NCBI RefSeq assembly: GCF_023006505.1
Contig: NZ_JALBGV010000003.1
Span: forward strand, 1-64,000
Direction: 5' to 3'
Origin: Neorhizobium sp. SHOUNA12A
GTDB taxonomy: Bacteria; Pseudomonadota; Alphaproteobacteria; Rhizobiales; Rhizobiaceae
Length of the DNA stretch: 64,000 bases
The notes beneath the pieces are model-generated. The model saw nothing but the letters and a program-made list of their open reading frames with translations, searched no databases and had not been told where the DNA came from. The translations under genes were made by a program, and so were the position numbers. Positions within the stretch are counted from its first letter, which is position 1. Every line of letters starts with the position of its first letter. This document shows positions 1 to 64,000 of this stretch, in pieces.

Positions 1-1014
1 ACGCAACCCGTCGAACAGGCCCCAGCGGTTGCCGCAAACCATCTGACCGATCCTCGGCCCGCGTCGGGCGCTCCTTCCGTCATGGATCAGTCGGGCAATG
101 CGCCGGCTACCGCGAACACGTTCGCTGCCGCCGCCAAGGTCACGGCTCCGGCTGCGATCGTCGTGCCTGTCGGCATCGAACCCAAGTCGCTGGCCGACGC
201 CGCCGCTGGCGGCGACGCCAACGCGCTCTTTGAGATCGGCGCACGCTTTACCGATGGAAAGGGCGTCAAGAGCGATCTGTCGGAGGCCGCCAACTGGTAC
301 AAGCTTGCCGCCGACCGCGGCCTGGCACCGGCGCAATACCGGCTCGCCAATATCTTCGAAAAGGGCACGGGCGTCTCCCGCGACCTGACCAAGGCGATGA
401 CCTACTACAAGCAGGCCGCCGATGCCGGCAATGCCAGCGCCATGCACAATCTCGCCGTGCTCTATGCATCGGGCGCCGCCGGCCAGCCGGACTATGCCGC
501 CGCCGTCACCTGGTTCCGCCAGGCCGCCGACTTCGGCGTCGCCGACAGCCAGTTCAACCTCGCCATCCTGCTTGCCCGCGGCAACGGCGTGAAGCAGGAT
601 CTCGAGGAATCCTACAAGTGGTTCGCGGTTGCGGCCAAGGGAGGCGACAAGGACGCCGCCCAGAAGCGCGACGAAGTGGGCAACGCCATGCGCAAGGAAC
701 AGCTCGAAAGCGCCCGCACCAAGGTCGACCAGTGGAAGGTGAAGCCGCTCGACCCGAAGGCCAACTCCGTCAATCTTCCGGACGAATGGGCTTCCGGCAA
801 GCCGCTCACCACGGGCTCGGTCGACATGGAAAAGGCGATCCGCAACATCCAGGCGATCCTGAACAAGAGCGGTTTTGACGCCGGCACCGCCGACGGCAAG
901 ATGGGCGCCAAGACCGTGACCGCGATCAAGGCCTTCCAGACCTCGGTCGGCCAGGAGCCGAACGGCAGGATCACCGACGCGCTGGTCAAGGAACTACTTG
1001 CGAAGAACAAGTAA
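1..1014 (+). CDS. podJ: PodJ-like polar localization factor, C-terminal part (5' end outside window)
   Basis: The reading frame is open from base 1, so only the last 337 residues are visible. They hold about four Sel1-like repeats (roughly residues 60-220; repeated units with A..G...A, W-Y/F and AA) and a C-terminal peptidoglycan-binding-1 type domain (about 275-335; Ile-Leu-Asn, G..AG..DG..G..T, AI..FQ). In rhizobial and caulobacterial PodJ this Sel1 plus peptidoglycan-binding tail is the periplasmic end of a long coiled-coil, single-pass polarity protein. The following TauE/SafE and TIGR02186 genes match the neighbourhood I remember for Agrobacterium podJ. Other Sel1/peptidoglycan-binding proteins are possible because the coiled-coil part is missing. 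The internal ATG at 82 is not needed as a start. Confidence 0.75.
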   Translation, partial: TQPVEQAPAVAANHLTDPRPASGAPSVMDQSGNAPATANTFAAAAKVTAPAAIVVPVGIEPKSLADAAAGGDANALFEIGARFTDGKGVKSDLSEAANWYKLAADRGLAPAQYRLANIFEKGTGVSRDLTKAMTYYKQAADAGNASAMHNLAVLYASGAAGQPDYAAAVTWFRQAADFGVADSQFNLAILLARGNGVKQDLEESYKWFAVAAKGGDKDAAQKRDEVGNAMRKEQLESARTKVDQWKVKPLDPKANSVNLPDEWASGKPLTTGSVDMEKAIRNIQAILNKSGFDAGTADGKMGAKTVTAIKAFQTSVGQEPNGRITDALVKELLAKNK

Positions 1015-1262
1015 GTCTACTTACCCGACCGATATAGGGGAGTTGCGGGATATTAATCACGCCCGCACAAAAACGGTAAAATTGCCGCATTATCTGACAC
1101 TTGCGAATTGACTTGCGGCCAAGCCCGGGCGCATGACGGATGAAGTCCTTCATGCCCTGTTCACATGGCATGTGAGATCACGTTTCCTTCGCCGCACCGG
1201 GCGGACAACCACATCGCGAACGCCCGCGAGGGCGTCGCTTTTTGCCGTGTCGAGGTTCTGCC

Positions 1263-2189
1263 GTGACTGTCTACCTGCCGATCGCAGAGCTGTCGGTGAA
1301 CATCTTCATTATTCTGGGCATGGGCGCGGCCGTCGGCTTTCTCTCCGGCATGTTCGGCGTCGGCGGCGGATTCCTGATCACTCCGCTGCTGATCTTCTAC
1401 AACATCCCGCCTGTCGTGGCGGTCGCGACCGGCGCCAACCAGGTGGTCGCTTCGTCGATCTCGGGCGCGATCACCCATTTCAGGCGGGGCACGCTCGACA
1501 TGAAGCTCGGCTCGGTGCTTTTGGTCGGCGGTCTTGCGGGGGCGACGGCGGGCGTCTGGGTCTTCTCCTGGCTTCGGCGACTCGGCCAGCTCGATCTGTT
1601 CATCTCGATCCTCTACGTCGTGCTGCTCGGCTCGATCGGCGCGCTGATGCTGCAGGAGAGCTTGCGGGCGCTCAGGCGGGCGAAGAACAGCCAGCCCCTG
1701 CCGGTCAAGCGGCCGGGCCAGCACAACTGGGTGCACCGGCTGCCGCTGAAGATGCGGTTCAAGAAATCGAAGATCTACCTTTCCGCCATTCCGATCGTCG
1801 GGCTCGGCTTCGGCATCGGCGTGCTCACCTCGATCATGGGTGTCGGCGGCGGCTTCATCATGGTGCCGGCGATGATCTATCTCCTACGCATCCCGACCAA
1901 TGTCGTCGTCGGGACCTCATTGTTCCAGATCATCTTCGTCACCGCCTACACGACCATGGTGCAGGCGGCGACCAACTATTCGGTCGACATCGTGCTCGCC
2001 ACGATCCTGATGGTCGCCGGCGTGATCGGCGCGCAATACGGGGTGCGCGTCGGGCAGAAGCTGCGCGGCGAACAGCTGCGCGCGCTCCTGGCGCTGCTCG
2101 TGCTTGCGGTCGGCATCCGTCTGGCGATCGGGCTGATCGTCACGCCGGACGACGTCTATTCGGTCGCGGTCGGGGGGATGTCCTACTGA
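1263..2189 (+). CDS. TauE/SafE family sulfite/anion exporter-like membrane protein
   Basis: A 308-residue polytopic membrane protein. Two homologous halves each begin with the glycine-rich family signature (FLSGMFGVGGGF near residue 25 and LTSIMGVGGGFIMVP near residue 190), which is diagnostic of TauE/SafE (PF01925). Members are proposed to export sulfite, sulfoacetate or other small anions across the inner membrane. I chose the GTG at 1263 because the protein then starts directly before the first hydrophobic helix; an ATG at 1242 is an alternative. The stop overlaps the next gene's start (TGATG), so the two are probably translationally coupled. The transported substrate cannot be told from sequence. 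Confidence 0.88.
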   Translation: MTVYLPIAELSVNIFIILGMGAAVGFLSGMFGVGGGFLITPLLIFYNIPPVVAVATGANQVVASSISGAITHFRRGTLDMKLGSVLLVGGLAGATAGVWVFSWLRRLGQLDLFISILYVVLLGSIGALMLQESLRALRRAKNSQPLPVKRPGQHNWVHRLPLKMRFKKSKIYLSAIPIVGLGFGIGVLTSIMGVGGGFIMVPAMIYLLRIPTNVVVGTSLFQIIFVTAYTTMVQAATNYSVDIVLATILMVAGVIGAQYGVRVGQKLRGEQLRALLALLVLAVGIRLAIGLIVTPDDVYSVAVGGMSY

Positions 2190-2992
2190 TGCGCCGGCTT
2201 CTCCGCACCCTCCTTCTGCTGCCGCTTCTCGCGCTCTCCTTGCCGGCCGCGGCGCAGGTGCCGTTCGGGCAGGCATCGGCGGTGAAGGAAGGGCTGGAGA
2301 TCGGCGCCTCGACCAGCGAAATCGCCATCACGTCTGATTTCCGCGGCGCCGACCTCACCATTTTCGGGGCGCTCACCAATGCGGACGAGCTGTTCCTGGC
2401 GATCGGCCAGTATGACGTGGTGGTGACGCTCGAAGGGCCGAAGGACTATGCGACGGTGCGCAAGAAGGAGCGCGTCTTCGGGATCTGGATGAACACCGAG
2501 GGCATGACCTTCGAACAGGTGCCGGAAAGTTATTCGCTGGCCAGCACCCGGATGATCGACACCATCGACGAGGCACCGAGCCTCAACAATATCGGCGTCG
2601 GCATCGACCACCTGGCGCTCAACCCGGTCGGCTACATTCCCGACTCCGGCATGATCGGCGAGTTCCGCGACGCCTATCGGCGCCTGAAGCTGTCGAACGG
2701 ACTTTATCAGCGCGACACGAGCGGTGTGCGCTTCGTCTCGTCGAGCCTGTTCCGCGCCTCGCTGAAACTGCCGGCCAATATCCCGGATGGGATGCACATG
2801 GTGCGCGCCTACCTGTTCAAGAGCGGCGAGCTGATCAATCAGCGGGAAATGCCGCTGCGGGTCGTCAAGACCGGCATCGAACAGGCGATCACCGACGCGG
2901 CCCATGACCGGCCGCTCGCCTACGGTTTCCTCTGCGTGCTGATCGCCGTGATCACCGGCTGGGGCGCCAGCATCGTCTTCCGCAAGGACTGA
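2189..2992 (+). CDS. TIGR02186 family membrane-anchored protein
   Basis: This 267-residue protein has an N-terminal signal peptide (hydrophobic stretch rich in Leu, then AAAQ), a beta-rich extracytoplasmic domain and one C-terminal transmembrane helix (about residues 240-260) ending in a short basic tail. This layout and the position directly behind a TauE/SafE gene match the alphaproteobacterial TIGR02186 family, whose biochemical role is unknown. The ATG at 2189 shares a base with the upstream stop. It is likely an accessory subunit of the exporter; that is inference from conserved linkage. It ends directly against the convergent HxlR gene, with no base between the two stop codons. Confidence 0.8.
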   Translation: MRRLLRTLLLLPLLALSLPAAAQVPFGQASAVKEGLEIGASTSEIAITSDFRGADLTIFGALTNADELFLAIGQYDVVVTLEGPKDYATVRKKERVFGIWMNTEGMTFEQVPESYSLASTRMIDTIDEAPSLNNIGVGIDHLALNPVGYIPDSGMIGEFRDAYRRLKLSNGLYQRDTSGVRFVSSSLFRASLKLPANIPDGMHMVRAYLFKSGELINQREMPLRVVKTGIEQAITDAAHDRPLAYGFLCVLIAVITGWGASIVFRKD

Positions 2993-3511
2993 TTATTCCG
3001 CGGCGTCGGCCGCCGCCGCGTTGCGAGCGACGACTTCGAGATAGGCGGCGCGCAGGCGGTCGAAGACGGAGGGCTTGGCAGGATCGCGCGGCGCGTGCAG
3101 GTGCAGGACGCGCAGTTCGTCCATGAAATCCTCCCAGAGCGGCCGGCCGCCCTCCTCCAGCAATTGCGCGCGGATCGAGAGCTCTTCGGACACCGGCATG
3201 AAGCGCCGGCCCCAGGCGCCCATTTCCGCAAAGATCGGCACCAGCCGGATCGACATCTCCGTGAGACTGTAGATCCCCTTCTGCTTGTGGCTCGGATCGT
3301 CCTCCCGAGAAAGCAGGCCCCGCTCCACCAGCCGCTTCAGCCGGTCGGCAAGGATGTTGGAAGCGATGCCTTCCTCGGAATTCTGCAGCAGTTCGCGGAA
3401 GTGGCGGCGATTGCCGAACATGATATCGCGGATGACGATCAGGCTCCAGCGATCTCCGAGAACCTCGAGCGTCAGATTGATCGGGCAACCCGACCGATAT
3501 GCTTCGTTCAT
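2993..3511 (-). CDS. HxlR family winged-helix transcriptional regulator
   Basis: A 172-residue protein with the HxlR core: CPI near the N-terminus, then LEVLGDRWSLIVIRDI, an F..L......I....L..RL..L...GL recognition segment, and a Y.LT wing followed by L.P.....WG. Family members are small dimeric regulators responding to redox or aldehyde signals, commonly next to the gene they control. I chose the ATG at 3511 because GGAG lies six bases upstream; starts at 3538 and 3607 would extend into the intergenic dyad. It is divergent from a RibD/DHFR-like reductase gene with a 9-bp-arm inverted repeat between them. A single Cys follows the start region. The C-terminal 50 residues are less typical. Confidence 0.9.
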   Translation of the reverse strand: MNEAYRSGCPINLTLEVLGDRWSLIVIRDIMFGNRRHFRELLQNSEEGIASNILADRLKRLVERGLLSREDDPSHKQKGIYSLTEMSIRLVPIFAEMGAWGRRFMPVSEELSIRAQLLEEGGRPLWEDFMDELRVLHLHAPRDPAKPSVFDRLRAAYLEVVARNAAAADAAE

Positions 3512-3539
3512 TTTTTTCTCCAATACCGCTTGCATTCTA

Positions 3540-3569
3540 CAATCAGTTTGGTTAACTTTCAACTGATTG
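3540..3569. promoter_or_regulatory. Inverted repeat in HxlR/reductase divergent region
   Basis: Perfect 9-bp arms CAATCAGTT (3540-3548) and AACTGATTG (3561-3569) flank a 12-base spacer that itself contains GTTAAC. It sits midway between the two divergent start codons (3511 and 3606), where an HxlR dimer controlling both genes would be expected to bind. Function is inferred from position and symmetry. Confidence 0.6.
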
Positions 3570-3605
3570 CTTTTTGCAACTGGTTTAAACACGACGGAGG
3601 ATGAC

Positions 3606-4166
3606 ATGAGAAAGCTGGTAGTCTGGAACCTGATGAGCCTCGACGGTTATTTCGAGGGAGAAAAGCCCTGGGACCTCGCCTTCCACAACTACGCCTGGGG
3701 GCCGGAGCTGGAAAAGCTCTCCGAACAATTCGGCGAGGAAGGCGACCTCCTGGTGTTCGGCCGCAGGACCTACGAGGGCATGGCCGCCTATTGGCCGACC
3801 GCCGAGGAGGGTGGCAAGGTCAAGAACTACATGAACAATATCGCCAAGATCGCCGTATCGAAGACGATAAAGGACGCCACCTGGAACAATACCCGGGTCG
3901 TCAGCGATCCGGTCGCCGAGCTCACCACGCTGAAGGCCGCGGACGGCAAGACGATCTTCATCTTCGGCAGCGCCGAACTGGTGGCTTCGCTGATGAAAGA
4001 CGGCCTCGTCGATGAATACCGGCTCTGCATCGCGCCGGTGGTTCTCGGCTCCGGCAATCCGCTCTTCAAGAAAACCGGGCACCAGGCCGAGCTCAAACTG
4101 CTGAGCTCCACCGCAGCGGCCAACGGCGCGGTGATCCTGACCTACGCAGTCAGCAAGGCGGCCTGA
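3606..4166 (+). CDS. Dihydrofolate reductase family (RibD C-terminal domain) protein
   Basis: This 186-residue protein shows the RibD_C/DHFR-like pattern: a first strand with S.DGYFEG, then LLVFGRRTYEGMAAYWP, KIAVSKT, the strand IFIFGSAELVASLM and DEYRL.I.PVVLG.G.PLF. These proteins bind NAD(P)H and reduce small substrates; most stand-alone members have no proven substrate, and this is not a folate enzyme by default. Start ATG 3606 has GGAGG five bases upstream; the ATG at 3601 runs into a stop at once. It is divergent from, and probably controlled by, the HxlR gene. Confidence 0.88.
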   Translation: MRKLVVWNLMSLDGYFEGEKPWDLAFHNYAWGPELEKLSEQFGEEGDLLVFGRRTYEGMAAYWPTAEEGGKVKNYMNNIAKIAVSKTIKDATWNNTRVVSDPVAELTTLKAADGKTIFIFGSAELVASLMKDGLVDEYRLCIAPVVLGSGNPLFKKTGHQAELKLLSSTAAANGAVILTYAVSKAA

Positions 4167-4250
4167 CGCCGCAGGCAAAGGGCATCAAGGGATTGATTGT
4201 TGGCCTGAAGGGATATTTGCGCTAGAGACGCGCCAACTCGTTTCTGCAAG

Positions 4251-6047
4251 ATGTTCATGTTCAGCCGGCTCTCATCCCTCCTGCCCTCCGCCCGGGTTTT
4301 TCTCAATCCGGGCCAGCTGCGGGTACTCGTCCGGCGCAGCGAATTCGGGCTCATCGCCGTTGCGGCCCTAGTCGGCGCGCTCTCCGGGCTGGCGATCGCC
4401 GGCATGAGTTTCGTCTCCCAGGAAATGCACCGGGCGATCTTCGAACTCGGCGGCGGCGAGAGGCTGAGCTCGGCAACCGATATCAACCGGCTGGCCATCC
4501 TGCTCGCACCAATCTGTGGCGGCGCCCTTCTCGGCTTGCTGTTCCTGATCCTGCGGCGCTGGCGCAAGAAGCCGATGGTCGATCCGATCGAGGCAAACGC
4601 GCTGCATGGCGGACGCCTGTCCCTGACCGACAGCATTCTCGTTGCCGTCCAAAACCTGGTCTCGAACGGTTTTGGCGCGTCCGTCGGGCTGGAGGCGGGA
4701 TATACGCAGCTCTCCTCGGGGATTGCTTCGAAGATCGGGCTGCTGCTGCAATTGCGCCGGTCGGATCTGCGCATCCTCGTCGGCTGCGGTGCCTCCGGCG
4801 CCATCGCGGCGGCCTTTAACGCGCCGCTGACGGGTGCCTTTTATGCCTTCGAGCTGATCATCGGCACCTATACGATCATGAGCCTGACGCCGGTCGTCGT
4901 TTCGGCGCTGGTCGCGACAATCGTGACCCGGCTGCTCTTCGGCCAGGAATTCCTGATCGACGTCGGCGATTTCGGCGCCGTCGTTCCGACGGATTACCTG
5001 CCGGCGATCCTGCTCGGCGCCTTCTGCGCCGGCGGCGGCATCCTGCTGATGAAAGGCGTCACCTTCGTCGAGGAGACGGCGCGCAAGAGCTCGCTTTCAC
5101 CCGTTTTCCGGCCGGCGATCGGGGGCATCCTGATCGGGCTCCTGGGACTTGTCGACCAGCAGGTGATGGCGGCCGGCCATGGCGCGCTGCATCTCAATCT
5201 TAGCCAGAACCCGACGATCCCGGCGCTGCTGGCAATCCTGGCGCTGAAATCGCTGGCATCGGCGGTGTCTATCGGTTCCGGCTTTCGCGGAGGCCTGTTC
5301 TTCGCGTCCCTGTTCATGGGAGCGCTGCTCGGCAAGATCTTCGCCTATTCGGCGCCCTATATCTTCGCCCATGCGACGCTGACGCCGGTCATCTATGCGG
5401 TCGTCGGCATGAGTGCGATGGCGGTGGCGGTGATCGGCGGGCCGCTGACGATGACGTTCCTGGCGCTCGAAATCACCGGCGATTTTCCGATCACCGTACT
5501 GGCGCTTGCGGCCGTGATCACCTCCTCGCTGACCGTCCGCAACACGTTCGGTTATTCGTTCGCCACCTGGCGTTTCCATCTGCGCGGGGAAAGCATCCGC
5601 AGCGCCCATGACATCGGCTGGATCCGTAACCTGACCGTCGAACGGATGATGCGCGCCGACGTCCGCACCGCGCCGATTTCCATGAGCATCGAGCAATTCC
5701 GCAACGACTTCCCGCTCGGCTCAACCCAGCGGGTGATCCTTGTCGACGACGCGGAAAAATATGCGGGCATGGTGCTTCTGCCGGACATCTACGCGGCGCC
5801 CACCGAGGATGCGGCGGAAAAACCGACACTTGCCTCCTTCATCAAATACAAGAACGACGTGCTGCTGCGCTCGATGAACGCCAAGCAGGCGGCGGCGATC
5901 TTCGACAGGCTGGAGGCGGAAGCGCTGGCCGTCGTCAACAACCAGGTCGAACGTAAGGTCGTGGGACAGCTCAGCGAAAGCCACACGCTGCGGCGCTACG
6001 CAGAAGAACTCGACCGGCGGCGGCGCGAAGTTTCCGGGGAGATCTAA
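4251..6047 (+). CDS. Divergent ClC-family chloride channel/antiporter protein
   Basis: A 598-residue protein with about ten transmembrane helices over residues 20-430 and a soluble tail (430-598) that may be a degenerate CBS pair. ClC landmarks are recognisable but altered. The gating-glutamate loop reads GLEAGYTQ where classical ClCs have GREGP.VQ; the Glu is kept. The later loop reads GSGFRGGLFFASLFMGALLG where GG.FAP....GA..G is usual. The first GSGIP loop is not obvious. ClC proteins move chloride or fluoride, as channels or proton antiporters. Start ATG 4251 is the first plausible methionine; the ATG at 4257 is an alternative. It stands alone on its strand. Confidence 0.82.
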   Translation: MFMFSRLSSLLPSARVFLNPGQLRVLVRRSEFGLIAVAALVGALSGLAIAGMSFVSQEMHRAIFELGGGERLSSATDINRLAILLAPICGGALLGLLFLILRRWRKKPMVDPIEANALHGGRLSLTDSILVAVQNLVSNGFGASVGLEAGYTQLSSGIASKIGLLLQLRRSDLRILVGCGASGAIAAAFNAPLTGAFYAFELIIGTYTIMSLTPVVVSALVATIVTRLLFGQEFLIDVGDFGAVVPTDYLPAILLGAFCAGGGILLMKGVTFVEETARKSSLSPVFRPAIGGILIGLLGLVDQQVMAAGHGALHLNLSQNPTIPALLAILALKSLASAVSIGSGFRGGLFFASLFMGALLGKIFAYSAPYIFAHATLTPVIYAVVGMSAMAVAVIGGPLTMTFLALEITGDFPITVLALAAVITSSLTVRNTFGYSFATWRFHLRGESIRSAHDIGWIRNLTVERMMRADVRTAPISMSIEQFRNDFPLGSTQRVILVDDAEKYAGMVLLPDIYAAPTEDAAEKPTLASFIKYKNDVLLRSMNAKQAAAIFDRLEAEALAVVNNQVERKVVGQLSESHTLRRYAEELDRRRREVSGEI

Positions 6048-6119
6048 GCCGCCTTCGCCCTTCGGCTAATTGCACCTTGCGAAACGCGATATATGGTCGC
6101 CGTTCCAGGGAGAAGGACG

Positions 6120-7079
6120 ATGGCCAATACGGAATGCGAAGCGCCCGCGGTTCTGGAAAGCGATGGCAGTGCCCGATCGTCGCGTCCCGCCGGGGAGCCG
6201 GTCGGCATGGCCTGCCGGGACGGCATCGTTCTCCACGGACACCTCTGGCCGGCCCGGTCCCCCGCCATCGGCAGCGTCATCGTCAATCCGGCGACCGGGG
6301 TGCTCGCCCGTTATTACCACTATTACGCAGACTTCCTGGCCGGTGAAGGTTTCGACGTTCTGACCTACGACTATCGCGGCATCGGCCTCTCGCGCCCCGA
6401 AAGCCTGAAAGGATGCGGCTATCGCTGGCGGGAATGGGGCGAGCAGGATTTCGACGCGGCGCTGGGGTTCATGGATGTCATCCGGCCGGCGCAACCGCTT
6501 TATGTGGTCGGCCACAGTATCGGCGGTTATCTGCCGGGGCTCTCAGCCAAGGCGGATCGCATCGACCGGATGCTGACCATGGGGGCGCAATATGCCTACT
6601 GGCCGGACTATGCCAGCGGCCGTCGCCTGCGGCTGTTTCTGAAATGGCACGTGGTGATGCCGGCGCTGACGGCGATATTCGGCTATTTCCCCGGAAAGCG
6701 TCTCGGATGGCTGGAGGACCTGCCGGCGGGCGTGGCCAACGAATGGAGTTTTCGCGGGGCACGGATGGAGCTGACCCATCCGGCTGAGGAGCGAAGCGAC
6801 GTGCTGCGGCGGTTCGAAGCGGTGACGGCGCCGATCCTGGCGGTGACGATGTCGGACGACGATATCGGCACCGTGGCGGCGATCCGGCGGACGCTCGGTT
6901 ATTATCGCAATGCCCAGGTGACGCAGGTGCTGCTGAACCCGGAGGATTACGGTCTGGCTGCCATCGGGCATTTCAGCCTGTTCCACTCCAGGCACAGGCA
7001 AGGCTTCTGGCAGGATACCGTTCGCTGGCTGCGGGACGGCATCAATCCCTGGTCCGGGCATGGAATTGCATCGTCCTGA
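6120..7079 (+). CDS. Alpha/beta hydrolase
   Basis: This 319-residue protein has an alpha/beta hydrolase fold. The oxyanion region is near NPATG, DYRGIGLSRP follows, and the nucleophile elbow is GHSIGG (Ser near residue 136). The C-terminal His is probably in the GHFSLF segment near residue 290; an Asp in SDDDI is a candidate third residue. There is no signal peptide. It resembles the serine-aminopeptidase-like group of uncharacterised hydrolases in proteobacteria. I chose the ATG at 6120 because GGAGAAGGA precedes it; an upstream ATG at 6093 lacks such a site. The substrate is unknown. Confidence 0.85.
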   Translation: MANTECEAPAVLESDGSARSSRPAGEPVGMACRDGIVLHGHLWPARSPAIGSVIVNPATGVLARYYHYYADFLAGEGFDVLTYDYRGIGLSRPESLKGCGYRWREWGEQDFDAALGFMDVIRPAQPLYVVGHSIGGYLPGLSAKADRIDRMLTMGAQYAYWPDYASGRRLRLFLKWHVVMPALTAIFGYFPGKRLGWLEDLPAGVANEWSFRGARMELTHPAEERSDVLRRFEAVTAPILAVTMSDDDIGTVAAIRRTLGYYRNAQVTQVLLNPEDYGLAAIGHFSLFHSRHRQGFWQDTVRWLRDGINPWSGHGIASS

Positions 7080-7097
7080 ACATGTGGCCGTTGCGGC

Positions 7098-7111
7098 TTG
7101 CTTTGGATCAA
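7098..7111 (+). promoter_or_regulatory. Possible FNR/FixK-type box upstream of the stress protein
   Basis: TTGC-N6-TCAA at 7098-7111 matches seven of the eight fixed bases of TTGA-N6-TCAA. It lies about 53 bases before the start of a universal stress protein gene, a class often under oxygen-responsive CRP/FNR regulators in rhizobia. One mismatch and no visible -10 keep this tentative. Confidence 0.35.
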
Positions 7112-7164
7112 TGAATAATCCCCGGAGAACTGCGACGATGCCATCAACTTAGAAGGAGGAACAG

Positions 7165-7602
7165 ATGTTCAAACACGTTCTCATTCCGACCGACGGCTCT
7201 CCGCTTTCGACCAGTTCGCTGGAAAAGGCACTCGACTTTGCCCACGAAATCGGTGCGGAGGCCACCGTCTTGGTCGTGATGGAACCGTTGCAGGTCCTGA
7301 CGCTCAATCCGACGGGCATGGAAGTCGCCTATGCGGAATATGACCGCCAGAACAACGAGGCGGCCGACCACATTCTCGCCGACGCCAAGGAAGCGGCGAA
7401 ACAACGGCTCGTCGCCTGCGAAACGGTGAAGCTTGGCAGCGTCGACCCCGCAAGCGCCGTCATCGAGACCGCCGGCACCTATAATTGCGACGTCATCGCC
7501 ATGGCCTCGCACGGTCGCTCCGGCTTCAAGGCCTTCATGCTCGGCAGCGTGACGATGAAGGTGCTGGCACATTCCAAGACGCCGGTGCTGGTTTATCGGT
7601 GA
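7165..7602 (+). CDS. Universal stress protein (UspA family)
   Basis: A single 145-residue Usp domain. It starts MFKHVLIPTDGS, has a variable middle, and ends with the C-terminal nucleotide-binding loop (ASHGRSGFKAFMLGSV, then KTPVLVYR), which resembles ATP-binding members. Usp proteins are cytoplasmic dimers induced by starvation, oxygen limitation or other stress. AGAAGGAGG precedes the ATG by a normal distance. It is monocistronic here. A near-match to an FNR/FixK box upstream suggests oxygen-linked control, which is inference. Confidence 0.93.
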   Translation: MFKHVLIPTDGSPLSTSSLEKALDFAHEIGAEATVLVVMEPLQVLTLNPTGMEVAYAEYDRQNNEAADHILADAKEAAKQRLVACETVKLGSVDPASAVIETAGTYNCDVIAMASHGRSGFKAFMLGSVTMKVLAHSKTPVLVYR

Positions 7603-7718
7603 GATCTGGTCTACGCCGGCACTGGCTGCGGATGTTCGTTCAAAACCGGCCGGTCATGCGGTGCTTTACACCTTCGATATTGCGGCGCACAATGCTCCCT
7701 TGGCCCGGGGGACAGCGA

Positions 7719-7970
7719 ATGATGACCGTATTTGAAGGCCTAAAAGGGGAACTCGCCGCCGGCACGACAGTCTTGGCGCTGGTCGACTACAATGTCACCG
7801 AATTTCGCGACGGCGACAGTTGCCGTTATGTCGGGCACGTTCGCACCAAACCGTCCATTCTACGAACTGCACTGAACGCTCCGACCCTCCGGCTCGGCGG
7901 TCACCGCATAACCCTCAATGCGGTCGAGCATGAGGATTGGGTATCGTTTCATCTGGACCGGTTTCCCTAA
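7719..7970 (+). CDS. Small hypothetical protein
   Basis: An 83-residue reading frame starting MMTVFEGLKGEL and ending in SFHLDRFP. It is mildly acidic and beta-rich, with no signal peptide or transmembrane helix. The two ATGs at 7719 and 7722 are both possible; upstream is GGGGGACAGCGA, a loose ribosome-binding site. No family is recognised. Base composition is like the backbone, unlike the AT-richer gene that follows, which argues that it is native. The frame stays open upstream to 7485, inside the stress protein gene, but there it reads as a shadow. Confidence 0.5.
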   Translation: MMTVFEGLKGELAAGTTVLALVDYNVTEFRDGDSCRYVGHVRTKPSILRTALNAPTLRLGGHRITLNAVEHEDWVSFHLDRFP

Positions 7971-8135
7971 GCGGGAACGCTGGTTGTTGGATCTGGTGAG
8001 ATCGTAATCGTTGTGGAGCCGGTTCCGGCTTTATCGGCGCGGTCGACTGATGTCGCCGATCCGCGGCCGCGCAGTGTTCGCAGGTCGTCGAAATCGAGAA
8101 GAAGGACGGCAAAACGACCGTGAGCGACATGGCAG

Positions 8136-8678
8136 TTAGCCATTGCGGATCCAGATGGGCGCTTCGGCTGCGGTTTGGAGCGTTCCCTCAATCAGTCCAC
8201 CAAAGGGCAGCGGATAAATGGGAATGATAATCGAATCGTCTTTGATTTCTTTCACGAAGTCGCGCGTTATCTCGACCTCGTCGCCGTGGTCCAAGCTCGA
8301 ATAGAATTTTGCGGCCCAACCAGGTTGCTCGAATTGGATGACCGCGTAGTCTAGTTCTTGTTTGTAGCGGAGGGTCGCAACTACAAACCCAACTTGAAAT
8401 GGAACTTGGCCAACGCTCTTGAGTCGCACGATAAAATGATAGTTTGGCCCGCTAATTCCCGACCCTGGGTGACGAACCATGTTCGCCAAGTGGCGCACTT
8501 TAAAAACCATCAGCCCCTTTTCATGAACCTCAAATGAGCTCGGGATAACCCAGTGCTTGTGATCTGGCTCTAGATTTTCGCTCCACTCATAGCGAATCGC
8601 CCTATCCCCAGGAACCCCGGCAAGTGGTCCGCGTACGCCAAGTACTCCTACTCCATTCGTGTGATCTACAGATTCCAT
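8136..8678 (-). CDS. Hypothetical protein in an AT-richer patch
   Basis: This 180-residue protein is not recognised. It is soluble and beta-rich (alternating hydrophobic stretches such as HFIVRLKSVG and QVGFVVATLRY) with a charged middle and no signal peptide. I chose the ATG at 8678, with AGGGGG five bases upstream; a GTG at 8684 is the alternative. Codon use is clearly less GC-rich than in the genes on either side, and it lies between the conserved stress-protein and pdeM regions, so it was probably acquired horizontally. No mobility gene is nearby. Confidence 0.6.
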   Translation of the reverse strand: MESVDHTNGVGVLGVRGPLAGVPGDRAIRYEWSENLEPDHKHWVIPSSFEVHEKGLMVFKVRHLANMVRHPGSGISGPNYHFIVRLKSVGQVPFQVGFVVATLRYKQELDYAVIQFEQPGWAAKFYSSLDHGDEVEITRDFVKEIKDDSIIIPIYPLPFGGLIEGTLQTAAEAPIWIRNG

Positions 8679-8785
8679 GTCCACCCCCTATGGTTAACCG
8701 CGAGTAAAGTATTGGGTCTAACCTTCTATTGCAATCAGAAGTTATGGATTGGACCATCGAAAAAAGCTAAACACCCACTCTTAAA

Positions 8786-8816
8786 CTGACTATTCAGCAG
8801 TCAGCAAGAACTGACT
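8786..8816. repeat. CTGACT repeat cluster
   Basis: CTGACT (8786-8791) is followed by its inverted copy AGTCAG (8799-8804) and a further direct copy within ACTGACT (8810-8816). This lies just before a short reading frame at 8830, in AT-rich DNA. It could be an operator or a scar of the insertion; nothing more can be said. Confidence 0.35.
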
Positions 8817-8829
8817 GACAGAGGATTGA

Positions 8830-8979
8830 ATGCTTAAAGTATCCAAGACCCCGATCAGCAAAGACGAGCTGACACTAACAGAACGAGTAGGCAAACGTCT
8901 GCTCGAAACTCTGAAGGAACTGGACACTCCGTTTGCTGTTGAGGGTGGTAGAGTGCTTGGATGCGTCTGGAACAGACGG
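8830..8979 (+). pseudogene. Possible 5' remnant of a gene, truncated at the patch boundary
   Basis: From the ATG at 8830 (GAGGA four bases upstream) the frame encodes about 45 residues of normal-looking protein (MLKVSKTPISKDELTLTE, then an amphipathic helix with KRLLETLKELD). It then runs on as the antisense shadow of the conserved pdeM gene, with composition changing at about 8950-8980. The simplest reading is a foreign gene cut at its junction with the backbone. It could also be a chance frame. No family is recognised. Confidence 0.35.
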
Positions 8980-9753
8980 TCAACCGATCAGGTTGCCGTA
9001 GCGGACCGAATAGATGCGGTCGCGGCCGAGAAGATGCGCGACCAGGGCCTCGCGGTCGAACAGGCCGTGCATGGCACGGTGACGCAGGTCAAGGCCGCCG
9101 GCCAGCACGCCGAAGGCCGGCATGAGGAGGCGGTTGCCGTCGCTTGCGAAACACGGGCGGCGGACGGATTTTTCGCGGCGCCGGACGGTGGCCGACGGAT
9201 GCAGGTGGCCGGCGATCTCGCCTTTGCTCCCGCCTGGCCCGGAAATCAGGCTCGGCTCGTGGCGGAAGACGAGGCCGCCATAAAAGAGTTCGTCAGTGCA
9301 GGTGCCGGGCAGGTCGACCGTGCCGTCCGGATCATGGTTGCCGTTGATCCAGATCCAATCGCGGCCCCGCGCCATGGTCGTGATCAGCGAACGCAGGTCC
9401 GGGGGAAGATGTTCCGAGCCCTTGCGATCGTGGAAATTGTCGCCGAGCGAGACGACGATCTTCGGATCATAGCGGGCGATGACGGCCGACAGGATGTTGA
9501 GCGTGGCGATCGTATCGTAGGGCGGCAGCATCATGCCGCGACGGGCAAAGGCAGCACCCTTTTCCAGATGCAGGTCGGAGACGACGAGCAGGCCGGTCTC
9601 GGGCAGGTAAAGGCCTCCGAGCGGATCGCAGACGGCGATGACGCCGTTCACGACGATCTCTTCCGCACCGGTTGCGGCAGGTCCCCCTGTGATCGTTCGC
9701 GCCAAAGCGAGGCGGTGCATCAATTCAATGTCTTCCAGTCCAGAATACCGCAT
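8980..9753 (-). CDS. pdeM: Ligase-associated DNA damage response endonuclease PdeM
   Basis: A 257-residue calcineurin-like metallophosphoesterase. All metal-site motifs are present in order: SDLHLEKG (D.H), SLGDNFHD (GD), NGNHDP (GNHD) and GHLHP near the C-terminal third. This and its placement directly after a ligase-associated Lhr-type helicase identify the PdeM (TIGR04123) group, proposed to process DNA ends in a bacterial repair pathway. The ATG at 9753 shares one base with the helicase stop (TGATG), so the pair is translationally coupled. The ligase and the SNM1-like nuclease of the full set are not in this window. Confidence 0.88.
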   Translation of the reverse strand: MRYSGLEDIELMHRLALARTITGGPAATGAEEIVVNGVIAVCDPLGGLYLPETGLLVVSDLHLEKGAAFARRGMMLPPYDTIATLNILSAVIARYDPKIVVSLGDNFHDRKGSEHLPPDLRSLITTMARGRDWIWINGNHDPDGTVDLPGTCTDELFYGGLVFRHEPSLISGPGGSKGEIAGHLHPSATVRRREKSVRRPCFASDGNRLLMPAFGVLAGGLDLRHRAMHGLFDREALVAHLLGRDRIYSVRYGNLIG

Positions 9754-12275
9754 CAGCCAAGCGCCTCCGCGATCAGTTCGTCGGCGGCTTCCTGCAGTAC
9801 CGCGTCATGCGCCTCGCCCGGTACCGGCTCCTTGCCGATCTCCAGCATGATCGGGATGGCGAGCGGCGAAACGTGGTCGAGATCGCGGTGGGTGATGTGC
9901 CCCCTGATTCGCGCCAGCATATCGCCTAATCGGGCAAGATCCAAAAGACCGGATGCCGCATCCCGCCGCGTCGCCTCCAAAAGCACGTGATCCGGCTCGT
10001 GGCTGCGCAGCACGTCGTAGATCAGATCGGTCGAGACGGTGACCTGCCGTCCGGTCTTTTCCTTGCCCGGATGGCGGCGCTCGATCAGGCCGGAAATCAC
10101 CGCGCAATTGCGGAAGGTGCGCTTCAGCATATAGCTTTCGTCAAGCCAGGCTTCCAAGTCGTCGCCCAGCATGTCCTCGTCGAAAAGGTCGGAAAGACTG
10201 AGGCGCCCGGCGCGGATCATCGCGCCGATGTCGTTGAGGCCCCAGATGGCCAGCGAATAATCGGTGGCAACGAAACCGAGCGGGTAGGCGCCCATGCGTT
10301 CCAGCCGGCGTGTCAGCAGCATGCCGAGCGTCTGGTGGGCGAGCCGCCCCTCGAAACAATAGGCAATCATGAAGAACCGTTTTCCGCGCGGAAAGGTCTC
10401 GATCAGCAACTCGTCCCTGGCCGGCAGCATCGAGCGCTCACGCTGGATGTTCAGCCAGTCGCGGACTTGGTCCGGCAGCACGCCCCAGCGATCGGGATCG
10501 GCAAGCATGCCGCGCACCTGGTCGGCGAGATAGGTGGAAAGCGGAAATTTTCCGCCCGCATAGGCGGGGATTTTCGGATCGAGCGAGAAGGCGTTGGAGA
10601 CGAGGCATTCGTTCTCGCGGATACCTTCGAAACGCAGCACCTTGCCGGCAAACAGGAAGGTATCGCCCTGCACCAGTTGTTCCAGAAAATATTCCTCGAC
10701 CTTGCCGAGGGACATGCCGCCCCGACCGACGGTGCCTTTGGCGTTGCGCTTCACCAGCCGGACATTGAGCTCGGTCGCCTCGACGATTGTGCCGAGGTTC
10801 AGGCGGTATTGCTGGGCGACGGCCGGATTTGAGACCCGCCAGCGGCCTTCCTTGGTCTTGCGGATCTTGGCGTAACGCTCATAGGAGCGCAGTGCATAAC
10901 CGCCGGTCGCGACAAAATCGACGATGCGCTCGAACATTTCCCAGGAGAGGGTGGCATAGGGTGAGGCGCTGGTGATCTCGTCATAGAGTTCGACCGGATC
11001 GAAAGGTTCGGCGCAGGCCATGCCGAGCACGTGCTGGGCGAGCACATCGAGCGCGCCCTCGCCGACCGGCGGCGTATCCTGGGCGCCGAGATAATTGGCG
11101 TCGAGCGCTGCCTGGCATTCCATCACTTCGAAGCGGTTGGCCGGCACCAGGATGGCCTTCGACGGTTCGTCCATGCGGTGGTTGGAGCGGCCGATGCGCT
11201 GGGCAAGGCGGGAAGCACCCTTCGGCGCGCCGACATGCACGACGAGATCGACATCGCCCCAGTCCATGCCGAGATCGAGCGTGGAAGTGGCGACGACGGC
11301 CCGCAGCTTGTTGGCCGCCATGGCGGCCTCCACCTTGCGGCGCTGCCCGGCATCGAGCGAGCCGTGATGCAGCGCGATCGGAAGGTTGTCCTCGTTGATC
11401 GTCCACAGTGTCTTGAACAGCAGTTCCGCCTGGAAGCGGGTATTGACGAAGATCAGCGTCGTCTTGTGGCGTTTGATCTCCTCGTAGACCTCCGGGATCG
11501 CGTAGGTCGAGACATGGCCGGACCAGGGGATGCGGTCCTCGGTGCGCATGATGGTGATATCGGGCGCGGCACCGCCTGTGACATGCACGAGGCCGGCGGG
11601 CTGGGCCGGGTTTTCGCCCTGCGAGACCAGCCAGCGCTGCAGGTCCATGGGATCGGAGACGGTGGCGGACAGGCCGATGGTGCGCATATGCGGCGCATGC
11701 TTGCGGATGCGCGCGAGGCCGAGCGACAGGAGGTGGCCGCGCTTGGAGGTGACCAGCGAATGCAGCTCGTCGAGGACTACGTATTTCAGGTCCTTGAAGA
11801 AACGCTCGGCCTCCTTGTTGGCCAGCAGCAGGGCCACCTGTTCCGGAGTGGTCAGCAGGATATCCGGCGGGTTGAGCTTCTGGCGCTGGCGTTTGGCCTG
11901 CGGCGTGTCACCGGTGCGGTTCTCGATCGAGATATCCAGGCCCATTTCGAAGACGGGCTTCATCAGGTTGCGCTCGATATCGACCGCGAGTGCCTTCAAG
12001 GGCGAGATGTAGAGCGTGTGGATGCCGGTGAAGGCCGAGCCCGGCGGGATCTTGCCGCGGCGGGTGAGGTCGGTCAGCGACGGCAGGAAACCGGCAAGCG
12101 TCTTGCCGGCGCCAGTCGGCGCGATCAGCAGCATGTTTTCGCCGGCTGTGGAGCGCGACAGCAATTCCAGCTGATGGGCGCGCGGCTGCCAGCCCTTCTC
12201 CGCGAACCATTTCTGGAACGGCCGGGGCAGAAGCGCGGCGTCACGGCCGGAGGAATGGGTTTCGACGATATCCAC
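9753..12275 (-). CDS. Ligase-associated DNA damage response DEXH-box helicase (Lhr-like)
   Basis: An 840-residue superfamily-2 helicase. Motifs in order: Q-region RAHQLELL, Walker A APTGAGKT (near residue 54), TPEQ, DELH box (near 170), SAT (near 205), TRFQAE, ATSTLDLGMDWGDVD and the motif VI arginine-finger region QRIGRSNHR. The C-terminal half carries the Lhr-associated winged-helix and DEAD/H-associated domains. It fits the TIGR04121 group that travels with PdeM and unwinds DNA or RNA:DNA during repair. The start at 12275 gives the expected N-terminus shortly before the helicase core. It faces away from the divergent Rrf2 gene. Confidence 0.9.
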   Translation of the reverse strand: MDIVETHSSGRDAALLPRPFQKWFAEKGWQPRAHQLELLSRSTAGENMLLIAPTGAGKTLAGFLPSLTDLTRRGKIPPGSAFTGIHTLYISPLKALAVDIERNLMKPVFEMGLDISIENRTGDTPQAKRQRQKLNPPDILLTTPEQVALLLANKEAERFFKDLKYVVLDELHSLVTSKRGHLLSLGLARIRKHAPHMRTIGLSATVSDPMDLQRWLVSQGENPAQPAGLVHVTGGAAPDITIMRTEDRIPWSGHVSTYAIPEVYEEIKRHKTTLIFVNTRFQAELLFKTLWTINEDNLPIALHHGSLDAGQRRKVEAAMAANKLRAVVATSTLDLGMDWGDVDLVVHVGAPKGASRLAQRIGRSNHRMDEPSKAILVPANRFEVMECQAALDANYLGAQDTPPVGEGALDVLAQHVLGMACAEPFDPVELYDEITSASPYATLSWEMFERIVDFVATGGYALRSYERYAKIRKTKEGRWRVSNPAVAQQYRLNLGTIVEATELNVRLVKRNAKGTVGRGGMSLGKVEEYFLEQLVQGDTFLFAGKVLRFEGIRENECLVSNAFSLDPKIPAYAGGKFPLSTYLADQVRGMLADPDRWGVLPDQVRDWLNIQRERSMLPARDELLIETFPRGKRFFMIAYCFEGRLAHQTLGMLLTRRLERMGAYPLGFVATDYSLAIWGLNDIGAMIRAGRLSLSDLFDEDMLGDDLEAWLDESYMLKRTFRNCAVISGLIERRHPGKEKTGRQVTVSTDLIYDVLRSHEPDHVLLEATRRDAASGLLDLARLGDMLARIRGHITHRDLDHVSPLAIPIMLEIGKEPVPGEAHDAVLQEAADELIAEALG

Positions 12276-12314
12276 GCCGCTAAGTTAAGAGAAAGCGCGC
12301 GAAAAAGAAGGGGC

Positions 12315-12343
12315 TTGACGACGTCCCGATAATCGTGGATAAA
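12315..12343 (+). promoter_or_regulatory. Probable promoter of the Rrf2 gene
   Basis: TTGACG (12315-12320) and GATAAA (12338-12343) are 17 bases apart, a sigma-70-like pair. The -10 element lies inside the palindrome at 12332-12356, so a protein bound there would block polymerase. Confidence 0.5.
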
Positions 12344-12356
12344 TTTTATCCACGAT
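12332..12356. promoter_or_regulatory. 25-bp palindrome, likely Rrf2 operator
   Basis: Perfect 12-bp arms ATCGTGGATAAA and TTTATCCACGAT flank one central T. It ends 13 bases before the Rrf2 start codon and covers the -10 region. Rrf2 dimers bind dyads of this size and commonly repress their own operon, so this is a strong operator candidate. Confidence 0.75.
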
Positions 12357-12369
12357 AGGGAGATGAGCG

Positions 12370-12870
12370 ATGAAACTCGGCGACGGTGTCGAACAGGCGA
12401 TCCACAGCATCAGCATGCTGTCCAGCCTTTCCGAAGGCGGGGTGCTGTCGGCCGCTGCCCTTGCGGAATTCCACGGGGTATCGACCAGCTATCTGCTGAA
12501 ACATCTCCAGGCGCTTTCGGGCGCCAGGCTGATGGAAACAGTGTCGGGTCCGAAAGGCGGATACCGGCTCGCGAAGAAGCCGGTGGAGATCACGCTTCTC
12601 GATATCGTGCTCGCTGTCGAAGGACCGGCACCCGCCTTCCGCTGCGCCGAAATCCGCCAGCGCGGGCCGAACCCGCTGCCGGGCCGCTATTTCACCAAAC
12701 CCTGCGGCATCAACGCCGCGATGCTGAAGGCCGAAAAGGCCTATCGCGCCGAACTCGCCAAGGTGACGATCGCCGACATCCTGGCGGACCTCAGCGCAAC
12801 CGACGACGGCGGCATCGCCGCCCGAGGCTGCGCCTTTCTGGAAATCAACGAACGCAGAACCGCCCGTTAA
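12370..12870 (+). CDS. Rrf2 family transcriptional regulator
   Basis: A 166-residue protein with the Rrf2 winged helix: AAALAEFHGVSTSYLLKHLQ as recognition region, then GPKGGYRLA as the wing (residues 60-68) and LLDIV.AVEG. Cys residues occur at 92, 112 and 154. The close C..C...C cluster that holds the iron-sulfur cluster of IscR-type members is absent, so a cluster, if any, would use other ligands; a redox-thiol sensor is equally possible. It is followed after 47 bases by a peroxidase-like gene, a common Rrf2 partner. A 25-bp palindrome over its promoter indicates autorepression. Confidence 0.92.
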   Translation: MKLGDGVEQAIHSISMLSSLSEGGVLSAAALAEFHGVSTSYLLKHLQALSGARLMETVSGPKGGYRLAKKPVEITLLDIVLAVEGPAPAFRCAEIRQRGPNPLPGRYFTKPCGINAAMLKAEKAYRAELAKVTIADILADLSATDDGGIAARGCAFLEINERRTAR

Positions 12871-12917
12871 AGGGCCATAGGCACGCCGAAGGCGGCCATA
12901 ACCCAAGGAGAAGACCC

Positions 12918-13382
12918 ATGCATCAGCGTCTCAACATGCTCAAGGCCGCCCCTGAAGCCGTCAAGGCCGTCACGGCACTCGAAAACTACGTGCAGGCTTC
13001 CGGCCTGGAGCGCCGCTTCATCCACCTCATCAAGCTGCGCGCTTCGCAGATCAATGGCTGCGCCTATTGCGTCGACATGCATGTGAAAGAATCACGGCAT
13101 GACGGACTTTCCGAACAGTGGATCAACATGATGTGCGTCTGGTGGGAATCGCCGGTCTATGACGACAAGGAACGCGCCCTGCTCGGCTGGGTCGATGCCG
13201 TGACCCGCATCGCCGATACCGGCATTCCGGATGCCGCCTTCGACGCGCTGAAGGCGCATTTCACGGAGGAAGAGATCGTCAAGATCACCGTCGCTCTCGG
13301 CGTTATCAACACCTGGAACCGGCTTGCCGTCGGCTTCCGCAACCAGCATCCGGTCGATAAGCCGGCCAGCAAAGCGGCCTGA
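12918..13382 (+). CDS. AhpD-like carboxymuconolactone decarboxylase family protein
   Basis: A 154-residue all-helical CMD-domain protein with the AhpD signature CAYCVDMH: redox cysteines 48 and 51 and His 55. This points to an alkylhydroperoxidase/thiol-peroxidase-like activity rather than a ring-cleavage decarboxylase. The start ATG at 12918 has AAGGAGAAG upstream. It forms a two-gene operon with the Rrf2 regulator, suggesting induction by peroxide or other redox stress (inference). The 3' end overlaps a small GC-rich hairpin facing the convergent YitT gene. Confidence 0.92.
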   Translation: MHQRLNMLKAAPEAVKAVTALENYVQASGLERRFIHLIKLRASQINGCAYCVDMHVKESRHDGLSEQWINMMCVWWESPVYDDKERALLGWVDAVTRIADTGIPDAAFDALKAHFTEEEIVKITVALGVINTWNRLAVGFRNQHPVDKPASKAA

Positions 13383-13392
13383 TCGGGGCCGC
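13374..13392. terminator. Small GC hairpin between convergent genes
   Basis: GCGGCC (13374-13379) and GGCCGC (13387-13392) flank a 7-base loop and overlap the stop codon of the AhpD-like gene. There is no T tract. It may act as a bidirectional terminator toward the convergent gene ending at 13415. Confidence 0.35.
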
Positions 13393-13414
13393 CTGACGCA
13401 AGCTCCCGCCTCGA

Positions 13415-14056
13415 TCACCGCGCGACGATATACCGGTCGGAGCGGTGATTGATGGCGAGCACAAGATTGAGCACGACGGCGCCCAGCACCGACCATGCGA
13501 CGGTGATGGGCGAAACCACGGCAAAGGCGCAGAGCATGACGCAAAGATCGAAGGCGAGCTGGATGAGGCCTGCCTGGATGCCGAAGCGATCCTGGATATA
13601 GATCGCCAGGATGCCGACGCCGCCGAGCGAGGCGCGGTGGCGATAAAGCCCGAGCAGGCCGTAACCGAGCACCAGTCCGCCGAGAAGGGCTGCCCAGAAC
13701 GGGTGCAGGTACTGGATCAGGAAGAAATGGCTTTCCAGTTCGGTGATGACCGAGACCAGCGCGATGGCGATGAATGTCTTCAGCGAGAAGGCGAGGCCGA
13801 GGCGCTTGAACGACAGGTAGTAGAACGGCAGGTTGACGATGAAGAACAGCAGGCCGAACGAAATCCCGAACGCATAATGCAGCAGGAAGGCGACGCCCGC
13901 CGTGCCGCCGGTCAAAAGGCCGACCTCGTTTAGAAAATAAAAGCCGAGCGCCGACACCATGGCGCCGATGAACAGGCCTTGCCCATCTTCCAGCAGCGTG
14001 TGTTGTGCCGGATCGGCGCTGTAAAATCCGAGACCGCGCCTCTGCTGCTCAGCCAA
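13415..14056 (-). CDS. YitT family membrane protein
   Basis: A 213-residue protein with about five transmembrane helices and the YitT-family pattern: GLLTGGTAGVAFLL, FF.VNLPFY and SLGGVGILAIYIQDRFG. The C-terminal DUF2179 domain of longer members is missing, so this is the short form. Function is unknown in the family. I favour the TTG at 14056, with GAGGGG six bases upstream; the ATG at 14149 would add 31 residues of poor-quality N-terminus. It is convergent with the AhpD-like gene. Confidence 0.82.
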   Translation of the reverse strand: MAEQQRRGLGFYSADPAQHTLLEDGQGLFIGAMVSALGFYFLNEVGLLTGGTAGVAFLLHYAFGISFGLLFFIVNLPFYYLSFKRLGLAFSLKTFIAIALVSVITELESHFFLIQYLHPFWAALLGGLVLGYGLLGLYRHRASLGGVGILAIYIQDRFGIQAGLIQLAFDLCVMLCAFAVVSPITVAWSVLGAVVLNLVLAINHRSDRYIVAR

Positions 14057-14161
14057 TGTGAACCCCTCAGGTTTTCGGTGATATTGCACTGCAATAAAAC
14101 CGTCGGCAAGGGTCTTCAAGCGATCATCGGCGAGCACTGAAAAAAGCAAGAAACGGCCGGT

Positions 14162-15100
14162 TCAACCGCGCTTTCGCGACAGAAACAGAATGCCGTGGAT
14201 GGGTTTTCCGGCATCCATGCGAATGACGGTGTTTTCGACCTTGAGGAGATCGAGGCCGAAGCGGGAAAGCAGCGTGCGGATAAAAGCCTCGGAATGAGCA
14301 TAGCGCAGGGAATCCCGCAACACGAAACCCTCCCCCTCGCCCGCATCCTCGACCGAGAACGCGAAGAGACCAGCCGGCGACAACAGCTCAAGCACCAGCG
14401 GGAAGACGGTTTCGAGCGAGCCCAGATACATCAGCACGTCGGCTGCCGAGACCAGATCGGCGCGGTGGGCCGCCAGGTCGCCGAAGAGGCCGGATTCGTT
14501 CGATGCGAGACTGAGGTCGGACTGGCCGAGATGGTCGTAAAGGCCCTTGGCCCGCGCCTTAGCGAGCATGTTGAGCGAAATGTCGAAACCTCCAAGGCGC
14601 TCGGTCCTGTCACGGATTTCGGCACCGAACAGGCCGGTGCCGCAGCCGAGATCGACGGTATTGCGGAAAGGTCCGTGCGGTGTGACCAGCGCCGCCAGCT
14701 TGCCGGGCACGGAATAGCCGAGCTTTTCGACGAGCGCGGTATCGAACCGGTCGGCATAGTCGTCGAACAGGCCTTCGACATAACGGCTCGGCGGCCGGTC
14801 GGGCGTCTGCTCTGCCCCGATCAGCGCGAGCTTCAGGCGGGCCCCGAACACATCGTCCGGCCGCAAGGCCAGTGTCTGGCGATAGGCGTCCGCGGCCGTG
14901 CCGAGACCAGCCTTGTCGCGATATTCGCCGAGCCGGAACCAGCCGGCGGCCCAGTCGGGCGTCAGTTCGAGCGCCTGTTCGATCAGTTCCGCCGCAGCCG
15001 CGAAATCTCCGCCCTCCGCCAGCATGCGGGCGTAATCGGCGCGGCGATCGGCGGTGGCATCGCCCGAGGAGAATTGGCTGGAAAACGGGCTGGGCGACAT
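14162..15100 (-). CDS. TPR-containing class I SAM-dependent methyltransferase
   Basis: A 312-residue protein. The N-terminal third has two or three tetratricopeptide-like repeats (AELIEQALELTPDWAAGWF, then AYRQTLALRPDD). The rest is a class I methyltransferase with motif I VDLGCGTGLFG, GFDIS as the acidic loop and AADVLMYLG. Similar rhizobial proteins are annotated as TPR methyltransferases of unknown substrate. I chose the ATG at 15100, with GAGGA six bases upstream, over one at 15151. It is divergent from the DUF6460 gene. Confidence 0.88.
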   Translation of the reverse strand: MSPSPFSSQFSSGDATADRRADYARMLAEGGDFAAAAELIEQALELTPDWAAGWFRLGEYRDKAGLGTAADAYRQTLALRPDDVFGARLKLALIGAEQTPDRPPSRYVEGLFDDYADRFDTALVEKLGYSVPGKLAALVTPHGPFRNTVDLGCGTGLFGAEIRDRTERLGGFDISLNMLAKARAKGLYDHLGQSDLSLASNESGLFGDLAAHRADLVSAADVLMYLGSLETVFPLVLELLSPAGLFAFSVEDAGEGEGFVLRDSLRYAHSEAFIRTLLSRFGLDLLKVENTVIRMDAGKPIHGILFLSRKRG

Positions 15101-15228
15101 GGATGATCCTCGGAGGTGGAGGTTCTTTGCCGAAGCCACAAAAAAACTCAAGTTCTATCTGAGGGGAAACGCTTGCGGTGGCAATGGCTGCCGACTATCT
15201 CTCATTTGCAATTTGGAGAAGGACAAGG

Positions 15229-15495
15229 ATGGCGGACGGGGTCAACAAGTTCCTGGGCGATACGCCAGGTCGCACGATCGTCAAGCTGATCGTGGTGTGC
15301 CTGGTTGTGGGTTTCGTGCTGGCATTCTTCGGCTTCACGCCGGACAATATTGTCAGCGAGATCCGCTACTGGTTCCTGGACCTCTGGTATAACGGCTTCC
15401 GGGCGCTCGGACGGGTCGGCAATTATCTCGTGCTCGGCGCGATCATCGTCATTCCGATCTTCGTTATCCTGCGCCTGATGAGCTACCGCCGCTGA
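15229..15495 (+). CDS. DUF6460 small inner-membrane protein
   Basis: An 88-residue protein with two transmembrane helices (about 18-35 and 62-82) and the sequence FLGDTPGRTIVKL at the start, which I recognise from rhizobial DUF6460 proteins. The function is unknown. GGAGAAGGA lies upstream of the ATG at 15229, so the in-frame ATG at 15178 is rejected. It ends one base before the CAP-domain gene, so the two share a transcript. Confidence 0.78.
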   Translation: MADGVNKFLGDTPGRTIVKLIVVCLVVGFVLAFFGFTPDNIVSEIRYWFLDLWYNGFRALGRVGNYLVLGAIIVIPIFVILRLMSYRR

Positions 15496-15496
15496 C

Positions 15497-15985
15497 ATGA
15501 CTTCACTGATCAAACCTTCCCGGCGGGACCTTCTCGTCTTTTCCGGCATGGCGCTGGTGCTTGCCAGCTGCTCCACCACATCCGTCCTGACGCCGGCGGC
15601 CGGCGCCGAGGACGAGACCCAGGCCGCACTTCCGATGGTCAACAAGCTGCGGCAGAGCCGCGGCCTGTCCACGCTGACGCTCGACATGCCGGCGCGCAAG
15701 GCGGCGGCCCGCCAGGCGGTTCGTATGGCGAAAGCCAACGAAATGAAGCACCTGATCGGTTTCGGCGACGATTTTGGCGCCCGGATGAAGAGCAATGACG
15801 TGGCGCTGCCGGCAGCCGAAAACATCGCCAGCGGGCAGGATACGGTCGCGGCCGCCGTTCAGGCCTGGATCGATTCGCCCAAACATCTCGAAAACATGCT
15901 CGGCTCCTACCGGGGGCTCGGGGTTGCCATGGCACGCACCTCCGCTGGCGCCCGGCCCTATTGGGCCATGGTCCTTTCCGGCTGA
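15497..15985 (+). CDS. CAP-domain (SCP-like) lipoprotein
   Basis: A 162-residue secreted protein. SRRDLLVFSG near the start resembles a twin-arginine signal. A lipobox LASC follows (Cys near residue 25), so it is probably lipidated. The mature part is a small CAP domain: N.LRQSRGLSTL, HLIGFGDDF, AAENIASG, W..SPKHLENML, then YRGLGVA and YWAMVLSG. Bacterial CAP proteins are extracytoplasmic with mostly unknown roles. It sits between DUF6460 and MATE genes on the same strand, with three bases before the next start. Confidence 0.88.
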   Translation: MTSLIKPSRRDLLVFSGMALVLASCSTTSVLTPAAGAEDETQAALPMVNKLRQSRGLSTLTLDMPARKAAARQAVRMAKANEMKHLIGFGDDFGARMKSNDVALPAAENIASGQDTVAAAVQAWIDSPKHLENMLGSYRGLGVAMARTSAGARPYWAMVLSG

Positions 15986-15988
15986 CCG

Positions 15989-17347
15989 ATGGAGAGCGGG
16001 GGGCGTAACCACGAGACTGGGTCGGTAAAGCCGTTCGATGTAACGCACCGGCTGGTGCTCGGCATCGCCATTCCGATGACGCTCGGGTTCCTGACGACGC
16101 CGCTGCTCGGCCTTACCGATACGGCGGTGGTCGGTCAGCTCGGCCAGGCGGAGGCGCTCGCGGGTCTGGCGATCGGCGCCATCCTCTTCGACCTTATCTA
16201 CGGCAGCCCCAGCTTTTTCCGCACCTCGACCACCGGACTGGTGGCGCAGGCTTTCGGCCGAGGAGACAGCCGAGAACAGCAGGCAGTGTTCTGGCGGGCC
16301 TTCTTGAGCGCGATCGGCCTTGGGGTGATTATGTTGGCGCTCTCGCCGCTGATCCTTCGATACGCGCCGGACCTGATGACCAGCGACCCGACCGTCGCCG
16401 AAGTGACACGGCGTTATTTCGCGATCCGGGTGCTGACCAGCCCAGCGACCTTCGCCAATTTCGCGATCCTCGGTTTCGTCCTCGGGCGGGGCCAGGGCGT
16501 GCTCGGGCTTACGCTGCAGATCATCCTCAACGGCACCAATATCGTGCTCGCCATCCTGTTCGGCCTGGTGTTGGGCTGGGGGGTGGCGGGCGTCGCCTGG
16601 GCGACCGCGGCGGCGGAAGTGACCGCCGTGGTGATCGGCCTCGTCATCGTCAGCCGACAATTTTCCGCCGCTTACCGGCCGACGCGGGCGGACATTTTCG
16701 ATGCGGCCAAGCTGCGCCAGCTTTTCCAGCTGAATGCCGATATCCTGATCCGCTCGCTGATATTGAACGGCGCATTTGCGGTGCTGACCCGCGTTGGTTC
16801 GAGCTTCGGGGCGGTGACGCTGGCGGCGAATGCGGTGCTGATGAACATCTTCATGCTGTCGGCCTTCTTCCTCGACGGGCTCGCGGGCGCCGCCGAACAG
16901 CTCGCCGGCCGGGCGGTGGGGGCCCAGTACCGCCCGTCCTTCGATCGGGCGCTGAAGCTGACCGGCCTCTGGTCCTTCGTGATGGCGGGCGTGGTCGGGC
17001 TGTTCTTCGTGGTCTTCGGCCAGCCGATCATCGAGCTTCTGACCACCTCGCAAGACGTGCGGCAGGAGGCTTATGTCTATCTCGGCTGGGCGGCGGTGAC
17101 CGGCTTGTCCGGCGCGCTCGCCTTCCAGATGGACGGCGTGTTCATCGGCGCCACCTGGTCGCGCGAGATGCGCAACATGATGCTCGCGTCATTTGCGGGC
17201 TATTGCGCCAGTCTCGCCGTGCTCGTGCCGATGATCGGCAATCATGGGCTCTGGCTGTCGCTCAACCTGTTCCTGCTGATGCGCGGCTTTTTCCTGGCGG
17301 CCATGGTGCCGCGCAAGGCGCGTCAGAGTTTCGTCTCGGCCCATTGA
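15989..17347 (+). CDS. MATE family efflux transporter
   Basis: A 452-residue protein with twelve predicted transmembrane helices in two six-helix halves. Family landmarks include [22 protein letters not shown] in the first helix and hinge, broken by VGQLG, and a second-half start at [20 protein letters not shown]. It looks closest to the DinF-like branch. MATE proteins export cationic drugs or metabolites using sodium or proton gradients. The ATG at 15989 is only three bases after the CAP gene. Its last 25 bases overlap the end of pyrD on the other strand. Confidence 0.92.
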
Positions 17348-18414
17348 TCCAAGCGCGTGTCGCGCAATTCGCGGATCGAGGAGACCTTCTCCCGGTCCAG
17401 AAGGCCGGAGAGCCCCTTGACGATTGTCGCCGGCAGGCCCGGACCTTCATAGACCATGCAGGAATAGAGCTGCACGAGGTCGGCACCGGCGCGGATCTTC
17501 TCAAGCGCATCCGCAGCACTCGAGACGCCGCCGACGCCGATGACGGCGAGATCCGGCCCGACGCGCTTGCGCATCTTGGCGAGAACGGCAGTCGAGCGCT
17601 TGAAGAGCGGCGCGCCGGAAAGACCGCCCGCTTCCTTCGCCTGGGCTTGGTCCTTCAATCCATCTCGGGCAAGCGTCGTGTTGGAAACGATCAGCCCGTC
17701 GAGTGGATGGGCAGTCGCCTCAGCCGCGATGTCGTCGAGACCCTCCTCGGTCAGATCGGGTGCGATCTTCAGAAGGACCGGAACGGTGCGGCCATGGCGC
17801 AGCGTCTCTTCGGCGCGGGCAGCAAGAACGGCCTCAAGCAGCGCCTTCAGGCTGTCTCGCGCCTGAAGATCGCGCAGGCCCGGTGTATTGGGCGAGGAGA
17901 TATTGACGGTGAAATAGCTGGCGAGCGCATAAAATTTGCGAATGCCGGCGACGTAGTCGGCGATCCTGTCGACCGCATCCTTGTTGGCGCCGATATTGAC
18001 GCCGACGATGCCCGGCGCATTGCGCCGCGCGGTCAGGCGCGTGAACGCCGCCTCATGGCCCTCGTTGTTGAAGCCGAGCCGGTTGATGACGCCGCGGTCC
18101 TCCACCAGGCGGAAGATGCGCGGCTTGTCGTTGCCCGTCTGAGCCTTCGGCGTCACGGTGCCGATCTCGGTAAAACCGAAGCCGAGCTTCAGCATCGCGT
18201 CCGGCACCTCGGCGTTCTTGTCATAACCGGCCGCAAGCCCGACCGGATTTGCAAAACGGATACCGGCGACGGTCTGGGCAAGCCGCGGATCGGCGGCCAA
18301 GCGGCAGGCAGGCACGAGACCCGTCTTCAGCGCGGCGATCGACAGGCCGTGGGCGGTTTCCGGATCGAAAACAAAGAGGCTGCGCGAGGCAAGTCCGGCG
18401 AAGGGGCCGATCAT
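17323..18414 (-). CDS. pyrD: Dihydroorotate dehydrogenase (quinone), class 2
   Basis: A 363-residue PyrD that oxidises dihydroorotate to orotate in pyrimidine synthesis, passing electrons to quinone at the inner membrane. Class 2 hallmarks: an N-terminal helical extension ([15 protein letters not shown]), [45 protein letters not shown] and the catalytic-serine loop [11 protein letters not shown], then LLKIAPD and [12 protein letters not shown] for FMN phosphate binding. The ATG at 18414 overlaps the DUF952 stop by four bases (ATGA); a longer frame upstream is not coding. It overlaps MATE tail to tail. Confidence 0.97.
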
Positions 18415-18758
18415 GGCATCTTCTCCGGAAAGGCATGCAGGCCATCGACGCCGATCAGCAGCGGCATCTCCCAGAGGACCGAGGACACCGGAAGCGTGCC
18501 GTAAAGATGCGGGAAAAGATCGCCGCCGCGCGAGGCTTCGTATTTCAGTTCCTCGCCGAGCAGGGTCGCATCGACCGCGACCAGCATCAGGCCCGAGACG
18601 CCGGCGAAATGCAGCCTGGCGGTCTCCTTGGCCTGTGTACCGGTCGAAAAATGGATAAAGCCGTCCTTCAGGTCGATTTCGGCGCCTTCGAAGACACCTT
18701 TCTGCTTTGCCTGACGCCAAAGCGTTTCCGGCACGATCTTGTACACTATATCCGTCAT
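18411..18758 (-). CDS. DUF952 domain-containing protein
   Basis: A 115-residue DUF952 protein: [20 protein letters not shown] with [14 protein letters not shown], then [12 protein letters not shown] and FPHLYG.LPV. The fold is related to RNA 2'-phosphotransferase/ADP-ribosyltransferase-like domains, and the function is unknown. I chose the ATG at 18758 (GAGAG six bases upstream); the adjacent ATG at 18761 is equally possible. The stop overlaps the pyrD start by four bases, a linkage I remember from other Rhizobiaceae, but a role in pyrimidine metabolism is unproven. Confidence 0.9.
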
Positions 18759-18843
18759 CATCAACTCTCGGAGACCTGCTATTCTCCGACCGTTTGCCGC
18801 AAAGCCCGGCGCTTGTCCACCGTTACAGCAGGAGGACCACAAC

Positions 18844-19263
18844 ATGAAAACGCTCGCATTGACGACTTGCGCACTGCTCTTGCCGCTCGCCGCCTCGGCG
18901 CAGCAGCCGCAGACCAACCGTTTCCAGCTTCAGCGCACCGAAACCGGCATCGTCCGGCTCGATACCGAAACCGGCGCGATGACGCTCTGCCGCGACGAGA
19001 ACGGCACGCTCGCCTGCCGCATGCAGCCCGACGAAAGGGCGGCCTACGAACAGGAACTCGACCGGCTGGCAAAACGCGTCACCGCGCTCGAGGAGCGGCT
19101 CAGCAACATTCCGCCGGATGCCTTGCCGAAAGCGCTGCCGAGCGACGAGGAAGTCGACCGGTCGCTATCGATCATGGAGAAGTTCATGCGGCGCTTCATG
19201 GCGATCGTCGGTGAGTTCGCGAACGAAAAAGAGCCCGATAAACCACAGCCCAATCGTACGTGA
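18844..19263 (+). CDS. Secreted hypothetical protein with coiled coil
   Basis: A 139-residue protein with a clear Sec signal peptide (MKTLALTTCALLLPLAASAQ), then a short beta hairpin rich in Thr and Glu (GIVRLDTETGAMTLCRDENG, with a Cys pair at CRDENGTLAC) and a coiled-coil helix (YEQELDRLAKRVTALEERL). It ends in a charged tail. I recognise similar small periplasmic proteins in rhizobia but no function. AGGAGG precedes the ATG. It is divergent from the DUF952-pyrD pair. Confidence 0.72.
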   Translation: MKTLALTTCALLLPLAASAQQPQTNRFQLQRTETGIVRLDTETGAMTLCRDENGTLACRMQPDERAAYEQELDRLAKRVTALEERLSNIPPDALPKALPSDEEVDRSLSIMEKFMRRFMAIVGEFANEKEPDKPQPNRT

Positions 19264-19350
19264 TTTCCCGCACTTGTTTCGGGTCTGGGAGAGGTTTACA
19301 ACCTACTAAGATTCATTGGCACGACTATGCTCTTGGGAGGGGGCGTGGAA

Positions 19351-19998
19351 ATGCAGACACTCACGATCATCATCGCAGACGACCACCCGCTGTTTCGCGG
19401 CGCGCTCAGCCATTCGGTGCGGGGCATTGCCGAAGAACTCGTGATCATCGAGGCTGGCGATTTCGAGGCGGCGCGACGGGCGGCCGAAAACAATCCCGAT
19501 GCCGACCTGATGCTGCTCGACCTGGCGATGCCAGGGGTCAGCGGCTTTTCCGGACTGATGTCGCTCCGCGCCGAATTTTCCGGCCTGCCGATCGTCATCG
19601 TCTCGGCCAGCGACGATTGCGCCACCATCCGCAGGGCGCTGGAACTCGGCGCCTCCGGCTTCATCTCGAAATCCTCCGGGCTCGACGATATCCGCGCCGG
19701 CATCCAGGCGGTGCTGAGAGGCGACATCTGGGTGCCGGAAGGTTACCTCACCGCACCGGACGAAGACCCGGGCCTCACCGAGATCATCGAGCGGCTGAAG
19801 ACGCTGACGCCGCAGCAGAACCGTGTGCTTTCGATGCTCGGCGAGGGGCTGCTCAACAAGCAGATCGCCTATGAACTCGGCGTCTCCGAGGCGACCATCA
19901 AGGCGCATGTGTCGGCAATCCTCCTGAAGCTCAATGTCGACAGCCGCACCCAGGCGGTAATCAAGCTCGGCAAGATCAACATGGCGCTGGTGGCCTGA
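19351..19998 (+). CDS. LuxR/NarL-type response regulator
   Basis: A 215-residue two-domain response regulator. The receiver has the acidic pair ADDHPLFRG, phosphoacceptor Asp 57 in LLDLAMPG, Ser/Ala switch VSAS and Lys in GFISKSS. The C-terminal LuxR helix-turn-helix reads LTPQQNRVLSMLGEGLLNKQIAYELGVSEATIKAHVSAIL. No histidine kinase is adjacent, so it is an orphan here. GGGAGGGGG lies before the ATG at 19351; a GTG at 19345 is an alternative start. Target genes cannot be inferred. Confidence 0.92.
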   Translation: MQTLTIIIADDHPLFRGALSHSVRGIAEELVIIEAGDFEAARRAAENNPDADLMLLDLAMPGVSGFSGLMSLRAEFSGLPIVIVSASDDCATIRRALELGASGFISKSSGLDDIRAGIQAVLRGDIWVPEGYLTAPDEDPGLTEIIERLKTLTPQQNRVLSMLGEGLLNKQIAYELGVSEATIKAHVSAILLKLNVDSRTQAVIKLGKINMALVA

Positions 19999-20215
19999 CG
20001 AGGGCCGCCGCGGGAACAGGATTTTATTCCTCTCGTCCCTTTACGCGAAGCTGCGGTTCCGTTAAAATTCGGGGTGTGCGCGCGAGCCGGCAGCCCGCTG
20101 GAACGGAGCGTTAGAGAGTCTGGTCGACAAAAGTCTGATCGGTCAAGGGCGAGAGGTTCGCAGAGCGCTGGCTTGTCCGGCTTGTCTCGCGCACCGGTCA
20201 CGGGTACGGACGACG

Positions 20216-20881
20216 ATGCTGTCACATGATACGATCTGGAGCGCGATCGATACGCTCGCCCAACGCCACCAGCTGACGCCCTCCGGACTGGCGCGGCGCG
20301 CCGGCCTCGATCCCACCTCGTTCAACAAGTCGAAGCGCCTCGGACCGGACGGGCGGCTGCGCTGGCCCTCGACCGAATCGATCGCCAAGGTGCTCGAAGC
20401 GACGGGTGCCACGATCGACCAGTTCATGAGCTATCTGCCCGCCGTTCCCGGCCGCTCCTCGATACCGGACGGCAATTTCCCGCCGCAGGGCGGCTCCATC
20501 CCGCTGCTCGGATTTGCGCAGGCCGGCGCCGGCGGCTTTTTCGACGATGGCGGGTTTCCGGCCGGCCAGGGCTGGGACGTGGTGGAATTTCCGGTCGACC
20601 CGTCCCGCAAGGCCGGCGTCTATGCGCTGGAAATCCAGGGCGAATCGATGATGCCGCTTTATCGCGACGGCGACGTGCTGATCGTCGAACCGGGCGCCCA
20701 GGTGCGCCGCGGCGACCGCGTGGTGCTCAAGACCAAGGAAGGCGAGGTGATGGCAAAAGTGCTCGCCCGCCAGAGCGCCCGGACCGTGGAACTGCTCTCG
20801 CTCAACCCGGAACATCCGAACCGCAGCTTCGATCTTTCCGACGTGGAATGGATCGCCCGCATCATCTGGGCGAGCCAGTGA
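20216..20881 (+). CDS. S24 family peptidase / HTH repressor (LexA/CI-like)
   Basis: A 221-residue protein with an N-terminal helix-turn-helix (residues 5-75; LARRAGLDPTSFNKSKR) and a C-terminal S24 autoprotease domain. The catalytic pair is Ser 144 in GESMMPLYRDGD and Lys 181 in GEVMAKVL. A likely self-cleavage Ala-Gly bond lies in the FAQAGAGG loop (103-104). Such proteins are repressors that cleave themselves with RecA after DNA damage. No phage genes are near, so it is probably a chromosomal regulator common in rhizobia. The ATG at 20216 is the first in the conserved frame. Confidence 0.9.
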   Translation: MLSHDTIWSAIDTLAQRHQLTPSGLARRAGLDPTSFNKSKRLGPDGRLRWPSTESIAKVLEATGATIDQFMSYLPAVPGRSSIPDGNFPPQGGSIPLLGFAQAGAGGFFDDGGFPAGQGWDVVEFPVDPSRKAGVYALEIQGESMMPLYRDGDVLIVEPGAQVRRGDRVVLKTKEGEVMAKVLARQSARTVELLSLNPEHPNRSFDLSDVEWIARIIWASQ

Positions 20882-20890
20882 GCTTGAATA

Positions 20891-20916
20891 GCGGGTAGGA
20901 AACTGCTCCTACTCGC
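20891..20916. terminator. Bidirectional hairpin between convergent genes
   Basis: GCGGGTAGGA (20891-20900) pairs with TCCTACTCGC (20907-20916), with one G-U pair, around a 6-base loop. It occupies most of the 38-base gap between the S24 gene and the convergent binding-protein gene. There is no T tract. Confidence 0.5.
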
Positions 20917-20919
20917 CGA

Positions 20920-21804
20920 TCAGTAAAGCCCGTTCGGGAAATAACGCAGGTAGATGTCCTGCAGGCGGCCGTTGCGCGACAGAACGCTGAGCGCCTGGTC
21001 GACGGCGGCCGTCAGAAGCGGGTCGTTCTTGCGCAGCATTATCGACAGGCCTTCGCCGAGGAATTTCTCCGAGAGATAGGGACCGTCGAAGAGGGCGCAG
21101 CATTTCGCCGAACCTTCGCCGGCGACCCAGAAGGGCAGTCTCAGGCCATCGGAAAAGACGGCATCCACCTTGCCGATCTTCAAAGCCTCCAGCATCGCCT
21201 CGTAAGTGTCGAACGGCGTGGCGGTGACCTTCGGGAAAAACGCCTTCAGCATCAGCTCGTGAGCGGTGCCCCGGACAACGCCGACCGGCTTGCCGGAAAG
21301 CGCTGCCGCCGTATCGCCGTCGATCCTGGCCTTCAGGTTGCGGGCGAAACGGGCCGGCACGCCGAGATAAGGCCGCGAGAAGGCAAACCGCTGGCGCCGC
21401 TCCGGCGTCACGGCAATGCCGGCGATGACGGCTTCGCCGGCCCCGCCTTCCAGGGTCTTTTCCAATTCGTCGAAGGGCAGCGCCTGGATCTGGCACTTCG
21501 CCTCGATCTTCAGTTCGGAACAGATTTCACGGGCGAGGTCGATATTGAAGCCGGCAAGCCGGCCGGTCTGGTCGGCGAAATTGAACGGCGGGAAATCGAC
21601 GCTCGTCAGGATGCGCACCCGGATGATCGTGGAAAGATCAGGGCGGGCGAGCCGCTCCTTGGCATCGAACATCAAAGGCAGCGGATTGCTGCCTTCGGCG
21701 GCACGGGCCGGGATTGCGGCGGAAACGATCCCGCCGGCTACAAGGCAAAGCTGCAGAAGATTGAAAACCCCCTTGATTTTCGGGGATGCAATCATGGGAT
21801 GCAT
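20920..21804 (-). CDS. Amino-acid-type extracellular solute-binding protein (SBP family 3)
   Basis: A 294-residue family-3 binding protein with an N-terminal signal segment (LLQLCLVAGGIVSAAIPARAAEG). The core has VRILTSVDFPPFNF, GRLAGFNIDLAREICSEL, LPFDELEKTLEGG with AGIAVTPERRQRFAFSRPY, GVVRGTAHE and GKVDAVFSDG. These periplasmic proteins deliver amino acids or related ligands to an ABC permease, or act as sensors. No permease or ATPase gene is adjacent, so it is an orphan receptor here. I chose the ATG at 21804; that at 21795 is an alternative. It is divergent from the glycosyltransferase gene. Confidence 0.85.
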   Translation of the reverse strand: MHPMIASPKIKGVFNLLQLCLVAGGIVSAAIPARAAEGSNPLPLMFDAKERLARPDLSTIIRVRILTSVDFPPFNFADQTGRLAGFNIDLAREICSELKIEAKCQIQALPFDELEKTLEGGAGEAVIAGIAVTPERRQRFAFSRPYLGVPARFARNLKARIDGDTAAALSGKPVGVVRGTAHELMLKAFFPKVTATPFDTYEAMLEALKIGKVDAVFSDGLRLPFWVAGEGSAKCCALFDGPYLSEKFLGEGLSIMLRKNDPLLTAAVDQALSVLSRNGRLQDIYLRYFPNGLY

Positions 21805-21863
21805 CTCTATGATCCAGATCGGGACAGGTTGGGGCGTTCGCTTGCGGGCGGTGTAGCAGAAAC

Positions 21864-23786
21864 ATGCGGTTAGGGGAATATCCGCCAGCAACGCTGCCGG
21901 TGCAAGACGATGCGCGGCATAATCCGGCCCTGATCGGAAATCTGCCGAGCGACCAGGGCACTGCGGCCGACGATCCGGAACTCGTCGCCCTTTCGGCGCT
22001 CGGCTTTTCGAAGCCATTGCTTGCGACGCTCACTGACAGGGCACGGCGCAACGGCACCAGCATCGAAAGCGAGCTGCTTCACAGCCGTCAGGTTGATGAG
22101 GCGGCCTATTACGGCGCCATGGCGCGCTACCTTCGCCTGCCCTTCATCGCGGAGATCGATCCGGGCTCAGTCGCCGATATGCCGGGGCTCGACACGCAGT
22201 TGCAACGCCCGAACCAGATCAGGATCAACCATCGGCACAAGGCGCCGCAGGTGGCGGTCGTGCCCGAAGCGACGCGGCTTGCCGACCTCAAGGCGGCACT
22301 GCTTGCAATGCCGCTGCTCGGGCAGGACCTTGCGATCACCACTCCATCAGCAATCCGCGGAGCTGTCTGGAGAACCGGCGCGGCGCGGCGCGTGCGCGAG
22401 ACGATTGACGGGCTTTTCGACCGTTTTCCCGAGTTTTCGGCCCGCATCGTGCTCTCCGGTTCTCAGGGTTTTTATGCCGGGCTTGGACTTGCCGCCCTCG
22501 CCTCTGCGCTGATCGCAGTGCCGATCGAGACCCTGCTTTTCCTGCATATTCTTCTGTCGCTGATCTATTTCGCGTCCCTTGTCCTGCGGCTCGCCGCCTT
22601 CACCCGGCAACAATTCGCAGGGCCGGTCCCGCCAGCCGCGCCGCCTCGAGAGGATGCGCTTCCCTGTTACACGGTGATGGTCGCGCTCTACCGGGAAGCT
22701 GCGGTGGCAGAACAGCTGATAGCCAGCCTCGGGCGGCTCGACTGGCCGCCCTCCCTGCTCGACATCAAGCTCGTCTGCGAGGCAGACGACCAGGGTACAA
22801 TTGCTGCGCTGAAGGTGCTGAAGCCCGCCTCACATTTCGAGATCGTCGAGGTACCGCCCGCGACGCCGCGCACGAAACCCAAGGCGCTCAGCTATGCATT
22901 GATGGCTGCTCGAGGCGAGTTTCTGGTGATCTACGACGCAGAGGACAGGCCGCATCCGCAGCAATTGCGCGAGGCCTATGCACGCTTCCGCGCCTCGGCA
23001 GCGGACGTCGCCTGCCTTCAGGCGCCGCTGATCATCACCAATGCCCGGGAATCCTGGATCAGCGCGTTGTTTTCGCTCGAATATTGCGGCCTCTTCCGCG
23101 GGCTGCTGCCGATGCTGGCGCGCAGACAGATGCCGCTGCCGCTCGGCGGCACGTCCAATCATTTCCGAACCCAAGCGCTGCGTGCCGCCGGCGGCTGGGA
23201 TCCCTTCAACGTCACCGAGGACGCCGATCTCGGTTTTCGCCTGTATCGCCTCGGCTATCACTCGGATGTCATCACCCGCCAGACACTTGAAGACGCACCG
23301 ACCACGATGCGCGTGTGGATGGGCCAGCGCAGCCGCTGGTTCAAAGGTTGGCTGCAGACCTGGCTGGTGCTGATGCGCGACCCGCGCCGGCTGATCGGCG
23401 AGATGGGGTTTCCAGCCTTCTGCATCTTTCAGCTGATGATCGGCGGCATGCTGGTCTCGTCGCTCCTGCATCCGCTGATCATCATCTTCATGGGCGTTGG
23501 CACTTATTCCATGCTGGACGCGCCGGCGGACGGCATTCCAGCCGGGGTGCTTTCGCTTTTCATCATCGACACCATCAACATCCTCGGCAGTTATCTGATC
23601 TTCGTCGGGCTCGGGAGAGGCCCGATGGTCGAGCACGAACGGCGACTGGTCGGCTGGCGCTGGATCGGCGTGCCGCTCTACTGGATGATGACCTCGGCCG
23701 CCGCCTGGCGGGCGGTGATCGAGCTGCGGTCAAAACCCTTCTTCTGGAACAAGACGCCGCACCGGCCGACCGGCAAAAGGACCTGA
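21864..23786 (+). CDS. Membrane glycosyltransferase family 2 with N-terminal MshEN-like region
   Basis: A 640-residue protein. The first 200 residues resemble a GspE/MshE N-terminal module (LHSRQVDEAAYYGAMARYLRLPF). Two transmembrane helices follow (about 208-255). The inverting GT2 core comes next: V.ALYREA, CEADD, YDAEDRPHP as DxD, TEDADLGFRLYRLGY and QRSRWFKGW as QxxRW. Three C-terminal transmembrane helices end it. The plan matches processive cellulose-synthase-like enzymes making a surface polysaccharide. MshEN domains can bind cyclic di-GMP, so activity may be signal-controlled (inference). The product is unknown and no polysaccharide export genes are adjacent. Confidence 0.85.
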   Translation: MRLGEYPPATLPVQDDARHNPALIGNLPSDQGTAADDPELVALSALGFSKPLLATLTDRARRNGTSIESELLHSRQVDEAAYYGAMARYLRLPFIAEIDPGSVADMPGLDTQLQRPNQIRINHRHKAPQVAVVPEATRLADLKAALLAMPLLGQDLAITTPSAIRGAVWRTGAARRVRETIDGLFDRFPEFSARIVLSGSQGFYAGLGLAALASALIAVPIETLLFLHILLSLIYFASLVLRLAAFTRQQFAGPVPPAAPPREDALPCYTVMVALYREAAVAEQLIASLGRLDWPPSLLDIKLVCEADDQGTIAALKVLKPASHFEIVEVPPATPRTKPKALSYALMAARGEFLVIYDAEDRPHPQQLREAYARFRASAADVACLQAPLIITNARESWISALFSLEYCGLFRGLLPMLARRQMPLPLGGTSNHFRTQALRAAGGWDPFNVTEDADLGFRLYRLGYHSDVITRQTLEDAPTTMRVWMGQRSRWFKGWLQTWLVLMRDPRRLIGEMGFPAFCIFQLMIGGMLVSSLLHPLIIIFMGVGTYSMLDAPADGIPAGVLSLFIIDTINILGSYLIFVGLGRGPMVEHERRLVGWRWIGVPLYWMMTSAAAWRAVIELRSKPFFWNKTPHRPTGKRT

Positions 23787-23865
23787 TCCACGATCACGCC
23801 TCGCACGCCGGAACATTTCCGCTCCCCGGACGTCAGGTATAAGGCTCTGACTATGGAGGAGACCC

Positions 23866-24135
23866 ATGCATACCTATTACCGTTATCACGGCGGCGCACC
23901 CGCGCCCGGCGCTCTCATCATCAAGTTCTATCACTCCGGCGACCAGATCCGCGGCTTCATTCGCAAGATCGCCGAGCCCTCCGAAGACGACGCGATTTTT
24001 CCGGGCGAGGAAATGGAGCCCGAAGCCGCCTTCCGAATGGCTGAAAACAAGAACCGCGGACCGGACAAGCCGCCGATCTTCGTCGAGCTTTCCGAAGGGG
24101 TGCAGTGGGACCCGGCCTGGGGCAGATTGATGTGA
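23866..24135 (+). CDS. Small conserved hypothetical protein
   Basis: An 89-residue soluble protein beginning MHTYYRYHGGAPAPGALIIK, with a charged middle (EPSEDDAIFPGEEMEPEAAF) and no signal or membrane helix. GGAGGAGA lies upstream of the ATG. Similar small proteins occur in Rhizobiaceae as far as I recall, but no function is known. It is separated by 79 bases from the glycosyltransferase and faces the convergent tannase-like gene across about 100 bases that hold nothing clear. Confidence 0.65.
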   Translation: MHTYYRYHGGAPAPGALIIKFYHSGDQIRGFIRKIAEPSEDDAIFPGEEMEPEAAFRMAENKNRGPDKPPIFVELSEGVQWDPAWGRLM

Positions 24136-24237
24136 AGTCAGCAGGGATGACAGATTGAAAATTTACGCGCAGGAAACGGCCGCGCTATTCACATGAAGTT
24201 CCGACCGCTGTGCGGGCATCTCATGGACGCGCCCGCG

Positions 24238-25776
24238 TCAGTTATTGCGGCACTCAAAGCTTGCCGCGCTGTCGGCACTCCCCTCTCCCTTGTATTGCGC
24301 GTGCGACGGATAGGGGCATAGCGGTCGTGTGCGGTTCGGAAAAGCCTTGCCCGACGCTTCGACGCTTCGTGGAGCTTCATCTTTTTCCACCCAGTCGATC
24401 AGCCTGGTCAACATGTCGAACTGGTCGAGACCGGCTGGTCCGCCGCTGCAATGGCTCATGCCCGGAACGAGATAGAGCTTCGCCCAGTCCTCCACCGGCT
24501 TACCTGTCTTGGTCGCAGTGCTCATCCGGTTGAAGAAACCGACCGTATCGTTGGAGGAAAACCACGGATCACTCACCCCATGGAAGAAAATGATCTTGCT
24601 TCCTCGGGCGGCGAAGGAACTGAGATCCGTCCATTGGTCGGCGTTGATCAGCCGCTGCTGCGGATCGCCGATATCGGCTTTCTCGACGGCATCGTCCACA
24701 TCGAAACTCATGGCGTTGTTCTTGAACTGCCGATTGCGCTTGTCATCGAACCGCATGAGCCCAGGAATAGGATCTGTCGTGCTCATGACGCCCGTATCGT
24801 AGGGAAACGCCACATAGGCCGGCCGGCCCGATGCATCAAGCGTCGGCGAAAACGTCTCGGCCACGACGTCCGCCTGCTGCTTCGTGAGGCAACCGTCGAC
24901 TTTACCGGCAGGGCAGACAAGGCTCGCCGGGTCAAACTTGCATGCGCCCGGATTTGCGATCATTCCGTCCTCGAGGCCATCAAGGCCATCGCAGGCCTTC
25001 AGTATTCCCTTGAGGACCAGATCGCGGTCGGCATCCGAAAAGGCTTTCGAGCGGTCCGGCGCGCCATCGGCACCGGCCGGAGATATCTTGTTCATCGCGA
25101 CGTTCTTGGCGGCGAGCGACATGTTCGAACGGCTTGTGCGCATGGCAGGAGCCCCGGCGATGATGCCGTCGAACAATGTGGGAAAGCGTTGCGCGGAGGC
25201 CATCGCCTCGCGGCCGCCGGTCGAGCACCCTGCAAAATAGGAGCGATCGGCGCCCTTGCCGTAATAGGCGGCGACCAATGCCTTGCCGAGGGCCGTGACC
25301 TTCTCGACCGACCAGCCCGCGAAATTCAGCGTGGCTATCTGGTCCGCCCTGAAGGAGGTGTCCCAGACCTCGCCCTTATGGCCGCTGTCATGGGAAATGA
25401 CGGCGAAACCGCGGGAAAGAGCATTTTTGCCTCCGGAGGCCACGTCCCCCACCGCCGGCCGCACGACGCCATTCAGGCCCCCGCCGCCCTGCACCAGAAA
25501 CCTTCCGGTCCAATTGTCCGGCAGGGCGATCGAAAACCCGATCGCATAAGGCTTGCCGTCCGCGCCGGTCCGGTGCTCGAACGACCCGCTGACGAGACAA
25601 TGCGCTGGTCCCTTGTCCTTGACGTGATCGGCGCTCGCGACCTTCATGTCGAAAGTCGGCAGCTGAAGGTTCTTCGCCGCCGAGCATTGGGCTTCGGGCG
25701 AAGAATCCGCGGCGACGGCCGGCGTCAAGCCGGGCATGAGGGCAACAAAAGCTGTGGCTACAAGCAGCTTGACCAT
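24238..25776 (-). CDS. Tannase/feruloyl esterase family alpha/beta hydrolase
   Basis: A 512-residue secreted hydrolase with a Sec signal (VATAFVALMPGLTPAVAADS) and the tannase/feruloyl-esterase plan (PF07519): QGGGGLNG oxyanion region, SHDSGHKG, nucleophile elbow GCSTGGREAM (Ser 185, with the neighbouring Cys 184 that pairs with a distant Cys in the family), a cysteine-rich lid (CDGLDG.EDG.I.NP..C.FDP) and a C-terminal FFHGVSDPWFSSNDT Asp loop and MSHCSGG His loop. Such enzymes hydrolyse galloyl or feruloyl esters of plant phenolics in the periplasm or outside the cell. I chose the ATG at 25776 over one at 25830 because it starts at the signal peptide. It stands alone. Confidence 0.88.
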   Translation of the reverse strand: MVKLLVATAFVALMPGLTPAVAADSSPEAQCSAAKNLQLPTFDMKVASADHVKDKGPAHCLVSGSFEHRTGADGKPYAIGFSIALPDNWTGRFLVQGGGGLNGVVRPAVGDVASGGKNALSRGFAVISHDSGHKGEVWDTSFRADQIATLNFAGWSVEKVTALGKALVAAYYGKGADRSYFAGCSTGGREAMASAQRFPTLFDGIIAGAPAMRTSRSNMSLAAKNVAMNKISPAGADGAPDRSKAFSDADRDLVLKGILKACDGLDGLEDGMIANPGACKFDPASLVCPAGKVDGCLTKQQADVVAETFSPTLDASGRPAYVAFPYDTGVMSTTDPIPGLMRFDDKRNRQFKNNAMSFDVDDAVEKADIGDPQQRLINADQWTDLSSFAARGSKIIFFHGVSDPWFSSNDTVGFFNRMSTATKTGKPVEDWAKLYLVPGMSHCSGGPAGLDQFDMLTRLIDWVEKDEAPRSVEASGKAFPNRTRPLCPYPSHAQYKGEGSADSAASFECRNN

Positions 25777-25887
25777 ATCCGATCGTCCTCCTCCGTGACG
25801 CAGCCTCCTCAAGCCGCGCGACAATCGCACCAGATTTCAGGCTCCCTGTCAATCAAGGCTGCACGATGTGCCTGGCCGAGTTGACCA

Positions 25888-26856
25888 TCATCCGTCGACC
25901 GATTCCAATTGGGTCGGCGGGATAGACTTGATCGGCCACCTGATCGCGGTTCTCACATCCTTCATTGCTGCAACCCGACGCGTCGTCTCGACGAAATCGA
26001 GCACGATCTTCGATTTTTCCTCCGCATGCCAGGCGACGAGCAATTCGACTTCGGCGGGGATGTCGTCGAGCCGCCGGTAGACGAGATATGGGCTGGGATT
26101 GTGGGCGAGCCAGGACGGCGCAATCGCAATCCCGACGCCGGCCGCCACCAGCGTGCCGATCGCCAAAGTATGCGAGACCTCCTGCACGATGACCGGATAG
26201 ACGCCAGCGCGGCGCAACGCACCCATGATCGCGTGATAGTAGCTCGCTCCGACGGTCGGGGCATAGGTGATGACGGGTTCGCCGGCGAAATCCTTGACGG
26301 TCAGGTTTTCCTTCTGCGCCAGCCGATGCTCCCTGGGCAGCACCGCCACGAAACCTTCCTGCAGGATATGCTCGGTCTTCAGAAAGCCTGCCGGGTTGGT
26401 CGGGCGGATGAAGGCCACCTGAACCTTGTTGTTCTGGAGCAGTTCGAGCTGCTGTGCCGTGCCGAGCACCTGCACGTCGACGGTCATCGCCGGATAGCGC
26501 TTTCGAAAGTCCGAAATTACCGGCGGCAGGACATGCGATAACGCCACATGCACGCCGCTGACGGAAATCGTTCCGCTATCATCACCGGAAATGGAACGGG
26601 TATGCGTGACCGCCCTGTCGATCCCGCCTAGGATTTCCTGGGCGTGGCGCAGGAAGATTTCGCCTGCCGGCGTCAGTTTTACGCGCCGCGTCGTGCGGCG
26701 GAAGAGCTTGGTGCCGAGGCGATCTTCGAGCTGACGGATCTGTTGGCTGAGCGGAGCCTGCGCCATGCCGAGCTTGTCTGCGGCTCGGCTGAAATGCAGC
26801 TCTTCGGCGACGCAGGCGAAATAGTGGAGGTGACGAAATTCGATGCCGTATTTCAT
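25888..26856 (-). CDS. LysR family transcriptional regulator (for the adjacent ABC operon)
   Basis: A 322-residue LysR regulator. The N-terminal HTH reads LHYFACVAEELHFSRAADKL, then QAPLSQQIRQLEDRLGTKLF, and an effector-binding domain of the periplasmic-binding type follows. The branch looks like the BenM/CatM-type aromatic or organic-acid sensors. It is divergent from the peptide-type ABC and hydrolase operon starting at 26981, so it most likely controls that operon. The AT-rich 124-base gap contains a dyad at 26890-26907. Confidence 0.92.
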   Translation of the reverse strand: MKYGIEFRHLHYFACVAEELHFSRAADKLGMAQAPLSQQIRQLEDRLGTKLFRRTTRRVKLTPAGEIFLRHAQEILGGIDRAVTHTRSISGDDSGTISVSGVHVALSHVLPPVISDFRKRYPAMTVDVQVLGTAQQLELLQNNKVQVAFIRPTNPAGFLKTEHILQEGFVAVLPREHRLAQKENLTVKDFAGEPVITYAPTVGASYYHAIMGALRRAGVYPVIVQEVSHTLAIGTLVAAGVGIAIAPSWLAHNPSPYLVYRRLDDIPAEVELLVAWHAEEKSKIVLDFVETTRRVAAMKDVRTAIRWPIKSIPPTQLESVDG

Positions 26857-26889
26857 ATCTAAAACATATCAATGCTCGCTCGATTTTGT

Positions 26890-26907
26890 AATAGATAATA
26901 ATCTATT
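26890..26907. promoter_or_regulatory. AT-rich dyad in the LysR/ABC operon divergent region
   Basis: AATAGAT (26890-26896) and ATCTATT (26901-26907) flank AATA. The location between divergent LysR and operon starts, and its dyad form, fit a LysR recognition site, although spacing to the classic T-N11-A form is off by one. Confidence 0.5.
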
Positions 26908-26980
26908 CCCGTGATTAGTTTTCAAAAAAAAGACGATAAAGTTGGAACAGCTGGAGCTTCGGCTCCCGGAACGGAGCGTG

Positions 26981-27901
26981 ATGACGCGTTTCTGGGTATT
27001 AAAAATTCTGCGCACCGTGCTGACGCTTTGGTTCGTGGTGACTTTCGCATTCGTGGTACTGAGAACGTCCGGGGATCCGGTCGTGGCACTTGTCGGCGCC
27101 GATGCCACACCTGAGGAGGTCGAACAGTTCCGCCAGCTCTGGCGTCTCGACGATCCGCTCTGGATTCAGTATTTCCGCTACGTCATCCAGATGGCGACCG
27201 GCCAGTTCGGCATTTCCTACCGCGACGGCCGCGAAGTCATCGACATCATCGTCGAGCGCGTTCCCTGGACGCTGATCCTCGGCGTTTTCTCCTATATCGG
27301 CGCCATCCTGATCGGCGTTCCGGCCGGCATCATCGCTGCCATCAAGCGCGGCTCGACCTTCGACAATCTGATCATGGCGACCGCCGTGTTCGGTTTCGCT
27401 TTGCCGAACTTCTTCCTCGGCATCCTGATGATCCTGCTCTTTTCGCTTAGCCTGCAATGGCTTCCCAGCTCGGGAACAGGCACCGTCTGGCATCTGATCA
27501 TGCCCGCCATCACGCTTGCAACCTTCACGGCCGGAACGCTGGCGCGGTTCACGCGCTCGGCCATGCTGGAAGTGCTGGACAAGCTCTATATCCGGGCCGC
27601 GGCCGCCAAGGGCGTCGGTTACTGGAAACGGATCATCTTCCACGCGCTGCCGAATGCCAGCATCCCGCTCGTCACGATCATCGGCCTCAATCTCGGCGAG
27701 CTGATCGGCGGCGCCATCGTCGTCGAAACGGTATTTGCCTGGCCAGGTGTCGGCCGCCTGCTGGTGACCGCCGTCTCTTCGCGCGACCTTGCCGTCGTGC
27801 AGGGGCTGGTGCTGATCATGGCGGTGACGATGGTGCTCGCAAACCTCGTCGTCGACCTGCTCTACGGCCTCCTCGACCCGCGCATCCGCGTGCAGAATTG
27901 A
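26981..27901 (+). CDS. ABC transporter permease, peptide/nickel type (DppB-like)
   Basis: A 306-residue inner-membrane permease with six helices. It has the DppB N-terminus (ILRTVLTLWFVVTFAFVVLR), periplasmic segment LWRLDDPLWIQYFRYV and the EAA loop AAAAKGVGYWKRIIFHALPNAS. It pairs with the next gene to form the channel for the binding protein at 28793. I chose the ATG at 26981 (GGAG four bases upstream) over a TTG at 26942. First gene of an eight-gene operon with overlapping ends. Confidence 0.93.
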   Translation: MTRFWVLKILRTVLTLWFVVTFAFVVLRTSGDPVVALVGADATPEEVEQFRQLWRLDDPLWIQYFRYVIQMATGQFGISYRDGREVIDIIVERVPWTLILGVFSYIGAILIGVPAGIIAAIKRGSTFDNLIMATAVFGFALPNFFLGILMILLFSLSLQWLPSSGTGTVWHLIMPAITLATFTAGTLARFTRSAMLEVLDKLYIRAAAAKGVGYWKRIIFHALPNASIPLVTIIGLNLGELIGGAIVVETVFAWPGVGRLLVTAVSSRDLAVVQGLVLIMAVTMVLANLVVDLLYGLLDPRIRVQN

Positions 27902-27911
27902 AGGCCGGCAA

Positions 27912-28751
27912 ATGAAGCGCGTTTCCCCCATTCTCGTTCTCGCCATCATTATCCTGGCGGCCGCCGTGACCGTCGCCATCATCGGCAATGTCTTCACGTC
28001 GCACGGCATGTCGCAGCAGAATCTGCTCGCCCGCCTGAAGCCCCCGGCCTTCATGACCGGCAGCAGTCCGAGCTTCCCGCTCGGCACCGACCGCATCGGC
28101 CGCGACATGGTGGCAAGGGTGATCGCCGGCCTGCGGATGTCGCTTTCGGTGGCGATCGCCGGCACGATCATCGGCGCTGTCGTCGGCTCCGCGATCGGCT
28201 TTATCGCCGCGCATTTCCGCGGCTGGGTCGAGGAAGGACTGATGATGCTGGTCGACTTCCAGGCATCGCTGCCCTTCATCCTCATCACGCTGACGCTGCT
28301 TGCCTTCTTCGGCAACAGCATGACGCTGTTCATCATCCTGATGGGCCTGTTCGGATGGGAAAAATACGCCCGCCTCTCCCGCGGCGTGGTGCTGTCGGCG
28401 ATCAACCAGCCCTATGCCAAGGCGATCGTCGCGCTCGGCGCCGGCAACGGCCGGCTCTATCTCAAACACGTGCTGCCGAACGTGGCGAGCGCCCTGATCG
28501 TCCAGGTGACGCTGACATTCCCGCAGATCATCCTGCTGGAAACCTCGCTCAGCTTCCTGGGTCTCGGCATCCAGGCGCCCCAGACCAGCCTCGGCCAGAT
28601 CCTCGGCGACGGCCGCGATTATCTCTCGACCGCCTGGTGGATCTCGGTCTGGCCCGGCTTGGTCATTTTTCTCGTCACTCTTTCGATGAGCATCGTCGGC
28701 GACTGGCTGCGTGACCGCCTCGATCCGATGCTGCGTGCCCGAACAACCTGA
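27912..28751 (+). CDS. ABC transporter permease, peptide/nickel type (DppC-like)
   Basis: A 279-residue permease with the DppC signature FPLGTDRIGRDMVARVIAGLRMSL after the first helix, and the EAA loop AIVALGAGNGRLYLKHVLPN. It is ten bases behind the DppB-like gene, and it forms the second half of the heterodimeric channel. Its C-terminus DWLRDRLDPMLRA is standard for the family. Confidence 0.93.
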   Translation: MKRVSPILVLAIIILAAAVTVAIIGNVFTSHGMSQQNLLARLKPPAFMTGSSPSFPLGTDRIGRDMVARVIAGLRMSLSVAIAGTIIGAVVGSAIGFIAAHFRGWVEEGLMMLVDFQASLPFILITLTLLAFFGNSMTLFIILMGLFGWEKYARLSRGVVLSAINQPYAKAIVALGAGNGRLYLKHVLPNVASALIVQVTLTFPQIILLETSLSFLGLGIQAPQTSLGQILGDGRDYLSTAWWISVWPGLVIFLVTLSMSIVGDWLRDRLDPMLRARTT

Positions 28752-28792
28752 AAATGCCGCTCGAATATAAATGAACAAGGGAAGGTGGAACG

Positions 28793-30370
28793 ATGTTTAC
28801 AAGACGTGAAGTGGGAAGTCTCATCCTCGGAGCGGGGGCCCTGTCGATGGTGGGCAACCTTCCGAAGGCAAACGCTGCGGACAGGCCGTCGCTGAATATC
28901 GCGGTCGACAATCTCTGGGCCAACATGGCGACGATCAACGGCATCTCGACGACGTCGCGCCGTATCTTCCCGAATTTCTACGACAACCTCGTCGACCGCG
29001 ACTACATCAAGGACGAGAACGGCCTGATCTTTGCGCCGAAGCTCGCCACCAAATGGGAGCAGAACGGCAACGTCTGGAAGTTCACCCTGCGCGAAGGGGT
29101 CAAGTTCCACGACGGCACGGAGATGACGGCGGAAGACGCGGTCTTCACGCTGTCGCCGGAACGCCTCTGGGGCGCAAAGCCGTTCGAACCGCGCGGCAAG
29201 ACCTTTACCGCCGGCTTCAAGCGCGTCGAAGCGACCGGCAAATATACGTTCGAGATCGAGACCGAGCGGCCGGATCCGAACATCCCGAGCAAGCTCACTG
29301 GTTATATCGGCTTTGTGGTGCCGAAGAAATATTACATGGAAGTCGGCGTCGACGCCTTCGGCCAGAAGCCGATCGGCACCGGTCCGTACAAGGTGACGAC
29401 CTTCCGCTCCGGCGAAATCATGGTTCTCGAAGCCTTCGACGACTATTGGGACGGTCCGCCGCCGGTCAAGCAGATCTCCTGGAAGATCGTTCCGGAATTT
29501 GCCGCCCGCATGGCTGGCCTGGTCTCCAAGGAATTCGACTTCATCGTCAACATTCCGACCGACCAGGAAGCAGCGCTCGAAAAATATCACGGCGTGACGC
29601 TGAAGCGCGTTCTGGCCGACAATTACCCGGCTCTCGCCTTCAACACGCGTCCGGACCCGGTTGACAATCCGCTGGTCGATCCGAACCTGCGCTACGCCAT
29701 GGTCCAGGCGATCGACATGAACGCGATCGTCCAGGCGCTCTTCAACGGCACGACGGAACACCCGGCGGTTCCGTTCAACTTTACGGAATACGGCAAATTC
29801 TATGACCCGAACTTGCCGGTGAAACTCCCCTACGATGTCGCAGCCGCCAAGGCGCTCGTCGCCAAGACCAAGTACAAGGGTGAGAAGCTCCTCTGGCACA
29901 TCACCCGCCAGTATTATCCGAACTACGAGGCGGCAGCCGAAATCATGGTCGAGCAATGGCGCGAGGTCGGCATCAATGTCGAGGCGCAGATCCTCGACAA
30001 TTTCGAACTCGTCTACCGCCGCCCCTACCATCTGATGAACATGTCGATGAGCTCGGATTTCATCCCCGGCGATCCCTATCAGCCGCTGTGGCTCGATTGG
30101 GGCCCGACCGCATCGCGCTCCACGGCCACCTGGAAGACCTGGGATCCGACGCCGGAATATCTGGCTGCCGGCAAGAAGTTCGACGAGGCGATCGAGTTCG
30201 AGGACCGAAAAAAAGCCTATCTGGAACTTTCGGACGCCTGGCAGAAGGTGACGCCCGGCTACTACATGTGGAAGAGCGTCTACAACTGCGCCCACCGCGC
30301 CGGCATCCAGTTCAAGTTCAAGCCGAACGGCGAGATGCGCATCTACGGCGATTACTTCAAGTTCGTATGA
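28793..30370 (+). CDS. ABC transporter substrate-binding protein, SBP family 5
   Basis: A 525-residue family-5 binding protein. The N-terminus MFTRREVGSLILGAGALS has twin arginines, so Tat export is possible; a Sec-like cut near ANAADR also fits. Core: FYDNLVDRDY, LATKWEQNGNVWKFTLREGVKFHDG, FEIETERPDPNIPS and VGINVEAQILDN. Family-5 proteins bind peptides, opines, nickel or glycosides. The hydrolases encoded downstream point to a gamma-glutamyl or N-acyl amino compound, which is inference. Its stop overlaps the creatininase-like gene by four bases. Confidence 0.9.
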   Translation: MFTRREVGSLILGAGALSMVGNLPKANAADRPSLNIAVDNLWANMATINGISTTSRRIFPNFYDNLVDRDYIKDENGLIFAPKLATKWEQNGNVWKFTLREGVKFHDGTEMTAEDAVFTLSPERLWGAKPFEPRGKTFTAGFKRVEATGKYTFEIETERPDPNIPSKLTGYIGFVVPKKYYMEVGVDAFGQKPIGTGPYKVTTFRSGEIMVLEAFDDYWDGPPPVKQISWKIVPEFAARMAGLVSKEFDFIVNIPTDQEAALEKYHGVTLKRVLADNYPALAFNTRPDPVDNPLVDPNLRYAMVQAIDMNAIVQALFNGTTEHPAVPFNFTEYGKFYDPNLPVKLPYDVAAAKALVAKTKYKGEKLLWHITRQYYPNYEAAAEIMVEQWREVGINVEAQILDNFELVYRRPYHLMNMSMSSDFIPGDPYQPLWLDWGPTASRSTATWKTWDPTPEYLAAGKKFDEAIEFEDRKKAYLELSDAWQKVTPGYYMWKSVYNCAHRAGIQFKFKPNGEMRIYGDYFKFV

Positions 30371-31206
30371 TGAGCATCAAACGCAAGCATGCGCTGAAGG
30401 ACATGACGTTCGCGGAGTTCCGCGAACGTCTTTCCGAAAAGCCCGTCATCCTGCTGCCCTTCGGAAGCCAGGAGGAACAGGGACCCCACGCCCCGATGGG
30501 CGATTTCATGCTGACTGAAGCGGTGGCGGGACAAATAGCGAAAGCCTCCGACGCGATCGTCGCGCCGATCATCCCGTTTGGTTATGCCGATTTCTTCAAG
30601 ACCATTCCGGGCGGCATCCAGTTCCGGGCCTCGACCTTCTCGGCCGTGGTCGAGGACACCGTGACCGCCTTTCTGGATCACGGCATCGAGCATATCCTGA
30701 TCCTGAACGGCCATACCAGCAATGCGCCGCTTTTCGACCAGACGCTTCGCCGCATCCGCGCTGAGCGCGGCGTTTCCGTCGCCTTCATCAATCTCTGGCA
30801 GGCAATCCCGGATACCCTCTGGAAGGAGCTGCACGGCTCTTCTGCCGCCGCAGCCCGTGGCCATGGCGGCGATCCGCTGACGTCGATCTACCTGCATCTC
30901 TTCCCCGAATTGATGCGCATGGATCTCGCCCGCCCCTCGGTGCGCGAAAAAGCCTTCGGCCTGCCGACCGGCGGCGTCAACAATGTCCAGTTCGAGGGCA
31001 TGCCGGTGCATGTGCCGCTCAATTGCGACGAGGTGAATGCCGATGGCATGCTCGGCGGCGATCCGCTGCTCGCCAGTGCCGAAAAGGGCGAGAAGATGGT
31101 CGAACATCTCGTCGGCTTCTGCGCCCGCTTCGTCGAGCACCTGCGCCGCTGCGACATGCGCTCGGTGACGGCCTTTTCACCGCAGACGGACAAGGCGGCC
31201 TCATGA
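30367..31206 (+). CDS. Creatininase family amidohydrolase-like protein with altered metal site
   Basis: A 279-residue creatininase-fold protein (PF02633). The first metal loop reads GSQEEQGPH (residues 33-41) where the family has EQHGPH, so the usual metal His is Gln 38. NGHTSN replaces NGHGGN, and the HAGE loop reads HGGD (166-169). Family members open cyclic amides or cleave formamides using two metals. The changes suggest a different metal arrangement or substrate, though Glu 36, His 41, Asp 46, His 166 and Asp 169 could still bind metal. The ATG at 30367 overlaps the binding-protein stop (ATGA); the ATG at 30370 is an alternative. It lies inside the peptide-type ABC operon. Confidence 0.85.
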   Translation: MMSIKRKHALKDMTFAEFRERLSEKPVILLPFGSQEEQGPHAPMGDFMLTEAVAGQIAKASDAIVAPIIPFGYADFFKTIPGGIQFRASTFSAVVEDTVTAFLDHGIEHILILNGHTSNAPLFDQTLRRIRAERGVSVAFINLWQAIPDTLWKELHGSSAAAARGHGGDPLTSIYLHLFPELMRMDLARPSVREKAFGLPTGGVNNVQFEGMPVHVPLNCDEVNADGMLGGDPLLASAEKGEKMVEHLVGFCARFVEHLRRCDMRSVTAFSPQTDKAAS

Positions 31207-32855
31207 GCAACGAGCGGCTTTCCATCGAGCACCTGAACGTGCTGCTGCCACGCGGCGCCGATCGCGCCTTTGCGGTTGAAGACCTGTCACTATCGGTCAG
31301 CAAGGGCGAAATCCTCTGCATCGTCGGCGAATCCGGCTCCGGCAAATCGCTGACCGCACTCGCCACAATGGGGCTCCTGCCCCGCAACCTCGGGCGGCCG
31401 GCGGGCAAGGTGATGTTCGAGGGCAAGGACCTGCTGACCCTCGACGAGGCGACCCGCCGGGACATTACCGGCCGACGCATCGCCATGATCTTCCAGGAGC
31501 CGACGGCGGCACTCAACCCGATCTTCCGGGTTGGCGAACAGGTGTCGGAGACATTCCGCATCCACACGTCGCTGAGTGGGGCCGAGATCCGCAAGAAGGT
31601 GATCGATCTCTTCCGCGAAGTTCAGCTCCCAAATCCCGAGCAGATCTACCATTCCTATCCGCATCAGCTTTCCGGCGGTCAGTGCCAGCGGGTGATGATC
31701 GCCACCGCCCTCGCCCTTGATCCGTCCGTGCTGATCGCCGACGAGCCGACCACCGCGCTCGATGTCACCACCCAGGCGCAGATCCTCAAGCTGATGCTGG
31801 ACCTGCGCGCCAAACACGATACCGGCATCGTCTTCATCACCCATGATTTCGGCGTCGTCGCCGAGATCGCCGACCGCGTCGCCGTCATGCAGATGGGCAA
31901 GCTGGTCGAGATCGGCACCCGCGACGAAATCCTCAACCACCCCAGGCAAGACTATACCCGCCGCCTGCTCGCCGCCGTGCCGACACTGACGCCGCGAAAA
32001 GAACGCGAAGGCCTCGGCAACCCAGTGCTGATCGCCAGGAACATCGTCAAGACATTCGCCCGCTCCGGCCTCTTCGGCGGCGGCCGCACCGTGAAGGCGG
32101 TGGACGACGTCGATATCACCATCCGTCGTGGCGAGACGCTGGGGCTCGTCGGCGAGTCCGGCTCCGGAAAATCGACGCTGGCGCAATGCGTCATCCGCCT
32201 CGTGCAGCCGGAAAGCGGCGACATCCTGATCTCCGGCGGCGATTTTGCCGGCCTCAACGGCAAGGCGCTGCGCGAGGCACGCCGCAAGGTTCAGATCGTC
32301 TTCCAGGATCCGTACACCGCACTCGATCCGCGGCAGAAGGTCGGAGATTCCATCGCCGAAGGCCCGGTCATCCACGGCCTAGACCGCAAGGCGGCGATGG
32401 CGCGCGCCCTCGACCTGCTCGAAGCCTGCGGCCTCGACCGCGCTTCGGCCACCCGTTTCCCACACGAGTTCTCCGGCGGCCAGCGGCAGCGCATCTGCAT
32501 CGCCCGCGCACTCGCGGTCGAACCGGAATTGCTGATCGCCGACGAGAGTGTCTCCGCCCTCGACGTCTCTGTGCAGGCGCAGGTGTTGAAACTGCTCGCC
32601 GACATGCAAGAGAGACTTGGGTTCGGCATCCTGTTCATCACCCACGACCTGCGCGTCGCGAGCCAGATCTGCGACAACATCGCGGTGATGCGCAACGGAC
32701 GGATCGTCGAGCGCGGCGATCCGGCCTCGCTGTTCGGTGCGCCGAAGGAAACCTACACCAAGGAACTGCTCGCCGCCGTGCCCGGCAAGGGCTGGCAGCG
32801 TCACTCCAGTGAAAACGAGGCCGGGACGGTAAAATCCCGGGAGGAAACCCCATGA
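31203..32855 (+). CDS. ABC transporter ATP-binding protein, fused DppD-DppF type
   Basis: A 550-residue protein with two complete ATPase domains. First: Walker A GESGSGKS, signature LSGGQCQRV, Walker [13 protein letters not shown]. Second: [30 protein letters not shown]. Walker B of the second domain ends D-E-S rather than D-E-P but keeps the catalytic Glu. It energises the DppB/DppC-like channel. The fusion removes the need for two separate ATPase genes. The ATG at 31203 overlaps the creatininase-like stop by four bases. Confidence 0.94.
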
Positions 32856-33529
32856 AGAAATATCATATCGGCAGCGTGCCGAAACAGGTCGACCCGGAAC
32901 TGATCGCCAAATTCGAAAGCGTCGAAGTGGCGACCATCGGCCATTTTCGCCACCGCGGTTTCGTGCATCATTCGATTTCCCCCGTTGTCGAGCCGGGCAG
33001 GACGCTGGTCGGCACGGCGGTAACGGTGGCGATCCCGGCAACCGACTCCACCCTTCTCCACCACGCGATCGGTTTCATCCGCCCCGGCGATTTCCTGTTC
33101 GTCGACAGGCTCGGTGACGACCGGCATGCCTGCATCGGCGGCGGCGTCGCCTTCGCGATCAAGACCGCCGGCGCCATCGGCGTCGTGCTCGACGGTCCCT
33201 GCACCGATGTCGAGGAAATTCTTGAACTCGATCTGCCGTTCTGGTCACGCGGTGTCTCCGGTATCACCACACGGCTCAACGATCTCGGCGGCTCGCTCAA
33301 CCTGCCGATCTCCTGCGGCAACGTCCCGGTCATGCCGGGCGATATCGTGGTTGCCGATGCAAGCGGCGTCGTGGTGATCCCGGTCGATGAAGCTGAAGAT
33401 GTCGTCGAGGAGGCAATCGCGCGCCAGGCCCGGGCGGGCCGCAACAAGGACAAGATCGCAGCCGGCGAAAAGCTCGGCGACCTCTCGGGTGCCAGCCGTC
33501 TGGTTGCCGCTGCGCTGGAGCCGAAATGA
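32852..33529 (+). CDS. RraA/HMG-aldolase-like protein lacking the key arginine
   Basis: A 225-residue RraA-fold protein (PF03737) with GRTLVGTAVTV, RPGDFLFVD, LGDDRHACIGGGVA, GVVLDGPCTDVEEI and MPGDIVVADASGVVVIP. Enzymes of this fold (4-hydroxy-4-methyl-2-oxoglutarate aldolase and oxaloacetate decarboxylase) need an Arg-Asp pair in the V-R-D motif. Here the position reads C-T-D (Thr 118, Asp 119), so that Arg is missing and aldolase chemistry is doubtful. The ATG at 32852 overlaps the ATPase stop by four bases. Its presence among amidohydrolases is a clue to the pathway but does not define it. Confidence 0.87.
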   Translation: MKKYHIGSVPKQVDPELIAKFESVEVATIGHFRHRGFVHHSISPVVEPGRTLVGTAVTVAIPATDSTLLHHAIGFIRPGDFLFVDRLGDDRHACIGGGVAFAIKTAGAIGVVLDGPCTDVEEILELDLPFWSRGVSGITTRLNDLGGSLNLPISCGNVPVMPGDIVVADASGVVVIPVDEAEDVVEEAIARQARAGRNKDKIAAGEKLGDLSGASRLVAAALEPK

Positions 33530-35076
33530 TGGAAAATCCGCAATACAATCATCTCCGCGTCGAGCGCGGCGTCTATCGCAAGGTCGCCGGCGTCAGCGAA
33601 CGCGGCGTCGTTACCTCCCAGCACTACGCGGCGGCCGAGGCTGGGGCGGCGGTCCTGTCAGCGGGCGGCAATGCCGTCGACGCTGCCGTGACTGCCGCCT
33701 TCACCTTGCAGACCGTCGAACCCTGGATGACCAGCCTCGCCGCCTGCGGTTACATGCTGGTCGCCCAGCCGGACGGAAAGGTCGAGGTCGTCGAATTCAC
33801 AGGGCGCGTACCTTCCACTTTCGACGAGGAATTCTATAAGCCCGATCCGAGCATCAAGACCTTCATCGGCCACCCGGCTTCGATCGACAACCGCAATGTC
33901 CGCGGTTTCACAGCGGCGGTCGTGCCGGGCTGCGTGCGCGGCTTCGCGGAAGCCTTGAAACGCTACGGCTCGATCGGCTTCGATCGCGTACTTCAGCCCG
34001 CGATCGATCGTGCCCGCAAGGGCATGTATGTCGACTGGCATACGACGCTGGCCATTGCGATCGCCGAAGGCGAACTCGCCATGGATCCCGGCGCCCGTTC
34101 GATCTTCCTGCCGAGCGGCCATGCGCCGGAACCCGGCGCCACCCTGCCGCTCCACCAGCTCGCCCAGACGCTGGAGCAACTGGCCAACGAAGGCCCGGAT
34201 TCGCTTTATGGCGGCGCGATCGGCGAGAGGCTGGTCGCCGACCTCAATGCCGGCGGCAGCTCAATCACCCTGGAGGACATGGCCAGTTACGCCCCCCTCC
34301 TCTATCCGTCCCGAACCATGCCATTGCAGGGCAAAACCCTGCATGTGGCGGGGGAAACCAGCGCCGGCCAGCGGCTCTTCGACGCGCTCGATCACTTCGA
34401 CAGGAAGCGCGGAAAAGGCCCGGTCGACGCTGGTTTCTTCACAGTCATGGCCGAAGCCCTCTGGGAAAGTTTCGGCGCTCATCGCAAACGCCTCAATCCC
34501 GCCGAGACGACCAACAAGACCAGCACGACGCAGGTCAATGCGGTGGATTCCGAAGGTCGTATGGTCGCGATCACCTTCACGCTGCTCAACCGTTTTGGCG
34601 CCCGCGCCCTGTCGCCCTCGACCGGAATCCTCTTGAACAACGGTATGTCCTGGTTCGACCCGACACCCGGCCGCGCCAACTCGCTGACGCCGAACGCCTA
34701 TGCGCCGAGCAACATGTGCCCGGTGGCGATCACCGACGAACACGGGGCTTTCGCAGCCTATGGTGCGGCCGGCGGCAACCAGATCGTGCCGTCGCTAGCC
34801 CAGCTCACCGGCATGATCCTGCATGCCGGCCTCGACATCGAGGAGGCGATGAACCTGCCGCGCATGACCACCGGCCCGCACAACGACATCATCGTCAATG
34901 TCGATATGCCCGCCGAGCAGATCGAGGCACTCGAAAAGATCGCCAAGGTGAAGCCCGCCGCAGCCGTCGTTTATCCCCGGCCCTTCGCCGCTCCCGGCAT
35001 GGTGGGAAGGCGCGGCAATGCCTTCATCGGCATGCCCGACATCACCTATCCGGCCGCCTACGCCGCCACAGCCTGA
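33526..35076 (+). CDS. Gamma-glutamyltransferase family protein, apparently cytoplasmic
   Basis: A 516-residue Ntn-hydrolase of the gamma-glutamyltransferase family. Landmarks: GGNAVDAAVTAAFTLQTVEP, VPGCVRGF, the autoprocessing site STTQVNAVDSEG (the Thr at 334 would become the catalytic N-terminus; TTQ replaces the usual TTH), and GILLNNGMSWFDP. Family enzymes cleave gamma-glutamyl amides such as glutathione. Most bacterial members are periplasmic, but this one has no signal peptide, so the substrate would be taken up first by the operon's ABC transporter. It overlaps the RraA-like stop by four bases. Related acylases of the same fold are possible. Confidence 0.9.
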   Translation: MMENPQYNHLRVERGVYRKVAGVSERGVVTSQHYAAAEAGAAVLSAGGNAVDAAVTAAFTLQTVEPWMTSLAACGYMLVAQPDGKVEVVEFTGRVPSTFDEEFYKPDPSIKTFIGHPASIDNRNVRGFTAAVVPGCVRGFAEALKRYGSIGFDRVLQPAIDRARKGMYVDWHTTLAIAIAEGELAMDPGARSIFLPSGHAPEPGATLPLHQLAQTLEQLANEGPDSLYGGAIGERLVADLNAGGSSITLEDMASYAPLLYPSRTMPLQGKTLHVAGETSAGQRLFDALDHFDRKRGKGPVDAGFFTVMAEALWESFGAHRKRLNPAETTNKTSTTQVNAVDSEGRMVAITFTLLNRFGARALSPSTGILLNNGMSWFDPTPGRANSLTPNAYAPSNMCPVAITDEHGAFAAYGAAGGNQIVPSLAQLTGMILHAGLDIEEAMNLPRMTTGPHNDIIVNVDMPAEQIEALEKIAKVKPAAAVVYPRPFAAPGMVGRRGNAFIGMPDITYPAAYAATA

Positions 35077-35087
35077 ACGAGACCAAG

Positions 35088-35960
35088 ATGACAGAGCTGA
35101 CTTTTGCCCCCGTCGAGATCGACGGCGTTCTGAAGATCATTCCGCCGACGGCACCGGCCGTCCCGCTGGTGTTCGACTCGCCGCATAGCGGCCTGACACT
35201 GCCGGATTTCGAGCGAACGGTTTCCGACGAACTGGTGCGCGTCGCCTCCGACACCTATGTGGACGACCTTTTCGGCTTTGCGCCGTCGCTCGGCGCGCCG
35301 CTGCTGATCGCCCATTTTCCGCGCAGTTTCCTCGATCTCAACCGGTCGCTGAAGGATGTCGACCTGCAAATGGTCGAGGGGGAATGGCCTCACCCAACCC
35401 GCGACAGCGCCTCGGCTCGCCGCGGCATGGGGCTCACCTGGCGTTACGCCTGGGGCGATACGCCCATGTACGGGCGCAAGTTGACGGTGAAGGAGCTGGA
35501 AGACCGCATCGACACCTATTGGCGGCCCTACCACCGCGAAATGGTACGGCTGCTGGACGAGACCCATGCGGCCTTCGGCAAGGTCTATCACGTCAACTGC
35601 CACTCGATGCCGGCGATCGGCCATGTGCTCTCGCCCGATCCCGCCGGCACTGTCCGCAAGGATATCGTGGTCGGCGATTACGAGGGCGTGTCGAGCGAAC
35701 CGGATTTCGTGAGACTGGTCGTCGAGACGCTGGAGGGCTTTGGTTATTCGGTATCGCTCAACGTGCCCTTCAAGGGTGCCGAACTGGTCTCGGCCTATTC
35801 TGCGCCGGCCAAGAACCGGCACAGTATCCAGATCGAACTCAATCGACGGTTATACATGAATGAGGAAACCCGCGAGAAGATCGAGGGCTATGACGAGGTG
35901 AAGGCCAATCTCGCCAAGCTCGGTGCGGTCATGCGCGACTACGTCATCCGCGGAAGCTGA
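35088..35960 (+). CDS. N-formylglutamate amidohydrolase family protein
   Basis: A 290-residue FGase-family enzyme: DSPHSGLTLPDF, ASDTYVDDLF, IAHFPRSFLDLNRSL, a central VNCHSMPAIG and the end motif IQIELNRRLYMNEETR. HutG2-type enzymes release formate from N-formyl-L-glutamate in histidine breakdown; relatives act on other N-acyl amino acids. No hut genes are here. Paired with a gamma-glutamyltransferase-like and a creatininase-like enzyme, it suggests stepwise deacylation of an imported N-acyl or gamma-glutamyl compound. Last gene of the operon, 11 bases after the transferase gene. Confidence 0.9.
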   Translation: MTELTFAPVEIDGVLKIIPPTAPAVPLVFDSPHSGLTLPDFERTVSDELVRVASDTYVDDLFGFAPSLGAPLLIAHFPRSFLDLNRSLKDVDLQMVEGEWPHPTRDSASARRGMGLTWRYAWGDTPMYGRKLTVKELEDRIDTYWRPYHREMVRLLDETHAAFGKVYHVNCHSMPAIGHVLSPDPAGTVRKDIVVGDYEGVSSEPDFVRLVVETLEGFGYSVSLNVPFKGAELVSAYSAPAKNRHSIQIELNRRLYMNEETREKIEGYDEVKANLAKLGAVMRDYVIRGS

Positions 35961-36019
35961 GAAGTATCGTGCGGCGTCGGGAAGATCAGATCCGACACGC
36001 GCCTCGACGACCAGATCAA

Positions 36020-36042
36020 GTCGGCCCGGCTTTTAAGCCGAC
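36020..36042. terminator. Hairpin after the eight-gene ABC operon
   Basis: GTCGGC (36020-36025) and GCCGAC (36037-36042) enclose an 11-base loop that holds TTTTAA. It lies between the end of the operon (35960) and the convergent SDR gene (ending 36048), so it may terminate both. Confidence 0.4.
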
Positions 36043-36047
36043 ATGCC

Positions 36048-36806
36048 TCAGCCGGCAGAGAGACCTGCTTCGCGGAACCATGTCCGCGCATCGGCGCCGG
36101 CGGCAATTCGCATCGGCGCGTCAGGTTCCGTCACCGCACGCCAGACAGCCTGCGCCACATCTCCCGGCGTCGTCACCTCGCTCCCGGAGCGCAGCTCCTG
36201 GAGATAGTTGTGAACAAATGCGCTGTAAGGCTCGGGAATATCCATTCCCATGCGCGCCATGGCATTCTTCCCGAACCCTGTCGTCGGCGCCGAACCGGGC
36301 AACACGAGCCGCGCACGCACACCGAACAATGCGGCCTCCAATGCCAGGCTTTCGGTAAAGGCGTTCAGCGCCGCCTTGCTGGCACTGTAGACGGAAAGCG
36401 CCGGCAGTGGCTTGATGGTGACGCTGGAACTGACATTGACGATGATGCCCGAACCGCGTGCGCGAAGCTGCGGCAGGACGGCCTTCGTCATGGCGATCGC
36501 GCCGAAGACGTTCGTCTCGAACAGCTCGCGGACTTTCCCCATGTCGGCGCCCTCCAGGACGTTCAGCATGCCGACCCCGGCATTGTTGACCAGAGCGTCG
36601 ATGGCGCCCGCCGCCTCCACGGCCTTCGCGATGCTATCCGCGTCCGTGACGTCCAGGGGAAGGATGTTAAGCCGGTCGTGGCTCGGCAGCAGATCTTCGC
36701 GCGGTCTCCGCATGGTCGCGACGACCTCCCATCCCCCAGCAAGAAAGGTCTCCGCGATGGCGAGACCAAAACCGGAGGAGCATCCTGTAATGAGTATCTT
36801 GGACAT
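36048..36806 (-). CDS. SDR family NAD(P)-dependent oxidoreductase
   Basis: A 252-residue classical short-chain dehydrogenase: cofactor loop TGCSSGFGLAIA (TGxxxGxG), Asp/Arg-type NADP-favouring segment ATMRRP, NNAGVG, catalytic Ser in NVSSSV and YSASK (Tyr-x-x-x-Lys). The substrate is unknown. I chose the ATG at 36806, which starts MSKILITG, over an upstream one. It is divergent from an AraC regulator with a nested dyad between them, so the pair is likely a small regulated unit. Confidence 0.9.
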   Translation of the reverse strand: MSKILITGCSSGFGLAIAETFLAGGWEVVATMRRPREDLLPSHDRLNILPLDVTDADSIAKAVEAAGAIDALVNNAGVGMLNVLEGADMGKVRELFETNVFGAIAMTKAVLPQLRARGSGIIVNVSSSVTIKPLPALSVYSASKAALNAFTESLALEAALFGVRARLVLPGSAPTTGFGKNAMARMGMDIPEPYSAFVHNYLQELRSGSEVTTPGDVAQAVWRAVTEPDAPMRIAAGADARTWFREAGLSAG

Positions 36807-36858
36807 CTGTGCTTGTTTCCCGATGATGTGTGCCCTGAAGAGATGGACCAATCGGCAT

Positions 36859-36902
36859 GGACTTTCTATATTCAATGATCCGACATTGATTAGTGAAAGT
36901 CC
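36859..36902. promoter_or_regulatory. Nested dyad between the SDR and AraC genes
   Basis: Two inverted pairs share one centre: outer GGACTTTC (36859-36866) with GAAAGTCC (36895-36902), and inner TCAATG (36872-36877) with CATTGA (36884-36889). The outer right arm ends five bases before the AraC start codon. It could be an operator or a leader hairpin. Confidence 0.55.
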
Positions 36903-36907
36903 GAATT

Positions 36908-37807
36908 ATGTCCGACCCTCTCGCTGAAGTAGTTTCCCTGCTGAAGCCGAGCCCGTCGATATCGAAGCTGGTGACCGGAGGCGGTCGTTGGATCGTCGAA
37001 CGTACAGAGCTCGGAAGTCCCTTCTACTGCGCCGTCGTCGAAGGCCGTTGCCGCCTCAGCGTCGCCGACCGCCAGCCGATCCTGCTCACCGCGGGCGATT
37101 TCGTCCTGGTGCCGGATATCTACTCGTTCACGATGAGCAGCATGGACCTGCCATCTCGCGCTGCACCCCCGCAGCGTCTCGAGACAAGTCCGGGCGTATT
37201 CCGACTGGGGGATCCCGAGGCTCCGGTCGAGGTCAGGGCCATGGTGGGGCATTGTGCCTTCGTCGCTCGCGAGCGAACTCTGCTCGTCTCGCTGCTGCCG
37301 GAGGTAATCCATGTTCACGGCGAGGATCGGCTGACCACGCTGGTCGGTTTGATTCACGATGAAACACGCAGCGGCCGCGTCGCCCGCGACATGGTGCTCG
37401 GTCGGCTGCTCGAAGTACTGCTCATCGAAGCTCTTCGCTCGGTCGGCGGTGAAACGGCTCCGCCGGGCTTGTTGCGCGGACTTGCCGATCCGCAACTGGC
37501 AGCCGCATTGCGTCGTCTTCACGACGATCCGGGCGGCAACATAACAGTGGCAGCCCTGGCGCGGGATGCAGCCATGTCGCGGTCCACCTTTTTTGACCGG
37601 TTCCGATGCGAGGTCGGCGTAGCACCGATGGAATATGTAACGACCTGGCGCATGGCGCTGGCGAAGAAACTCCTTCGTCGTGATGTTGCGTTGGCCGACA
37701 TTGCCCGACGCGTCGGCTACGGCTCGGCAAGCGCGTTCAGCGTGGCGTTCAGCCGGCATGTCGGCACGTCGCCCGGAGCCTATTCGCGATACACTCCGGA
37801 TGAATGA
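36908..37807 (+). CDS. AraC family regulator with cupin-type sensor
   Basis: A 299-residue regulator. The N-terminal cupin-like domain (residues 1-170; VVEGRCRLSV, LTAGDFVLVP) matches the AraC_binding/cupin_6 group that senses small ligands. The C-terminal double HTH has ITVAALARDAAMSRSTFFDRF and LADIARRVGYGSASAFSVAF, ending in the usual G.SPG.YR-like motif (GTSPGAYSR). I chose the ATG at 36908; a GTG at 36893 is an alternative. It is divergent from an SDR gene, its likely target. This cupin_6/SDR divergent pairing recurs in proteobacteria. Confidence 0.92.
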   Translation: MSDPLAEVVSLLKPSPSISKLVTGGGRWIVERTELGSPFYCAVVEGRCRLSVADRQPILLTAGDFVLVPDIYSFTMSSMDLPSRAAPPQRLETSPGVFRLGDPEAPVEVRAMVGHCAFVARERTLLVSLLPEVIHVHGEDRLTTLVGLIHDETRSGRVARDMVLGRLLEVLLIEALRSVGGETAPPGLLRGLADPQLAAALRRLHDDPGGNITVAALARDAAMSRSTFFDRFRCEVGVAPMEYVTTWRMALAKKLLRRDVALADIARRVGYGSASAFSVAFSRHVGTSPGAYSRYTPDE

Positions 37808-37859
37808 AGGCGGTGGTACCTGGCGTTGATCTCGCGCTCGCGAGCCTGCTTCCAGCCAT

Positions 37860-37877
37860 CGCCGCTTTAACGCGGCG
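37860..37877. terminator. Hairpin between convergent AraC and alginate operon ends
   Basis: CGCCGC (37860-37865) and GCGGCG (37872-37877) flank TTTAAC. It sits in the 87-base gap between the AraC gene and the last gene of the alginate operon, so it may terminate both. There is no T tract. Confidence 0.4.
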
Positions 37878-37894
37878 GAGCGGCAATTGCCTTC

Positions 37895-39181
37895 CTAGAA
37901 GAGTGACGGTGGAACAACCTGTCGAAGGACGGGTGCGGCGAACCGCATGCTCGCACGCGAAGGCGATGGCGCGAGTTGCAGGCAAAGTCTGAGGCGCAGG
38001 CTCTGCATGGACGTCTTCAGCTGGATCGGCGGTGTTCGCAGCAGACCCTTCCAGGCTTCGCCGGGATAAGGGGCCAGTGTCCCCTCCCCGAGATCGAAGG
38101 GCGCGAGTGCCCGGGCGGTCAGCCCTTTCGGCGCCTGGTCTTGAAGCTCCAGCGAAATCTCGCGCCAGCCGTCATGCGCGTCGACCTCCACGAGGCAGCT
38201 TGCCTGAACCCAGGCGCCGGCCGGTAGTGGATTGAGGTAGTCACGATTGAGAACATCGATTGAGGCCTGGCCTTCGGAAAGCGAAACTTGCCAACCGTCC
38301 TGGCCGTCCGTTGATCCGGCCAGTCGGTCGACCACCACATCGGATCCGGAAACGCTGATCTCGTCGCGAAGCGATCCGGTGCCGCCGAGAGAAGGGTTGG
38401 GCAGAAGATTGCCCAATGGATTGTTGACCGGATCGAACCTGTCGTCCGGTGCCGGGCGTAGGACACTTGGTGGGGGAAGGAAATCCGCCAGATAGGCGGT
38501 CAGCGCCTTGCCGACGGCGTAACCGCCCGGCACCGAGAAATGCGTCCCGTCGTCCGAAAACCCAGCCTGCGGAACCCCGTCGGCCGAACTCCAGTCGATC
38601 CACGGCTCGTTCCAGTCGAAGACATGGCACCCTGCCCGTTGCGCCGCGAAGGCCAGGCTCTTCTGGTTGATCCAATGCGCCTTTGCCCGTTCCGGACCAC
38701 CGACGGCCCATTTCTGCGTGCCGCGGGCGAGGATGGGCAGAAGGATGACCAGCTTGCCGGCGCAAAGCAGCCGGTCGACGATCGCCTCGCGGGTTGCCTG
38801 GATCACTTCCTTGGTTTCGACCATCATGTCGTTCGTGCCGGCATCGACGATGATGAGGTCGAAGTCGAGCTTGAGCACGTCGTCCAGCCGAAGGGCGATG
38901 TCGCGGGCCTTCTGGCCCGAAACGCCGGCGTTCAATCCCCCGAAGCCGCGGGTGACGCCGACCCTGCCGCTCGGTTCCCACCCTGGATGCACGATAGGAT
39001 CGTGAAACACGCCGATCTCGAGCCGGCCTGCCGAAAGCACCTCCGCCCAGGTGACCCAGCCGCGTGCCGACGACCAGATATGTCGTTCGCCGGCATGGTG
39101 GTTCTGCTGGACAAGCGATGTTCCGAGCAACGCGATGCGGCGGCCGTTGATCGGGCCATGGATCGGCAATGTGCGGGTCAT
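37895..39181 (-). CDS. SGNH/GDSL hydrolase with C-terminal beta domain
   Basis: A 428-residue two-domain protein. Residues 1-250 are an SGNH esterase: block I LLGTSLVQ (Ser 22), Gly in NAGVSGQ, block III DAGTNDM (115-119) and block V SDDGTHFS (catalytic Asp 211, His 214). Residues 260-428 are beta-rich and could bind carbohydrate. There is no signal peptide. It is the last gene of the alginate operon, 11 bases behind the SDR. Bacterial alginates from Pseudomonas and Azotobacter are O-acetylated, so deacetylation of imported oligomers is an attractive role, but this is inference. The start at 39181 is chosen because upstream residues read as the SDR shadow. Confidence 0.85.
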   Translation of the reverse strand: MTRTLPIHGPINGRRIALLGTSLVQQNHHAGERHIWSSARGWVTWAEVLSAGRLEIGVFHDPIVHPGWEPSGRVGVTRGFGGLNAGVSGQKARDIALRLDDVLKLDFDLIIVDAGTNDMMVETKEVIQATREAIVDRLLCAGKLVILLPILARGTQKWAVGGPERAKAHWINQKSLAFAAQRAGCHVFDWNEPWIDWSSADGVPQAGFSDDGTHFSVPGGYAVGKALTAYLADFLPPPSVLRPAPDDRFDPVNNPLGNLLPNPSLGGTGSLRDEISVSGSDVVVDRLAGSTDGQDGWQVSLSEGQASIDVLNRDYLNPLPAGAWVQASCLVEVDAHDGWREISLELQDQAPKGLTARALAPFDLGEGTLAPYPGEAWKGLLRTPPIQLKTSMQSLRLRLCLQLAPSPSRASMRFAAPVLRQVVPPSLF

Positions 39182-39192
39182 GTCTGCCGGTC

Positions 39193-39942
39193 TCACGAGA
39201 ACACGGTGCCGCCGTTGACGTCGTAGCAGGCGCCGGTAATGAAGGCCGCGTCGTCCGACATCAGAAAGGCGACGAGGCTTGCGACCTCTTGCGAACTGCC
39301 TTCGCGTTTCAAAGGCGTTGCCGCAGCGACGCGCTCGCGCACTTCGGGCTTGGTGAACATATCGTGGAAGGTTGTGGAGATCATGCCGGGGCAAACCGAA
39401 TTGACCCGGATCTTTGGACCGAGCTCCTTTGCGAGTGCGCGCGTATAGGTCATCACCGCGCCTTTCGAGGTCGCATAGGCGAGCGCGCCGGGGCCGCCGC
39501 CGTCGCGCCCTGCCTGCGAGGCAAAGGTCACGATCGCGCCGTGGCCTGCCATCGCGGCTGTGGCCGCCTTCGTGGCGTTGAACAGCGAGGTGAGATTGAG
39601 GTCGATGACCTCCTGGAAGAAGGCTTGATCCATGTCTGCCAATGTCTTGCGCGCGACGATGCCCCCAGTGACGTGGACCAGCCCGTCGAGCCTACCGAAA
39701 TCCGACAGCGCCTTGTCGACGGCAGCCTGCGCATCCGCAGCCTTGGTCATATCCGCCTTGATGGCGACGCCCCTGCCGCCTGCGGCAGAAATGGCCGCGA
39801 TGCTGGCCTGCGCCCCAGCGGCCGAGCCGAAATAGGTCACCACCACCCGGGCGCCCTCCTCAGCCAGCCATTCAGCACAGGCCCTGCCGATGTCGCGTCC
39901 GCCGCCGGTCACCAGGATGACCTTGTCTTTCAATCCGTTCAT
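39193..39942 (-). CDS. SDR oxidoreductase, likely DEH reductase of alginate catabolism
   Basis: A 249-residue classical [19 protein letters not shown], strand-2 end VVVTYFGS suggesting NADPH use, HVTGGI (variant of NNAG), Ser in FASQAG, YATSK, and a C-terminal DVNGGTVFS. It follows the PL15 lyase by 18 bases. In Agrobacterium and Sphingomonas A1 an SDR in this place (A1-R/Atu3026 type) reduces 4-deoxy-L-erythro-5-hexoseulose uronate (DEH) to 2-keto-3-deoxygluconate. Specificity is inferred from context. GAGGA lies seven bases before the ATG. Confidence 0.87.
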
Positions 39943-39960
39943 GGAAAATTCCTCGTGCAG

Positions 39961-42285
39961 TCAGAAGTTCTTCGGGATGACGATCCGCAGCTGGTTGTCG
40001 TCGACATCGGTGAAATAGATGTCGGCGCTGAAGCCCTGGTCGTCGATGAAGTGGAAGACCCGCCTCGGTTCGTTCAGCGAATAAGGGACGAGTAGGGTCA
40101 CGAGCGTGTGCTTGGTGGACGGGGGAAGGCTTGCCTCGATATGGAATTGCGTCGCCAGCCCCTCGACTTCGACCGGATCGACGCCCTCGAAGCCTTCCAC
40201 CAGCCGAACTTCGGGCGCTCCGGACGTGGAATGGACGAACTGTCCGTAGAGCCCGGCGCGTTCTCCGGTCAGCCGGAAGCTGTTCGATCCGACATCCATG
40301 GATCGGGTGGCATGGAACAGCCACTGGATCGACTTGGCAGTCGCGCATTCGACACGGTCGACGATCACCAGAAAATCGCTGTGCGAGAAATAGATATCTC
40401 GCTCGGCGCGCAGGACATCCGGATCGGCGGCATGGTAGGCGGCCGTCGCATCGCCGCTGATGAAGACATGTGTCTTTTCTTCCCGGACCGCGAGGATCCG
40501 GCCGCCGGCCTTCTTGGCGATCGTCTTGTCGCCGTCCGCATACTGGCCCCTGCCTTCGATCAGGACGGCGTTCTTGGAGATCGTCTGGCGCCGCCAGTTG
40601 CGGTGCATGGTGGAGTTGAAGGCGACATAATAGCCGCTCTGGATCGCCAGGTCCTCGCCGAAGGCATAAAGAAGGAAGGCGTTCTGGTCGCCGTGGCTGT
40701 GACTGAGGGAGCCGAAGGAACTGCTCTTGAACAGGAACTGGATATGCCGAGCAGGGTCGTCCATGTGTTTTTGGACGGCAACCCAGCCGATGTCCTTGAA
40801 CCACTTGACCGGCGGCAGGTCGGATGGCGCCCTGGCTTCGACCGGCGGATAATCGTGGCGATAGACGAGATCGTCGAAATTGAGATCCCACCAGCCATAA
40901 TTATAGAATTCCATCGCGGTGCCGGCCGCCCCCGCGTTCAGGCGTTCGTAATACCATTGGTAATAGGGATTGCCCGTGACCCCGGCGAACTGACGGACAT
41001 TGTATCCGACCTTGAGGCCCGGCGGATCGCCGAGTGTCGAGTCGTCTCCGAAACAGGCGCGGCGCGTGCCTGGCGCCTTCGTGTAAAGCGGAAAATCACC
41101 GGTCTTCTGGAAGAACGGCCGCTGGTAGAGATCGACCTTGAGAAAGGCGCGGATCAGGTTGGCCGCCTCGGTCAGATAGGCGATCCCGGTCATCCAGTAA
41201 TGCGGCCCCTCGGCCCAGCCGCCATCCTTGCCGCCCCAGGGGGAATAGAGGGTGAAGAGGAATTCGACCGTATAGTCCAGCCAGCCCTCCGCCTCCTTCT
41301 CCTCGCCGGCCAGCGCGATGCAGGCGGCCGTCAATGCCGCCGAAAGGGAGCGTACCGCATGGCTGTCATAGGGAAAGACATGGATGCGCGCGCGCCACAG
41401 GACATGGTCGGCCACCTCGCGGGTGCGGGCAAGCAGCACATTTCGGACCTGTTTGCGCTCATCCTCATCCAGATGGTCGTGTAGCCAGTCGTACCCCCAG
41501 GCGAGCGCGGTGACGACGCGGAAGGCCGCCTCGTCGTTGTAGGAGCGGCTCGTCGCGCCTTTCGGATCCCATGCGGCAACGGACAGAAGCCAGGTCTTGG
41601 CCATGGCAATCAGGGCGGGGTCATCCAGGATCACGCCGCCGATGGCCAGATGGCGGATGGCATAGATGACCTCCTGGCAGTCGATATACATCTGCCGCCA
41701 GAGCGTTGCGATGCGGATATTGTCCGGATAAGGGGAAGGCTCGGAAATTATCGCGCGCGATAGCCAGGGTTCGACGGAATTATGGAAGAAATTCTGCCAG
41801 CCGCAGTGATCGGGTGCCGACTTGAGCTTCTCCCGAAAGGCGATCACCCCATCGGGATTGAGCCATAGACGGGGATGGCGAAGGTCCCTCGCCTGAAGCC
41901 GGGCTTCAGCGCGCGGCAGCTGCGTTTGCGGCAGGTCGGGAGTGATGTCGAACGACCGGACGCTGCTCCACCCCGAGGCGACGCGTTTTGCTTTGGCGTC
42001 CCAGAGCGCGAACGCCCAGGAATAGGAGCCGGGCTCGAATATCACGTCGGGCGTGAAGAAGTTCCAGGCCAGATTGTCAAAGACGTGCGTGACCCCGGGC
42101 GCGAAGTCCGGATCGGACGAGACCTTCAGAACGTAACGGGCATCATCGTCAAGCGCCGGCAGCCAGCTGAAGCGCGGCGGGTTCTCCTGGATGGGGGCGC
42201 CGTCCGGCTGGTATGTGATCGTCAGCGTGCCGGGCTTCGGCTCGTCGAGATATTGCAAACGGGGGGCTTCGGCGATTTTGGGCAT
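39961..42285 (-). CDS. Exo-type alginate lyase, polysaccharide lyase family 15 (Atu3025-like)
   Basis: A 774-residue heparinase II/III-superfamily lyase: N-terminal beta domain (about 1-120), alpha/alpha toroid (about 130-450) and C-terminal antiparallel beta sandwich. From memory, Agrobacterium Atu3025 (776 residues) uses His 311 and Tyr 365 for catalysis. Here His 309 in DSHAVRS and Tyr 363 in EGPHYWM sit two positions earlier, as expected for a direct orthologue, and a His pair SHSHGD is also present. It releases unsaturated monomers from alginate oligomers. No signal peptide is seen, so it works in the cytoplasm after uptake. It lies between the importer and DEH-reductase-like genes. Confidence 0.9.
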   Translation of the reverse strand: MPKIAEAPRLQYLDEPKPGTLTITYQPDGAPIQENPPRFSWLPALDDDARYVLKVSSDPDFAPGVTHVFDNLAWNFFTPDVIFEPGSYSWAFALWDAKAKRVASGWSSVRSFDITPDLPQTQLPRAEARLQARDLRHPRLWLNPDGVIAFREKLKSAPDHCGWQNFFHNSVEPWLSRAIISEPSPYPDNIRIATLWRQMYIDCQEVIYAIRHLAIGGVILDDPALIAMAKTWLLSVAAWDPKGATSRSYNDEAAFRVVTALAWGYDWLHDHLDEDERKQVRNVLLARTREVADHVLWRARIHVFPYDSHAVRSLSAALTAACIALAGEEKEAEGWLDYTVEFLFTLYSPWGGKDGGWAEGPHYWMTGIAYLTEAANLIRAFLKVDLYQRPFFQKTGDFPLYTKAPGTRRACFGDDSTLGDPPGLKVGYNVRQFAGVTGNPYYQWYYERLNAGAAGTAMEFYNYGWWDLNFDDLVYRHDYPPVEARAPSDLPPVKWFKDIGWVAVQKHMDDPARHIQFLFKSSSFGSLSHSHGDQNAFLLYAFGEDLAIQSGYYVAFNSTMHRNWRRQTISKNAVLIEGRGQYADGDKTIAKKAGGRILAVREEKTHVFISGDATAAYHAADPDVLRAERDIYFSHSDFLVIVDRVECATAKSIQWLFHATRSMDVGSNSFRLTGERAGLYGQFVHSTSGAPEVRLVEGFEGVDPVEVEGLATQFHIEASLPPSTKHTLVTLLVPYSLNEPRRVFHFIDDQGFSADIYFTDVDDNQLRIVIPKNF

Positions 42286-42317
42286 CGCAGTGAGATCCTT
42301 TAAATCTATGGAGAAGA

Positions 42318-42338
42318 GGGCGCGGGCCGGCCGCGCCC
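42318..42338. terminator. Strong hairpin between the alginate binding-protein and lyase genes
   Basis: GGGCGCGG (42318-42325) and CCGCGCCC (42331-42338) flank a 5-base loop. In the transcribed (minus) direction TCTTCTCC follows. It lies 8 bases after the binding-protein gene and before the lyase gene, so it probably acts as a partial terminator or mRNA stabiliser. Confidence 0.6.
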
Positions 42339-42345
42339 GGAGGCG

Positions 42346-43914
42346 TCAGTTCTTGCCGTACTGGCGGTCGTAAGCCGTCTGCATGACCTTGATCACCTTG
42401 GAGAGGCCAAGCTGTTCGAGACGGGCCTGGTAGGCGTCCCAGGATGCCGCGACATCTTGTGCGCCCAGCACCCAGGTTTGCTGCATCTCGGTCATGTAGG
42501 TAAGCAGGCTCGGCCAGTACTTGTCGTAGGTGGCACGCTCCTTGGCATCCATGGAGACGCCGGTGAATTCCGGCTGCAGGAGGCCTGGCTCCTTTTTGTA
42601 CATGGCGATGCCGTCGAGGGCCATCTTGTTGGTCCACTGCTCCTCGGACGGATAGGAGGCCCAGTAGCCGCGCGGTACGCCGGCGCCGATCTCCCACATC
42701 TGGGCGTTTACGGGCTTCGGATTGTGCAGCACGCTGTCCTTGTAGAGCGGCTTGCCGTCCTTCATGTCGTAATTGACGCCCTCGATACCCCAGTTGGACA
42801 GGATGCGGCCTTTCTCGGAGAACCAGAAGTCGAAATATTTGATCGTCTCGACCGGATGCTTGTTGCTGTAGGAGATCGCCCATCCGGCCGGCTGCACGGT
42901 GGCGCGGCGGCTGTCTTCGAACCGCTTGCCGGAAACCGTCTTCGGCGGCAGCATCGGCGCAAAATTGATGCCGGGAACGCTGTCCTTCAAAGCTTCGGTA
43001 TAGTTCGAGGTGCTGGCGAACCAGTCATGCGTCATGCCGCCGATATTATTGCCGAGCATGTATTCCCGGTCACGCGCGCCGCGCGTGAAGATCTCGGTAT
43101 CGATCAAGCCTTCCTTGAACCACTGGGCGACTTTGGAAATCCCGGTCTTGTAGTTCGGCGTCGTCCAGGGATGGACGATCTTGCCGTTCTCGACCATGAA
43201 ATCGCCATAACGCTCCGACCCCGAGACGCGGGCATCCCACATGTTGATCAACCGCACGGCCTCGATCGGCTCGCGGGCGAAATACGGAACCTCGTCCTTC
43301 TTGCCGTTGCCGTTCGGGTCCTTCTCGCGAAACGCCTTGAGCACCGTGTAGAGCTCGTCGACATTGCCGGGCTCCTTGAGGCCCAGCTTCTCCAGCCAGT
43401 CCTTGCGGATGAACCAGGCGCGCGAATATTCGCCCTCCGGGACATAAGGGATGAAATAGATATGGCCATCCGGGGCGCTGATCGTCTGGCGCACGACAGG
43501 GTGCTCGTCGAAGAACTTCTTCAGATTGGGGGCATGTTCCGCGATGAGGTCGTCGAGCGGCTGGAATGCTCCTTCCATCCCGTAACGGATGAAATCGTCC
43601 TTCAGGCCGCCGGTGACGTCGCCGCCGACGATGTCCGGCAGGTTCCCGGACGCCATCAACAGATTGAACGCGTCGCGGCTGTTGCTGGTGGCGAGAGACG
43701 CCACGTTCTTGACGTGGATGCCGGTCCATTCGGCCGCCTTCTTCTCCACCGGCCAGTTTTCCGTGTAGACGTATTTGTCACGGAAATGAAAGTGGATCGT
43801 CAGCTCGAGCGGATTGGCGACGATCTTGGTCGAGGCGTCCTGAGCATGGGCTGTACCGACTTGCAGAAAGGCGCATGTGGCCAGCAGGGTAAGGCTTTTT
43901 CGAAAGTGTCTCAT
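42346..43914 (-). CDS. AlgQ-like alginate oligosaccharide-binding protein of ABC transporter
   Basis: A 522-residue secreted binding protein. Sec signal MRHFRKSLTLLATCAFL ends near AHAQ. The fold is of the large AlgQ/LipO type. An EF-hand-like loop DPNGNGKKDE (residues 199-208) has ligand spacing D-N-N-K-D-E, the calcium site I remember in Sphingomonas A1 AlgQ2. Length is close to AlgQ2. It should capture alginate oligomers in the periplasm and pass them to the two permeases encoded upstream. AAGGAGGAG lies before the ATG. A GC-rich hairpin follows the gene. Confidence 0.88.
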   Translation of the reverse strand: MRHFRKSLTLLATCAFLQVGTAHAQDASTKIVANPLELTIHFHFRDKYVYTENWPVEKKAAEWTGIHVKNVASLATSNSRDAFNLLMASGNLPDIVGGDVTGGLKDDFIRYGMEGAFQPLDDLIAEHAPNLKKFFDEHPVVRQTISAPDGHIYFIPYVPEGEYSRAWFIRKDWLEKLGLKEPGNVDELYTVLKAFREKDPNGNGKKDEVPYFAREPIEAVRLINMWDARVSGSERYGDFMVENGKIVHPWTTPNYKTGISKVAQWFKEGLIDTEIFTRGARDREYMLGNNIGGMTHDWFASTSNYTEALKDSVPGINFAPMLPPKTVSGKRFEDSRRATVQPAGWAISYSNKHPVETIKYFDFWFSEKGRILSNWGIEGVNYDMKDGKPLYKDSVLHNPKPVNAQMWEIGAGVPRGYWASYPSEEQWTNKMALDGIAMYKKEPGLLQPEFTGVSMDAKERATYDKYWPSLLTYMTEMQQTWVLGAQDVAASWDAYQARLEQLGLSKVIKVMQTAYDRQYGKN

Positions 43915-43952
43915 CCATTTCTCCTCCTTAAACAGAATTGGCTTTGACGGCG

Positions 43953-44834
43953 TTATTCCTTCACTCCGCCAAGGGTGATGCCCTTGTTGAAGTATTTCTG
44001 GATGCTCGGATAAATGAGCAGGACCGGGATGATCGAGGCGATCATGATCGCTGCCGTCACCGTCTCGAACGAATAGCGCGACGTCATCAGACTGCTGGCG
44101 AACTCGTCATTGGCGCTCAGGTCGACGATGATCCGTTTCAGGTAGAGTTGCAGCGGGATCTTCTCTTCGCCGCGCAGAAGCACCATGGCCCAGAAATAAC
44201 TGTTCCAGCGCGACACGATGCAGAACAGGCCGACCGTGATGATCGCCGGCTTGGAGAGCGGAATGAAGACCTTCCAGAGCAGCTGGAACTCGCTTGCGCC
44301 GTCCATCTTGGCGGCCTCCTCGAAGGATTTCGGGACGGCCTCGAAGAAATTGCGCAGCAGGATGACGTTGAAGGCGTTGCAGGCAAAGCCGATGATCAGC
44401 CCAAAGCGTGAGTCCAGCAGGCCGAGATCGCGCATGTTCAGGAAGAACGGGATCATTCCCGCATTGAACCAGAGCGTGAACGCCACCATCAGGTTCAGGA
44501 ACTTGCGGCCGCGCAGCCGTGAGCGGGACAGGGCATAGGCGCCGGGGATCATGATCGCGAGGCTGACCGCGGTGCCGCCGAACGTGTAGATGAAAGTATT
44601 GCCGTAGGCGATCCAGAACAGCCGGTCCGACAGCACGAACTCGTAGGCCGCAAGCGTCAGGTCCTTCGGGAAAAGGATAACCTGCCCCGAGGTGACCGCG
44701 GCGCCCGAGGAGACCGATACCGCCAGGATGTAAATGAACGGATAGAGCGTCGACAGGACGAAGATGCCGATCAGCGCCGCATTGGCATATCCGAAGATCC
44801 AGTCGCCCCGGGAATAGAGGTTGAAATGTGCCAT
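43953..44834 (-). CDS. Carbohydrate ABC permease, AlgM2/LplC-like
   Basis: A 293-residue six-helix permease of the LplC/AlgM2 group: the N-terminus GDWIFGYANAALIGIFVLSTLYPF, YALSRSRLRGRKFLN and the EAA loop EEAAKMDGASEFQLLWKVFIPLSKPA. It forms a heterodimer with the AlgM1-like product, whose gene ends five bases upstream. Together with the AlgQ-like protein it imports large uronate oligomers. The C-terminus GITLGGVKE is typical for the group. Confidence 0.92.
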   Translation of the reverse strand: MAHFNLYSRGDWIFGYANAALIGIFVLSTLYPFIYILAVSVSSGAAVTSGQVILFPKDLTLAAYEFVLSDRLFWIAYGNTFIYTFGGTAVSLAIMIPGAYALSRSRLRGRKFLNLMVAFTLWFNAGMIPFFLNMRDLGLLDSRFGLIIGFACNAFNVILLRNFFEAVPKSFEEAAKMDGASEFQLLWKVFIPLSKPAIITVGLFCIVSRWNSYFWAMVLLRGEEKIPLQLYLKRIIVDLSANDEFASSLMTSRYSFETVTAAIMIASIIPVLLIYPSIQKYFNKGITLGGVKE

Positions 44835-44838
44835 GACA

Positions 44839-45768
44839 TCACCAGAGCGAGGTTGACGAGACCTTCCGGCTGATCCGGTTGGCCGTGAAGACGAGAGCGA
44901 AGGCGATGACGGCGTTGAACAGGCCGGCCGCGGTTGCGAGGTCGTATTGGGTTCCCTGCAGACCGGTCCGGTAGACGTAGGTCGAGACGACGTCGGCGGT
45001 GCTATAGGTGGCCGGCTGATAGAGAAGGATGATATATTCGAACCCGACCTCGACGAGGTTGCCGATGCGGATGATCAGCATGATGATGATCGTCGGCAGG
45101 ATGCAGGGCAGCGTGATCCGCCATATCATCTGCCACCGCGAGGCGCCGTCCACCCGCGCCGACTCGTAGAGCGTCGGGCTGACGCCGGCGATCGCGGCCA
45201 GGTAGACGATGGATTCGAAGCCCGCCTCTTTCCAGATGTTGGAGCCGATGAACACCGACCGGAACCATTCCGGCTGGGTGAGGAAATAGACCGGTTCGAA
45301 CCCCAGGCTGGATAGGATGAGATTGATCACGCCCGTCGTGGGGGACAGAAGATTGATGACGATGCCGGCGACGATCACCACCGAGATAAAGTGCGGCAGG
45401 TAAACGATCGTCTGGGAGAACCGTCGGCCGAACTCGTTCTGCAGTTCGTTGAACATCAGCGCCAGGATGATCGGCACCGGGAAAGCGAAGATCAGCCCGA
45501 GCCCGCTGATGGTGATCGTGTTGATGAAGGCGCGGATGAAGATCTGGTCTTCGAGAAGGGTGCGGAAGTTCTCAAGCCCGACCCAGGGACTGCCGGCGAT
45601 GCCCCGGAAGGGGCTGAAGTCCTTGAAGGCTATCTGCAGCCCTTCCATCGGCTTGTAGAGAAACAGCAGAAACCAGACGATCATCGGCAAGGCGAGCAGA
45701 TAGAGTTGCCAGTCCCGGCGAAGATCTTCGCCTATGCCTTTCAGATAGTGGGTCATCCTCGATGTCAT
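44839..45768 (-). CDS. Carbohydrate ABC permease, AlgM1/LplB-like
   Basis: A 309-residue permease of the LplB/AlgM1 group: QLYLLALPMIVWFLLFLYKPM in the first helix, GLQIAFKDFSPF.GI..SPWVGL and EAA loop YESARVDGASRWQMIWRITLP. I chose the ATG at 45768 because GAGG lies six bases upstream; ATGs at 45771 and 45756 are alternatives. It begins eight bases after the ATPase gene ends and forms the channel with the AlgM2-like product. Confidence 0.92.
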   Translation of the reverse strand: MTSRMTHYLKGIGEDLRRDWQLYLLALPMIVWFLLFLYKPMEGLQIAFKDFSPFRGIAGSPWVGLENFRTLLEDQIFIRAFINTITISGLGLIFAFPVPIILALMFNELQNEFGRRFSQTIVYLPHFISVVIVAGIVINLLSPTTGVINLILSSLGFEPVYFLTQPEWFRSVFIGSNIWKEAGFESIVYLAAIAGVSPTLYESARVDGASRWQMIWRITLPCILPTIIIMLIIRIGNLVEVGFEYIILLYQPATYSTADVVSTYVYRTGLQGTQYDLATAAGLFNAVIAFALVFTANRISRKVSSTSLW

Positions 45769-45776
45769 CATCCACC

Positions 45777-46892
45777 TCACGAACGGCCATTGACGGCCCG
45801 GCCGGTTTCCAGGTCGAAAATGTGAAGCCTGTCGGTCGGCATCAGCAGTTGCCGGACCTCGGCGAGCTTCTGGACATCGGACGGCGTGTCGACCTTGGCG
45901 ACGACCGGCTGGCCGGCGATCCGGCAATGCAGCAGGGCTTCGGAACCAAGCGGCTCGACGAGATCGACTGTCGTCGGGATGTTCTGGACATCCGCGACCG
46001 TGCCCGTCTCGATCTCCAGGTGCTCCGGACGGAGACCAACGAGAATGCGCTGGCCCGCGTCAAGGGCGGCGGCGCTCCAGGCGGGGAGCGTCAGTTGCGC
46101 CGGATTGTCATCGGTCCCGTCAATCCGTGCGACGGCTGCGCCGTTCGCAGCGGTCACGGTCGCTTTCAGCAGGTTCATGGGTGGTGAACCGAGGAAGCTC
46201 GCGACGAAGGCATTCGCCGGATTGAGAAAAAGCTCCATGGGAGAGCCCACCTGCTCGACGCGGCCGCTATTCATCACCACGATACGGTCGGCCAGTGTCA
46301 TGGCCTCCACCTGGTCGTGGGTCACGTAGATGCTGGTGACACCCATGCGGTTGTGCAGCCGGCGGATTTCGGCGCGCATCTGGGTGCGCAACTTGGCGTC
46401 CAGGTTCGAAAGCGGTTCGTCGAAGAGGAAGACCCTTGGCTTGCGCACGATCGCGCGTCCCATCGCCACCCGCTGCCTTTGACCGCCGGAAAGGTCCGCG
46501 GGCTTGCGCTTCAGGTAGGGCGTCAGATCGAGGATCGTCGCCGCCTCGCTGACAGCTGCCTCAACCACTGCATTCTTCTCGCCGCGGACGCGCAGGCCGA
46601 AGGCGATATTTTCCGCGACATTGAGATGCGGGTAAAGCGCATAATTCTGGAAGACCATGGCGACATCGCGATCCTTGGGCGCCATGCGGTTGACGACGCG
46701 CCCACCGATGGAGATCGTGCCGCCGGAGATATCCTCAAGCCCGGCGACCATGCGCAGCGTCGTCGATTTGCCGCAGCCCGACGGGCCGACCAGGACGACG
46801 AATTCTCCCTGCACCACCGACAGATCGATAGAATGCACGACTTCGAGTGCGCCGTAGCGTTTCACTACGTCGTTCAATTCCACTGCAGACAT
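45777..46892 (-). CDS. ABC ATP-binding protein, AlgS/MalK/UgpC type
   Basis: A 371-residue ATPase: Walker A GPSGCGKST, Q-loop FQNYALYPH, signature LSGGQRQRV, Walker B VFLFDEPLSNLDA, His switch THDQ, and a C-terminal TOBE/OB regulatory domain (about 240-371) with GLRPEHLEI. It powers the alginate oligosaccharide importer. Some such ATPases serve several sugar importers. It follows the GntR regulator by 27 bases and is the first transport gene of the operon. Confidence 0.94.
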   Translation of the reverse strand: MSAVELNDVVKRYGALEVVHSIDLSVVQGEFVVLVGPSGCGKSTTLRMVAGLEDISGGTISIGGRVVNRMAPKDRDVAMVFQNYALYPHLNVAENIAFGLRVRGEKNAVVEAAVSEAATILDLTPYLKRKPADLSGGQRQRVAMGRAIVRKPRVFLFDEPLSNLDAKLRTQMRAEIRRLHNRMGVTSIYVTHDQVEAMTLADRIVVMNSGRVEQVGSPMELFLNPANAFVASFLGSPPMNLLKATVTAANGAAVARIDGTDDNPAQLTLPAWSAAALDAGQRILVGLRPEHLEIETGTVADVQNIPTTVDLVEPLGSEALLHCRIAGQPVVAKVDTPSDVQKLAEVRQLLMPTDRLHIFDLETGRAVNGRS

Positions 46893-46919
46893 TTCAGTTT
46901 CCTCCCGCTGCGTCCGCCT

Positions 46920-47702
46920 TCAGGTCAGACTGCGCCGCGGCCTCCGTTTTTCCGTCGTAGTTGCATTGATGGATTCGATGTAGCTCCACAGCTTCGGATC
47001 TTTTGAAAGCTCCGTGATCTTGCTTTCCAACGAACCCAGATGCCGGGTCATCGCCGCCACCGCGGCATCCGGGGACGCAGCCCCGATGGCCTCGACAATG
47101 GCACGATGTTCGTCGATGACCTCGCCGGTGCGGCGCACTCCGAACACCATCTTCAGATGACGCATTCGGTCGATTTCCCCCTTCGCCTGATTGACGAAAG
47201 ACCAGACGCCGCTGAGGCGCGCCGCCGTAAAGATCGCCTTGTGAAAGCTCTCGTCCAGTTCGAAGAAGCTGGTGTAGTCCTCGCTCGCGACGGCCTCGAT
47301 CTGCTGGTTGAGCAGGAGTTCCAGGCGGCCGAGATCCTCGAACGTGTGGCGCTTGGCCGCTTCCGCTGCAGCTCCCGCCTCCAGGCGGAACCGGATAAAG
47401 CAGGCCTCGATGTAACGCTGCACCTCGATCGTCGCGACGAACGTGCCCCCTTGCGGGACGACCTTGATCAGGCCCTCTTCCGAAAGACGGATGATTGCCT
47501 CGCGCACCGGCGTCTTGCTGACATGCAGGATCGCGGCGACCTCCTTCTCGGGAAGGGCGCGGCCGGGAAGCAGCCTGACTTCGACGATAAGCTGCCGCAG
47601 CAGGCGATAGACCTTGTTGGTCGTATTGCCCGTGCCTTCCATCAGGAACGGCCGGAGCAATTCCTCAAGGGGAAGAGCAGGAATCTGCACGACTTCAGAC
47701 AT
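46920..47702 (-). CDS. GntR family (FCD-type) regulator of the alginate operon
   Basis: A 260-residue regulator with a GntR winged helix (VYRLLRQLIVEVRLLPG, KEVAAILHVSKTPVREAIIRL, GLIKVVPQGGTFVA) and a C-terminal FCD helical domain (LEAGAAAEAAKRHTFEDLGRLE; ligand-site His in FHKAIF and another near EHRAI). FCD domains bind organic acids through a metal. It is transcribed ahead of the importer and lyase genes, so it most likely represses the operon until an alginate-derived acid appears; inference. Tandem repeats lie just upstream. Confidence 0.92.
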   Translation of the reverse strand: MSEVVQIPALPLEELLRPFLMEGTGNTTNKVYRLLRQLIVEVRLLPGRALPEKEVAAILHVSKTPVREAIIRLSEEGLIKVVPQGGTFVATIEVQRYIEACFIRFRLEAGAAAEAAKRHTFEDLGRLELLLNQQIEAVASEDYTSFFELDESFHKAIFTAARLSGVWSFVNQAKGEIDRMRHLKMVFGVRRTGEVIDEHRAIVEAIGAASPDAAVAAMTRHLGSLESKITELSKDPKLWSYIESINATTTEKRRPRRSLT

Positions 47703-47715
47703 ATCTATTCACCAA

Positions 47716-47750
47716 CTGATATCTTAGTCGCCAGATTGATGTCCTAGCTG
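47716..47750. promoter_or_regulatory. Tandem repeats upstream of the alginate operon regulator
   Basis: CTGATATCTTAGTCG (47716-47730) and TTGATGTCCTAGCTG (47736-47750) match at 10 of 15 positions and start 20 bases apart, two helical turns. They lie 14 to 48 bases before the GntR start codon, where its operator would be. The rest of the 219-base gap to the next gene shows nothing clear. Confidence 0.4.
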
Positions 47751-47921
47751 AGAATTGTCAAGTCCAGATGCCCAAGATTCTCGGGCGCCAAAAAACCGCC
47801 GCACCGGAGCGTTGCGCGGCGTATGGAGGCGATGTCCGGATGCGCGTGAATCAGCGCTTTGCTGCGAGCGCCTACATGCCTACATAAAGTGGCCAGGAGC
47901 GGCGCGGCAGGCGCAGGGGGT

Positions 47922-49079
47922 CTATGACCCCGGGAGCGTCTGCTCGAATGAGTGCCTGGCGAGACCTGTCAGAACACATCGCGGGCTGGTCGTCAGGCGG
48001 ACACCTCCATCCGCTCCGACAGCCACGGTCTCGCTGAAACCAAGCCCCTGCGCCGTCGCATAAAGATGGAAGACCATGCCTTCTTCCAGAACCCAGTTCG
48101 ATGTCGGCAGGAAAACCCTCGAAAAGTCGCTGGTGCGCGGCGTGCGGGTATAGAGGCCCAATGTATAAGCCGTCACGTTCTCGTATGTCGGCCGCAGATG
48201 CGCGTTAAGCGCGCCCTGCCGCATGATGGCATCGATATCGCGAGCGACGGCGCCCGCCTTCATCGCGGCGATCTGGCGATCCTGCAGGGCGACGAGCTTT
48301 TCGGCAGCCGCATTGAGGGCGACCGACGGCTCCCCGACCACGACCGGCCGCATCACGCGGGCGCCATAGTTTCCAACGCGCGGGATGAGTTCGACATGCA
48401 GGATGTCGCCCTGCATGATCGTTTCGGTCTTGAACGCACCATGCAGAAACTCGTGGCTGCCGATGGCCTTGACGACGGGGCCGACTTCGCCGGTATCGGC
48501 ACCTTCACGCAGGAAGACCTGCGAGGCGATCGCCGCCGCATCGCGGGTGGTCATTCCCGGACGGGCCTGCCGTGCGATCTCCAGCATCGCCTTGTCGGCG
48601 ATTGCGGACGCCTGACGGAGTACGGCAATCTCATCCTCCGACTTGACCCAACGCAGGCTGTCGCTGAGCCCCGGCATGGGAATGAAGCGCGCATCCGGCA
48701 GCAGCGCCGAAAGCCGAGTGAACGTCGCAGCGCTCATGCTATAGGAATTGGTATCGAGGCCGATGCGCGCTCCAGCAAATCGGCGCTCGCAGATGCTTGC
48801 AGCGACGGCCGCTTGCGCGTCGTCGGTATCGGCGAAACCGACCACGTCGGAAATCCAGCTCTTTTCCCGGCACGGCGCCTCGTCCAGCGCCCGCAGCGTG
48901 AACCAGGCATCGCCCTCGCGCGGCAAAAAGGCGGCGCGGTACATGGTTTCGGAGACGGTGTAGCCGGTCAGCCAGGCCAGCAACTCGCCGCTATCGACGA
49001 GCAGCAGATCGACGCCGGCGGATGCCATGGCGTCCCGGGCGCATGCGATACGGCGATCGAATTCCGCCCGGGAGAACAT
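47922..49079 (-). CDS. M24 'pita-bread' protein without the usual metal ligands
   Basis: A 385-residue protein with a creatinase/prolidase N-terminal domain (1-145) and a pita-bread C-terminal domain (150-385). The five metal ligands of M24 peptidases are mostly absent: the first Asp is Glu 230 (DILHVEL), the second is Arg 241 (GARVMR), the His region reads AYTLGLY (303-310), the first Glu is Tyr 340 (GMVFHLY). Only the last Glu (350) is kept. Creatinase and ectoine hydrolase show that this fold can cleave C-N bonds without metal, with His; His 209 and 213 are candidates. Start 49079 leaves two bases after the M20-like gene. Last gene of the second peptide-type ABC operon. Confidence 0.85.
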   Translation of the reverse strand: MFSRAEFDRRIACARDAMASAGVDLLLVDSGELLAWLTGYTVSETMYRAAFLPREGDAWFTLRALDEAPCREKSWISDVVGFADTDDAQAAVAASICERRFAGARIGLDTNSYSMSAATFTRLSALLPDARFIPMPGLSDSLRWVKSEDEIAVLRQASAIADKAMLEIARQARPGMTTRDAAAIASQVFLREGADTGEVGPVVKAIGSHEFLHGAFKTETIMQGDILHVELIPRVGNYGARVMRPVVVGEPSVALNAAAEKLVALQDRQIAAMKAGAVARDIDAIMRQGALNAHLRPTYENVTAYTLGLYTRTPRTSDFSRVFLPTSNWVLEEGMVFHLYATAQGLGFSETVAVGADGGVRLTTSPRCVLTGLARHSFEQTLPGS

Positions 49080-49081
49080 GG

Positions 49082-50308
49082 TTAGGCAACCTCGCAGATA
49101 TCGAGGATAGTCAGCATGTAGACGCGGATCATGTCGAGATAGTCGACGATGTCGACACGCTCGTCGGGCATGGTGTTGTAACGGCCGCCGGGGCCGCACA
49201 CGATACCTTCCATGCCGAGCTCCTTGTAGAGATGGCCGGCATCGGTGCCATAGAAGCGGGTCGGCGTGATCGCGCCGGTCGGCTGTTTTTCGCCCCGCAC
49301 GGCTTCATAGGCTGCGTTGATCGATTTGACGATGCGCGATGTCGGCGAGACCTCGAAGGGCGGCATCAGCGGGCGGCCCTCGATCAGCTCCGGAACCAGC
49401 TTTGCCTTGAGCCCGGGGAAGCGGCCTTCGAGGGCCACCAGTTCCTTTTCGAGATCGGCCAGCACGCCCTCCTGCGTCTGCCCCGGCGCATAACGGCACG
49501 AGCCCTTGAGACGGACGAAATCCGCGACCTGCGGCGGGCGCCATTCTTCCAGACCGCGCCCGAGCGCACCATGGACGACGCCGACATGGCCGCGGTTGAT
49601 CGACCGGTGCACGTCGCTCCTGGCGCCGCTGAAGGTCATGGCGTTGATGCGCGGGATGATATCGCAAGCCGCGGCGATCGCGTCGACAGATTCCTCGCGC
49701 TTGGAGAGGTGGCGCGTGTCGCCGGTCAATTCGATGACGTAGCTGAGCGCTGCCGCGTGCATGGTGACGGCGACGAGATCGCTCGGCTCGCTGTTGATGA
49801 AATAGTCCGCCTTGACGCCGTGCTTGATCGCGGCAAGCGTGCCGACGCCGCCCTGCAGTTCGCCGACCACGAAGGTCAGGACAACGTCGCCCTTGAGCTT
49901 GACGCCGGCATCGAGCAGCGTCTTGACTGCGCAGAAATAGGCGGCATCGCCGGCCTTCATGTTCGACACGCCGATACCGTAGATGAACTTGTCATCGACG
50001 AGGCCGGCATAGGGATCGACCGTCCAGCCTTCGGTAACCGGATTGGTGTCGAGATGGCCGTTGAACAGCAGGCTCTTGCCGCCGCCGGTACCCTTGAGGC
50101 GTCCGATCGTGTTGAAGCGGCGGCCTTCGTCGAACGGCTGCAATTCGGCTTCGACCCCGATCTTTTCCAGTTCGCCGGCCATGTAGCGCGCAAGATCACG
50201 CTCGCCATCGGTTTCCGAATGGCTCTTGTGCTGGACCATCTTCGACAGGAAGTCGAGGCAGGCCTTTTCGTCGATCCGATCCACCAGGGATTTCGGGTCC
50301 ATTGTCAT
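49082..50308 (-). CDS. M20/ArgE-DapE fold protein with degenerate metal site
   Basis: A 408-residue protein of the M20 fold. NGHLDTNP keeps His 85 and Asp 87. Other key positions differ: the bridging Asp of the D-M-K loop is Asn 116 (GVSNMKAG), the metal Glu after the catalytic Glu 150 is Leu 151 (VVGELQGG), and the C-terminal metal His is Thr 379 (GGRYNTMPDE). The EPS Glu 174 is kept. The dimer-domain His 200 (TRHLSKREESVDAI) is present. A normal dinuclear zinc site seems impossible, so activity is altered or lost. The neighbouring M24-like protein is degenerate in the same way. It is cytoplasmic. Confidence 0.87.
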   Translation of the reverse strand: MTMDPKSLVDRIDEKACLDFLSKMVQHKSHSETDGERDLARYMAGELEKIGVEAELQPFDEGRRFNTIGRLKGTGGGKSLLFNGHLDTNPVTEGWTVDPYAGLVDDKFIYGIGVSNMKAGDAAYFCAVKTLLDAGVKLKGDVVLTFVVGELQGGVGTLAAIKHGVKADYFINSEPSDLVAVTMHAAALSYVIELTGDTRHLSKREESVDAIAAACDIIPRINAMTFSGARSDVHRSINRGHVGVVHGALGRGLEEWRPPQVADFVRLKGSCRYAPGQTQEGVLADLEKELVALEGRFPGLKAKLVPELIEGRPLMPPFEVSPTSRIVKSINAAYEAVRGEKQPTGAITPTRFYGTDAGHLYKELGMEGIVCGPGGRYNTMPDERVDIVDYLDMIRVYMLTILDICEVA

Positions 50309-50324
50309 ACTCCTTGATGCATTG

Positions 50325-51956
50325 TCATAGGTATTGGCCCGCCGCGCGTGGCACCGCCTCGATCAGTCGGCGGGTATATTCAGCGCGATCCTGGCTATCG
50401 ATGTCTGCTGCCGGTGCGATCTCGACGAGATTGCCGCGATACATCACGGCGATCCGGTGGGCGATCTGGCGGATAAGGTTGAGGTCGTGGGTAATGAACA
50501 GGTAGGCGGTGCCGCTGGCCTTCTGCAGTTCCAGCAGCAGCTGGACGATGGACGCCTGCACCGACACGTCGAGCGCGGAAGTGATCTCGTCGCAGATCAC
50601 CAATTTCGGCTTGGAGGCAAATGCACGGGCGATCGCCACGCGCTGTTTCTCGCCGCCCGACAGCTGATGCGGATACCGCTGGGCATGGGTGCGCGGCAGG
50701 CGCACCTGCTCCAGCATGTCGCCGACCTTCTGGTCGAGATGAGACGCGTCCCCGAACAGCTTCAGCGGCCGCGACAGGATCTCGCTGATCTTCTGGCGGG
50801 GATTGAGCGAGGCGTCGGGGTGCTGGAAGATGATCTGCACGTCCTTGCGATAGGCATTGTCCATGTCGCCAAGGCTCCTGATCTCGCGACCGTCGAACCA
50901 GATCTTGCCCTCGAAGCGGTTGAGACCGGTCATCGCCTTCGCCAGCGTCGACTTGCCGGAGCCGGATTCGCCGACGATGCCGAGAATTTCTCCCGGATTG
51001 ATGCTGAGGCTGATGGCATTGTTGCCGGCAACGCGTTCGGTGGCGCGGCCGGTCAGCGCCGCCAGAAACGGCTTGCGGCCATAATGGACACTGACGTTTT
51101 CCACACGCACCAGCGGCTTGTCCGTGTCAACGACAATGTCGCCGACCAGCCTGCGGGCCGGATCGGGAACCGCCGCGATCAGTTCGCGGGTATAATCCTG
51201 CTGCGGATTGGCAAAGATATCACGCACCGCGCCCTGCTCGACGATGTCGCCACGACGGATGACGGCGACGCGGCTGGCCGTGCGCGACACCAGCGCCAGA
51301 TCGTGGGAAATGTAGAGCGAGGCGACACCGGTCTCAGCCTGCAGTTCCACGAACAGGTCGAGGATCTGGCATGAGGTGATGACGTCGAGCGCCGTCGTCG
51401 GTTCGTCGAAGATGATGCATTCGGGATTGCACGCAAACGCCGATGCGATGACGACGCGCTGCTTCTCGCCGCCCGATGCCTCGTGCGGCATGCGATTCAT
51501 CATCGAGGCCGGCGTCTTCAGGCCGACGCGATCCAGCATCGCCTCGCCTTCCTTCCAGGCCTGCTGTCGTGTCAGCCCGCGGTGACGGACCAGCACCTCG
51601 GCGAGCTGGGTGCCGAGCGACAGGGTCGGGTTGAGCGACGTGCTCGGATCCTGGAACACCATGCTGATCCGCCGGCCGCGAAAGGCCTCGATCTGGGCAT
51701 CGGTCTTTTCGAGCAGGTTCTCGCCGCTCAGCAGGATGCGGCCGCCCGGTTCGCGGGCGTTCTTGGGCAGATAGCGCATGATCGACCAGGCAAGCGAGGT
51801 CTTGCCGGAACCGGATTCGCCGACCAGGCCGAGGATTTCGCCTCGGTGGACGGAAAGGTCGATGTTCTTGAGCGCATGGAAGACGCCGGTGGCCGTGTCG
51901 TAATCCAACGAGTAATTCTCGATCGCGAGAACCGGAGTTTCTGGTTTTGTCGTCAT
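50325..51956 (-). CDS. ABC ATP-binding protein, fused DppD-DppF type
   Basis: A 543-residue protein with two ATPase domains. First: [30 protein letters not shown]. Second: [30 protein letters not shown]. In the second Walker B the residue after Asp-Glu is Ile rather than Pro or Ser. It powers the permease pair encoded next to it. I chose the ATG at 51956 (GAGG eight bases upstream), ten bases after the DppC-like stop; an ATG at 51989 would overlap that gene. Same gene design as the ATPase at 31203. Confidence 0.93.
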   Translation of the reverse strand: MTTKPETPVLAIENYSLDYDTATGVFHALKNIDLSVHRGEILGLVGESGSGKTSLAWSIMRYLPKNAREPGGRILLSGENLLEKTDAQIEAFRGRRISMVFQDPSTSLNPTLSLGTQLAEVLVRHRGLTRQQAWKEGEAMLDRVGLKTPASMMNRMPHEASGGEKQRVVIASAFACNPECIIFDEPTTALDVITSCQILDLFVELQAETGVASLYISHDLALVSRTASRVAVIRRGDIVEQGAVRDIFANPQQDYTRELIAAVPDPARRLVGDIVVDTDKPLVRVENVSVHYGRKPFLAALTGRATERVAGNNAISLSINPGEILGIVGESGSGKSTLAKAMTGLNRFEGKIWFDGREIRSLGDMDNAYRKDVQIIFQHPDASLNPRQKISEILSRPLKLFGDASHLDQKVGDMLEQVRLPRTHAQRYPHQLSGGEKQRVAIARAFASKPKLVICDEITSALDVSVQASIVQLLLELQKASGTAYLFITHDLNLIRQIAHRIAVMYRGNLVEIAPAADIDSQDRAEYTRRLIEAVPRAAGQYL

Positions 51957-51966
51957 GATGGCGGCC

Positions 51967-52791
51967 TCAGGTTCGCGGATTGAGGGCATCGCGAAGACCG
52001 TCGCCCAGAAGGTTGAAGCCGACGGCGACGACGGCGATCGCCACGCTCGGCCAGATCAGGATGCCGGCACTCAGGTGCATGTAGCGGCGCGCCTCCGAGA
52101 CCATCAGGCCCCATTCGGCCGCCGGCGGCTGCGCGCCGAGGCCGAGAAAACTCAGCGTCGCAAACAGCATGACCGCAAAGGAGATGCGGATGGTCATCTC
52201 GACGATGATCGGCGCGATGACGTTCGGCAGCATTTCCCGCAGGATGATGTAGGCGGAGCTTTCGCCACGGGCGACCGCCGCATTGACGTAATCCTGCTTG
52301 CGCACCGACAGCGCGACGCTGCGGGTGATGCGGGCCATGCCCGGCGCAAACGCGATGGCAACGGCGATCAGCGCGTTGACCGTGCTGGACCCCAGAAGGT
52401 TGACCACCAGAAGTGCAAACAGCAGGCTCGGGATCGACATGACGGCATCGATGGTGCGCATGATCAATTCGTCCGCCCGGCCGCCGAGGAAGGCGGAGGT
52501 GGTGCCGACGAAGGCGCCGAGCAGCGTACCGGCGATGGTTGCGAGCACGGCCATGACCACGGTGGCGCGGGCGCCGATCAGCAGGCGGCTGAAGATGTCG
52601 CGGCCATATTGATCCGTTCCCAGCCAATAGGCGGCGCTCGGCCCCTTGTATCGCGCAAGCGGTGCAAGCGTTTCCGGGTCGTGCGGCGCGAGCATTGGTC
52701 CGAACAGCACGACCACCAGCACCAGCAGGACAAGCAACATACCGATCGCGCCCTGCGGCGTGCGCAGCAGGCGTTTGATGAAATCAGTCAT
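51967..52791 (-). CDS. ABC permease, DppC-like
   Basis: A 274-residue permease: WLGTDQYGRDIFSRLLIGARATV after the first helix, and EAA loop AAVARGESSAYIILREMLPN. Helices and C-terminus DGLRDALNPR fit DppC. I chose the ATG at 52791, which overlaps the DppB-like gene by eight bases. It pairs with that protein to import the ligand of the binding protein at 53789. Confidence 0.93.
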   Translation of the reverse strand: MTDFIKRLLRTPQGAIGMLLVLLVLVVVLFGPMLAPHDPETLAPLARYKGPSAAYWLGTDQYGRDIFSRLLIGARATVVMAVLATIAGTLLGAFVGTTSAFLGGRADELIMRTIDAVMSIPSLLFALLVVNLLGSSTVNALIAVAIAFAPGMARITRSVALSVRKQDYVNAAVARGESSAYIILREMLPNVIAPIIVEMTIRISFAVMLFATLSFLGLGAQPPAAEWGLMVSEARRYMHLSAGILIWPSVAIAVVAVGFNLLGDGLRDALNPRT

Positions 52792-53731
52792 ACTGGATCC
52801 TCTTGTCGAGCCAGGCATAGAGGATGTCGGCGATGAAATTGACGATCGAATAGGTGGCCGCCATGATCAGCACGCCGGCCTGGATGGCCGGCAGGTCACG
52901 CGCCTGGATCGCCACGATCAGCTGGCGGCCGATGCCGGGAATGGCAAAGATCTCTTCGACGACAATGACGCCACCGAGCAGGTAACCGACATCGAGCGCA
53001 ACGATGGTAATGGTTGGCAACAGCGCATTGCGCAGTGCGTGGCGACGAAGGACCTGTCCGCGCGAAATTCCCTTCAGCCGGGCGGCACGGATATAATCGG
53101 TGTGCAGCACGTCGACGAGTTCCGAGCGAACCATCCGCGAGACGTGGGCGATCAGGATCACCGAAATGACGCAGACCGGCAGGACCAGATGCGCGATGCC
53201 GCTCGAGAAATTCTCGGTGAGCGGCACATAACCGGTCGGCGGCAACCATTTCATCAGGTCGGCGAAGACGAGGACGGCGACGGTCGCCGTGACGAATTCG
53301 GGAAGCGCCACGCCGGCGTAGGAGATCAGGCTGACGACCATGTCGGCGATCTTGCCGCGACGGACGGCAGCGATGATGCCGAGCGGAATGGCGAGAACCA
53401 GCATCAGGCCGATCGACAGGAAGGCCAAAAGCAGCGAACGCCCAAGCGCCTCGAACATCACCGGGCCGACAGGCTGGCCGGTGCGCAGCGAAGTGCCGAG
53501 ATCGCCCTGCAGCACGTGGCCGAGCCATATGGCATATTGCTGCCACACGGGAGCGTTGAGCCCCATGTTTTGACGCAGCGCAGCGAGAGCGTCCTGTGTC
53601 GCATTCTCACCCAGCATCATGACGGCGGCATCGGCCGGCAGGATCTGGGTGATGGCGAAAACGATGAGCGATACGATGAAGAGCGTATAGACGATCATCA
53701 CCAGCCGCTTGGCTATATAATTCGGGGACAC
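52784..53731 (-). CDS. ABC permease, DppB-like
   Basis: A 315-residue permease: N-terminus YIAKRLVMIVYTLFIVSLIVFAI, AVWQQY-type periplasmic segment and EAA loop AARLKGISRGQVLRRHALRNALLP. It is the first permease gene after the binding protein, separated from it by 57 bases that hold an 11-bp hairpin. Confidence 0.93.
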   Translation of the reverse strand: MSPNYIAKRLVMIVYTLFIVSLIVFAITQILPADAAVMMLGENATQDALAALRQNMGLNAPVWQQYAIWLGHVLQGDLGTSLRTGQPVGPVMFEALGRSLLLAFLSIGLMLVLAIPLGIIAAVRRGKIADMVVSLISYAGVALPEFVTATVAVLVFADLMKWLPPTGYVPLTENFSSGIAHLVLPVCVISVILIAHVSRMVRSELVDVLHTDYIRAARLKGISRGQVLRRHALRNALLPTITIVALDVGYLLGGVIVVEEIFAIPGIGRQLIVAIQARDLPAIQAGVLIMAATYSIVNFIADILYAWLDKRIQYD

Positions 53732-53753
53732 GGTCGTGTTCCTTGTTCCACCA

Positions 53754-53778
53754 GCCGGACGCTCGAAGAGCGTCCGGC
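53754..53778. terminator. 11-bp hairpin between binding-protein and permease genes
   Basis: GCCGGACGCTC (53754-53764) and GAGCGTCCGGC (53768-53778) pair perfectly around GAA. It lies 10 bases past the binding-protein gene in the transcribed (minus) direction and before the permease genes. There is no T tract, so it is more likely an attenuator or 3'-end protector than a full terminator. Confidence 0.65.
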
Positions 53779-53788
53779 ATAGTTGGGG

Positions 53789-55339
53789 TTAGCCGCGCTT
53801 GGGCGCCTTGTCGGTTAGGGAGGCGTAGTCGAGGCGGAAGACCGAGGCGCGCGGATGCGCTTCGTAACCCTTCACCCAGCTGCGCTTGGCCGACAGCACG
53901 TCGAAGAAGGACGGGATAATCGAGGGTACTTCCTCGTTCATCAGTTCCTGAGCCTTGGTGTAAAGCTCGGTGCGCTTGGCTGCGTCGATCGTGCCGCGAG
54001 CTTCGGCGACCAGGGCGTCGAAGGCCTTGTTGTTCCAGCGCGTCTCGTTCCAGGAGGCATCCGAGGTATAGAGAAGCTTGAAGATTCCGTCCGGGGTCGG
54101 CTGCATGTTGTAGAAGCCGACATAGAAGCTGCCCTTCTTCCACACCTGCTCCAGATAGGTGGCGTGCGGCATCGTCTGGACGTTGATAGTAATGCCCGCT
54201 TCCTTGGCCATTTCCTTGAGGGCGACGGCAAGCTGGGTGCGCACCGCTGGGCGGTCGGAGGCGATGAGCGTTGCTTGCAGGCCATTCGGGAAACCGGCTT
54301 CCGCAAGCAGCTTTTTGGCTTCGGCGATATTCTTCTGGCGCTGTTTGGCAGCCTTGAAGAACTGGTAGGACGGGTTCAGCGGCGTGTCGTTGCCCGGCGT
54401 GCCAAAACCTTCTGTGACGAAGTTGACCATCGCCTCGCGATCGACCGTGAGCGCGATCGCACGGCGGACGCGCGCGTCGTTGAACGGCGCGGTGTCGCAA
54501 CCGAAGTTGATGTTGCAGAACTGGCCGGACGGCGTGCGCAAGACCTCGACGCCGTCATTGCCGTCAAGCCGCAGGTATTCGGTCGGCTGCAGCGTCGAGA
54601 TGATGTCGACATTGCCGGCGATCATCGCCGAGCCTTCGGCGGAGATATCCGGGAATACCTGGACTTCGATACGATCGAGATAAGGGCGTGCCGGGTCGTA
54701 ATAGTTCGGGTTGCGTTCGACGACGATCAGACGGTCCGGCTCGTAGGATACCAGCTTGAACGGGCCGGTGCCGACAGCCTTGGTGGCAAGACTCTTGAGG
54801 TCGCCGGTGGCGATCGAGGCGGGAATGATGCGAGCGTTGGTGTAGGCCATGGCGACCGGCAGGTCGGCATAGGCGCCGGAGAGCTTGAACAGCACCGTTG
54901 TATCGTCGACGGCGACGATGTCGGAGATCGGGCCGACATTGTTGCGGCCGGGCGACGCGGTTGCCGGATCGAGGATTGCCTTGAAGGTGGCGACGACGTC
55001 CTTTGCCGTGAACGGCGAGCCGTCATGGAAGGTCACGCCCTTGCGCAGCTTGAACGTCCATTCGGTCAGGCCAGCGTTGGGCGTCCAGCTTTCGGCCAGG
55101 TCCGGCTCGACCGACATGTCGACCTTCAGGCGTGTCAGGTTGCTATAGAGCAGTTCGGTCACCAGGTATTCCGGGTTGACGCGGGTCAAAAGCGGATGGA
55201 TGACGCTTGCAGCTTGGTCGACGGAGATGCGCAGCGTGCCGCCCTTGGCCGGCTTTGCGGTCTGCGCCAGGCCAAGCGCCGGTGCAGCAAAGACGGCGGC
55301 GGTGCCGGCGAGGAAGAGGCGACGTTTCATTTCCAGCAT
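53789..55339 (-). CDS. ABC substrate-binding protein, SBP family 5
   Basis: A 516-residue family-5 protein with Sec signal (KRRLFLAGTAAVFAAPALG, cut near LAQ). Core: LLYSNLTRLKVDMSVEPDLAESW, TEWTFKLRKGVTFHDGSPFTAKDV, VEVLRTPSGQFCNINFG and NKAFDALVAEARG. It captures a peptide-like or other ligand for the permeases encoded downstream. I kept the ATG at 55339; one at 55330 is an alternative. The hydrolases at both ends of the operon suggest an amide or N-acyl compound as ligand (inference). Confidence 0.92.
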   Translation of the reverse strand: MLEMKRRLFLAGTAAVFAAPALGLAQTAKPAKGGTLRISVDQAASVIHPLLTRVNPEYLVTELLYSNLTRLKVDMSVEPDLAESWTPNAGLTEWTFKLRKGVTFHDGSPFTAKDVVATFKAILDPATASPGRNNVGPISDIVAVDDTTVLFKLSGAYADLPVAMAYTNARIIPASIATGDLKSLATKAVGTGPFKLVSYEPDRLIVVERNPNYYDPARPYLDRIEVQVFPDISAEGSAMIAGNVDIISTLQPTEYLRLDGNDGVEVLRTPSGQFCNINFGCDTAPFNDARVRRAIALTVDREAMVNFVTEGFGTPGNDTPLNPSYQFFKAAKQRQKNIAEAKKLLAEAGFPNGLQATLIASDRPAVRTQLAVALKEMAKEAGITINVQTMPHATYLEQVWKKGSFYVGFYNMQPTPDGIFKLLYTSDASWNETRWNNKAFDALVAEARGTIDAAKRTELYTKAQELMNEEVPSIIPSFFDVLSAKRSWVKGYEAHPRASVFRLDYASLTDKAPKRG

Positions 55340-55358
55340 TTTTCAGGTCCCTTATGGT

Positions 55359-56672
55359 TCAGGCGCGGTTTTCAGGAATGGCGTCGGCGGCAAAGTCCGC
55401 CGCGAGATAGGCCAGTATGCTTTTCGCCAGGGCGATGATGTCCTGGCGGGTGGTATGCTCTTCAGGACTGTGGATGCAGCTTTCCGGGCGGCCGAGCCCG
55501 CCCAGCAGCACCTCCTGTGCAAAGCCGGACTTCTGCACGTAGCCGAAATCGGAGCAGCTTGCGGCGCCCCATTTTTGAAAGTCTTCCGGCTTGTAGCCGA
55601 AGCCCAGCGACAGCGCCTCTTGCCAGCGTGGCCAATGCGGACCTTCCGGATCGCCCGTCGGGATGAGGTGTCCGACCAGATCAATTTCGAGCTTCAGCCC
55701 GGTGCCGGCAACGCTGTCGCGGATCACTCTTTCGATCTCGGCGCGCGCGATCTCATAGTTTTCTTCCGGAGCATAACGTCGGCTCACGAGAATCTTGATC
55801 TCCGCCGGCACCTGTCCGCCGGCGGTGCCGCCATTCACGGCCGAAATCGAAAGCTGCGGTCGCAGCGGACCTGACGCGTGCGGCGGCGGCGCCAGCGCGG
55901 ATGCCCGGCTGGCCACGTCCGGCTTCAAGACCATCAAGGCATTGAGCAAGGGCAAGGCGCCTTCGATAGCATTGATGCCAGCGCCGGTGCGATTGCCTTC
56001 GCCTGCATGAACGGCGTGCCCCCTGATCGTCACCTGCAGATGGAAGACACCGAAGCAGCCAGCCCATATACGCGGCGCCGCGGACCCGTTGAAATTGAGG
56101 ATATGACCTTTCAACTTCCCCTGCTCCGCCAGATAGCGAATACCGGGATACAGGCCCCCTTCCTCGTCGGTGCAGAGGAGCAGCATCGGATCGTAATAAA
56201 GAGGCAGGCCGCATTTTTTGGCAGCCCGCAACGCCAGCAGGGTTGCCGCGATCGTGCCCTTCATGTCCGCTGCGCCGAGCCCGAACAGATCGTCACCCTC
56301 GACGGTCAGTTTCAAAGGATCGCGTGCCCAACCGGGCGCGGCCGGGACCGTGTCGACGTGATAATAAAGACCGCAGACGGGCTTTCCCGTTTCGCGGGTG
56401 GCAATCAGGTTGGTTCGCTCGCCGGATGCCGGCCCACCGGCCACGTGCCAAAGATCACGCGGCACGACGACCCGCTCGAACTCAAACCCCAGGGGCGAAA
56501 GGAGTTCGGCCATCAGATCGGCAAAAGCGTCATAGCCCAGACCCGGCGGGAATGAGGTGTCAACTTCGATCATCCGGGCCAGATCATCGACAGCAACCTC
56601 GACATCCCGCTCAATCGCTGCCATGGCAGGTCCAAGGATCTGTTGCGAAGAAGCTGGCTGCGGCGTGTTCAT
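55359..56672 (-). CDS. M20 family peptidase/deacylase (nearly canonical)
   Basis: A 437-residue M20 hydrolase with most catalytic residues in place: His 105 and Asp 107 (YYHVDTVP), Asp 136 (GAADMKG), Glu 170 and Glu 171 (TDEEGG) and a C-terminal His in CIHSPEEHT. One odd site: the Glu of the usual E-P-T loop reads Asn 195 (ILNFNGS). It resembles the ArgE/DapE branch, cleaving N-acyl or peptide bonds with two zinc ions. I chose the ATG at 56672 (GAGGA seven bases upstream). It is the first gene of the ABC operon and divergent from the HutC-type regulator. Confidence 0.9.
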   Translation of the reverse strand: MNTPQPASSQQILGPAMAAIERDVEVAVDDLARMIEVDTSFPPGLGYDAFADLMAELLSPLGFEFERVVVPRDLWHVAGGPASGERTNLIATRETGKPVCGLYYHVDTVPAAPGWARDPLKLTVEGDDLFGLGAADMKGTIAATLLALRAAKKCGLPLYYDPMLLLCTDEEGGLYPGIRYLAEQGKLKGHILNFNGSAAPRIWAGCFGVFHLQVTIRGHAVHAGEGNRTGAGINAIEGALPLLNALMVLKPDVASRASALAPPPHASGPLRPQLSISAVNGGTAGGQVPAEIKILVSRRYAPEENYEIARAEIERVIRDSVAGTGLKLEIDLVGHLIPTGDPEGPHWPRWQEALSLGFGYKPEDFQKWGAASCSDFGYVQKSGFAQEVLLGGLGRPESCIHSPEEHTTRQDIIALAKSILAYLAADFAADAIPENRA

Positions 56673-56727
56673 GGCAGTGTCCTCGGTACCCGGCGCGCCA
56701 GCCTCCCGAGCTTGCGCTTTAATATAA

Positions 56728-56737
56728 ACTATATAGT
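56728..56737. promoter_or_regulatory. Palindrome in the M20/GntR divergent region
   Basis: ACTATATAGT is a perfect 10-bp palindrome inside an AT-rich stretch (56719-56742) midway between the divergent start codons. It is a likely operator for the HutC-type regulator and overlaps possible -10 elements. Confidence 0.55.
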
Positions 56738-56788
56738 AATACTGCGTAGATCGAGACCCTGAGTCAACTCTAAAGAAGAGGCAAATCA

Positions 56789-57553
56789 TTGCCGGAACTG
56801 CCCAATAATTCATCAGGAGTGATCAAACTGACGGAACTGTCGTTGCCGCTCTATGAAGTGGTCAAACGACAGATCACCGAAGCGATCATGCTTGGCAAAC
56901 TGGAACCGGGTGCGGTTCTGCCGAGCGAAGTGGCGCTGTCGCAAACCTATGGCGTGGCCGTGGGCACCATCCGGCGGGCGCTGATGGATCTCACCAATGA
57001 CGGCCTTCTCAGCCGCCGTCGCAAGACCGGCACAGTCGTGACCGGCCGCAAGCCGCAGCACAGCCTGCGCCTGTTTTTTCAGTATTTTCGACTGCACGGT
57101 CTGGATGGTTCGCTCAGCAAATCGGTCACGAAGGTGACTTCGCTCGACAGGAGCATTGCTTCCGCTGCCGATGCGCGAAAACTTCAGATCGACGAGGGAT
57201 CGCCGATCGTCACCTTCCACAGGGTGCGTTACGTCGACGAGCGGCCGATCATGCACGAGACACTGACGCTTTCCCGCGAACGGGTCCCGGACTTCCCCGA
57301 AAGGCCGGAGGAAATCCCTCAGCTCTTCTACCTGCATCTGCTGGAAAATTATGGGATCCGCATTTCGGCCATACGCGAGCAGATCGGTGCCGATCTTGCG
57401 AACGATTCCGATGCCCGGTGGCTGGATCTGGCTCTACCCGCTGCCGTTCTCACAATCGACGAGGTCGCCTATGATCAACTGGCGGTTCCGGTTCTCATCT
57501 CCGCCCATCGCGCGACGACCGCACACCATCGGTATGTCAACGAGGTTCAATGA
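56789..57553 (+). CDS. GntR family (HutC/UTRA-type) regulator
   Basis: A 254-residue regulator: GntR HTH (LYEVVKRQITEAIMLGKLEPG, LPSEVALSQTYGVAVGTIRRA, LSRRRKTGTVV) and a C-terminal UTRA ligand domain (about 85-250; PIVTFHRVRYVDERPIMHET). No suitable ATG exists near; the TTG at 56789 has AGAGG seven bases upstream. It is divergent from the second peptide-type ABC operon, so it very likely represses it in the absence of substrate. The ligand may be the imported compound. Confidence 0.9.
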   Translation: MPELPNNSSGVIKLTELSLPLYEVVKRQITEAIMLGKLEPGAVLPSEVALSQTYGVAVGTIRRALMDLTNDGLLSRRRKTGTVVTGRKPQHSLRLFFQYFRLHGLDGSLSKSVTKVTSLDRSIASAADARKLQIDEGSPIVTFHRVRYVDERPIMHETLTLSRERVPDFPERPEEIPQLFYLHLLENYGIRISAIREQIGADLANDSDARWLDLALPAAVLTIDEVAYDQLAVPVLISAHRATTAHHRYVNEVQ

Positions 57554-57572
57554 GAATGTGGCCGTTGACGGT

Positions 57573-57608
57573 GATGGACGACCATCCTGAACGGGAAGGT
57601 CGTCCATC
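57573..57608. terminator. Bidirectional hairpin between convergent genes
   Basis: GATGGACGACC (57573-57583) pairs perfectly with GGTCGTCCATC (57598-57608) around a 14-base loop. It fills the gap between the HutC-type regulator and the convergent NTF2-like gene. Confidence 0.65.
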
Positions 57609-57617
57609 CTGCCGCCG

Positions 57618-58010
57618 TCAGTTCTCCAATGCCTGCATGACGAGATGGCTGTCGACATATTGGACCATGGTTGCGATCTTGCCATCGGATACGCGGTAGA
57701 GATGGGCAAAGCTCGCGGTCATCGACTTGCCCGTGGCCTTGTAGGTGCCGGAATAGAAGCCGAAGGCGGCTACCCGATCGCCATCCTCCAGATAGGTGTG
57801 GACTTTGGCGCTGTAGCCGATCCATTCGGTGGCGAGCCTGTGGAAGACACCGGCGATGATGGCGTCGGTTCCGACATAGGTGCCGGCATAAGGAAAACCT
57901 TCGGCCTCCGTCCAGGTCGCATCGGGCGCCAGGGCCGCAACTAAGTTGCGGCCATTATCTTCCGAGGTGCCCTCATACGTGGCACGGATGAGATCGAGAT
58001 TTGCACCCAT
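57618..58010 (-). CDS. NTF2/SnoaL-like domain protein
   Basis: A 130-residue single-domain protein of the NTF2/SnoaL/ketosteroid-isomerase fold: an N-terminal helix with IRATYEGTSEDNGRNLVAAL, then WTEAEGFPYAGTYVG, VHTYLEDGDRVAAFGFYSG and FAHLYRVSDGKI. Such proteins bind or isomerise small hydrophobic molecules; the reaction is unknown here. The gene follows the MBL-fold gene by six bases and shares its transcript. Confidence 0.87.
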   Translation of the reverse strand: MGANLDLIRATYEGTSEDNGRNLVAALAPDATWTEAEGFPYAGTYVGTDAIIAGVFHRLATEWIGYSAKVHTYLEDGDRVAAFGFYSGTYKATGKSMTASFAHLYRVSDGKIATMVQYVDSHLVMQALEN

Positions 58011-58016
58011 GACCGG

Positions 58017-58892
58017 TCAGCCCCACTTCATCTCGCCCGTGGCGACCTTGGAGCCGATGTCCAGCGCGATGCCCATGCCGAGACCCGGGAAGCGCGCTTC
58101 CATCGCCGCCTTGAGCTCGGCCGAGCCCTTGGCCTTAGCGAGTTCCTCCTCGAACGCCTTCAGATAGGCGAGGGTATGCGCGACACCTGAAAGGTCGCTC
58201 AGTGCTTCCGGGGTCATATGGCCGGCGACCACGATTGTTGGTTTGCGGGCTGCGATCTTCTCGAGATTGCCGATCCAGGCGGCCCGCAGTTCGGCGCTGT
58301 TGGTGTCCGCAGTCCAGACATGGACGCCATTGAAGATCAGCACGCCGCCGAATACGGCGTTCAGCGACGGGACGAAGAGATAGCGCCGGTTGGCAAGTCC
58401 TTCCGCTTCGACGATCTCGATCGTCTCCCCATCGACCGTCAGCGTCTTGCCGTCAAAGGCTTCCGGCATGACGACGTCGGCCAGCGTCTGCGGGCCGTTT
58501 TCCTTCAGCTGCGGACCCCAGACGGCGAGCTTCTTCTCGACGCTGCCCTTGATGGCGGCAACGGTTGCCGACGCGGCGATTACCTTGGCATCCGGGAAAG
58601 CCGCCTTGATCGGCCCAAGGCTGAAATAATAATCCGGATCGGACTGGCTGATGTAGATCGTGGTGAGCGTCTTGCCGGTGGCCTTGATCGCGTCCGCCAG
58701 CGCCTTGCCGTCTGGGAGCGTGAAGCCGCTGTCGATCAGTACGGCTTCCTTCGCACCGGAAACCAGAACGGGAGCGCGGAAAAAGCCGTTCTGTCCGGCG
58801 GGGAAATGCTTCCAGGTCAGGGTTCCGGCGGCATGGCCAAGTCCTGCAGGGGCAAAAACGGCGGTGGCGCCTGCGGCGAGAGTGGTTTTCAT
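58017..58892 (-). CDS. Secreted MBL-fold protein with QxDxDY in place of HxHxDH
   Basis: A 291-residue metallo-beta-lactamase-fold protein with a signal peptide (TLAAGATAVFAPAGLGHA). The metal motif HxHxDH reads QSDPDY (Gln 83, Asp 85, Asp 87, Tyr 88), so two or three metal-binding histidines are gone; VVAGHM keeps a later His. VLIDSGF is normal. Members of this variant exist, but I know no activity for them. I chose the ATG at 58892 (AGGAG seven bases upstream) over one at 58913. It is co-transcribed with an NTF2-like gene and divergent from a LysR gene. Confidence 0.87.
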   Translation of the reverse strand: MKTTLAAGATAVFAPAGLGHAAGTLTWKHFPAGQNGFFRAPVLVSGAKEAVLIDSGFTLPDGKALADAIKATGKTLTTIYISQSDPDYYFSLGPIKAAFPDAKVIAASATVAAIKGSVEKKLAVWGPQLKENGPQTLADVVMPEAFDGKTLTVDGETIEIVEAEGLANRRYLFVPSLNAVFGGVLIFNGVHVWTADTNSAELRAAWIGNLEKIAARKPTIVVAGHMTPEALSDLSGVAHTLAYLKAFEEELAKAKGSAELKAAMEARFPGLGMGIALDIGSKVATGEMKWG

Positions 58893-59043
58893 GATCGTTC
58901 TCCTCGTAAACATGGATGTCTCCGGTGCTTCGTTCGCTATCTGGGGCTGAGAGAGATGGCTGCCTTGCAGGTCTTGCCTCTCCTGCCTCGCTCCTTGTGA
59001 AGCCAAAGATGACACGGCGAGATAGAACGAAGAAGACCAACAA

Positions 59044-59059
59044 ATACGACAGAATGTAT
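59044..59059. promoter_or_regulatory. Possible LysR site
   Basis: ATAC (59044-59047) and GTAT (59056-59059) are inverted copies eight bases apart, in the gap between the divergent MBL-fold and LysR genes. Short arms make it tentative. Confidence 0.3.
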
Positions 59060-59090
59060 GCTAGGAGTTGACAGTCACACGGGAGCTTTC

Positions 59091-60005
59091 ATGCAAGAAG
59101 CGAGGAATCTCAACCGGCTCGCCTATTTTGTCGCTGTCGTCGACGCGGGATCTTTCACCCGGGCGGCGGAGTATCTCGGCATAACCAAGGCAGTCGTCAG
59201 CCAGCAGGTTGCCAGGCTCGAACAGGAGGTCGGCACGACGTTGCTGATGCGCACGACGCGGCGGGTCCAGCCTACCGAGGCAGGACAGATGTTTCACGCC
59301 CGTTGCGTGTCGATCCTCAGAGAGGCCGAGGATGCGCTGGGGGAACTGGCTCAAGCCAGGTCGGAACCCAAGGGCCTGTTGAGGATCACGGCACCCTACG
59401 ACTATGGCACGTCGGTAGTCGTGCCTTTGGTCACCGCCTTCACGTCCCGCTATCCGGATTGCAGGGTGGAACTCAATCTCAGCGACAGGATGGTGGATTT
59501 GGTCTCCGAGAACATGGACCTCGCCATTCGCGTCGGGTGGCTGGCTGACTCAAGCCTCCAGGCCAGACGGATCGGCTTCTTTCGGCAATATCTTGTCGGC
59601 CCGCCTCAGTTTGCCGCACGACTAGCGGAATTAAACGGGCTCGCCGATTTGCCTGCCCTGCCCTTCGTTGCCAATAACGCGCTGCGAGAACCTTTGGAAT
59701 GGACGTTTACGCGCGGTGATCAGGAGGCACTCACGGTGCGGTTCAAGGCGTCTATCGCGATCAATACCACGCCGGCGGTCATGGAAGCGGTAAGGCAAGG
59801 TGGCGGATTGTCCGTCCTGCCGGATTTCCTCGCGACTGCTGACTTGGCCGATGGACGCCTTATTCACGTCCTGCCTGAATGGCAGCTGCCGTCGGGCGGC
59901 GTCTTCACGGTCTATCCGGCTGCACGTTTTCGCCCGCCTAAGGTTTCCGCATTCGTGGACATGCTGATAGCGGCGTTGAGAACGGAAACACCGCGCGCGG
60001 AATAG
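59091..60005 (+). CDS. LysR family transcriptional regulator
   Basis: A 304-residue LysR regulator: LNRLAYFVAVVDAGSFTRAAEYLGITKAVVSQQVARLEQEVG is the HTH region (read in parts), then VQPTEAGQ and an effector domain with LLRITAPYDYG. The branch resembles LysR proteins next to oxidoreductases and thiol enzymes. I chose the ATG at 59091 (GGGAG five bases upstream). It is divergent from the MBL/NTF2 pair, its likely target. Confidence 0.92.
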   Translation: MQEARNLNRLAYFVAVVDAGSFTRAAEYLGITKAVVSQQVARLEQEVGTTLLMRTTRRVQPTEAGQMFHARCVSILREAEDALGELAQARSEPKGLLRITAPYDYGTSVVVPLVTAFTSRYPDCRVELNLSDRMVDLVSENMDLAIRVGWLADSSLQARRIGFFRQYLVGPPQFAARLAELNGLADLPALPFVANNALREPLEWTFTRGDQEALTVRFKASIAINTTPAVMEAVRQGGGLSVLPDFLATADLADGRLIHVLPEWQLPSGGVFTVYPAARFRPPKVSAFVDMLIAALRTETPRAE

Positions 60006-60017
60006 GCAGATGGACAC

Positions 60018-60045
60018 TTGACAGATTTTTCAATTAACCCATAGT
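60018..60045 (+). promoter_or_regulatory. Promoter of the TRAP-operon regulator
   Basis: TTGACA (60018-60023) and CATAGT (60040-60045) lie 16 bases apart, directly before the operator at 60053-60069. The -35 is a perfect consensus; the -10 matches four of six. Confidence 0.5.
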
Positions 60046-60052
60046 AGAAATT

Positions 60053-60069
60053 GGTCAGACAATCTGACC
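60053..60069. promoter_or_regulatory. FadR-type GntR operator
   Basis: GGTCAGA (60053-60059) and TCTGACC (60063-60069) are perfect inverted copies around CAA. TGGTCAGACAA (60052-60062) also fits the FadR-subfamily pattern TNGTNNNACNA. It lies just after the promoter and 40 bases before the GntR gene, so autorepression is likely. Confidence 0.75.
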
Positions 60070-60108
60070 GCTTGCGCATCAGAGGAGTGATGCGCTCGGA
60101 GGAGTTCG

Positions 60109-60822
60109 ATGTTCGTGGCCTTGGAGCCGCGCCGGCTTTATCGCCAGGTTGCGGAGCAGATTCGTGTGCTGATCGATACGGGGGAGTTGAAGCCGGGTTC
60201 GAGGCTTCCGCCCGAACGTGAGCTTGCCGAGCGATTTTCCGTTTCACGGCCGACGGTCCGCGAGGCTCTGATCGTGCTCGAGGTCGAAGGCCGGATTCAG
60301 ATCCGGATGGGATCCGGCGTCTATATCAGCAGTACTCCGCGACAGCCCGCCAGCGTCCTGCCGAACGACGAAGGAGGCGGTCCCCTGGAAATCCTTCAGG
60401 CGCGCTGCCTGATCGAAAGCAGCATCGCGGAGGAGGCCGCGCGTCTGGTGACGCCCGATGGCATCGCCCGGATCGATCTGCTTTTGGAGCGCATGGAGCA
60501 GTCGCTGGACGACGGCCCGGTCGCTCTTGCCTGCGACCGCGATTTTCACACGGCGATTGCCGACATCATCGGCAATTCGGCCCTGAAGCACTTCACCGGG
60601 CTGATCTACGATACGCGGATGTCGCCCTATTTCACGAAGCTCGCCAGCTACTTCGAAGGGCCGCACACATGGAAGCTGGCGCTTGAGGAGCACCGCATCA
60701 TTCGTGACGCCATTGCAGCGGGAGACCCTGCCGCGGCACGCGAGGCCATGCGCCGTCATCTGACGCTGGCGCAAAAGAGATTCTCGGAAAGCTTCGAGGA
60801 GGAGCAGACCAGAGAAGACTGA
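60109..60822 (+). CDS. GntR family (FCD-type) regulator of the TRAP operon
   Basis: A 237-residue FadR-subfamily regulator: YRQVAEQIRVLIDTGELKPGSRLP, PERELAERFSVSRPTVREALIVLEVEG, and an FCD domain with DFHTAIAD and EEHRIIRDA, whose Asp/His residues fit a metal-carboxylate ligand site. Such proteins often sense sugar acids or dicarboxylates. It precedes the TRAP genes, and a hairpin separates it from the binding-protein gene. GGAGGAG lies before the ATG. Confidence 0.93.
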   Translation: MFVALEPRRLYRQVAEQIRVLIDTGELKPGSRLPPERELAERFSVSRPTVREALIVLEVEGRIQIRMGSGVYISSTPRQPASVLPNDEGGGPLEILQARCLIESSIAEEAARLVTPDGIARIDLLLERMEQSLDDGPVALACDRDFHTAIADIIGNSALKHFTGLIYDTRMSPYFTKLASYFEGPHTWKLALEEHRIIRDAIAAGDPAAAREAMRRHLTLAQKRFSESFEEEQTRED

Positions 60823-60844
60823 CCTCCACCACTGCGGTGGGGTC
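60821..60844. terminator. Hairpin between GntR and TRAP binding-protein genes
   Basis: GACC.CCACC (60821-60830, with a one-base bulge) pairs with GGTGGGGTC (60836-60844) around ACTGC. It may uncouple regulator and transporter expression. Confidence 0.5.
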
Positions 60845-60877
60845 GACCATACAGTTCCGTTTCACTGGGAGGAAAGA

Positions 60878-61852
60878 ATGAAACACCGACTGAAGACATT
60901 GCTTGGCGCCGCCGCAGTCATCATTGCATCGACGCTTTCGGCGCATGCCGAAACCGTGCTGAAATGGGCTCATGTCTATGAGACATCCGAGCCTTTCCAC
61001 ACCGACTCCGTCTGGGCCGCCGGCGAGATCGCCAAGCGGACCAATGGCCGTTACAAGATCGACGTATATCCGGCTTCACAGCTTGGAAAAGAAGCCGACA
61101 TCAACCAGGGCCTCAAGCTCGGCACCGTGGATATCATCATCTCCGGCTCCAGCTTTGCAGCGCGCGATTACAAGCCGATCGGCGTCACCTATTATCCTTA
61201 TATCTTCCGCGATGCGAGCCACCTGATCGCCTATACCAAGAGCGACATCTTCAAGCGTCTTGCCAAGGGCTATGAAGACAAGACCGGCAACCATATCGCC
61301 GCCGTAACCTATTACGGAACGCGCCACACCACATCCAACAAGCCGATTTCCAAGTGCGCCGACCTGCAGGGCGTGAAGATGCGCGTGCCGGATGTTCCAG
61401 CCTATCTCGCCATGCCGCGGGCCTGCGGCGCCAATACAACGCCGATCGCCTTTGCCGAAGTTTACCTCGCCCTGCAGAATGGGACGGTCGACGCGCAGGA
61501 AAATCCACTGACCACGATCGAGGCGAAGAAGTTTTATGAGGTGCAGAAGAATATCGTCCTGACCGGCCATATCGTCGACCACCTCAACACGCTGTTTTCG
61601 AAAAAGCTCTGGAACAGCCTGTCAGACGAGGACAAGAAGATCTTCTCCGACGTCGCGCAGGAAGCCAGCGTGCGCTCATCGAAAACGATCGACGCTCGTG
61701 AAAAGGAACTGGTCGACGAGTTCAAGAAGAAGGGCCTGACCGTGACGGAAGTCGACAAGGCGGACTTCCTGAAGAACGTCGTCGAAAAGGTCAAGCTCGA
61801 AGAATTCGGCTATGAAAAGGCCGACTGGGAAGCAATCCGCGCAATCAAGTAA
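60878..61852 (+). CDS. TRAP transporter substrate-binding protein (DctP family)
   Basis: A 324-residue periplasmic protein with Sec signal (LLGAAAVIIASTLSAHAE). DctP core: LKWAHVYETSEPFH, ELA-like DINQGLKLGTVDIIISG, LQGVKMRVPDVPAYLAM (the Arg that binds the ligand carboxylate is in KMRVP) and EVYLALQNGTVDAQENPL. It binds an organic or sugar acid. GGAGG lies before the ATG. A UUCG-capped hairpin follows its stop. Confidence 0.94.
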   Translation: MKHRLKTLLGAAAVIIASTLSAHAETVLKWAHVYETSEPFHTDSVWAAGEIAKRTNGRYKIDVYPASQLGKEADINQGLKLGTVDIIISGSSFAARDYKPIGVTYYPYIFRDASHLIAYTKSDIFKRLAKGYEDKTGNHIAAVTYYGTRHTTSNKPISKCADLQGVKMRVPDVPAYLAMPRACGANTTPIAFAEVYLALQNGTVDAQENPLTTIEAKKFYEVQKNIVLTGHIVDHLNTLFSKKLWNSLSDEDKKIFSDVAQEASVRSSKTIDAREKELVDEFKKKGLTVTEVDKADFLKNVVEKVKLEEFGYEKADWEAIRAIK

Positions 61853-61859
61853 AGCCCGT

Positions 61860-61881
61860 GGCGCGGTCTTCGGGCCGCGCC
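61860..61881 (+). terminator. UUCG-tetraloop hairpin after the TRAP binding-protein gene
   Basis: GGCGCGGTC (61860-61868) pairs with GGCCGCGCC (61873-61881), with one G-U pair, closing a C(TTCG)G loop, one of the most stable RNA tetraloops. It lies 8 bases past the DctP stop. The further 150 bases to the next gene show nothing clear. Confidence 0.7.
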
Positions 61882-62034
61882 TGTTCGACAATTCCTTCCA
61901 TTGCGCATGGGACCTGCCGTTTCGGCTGGTCACCAGGCGGGCCCGCCGCACCTTTCTGAAGGCTGCGGGGGCTCGCCCGGCCGGCGAACGTTTTCCCGGC
62001 GCAGTGAGGTTCATATCCGGACAGGATGCTATCG

Positions 62035-62613
62035 ATGTCAGCGTCGCAGGAAATTCATACCAAGGTCACGCCTGAAGAACTTGCCCATACATTTGACGAG
62101 GCTCCAACTGAGGCCAATCTCAGCGCCTATGCGTTCGAGGACTGGATCACCCTGGCCCTTTTCTGGCTGATGACGGGTTGCGTCTTCCTCCAGTTCTTCA
62201 CGCGCTACGTCCTCAACAACAGTTATGCATGGACAGAGGAAATCGCCGTCAACTGCTTGATCGGCGTGGTGTTCCTGGGCGCTGTGATGTGCGTGCGTAC
62301 GTCACGCCATATCCAGGTGGATGTCCTCTATCATTACCTGCCCGCCCGCGTGACCCGCGTGATGGCGACGGCGGTGGATCTCATCCGCATCGGCTTCTTC
62401 CTCTACGGATCATGGCTGATGTGGCGTTACATGGAGATCGTGGCGGACGAGGAGATGGTGACGGTGCAACTGCCGCGCAACATCGTCTTCTATTCCGTGC
62501 TTGCCGCCTTCGTGCTGATGTTGCTGCGCTCGATCCAGGTCTTCATCGCCAACATGCGCCGGGGTTACTCCGTTCTGGAGCGACCGGAAGCTTTCCAGAG
62601 CGTGGAGGATTGA
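62035..62613 (+). CDS. TRAP transporter small permease (DctQ family)
   Basis: A 192-residue four-helix membrane protein: WITLALFWLMTGCVFLQFFTRYVLNNSYAWTEEIAV (read in parts), the DctQ signature RYV..NS..WTEE, then FLGAVMCVRTSRHIQVD. It forms the transporter with DctM and is needed for its assembly. I chose the ATG at 62035 (AGGA eight bases upstream); one at 62026 is an alternative. Four bases separate it from the next gene. Confidence 0.92.
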   Translation: MSASQEIHTKVTPEELAHTFDEAPTEANLSAYAFEDWITLALFWLMTGCVFLQFFTRYVLNNSYAWTEEIAVNCLIGVVFLGAVMCVRTSRHIQVDVLYHYLPARVTRVMATAVDLIRIGFFLYGSWLMWRYMEIVADEEMVTVQLPRNIVFYSVLAAFVLMLLRSIQVFIANMRRGYSVLERPEAFQSVED

Positions 62614-62617
62614 CGCC

Positions 62618-64000
62618 ATGTTGCTGCTCATAGGTTCGTTTCTTGTCCTGATGCTGATCGGACTTCCGGTCGCCGTCTCCATGGCCGTGTCATCGGTCCT
62701 CTACATTGTCTTCTATGACGTCGCGCCAGACATCATTGCCGCGCAGCGGCTGATTGCCGGCGTCGAAAGCTTTCCGCTGCTGGCGGTTCCCTTCTTCATC
62801 CTCGCCGGCAACCTGATGAATATCGCGGGCGTCACCGGCCGCATCTACGCCTTCGCCGTTGCCCTTGTCGGCTGGATGAAGGGTGGCCTCGCGCAGGTGA
62901 ACATCATCGGCTCGGTGGTGTTTTCCGGCATGTCGGGAACGGCACTGGCAGATGCCGCAGGCATCGGCACCATCGAGATCAAGGCCATGCGCGATCACGG
63001 CTATCCGGTGGAAGCGGCCGTCGGCGTTACCGCGGCCTCTGCCACGCTCGGGCCGATCTTTCCGCCGTCGCTGCCCTTCGTCATCTACGGCATGATGGCA
63101 AATGTCTCGATCGGCGCTCTCTTCATGGCCGGCATCGTGCCCGGCGTCGTCATGACGGTGCTGATGATGGTCACCGTCGCGATCTTTGCCTATGTCAAAC
63201 GCTGGGGCTCGGATGCCCCGTTCAGCATCAAGGGCCTGATCGGCGCGTCGTCGGAGATCCTCGTCGTCATGTTGGTCCCGGCCACCATCTGGGTTCTGCT
63301 CACGCTCGGCCTGTCGCTCAACTTTGCCATTTTCATTGCACTGGCCGCGCTGCTGATATGCGACTGGTATTTCAACTTTTCCGCGGTGATGGCGCTGATG
63401 ACCCCGGTCATCCTGATCGGCGGCATGACCATGGGCTGGTTTACGCCGACGGAAGCAGCCGTCGCGGCCGTTCTCTGGTCGCTGTTCCTCGGCATGGTGC
63501 GCTACCGGACCATGACATTCAGGACGATCGCAAAGGCGACTTTCGACACGATTGAAACGACGGCATCGGTCCTGTTCATCGTGGCCGCAGCCTCCGTGTT
63601 TGCCTGGCTTTTGACGGTCAGCCAGACGGCGCAGCTCCTGTCGGAAGCGATCCTCTCCATCACCAGCAACAAATGGCTCTTCCTCATCCTGGTGAACCTG
63701 CTGATGCTGTTCGTCGGCTGCTTCCTCGATACGATCGCGGCGATCACCATCCTCGTCCCGATCCTGCTGCCGCTGGTCAAGCAGTTCGATATCGATCCGG
63801 TGCATTTCGGGTTGATAATGACGCTGAACCTGATGATCGGCCTCCTCCATCCGCCGCTCGGCATGGTGCTCTTCGTTCTGTCGCGTGTCGCGCGGCTGTC
63901 CGTCGAGCGTACGACGATGGCGATCATTCCCTGGCTGGTGCCGCTCATCATCGCATTGCTGCTGATCACCTTCATCCCGGCTATCACCCTCTGGCTGCCG
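62618..64000 (+). CDS. TRAP transporter large permease (DctM family), runs off the window
   Basis: At least 461 residues; the frame is still open at base 64000. It has about twelve transmembrane helices. Landmarks: LLLIGSFLVLMLIGLPVAVSMAVS, FPLLAVPFFILAGNLMN, IIGSVVFSGMSGTALADAAGIG, PPSLPFVIYG and FLDTIAAITILVPILLPL, which together define DctM. It couples sodium to import of the DctP-bound acid. Length suggests only a few residues are missing. The catabolic genes of this module would be downstream, outside the window. Confidence 0.93.
   Translation, partial: MLLLIGSFLVLMLIGLPVAVSMAVSSVLYIVFYDVAPDIIAAQRLIAGVESFPLLAVPFFILAGNLMNIAGVTGRIYAFAVALVGWMKGGLAQVNIIGSVVFSGMSGTALADAAGIGTIEIKAMRDHGYPVEAAVGVTAASATLGPIFPPSLPFVIYGMMANVSIGALFMAGIVPGVVMTVLMMVTVAIFAYVKRWGSDAPFSIKGLIGASSEILVVMLVPATIWVLLTLGLSLNFAIFIALAALLICDWYFNFSAVMALMTPVILIGGMTMGWFTPTEAAVAAVLWSLFLGMVRYRTMTFRTIAKATFDTIETTASVLFIVAAASVFAWLLTVSQTAQLLSEAILSITSNKWLFLILVNLLMLFVGCFLDTIAAITILVPILLPLVKQFDIDPVHFGLIMTLNLMIGLLHPPLGMVLFVLSRVARLSVERTTMAIIPWLVPLIIALLLITFIPAITLWLP

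Follow-up and report, generated by a model that had tools for sequence, protein, structure and literature searches.

A conserved importer operon combining an M20-fold protein that seems to keep half a metal site with an M24-fold protein that lacks the usual metal ligands

Creatinase (creatine amidinohydrolase) is an enzyme of the M24 fold that works without metal. A paper on LmaPA2G4 is said to describe a non-peptidase M24 homologue, and a JBC study of EutD reportedly describes a covalent intermediate and no metal. DoeA is a demonstrated catalyst of the M24 fold, with a partner, DoeB, that is akin to M14-family aspartoacylases (PMC3187862). Neither member of the EutD-EutE pair can be dispensed with, and a transient interaction between them is presumed (PMC8739950). 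For the M20 fold, a 2022 paper (PMC9814641) reports that 5-nitroanthranilate aminohydrolase relies on Mn2+ or Zn2+. Here we describe an operon of Neorhizobium in which an M24-fold protein without metal ligands (M24) is encoded next to an M20-fold protein with half a metal site (M20b). Both site types are known already; their combination in one operon appears to be new, and no description of the operon or of the M20b-M24 pair was found in the open-licence literature searched.

The operon lies in the window (the whole stretch of 64,000 nucleotides that was analysed), and its genes are listed in Table 1. The sequence-only reading had described two clean, full-length frames, separated by two bases, as the last genes of a peptide-type ABC operon, and this description stands: M24 (385 aa) is a full-length open frame from an ATG at 49079 to a stop ending at 47922, two bases separate that ATG from the stop of M20b (408 aa), and the Pfam domains are Peptidase_M24 with Creatinase_N for M24 and Peptidase_M20 with M20_dimer for M20b. 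The first gene of the operon, which encodes a second M20-fold protein (M20a), was absent from that account; its start was placed by judgement at the ATG at 56672 in preference to the one at 56813.

Table 1. Genes of the operon and its divergent regulator in the window
Feature	Coordinates	Strand	Evidence
M24-fold protein without metal ligands (DoeA/EutD-like), 385 aa	47922..49079	-	Pfam, ligand columns, Foldseek
M20b, M20-fold protein with half a metal site, 408 aa	49082..50308	-	Pfam, ligand columns, Foldseek
Fused double ATP-binding subunit, peptide-type ABC importer	50325..51989	-	
ABC permease, DppC/OppC type	51967..52818	-	
ABC permease, DppB/OppB type	52784..53731	-	
Substrate-binding protein, SBP_bac_5	53789..55339	-	Pfam
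M20a, second M20-fold hydrolase, first operon gene	55359..56672	-	Pfam M20; position conserved among relatives
GntR/UTRA regulator, divergent from M20a	56789..57553	+	Pfam GntR and UTRA

The same gene order, with a divergent GntR/UTRA regulator followed by M20a, the binding protein, two permeases, the fused ATPase, M20b and M24, is found in both Alpha- and Gammaproteobacteria; we refer to this arrangement as type 1. An orthologue of the GntR/UTRA gene adjoins the operon in 25 of the 26 type-1 loci longer than 10 kb that were examined, the remaining one (L056) being a contig that starts at M20a, and in Variovorax the orthologue lies downstream of the operon instead. An FCD-type GntR gene adjoining M24 (46920-47702) was considered as the operon's regulator and rejected, having no relative in the type-1 loci; distant relatives of it (26-31%) adjoin a second operon type described below. 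The importer resembles those of the Opp/Dpp type with binding proteins like AgaA in its subunit set and binding-protein family, and the PDB relatives of the SBP_bac_5 protein include peptide-binding proteins as well as AgaA; it differs in that neither the binding protein nor the permeases reach the cutoff of any NCBIfam transporter model. Beyond M24, positions 39961-46892 of the minus strand hold a heparinase-like ORF (by eye) accompanied by a dedicated binding protein, a pair of permeases and an ATPase, which may be a separate uptake system for polysaccharide oligomers.

The ligand columns of M24 were set by alignment with three solved prolidase/aminopeptidase chains. At the five prolidase-type columns, whose occupants in the Pyrococcus prolidase we take to be D209, D220, H284, E313 and E327, the protein has E230, R241, Y305, Y340 and S349, and none of the five ligands is kept. 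Glu230, Arg241 and Tyr340 had already been placed at ligand positions, correctly as the alignment shows, although that account of a three-ligand loss overlooked Tyr305 in the His column and Ser349 in the column of the last Glu. E230, R241 and Y305 are identical in all 19 M24 rows with at least 50% identity, the Neorhizobium copy included, and Glu at the first Asp (D209) column together with Tyr at the His (H284) column occurs in 29 of 36 M24 rows, an annotated Shinella DoeA among them. Nine M24 paralogues were found in the Neorhizobium genome itself, six of which aligned as rows (L007 gave none); these six (L002-L006 and L008) keep between zero and two of the five ligands. In the tree of M24 proteins the branch joining the metal-less rows has a support of 81 and is drawn open, so a single loss is not shown.

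Where M24 falls among described enzymes depends on the search used: DoeA leads with the NCBIfam models and with Foldseek, and not with phmmer. The two best NCBIfam models are both DoeA (125.8 bits against a cutoff of 575, and 109.3 against 613). Foldseek ranks 6twk, a substrate-bound EutD/DoeA structure, first and 2zsg second, an order that is soft given the pLDDT of 63.8 of the query model. When phmmer was run against the PDB, 2zsg (9e-21) and other prolidases outranked DoeA (3e-13), to which M24 is about 26% identical. Creatinase shares the M24 fold and is present in the Foldseek list, but it ranks below DoeA and is a weaker match in sequence (E 6e-5). Together with the metal-less fold and the Glu and Tyr that M24 has in common with DoeA/EutD, there are likenesses in gene neighbourhood, since in the DoeA cluster, too, a second hydrolase gene is adjacent and an ABC importer is encoded; the differences are that the partner of M24 is an M20-fold protein, not a DoeB, and that the importer is of the peptide type, not Ehu. 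By its residues M24 would fit metal-free hydrolysis of the ectoine-hydrolase kind.

In M20b, the dinuclear ligand set of M20 enzymes is incomplete. H85, E174 and the general base E150 are kept, and N116, L151 and T379 stand at replaced ligand positions, as the sequence-only reading had stated and the alignment confirms. Across all 32 rows, down to about 69% identity, H85, D87, E150 (in the general-base column) and E174 are invariant and N116 occupies the bridging-Asp column; L151 and T379 are found at the lost ligand columns in 13 of 13 M20b rows. The 32 rows exclude L064_19934 and L093_5878, which at 22% and 25% identity are ordinary M20 paralogues. In the terms of carboxypeptidase G2, the protein has lost the metal-1 side and kept the general base along with the metal-2 side. 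The proposal that both neighbours had lost their metal sites is accordingly right for M24 and overstated for M20b, which retains H85, D87, E150 and E174.

The site of M20b resembles that of 5-nitroanthranilate aminohydrolase from Bradyrhizobium, in which His, Asp, Asn, Glu followed by Ile/Leu, and the second Glu are kept and the terminal His is lost, and the same pattern occurs in three of three plasmid relatives of that enzyme. BLASTP aligns the two with 40% identity over 138 columns that include the kept active-site residues; the differences are an insertion after the Glu in the aminohydrolase and a C-terminal half without notable BLASTP alignment to M20b. Foldseek ranks 1, 2 and 4-13 are entries of this enzyme and rank 3 is 3pfo (the order is soft, the query model having a pLDDT of 51.9); going by their titles, the PDB entries of the aminohydrolase comprise Mn2+/product and Zn2+/intermediate complexes. 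With phmmer, DapE (2e-18) comes slightly ahead of the aminohydrolase (7e-17). The two group together in the tree with an SH-aLRT of 84, on branches flagged as long, and it is likely, as far as alignment and tree can tell, that they share descent apart from other M20s. In a set of 40 M20 rows, Asn at column 116 is confined to M20b (13 rows) and the aminohydrolase group (4 rows), and two further M20s (L105 and L107) are without the metal-1 side but keep the Asp; because of this group and these two proteins, M20s with a predicted half site are seen to be a recurrent type. Three relatives of the aminohydrolase (L119, L120 and L121) are encoded in clusters with genes for an LLM flavin oxidoreductase and for isochorismatase-family or cysteine hydrolases.

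Since the residue set of M20b recurs in an enzyme solved with Mn and Zn, M20b is likelier to be a single-metal enzyme than a metal-free one. The earlier suggestion of metal-free chemistry keeps its force for M24, as a candidate hydrolase of the ectoine-hydrolase kind, and is not supported for M20b, whose residues match those of a metal-bound enzyme. The structure models of the two proteins (pLDDT 51.9 for M20b and 63.8 for M24) are too weak to define site geometry.

The M20a protein shows the complementary pattern. In each of 25 rows an Asn (Asn195, numbered from 56672) occupies the column of the metal-2 carboxylate, and the same 25 keep four other site residues, namely the first His, the first Asp, the bridging Asp and the terminal His. 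The Glu base is found in 24 of them; the one left is a broken copy that is gapped at this column. The second Glu is present in six of six rows. The metal site of M20a, as predicted from these columns, is the mirror image of that of M20b.

To define how widely the pair occurs, every genome whose M20b reached 69% identity was counted once, giving 28: 19 of 60 relatives, the Neorhizobium genome included, and nine more among 394 genomes of the family. A phylum-wide sample of 398 genomes had two with M20b, both already among the 28. The gene adjoining M20b is this M24 in 17 genomes, a different, DoeA-like M24 in seven, and no M24 in four (adjacency was scored by tblastn on loci with at least 1.5 kb downstream, so that an M24 scored as adjacent is not necessarily intact). 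In those four genomes no close M24 is present elsewhere, the best match having an E value of 9e-16. Taken from the other side, M24 at 75% identity or more occurs in 13 genomes and lies beside M20b in all 13. The two genes are usually together but do not always co-occur. The layout of two hydrolase genes is similar to that of EutD and EutE, but the M20b-M24 linkage is not constant, with 4 of 28 genomes lacking an adjacent M24.

The type-1 set is found on named plasmids, among them those of Agrobacterium vitis, Terrarubrum, Pantoea dispersa, Sodalis praecaptivus and Rhizobium ruizarguesonis; in the last of these, M20a and the ATPase are split over frames, and the Pantoea and Sodalis copies add ddpX. 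Between Pantoea and Neorhizobium, M20b is 70% identical and M24 51%. The transporter and M20b occur without an adjacent M24 in Variovorax, Paracoccus, G095, G023, G034 and G178; no M24 match at an E value of 1e-15 was obtained in the Variovorax and Paracoccus records searched, and no M20a was found in the stretch of Variovorax read. A metal-less M24 replaces M20a in a second operon type (L084, L085, L088, L089 and L090), where another stands at the end and M20b is about 70% identical; the end M24 of this type has lost its ligands in the five genomes read, out of the seven. One genome (G014) has a second-type operon without M20b between the ATPase and the end M24, and a type-1 M20b elsewhere, a single case in keeping with a shared function. 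On a Microvirga plasmid (L071), an M20b of 78% identity with no importer beside it is preceded by an amino-acid-type binding protein and followed by a transposase (both by eye), and the same record has an M24 of 47% identity about 35 kb from M20b. Long frames in G330 and G096 (842 and 820 aa) were considered as M20b-M24 fusions and rejected, the second M24 having its own overlapping frame.

M20b is the constant part of the operon; M24 varies and is replaced or lost. For this reason the ligand losses are not one paired event, as had been supposed: the loss in M24 is common to DoeA and to M24 paralogues in other contexts, and that in M20b to orthologues in operons without M24. Because M24 is not adjacent in 4 of the 28 genomes and its match in L057 is cut to 56 aa, M24 is not essential to the route. 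Other damaged copies include L059, in which M20a and the ATPase are split, L096, in which the ATPase and one permease are split, and L073, in which the entire operon is fragmented.

The dN/dS ratios against the Neorhizobium copy were 0.03-0.07 for M20b and 0.12-0.21 for M24 (seven comparisons each). Judged by these estimates, M24 is under purifying selection where compared, and M20b evolves slowly. Gene decay as the cause of the ligand losses was rejected on the low ratios and the intact frames, and the conservation of the residues across rows together with dN/dS indicates that the ligand replacements are due neither to chance nor to decay.

We favour the reading, with a probability of roughly 0.6, that the operon serves the import and stepwise hydrolysis of a small amide-, amidine- or peptide-like compound, with M20b as the core enzyme and M24 as a metal-free one. 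The GntR/UTRA protein would control a peptide-type ABC importer and the cytosolic hydrolases. M20b would hold one divalent metal through H85, N116 and E174, use E150 as its general base, and cut an acyl-amide or amine bond with a site of the 5-nitroanthranilate aminohydrolase type. M24 would hydrolyse without metal in the manner of DoeA/EutD, E230 replacing a metal ligand as base or nucleophile with Y305 alongside; it would precede or follow M20b in acting on one class of compounds, much as EutD works with EutE. M20a, and DdpX in Pantoea and Sodalis, may carry out further or alternative cleavages. Of the new catabolic route envisaged earlier, an unassigned role in uptake and catabolism is the likeliest part to hold, and a guanidino substrate is without specific support; the relatives of the binding protein, the AgaA literature, DdpX and the Microvirga context were followed as substrate clues and gave no result.

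Several other readings draw on the same observations. That M20b and M24 are both metal-free and act together is what the complete absence of ligands in M24, the loss of three of the five canonical ligand residues in M20b and the presence of some M24 beside M20b in 24 of 28 genomes might suggest, yet it is made unlikely by the four residues of M20b that are invariant in 32 of 32 rows and recur in a relative whose structures contain Mn and Zn, and by the occurrence of M20b without an adjacent M24. A role for one or both as pseudo-enzymes of the importer, binding substrate or regulating rather than catalysing, would account for the lost ligands, and no activity is known for either protein; it sits poorly with the fixed E150, H85 and E174, with the low dN/dS of M20b, and with the top Foldseek matches of the two proteins, which are active enzymes, and we regard it as quite improbable. 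DoeA, itself a metal-less M24, is moreover a demonstrated catalyst (PMC3187862).

The two readings that assign the operon to a familiar pathway fare less well. An ordinary dipeptide-scavenging operon, with hydrolases that are still metallopeptidases through ligands supplied by other residues, would agree with the peptide-type importer, with DdpX in the Pantoea and Sodalis copies and with the peptidases that are the best phmmer matches of M24, but the E, R, Y, Y and S that the alignment places at its ligand columns make this very unlikely. Least credible, to the point of being nearly dismissed, is an ectoine route with M24 as the ectoine hydrolase: the best NCBIfam models and the residue pattern are those of DoeA, but the scores lie far below the cutoffs, a search of the operon loci for DoeB matched only the Shinella control locus (L069), the importer is of the peptide type, and the same genome encodes a separate and much closer DoeA relative (L003) that groups with the annotated Shinella DoeA at an SH-aLRT of 100. 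By the tests made here, M24 is to all appearances not an ectoine hydrolase.

A bolder and unlikely reading is that the operon encodes a degradation pathway not described so far, in which all three hydrolases, with dismantled metal sites (M24 metal-free, M20b with the metal-2 side only and M20a with the metal-1 side only), pass intermediates on as EutD and EutE do and form a metal-sparing module. Were this true, the module would be one spread by plasmids among plant-associated bacteria, and the second operon type would fill the M24 slot with a distant metal-less M24.

Current annotations name M24 a member of the Xaa-Pro peptidase family and the M20 proteins M20/M25/M40 metallo-hydrolases; the residue evidence contradicts the former and qualifies the latter. 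The anatomy of the operon, its conservation, the residue patterns and the family assignments are established here, and the metal content, reaction types, order of steps and regulation are predicted from them. With its two types, which have one M20 in common and different M24s, the operon offers a clean test of how peptidase folds turn into small-molecule hydrolases through the loss of metal ligands. It marks a nutrient that is apparently accessible to legume symbionts, Agrobacterium vitis, Pantoea and Sodalis alike.
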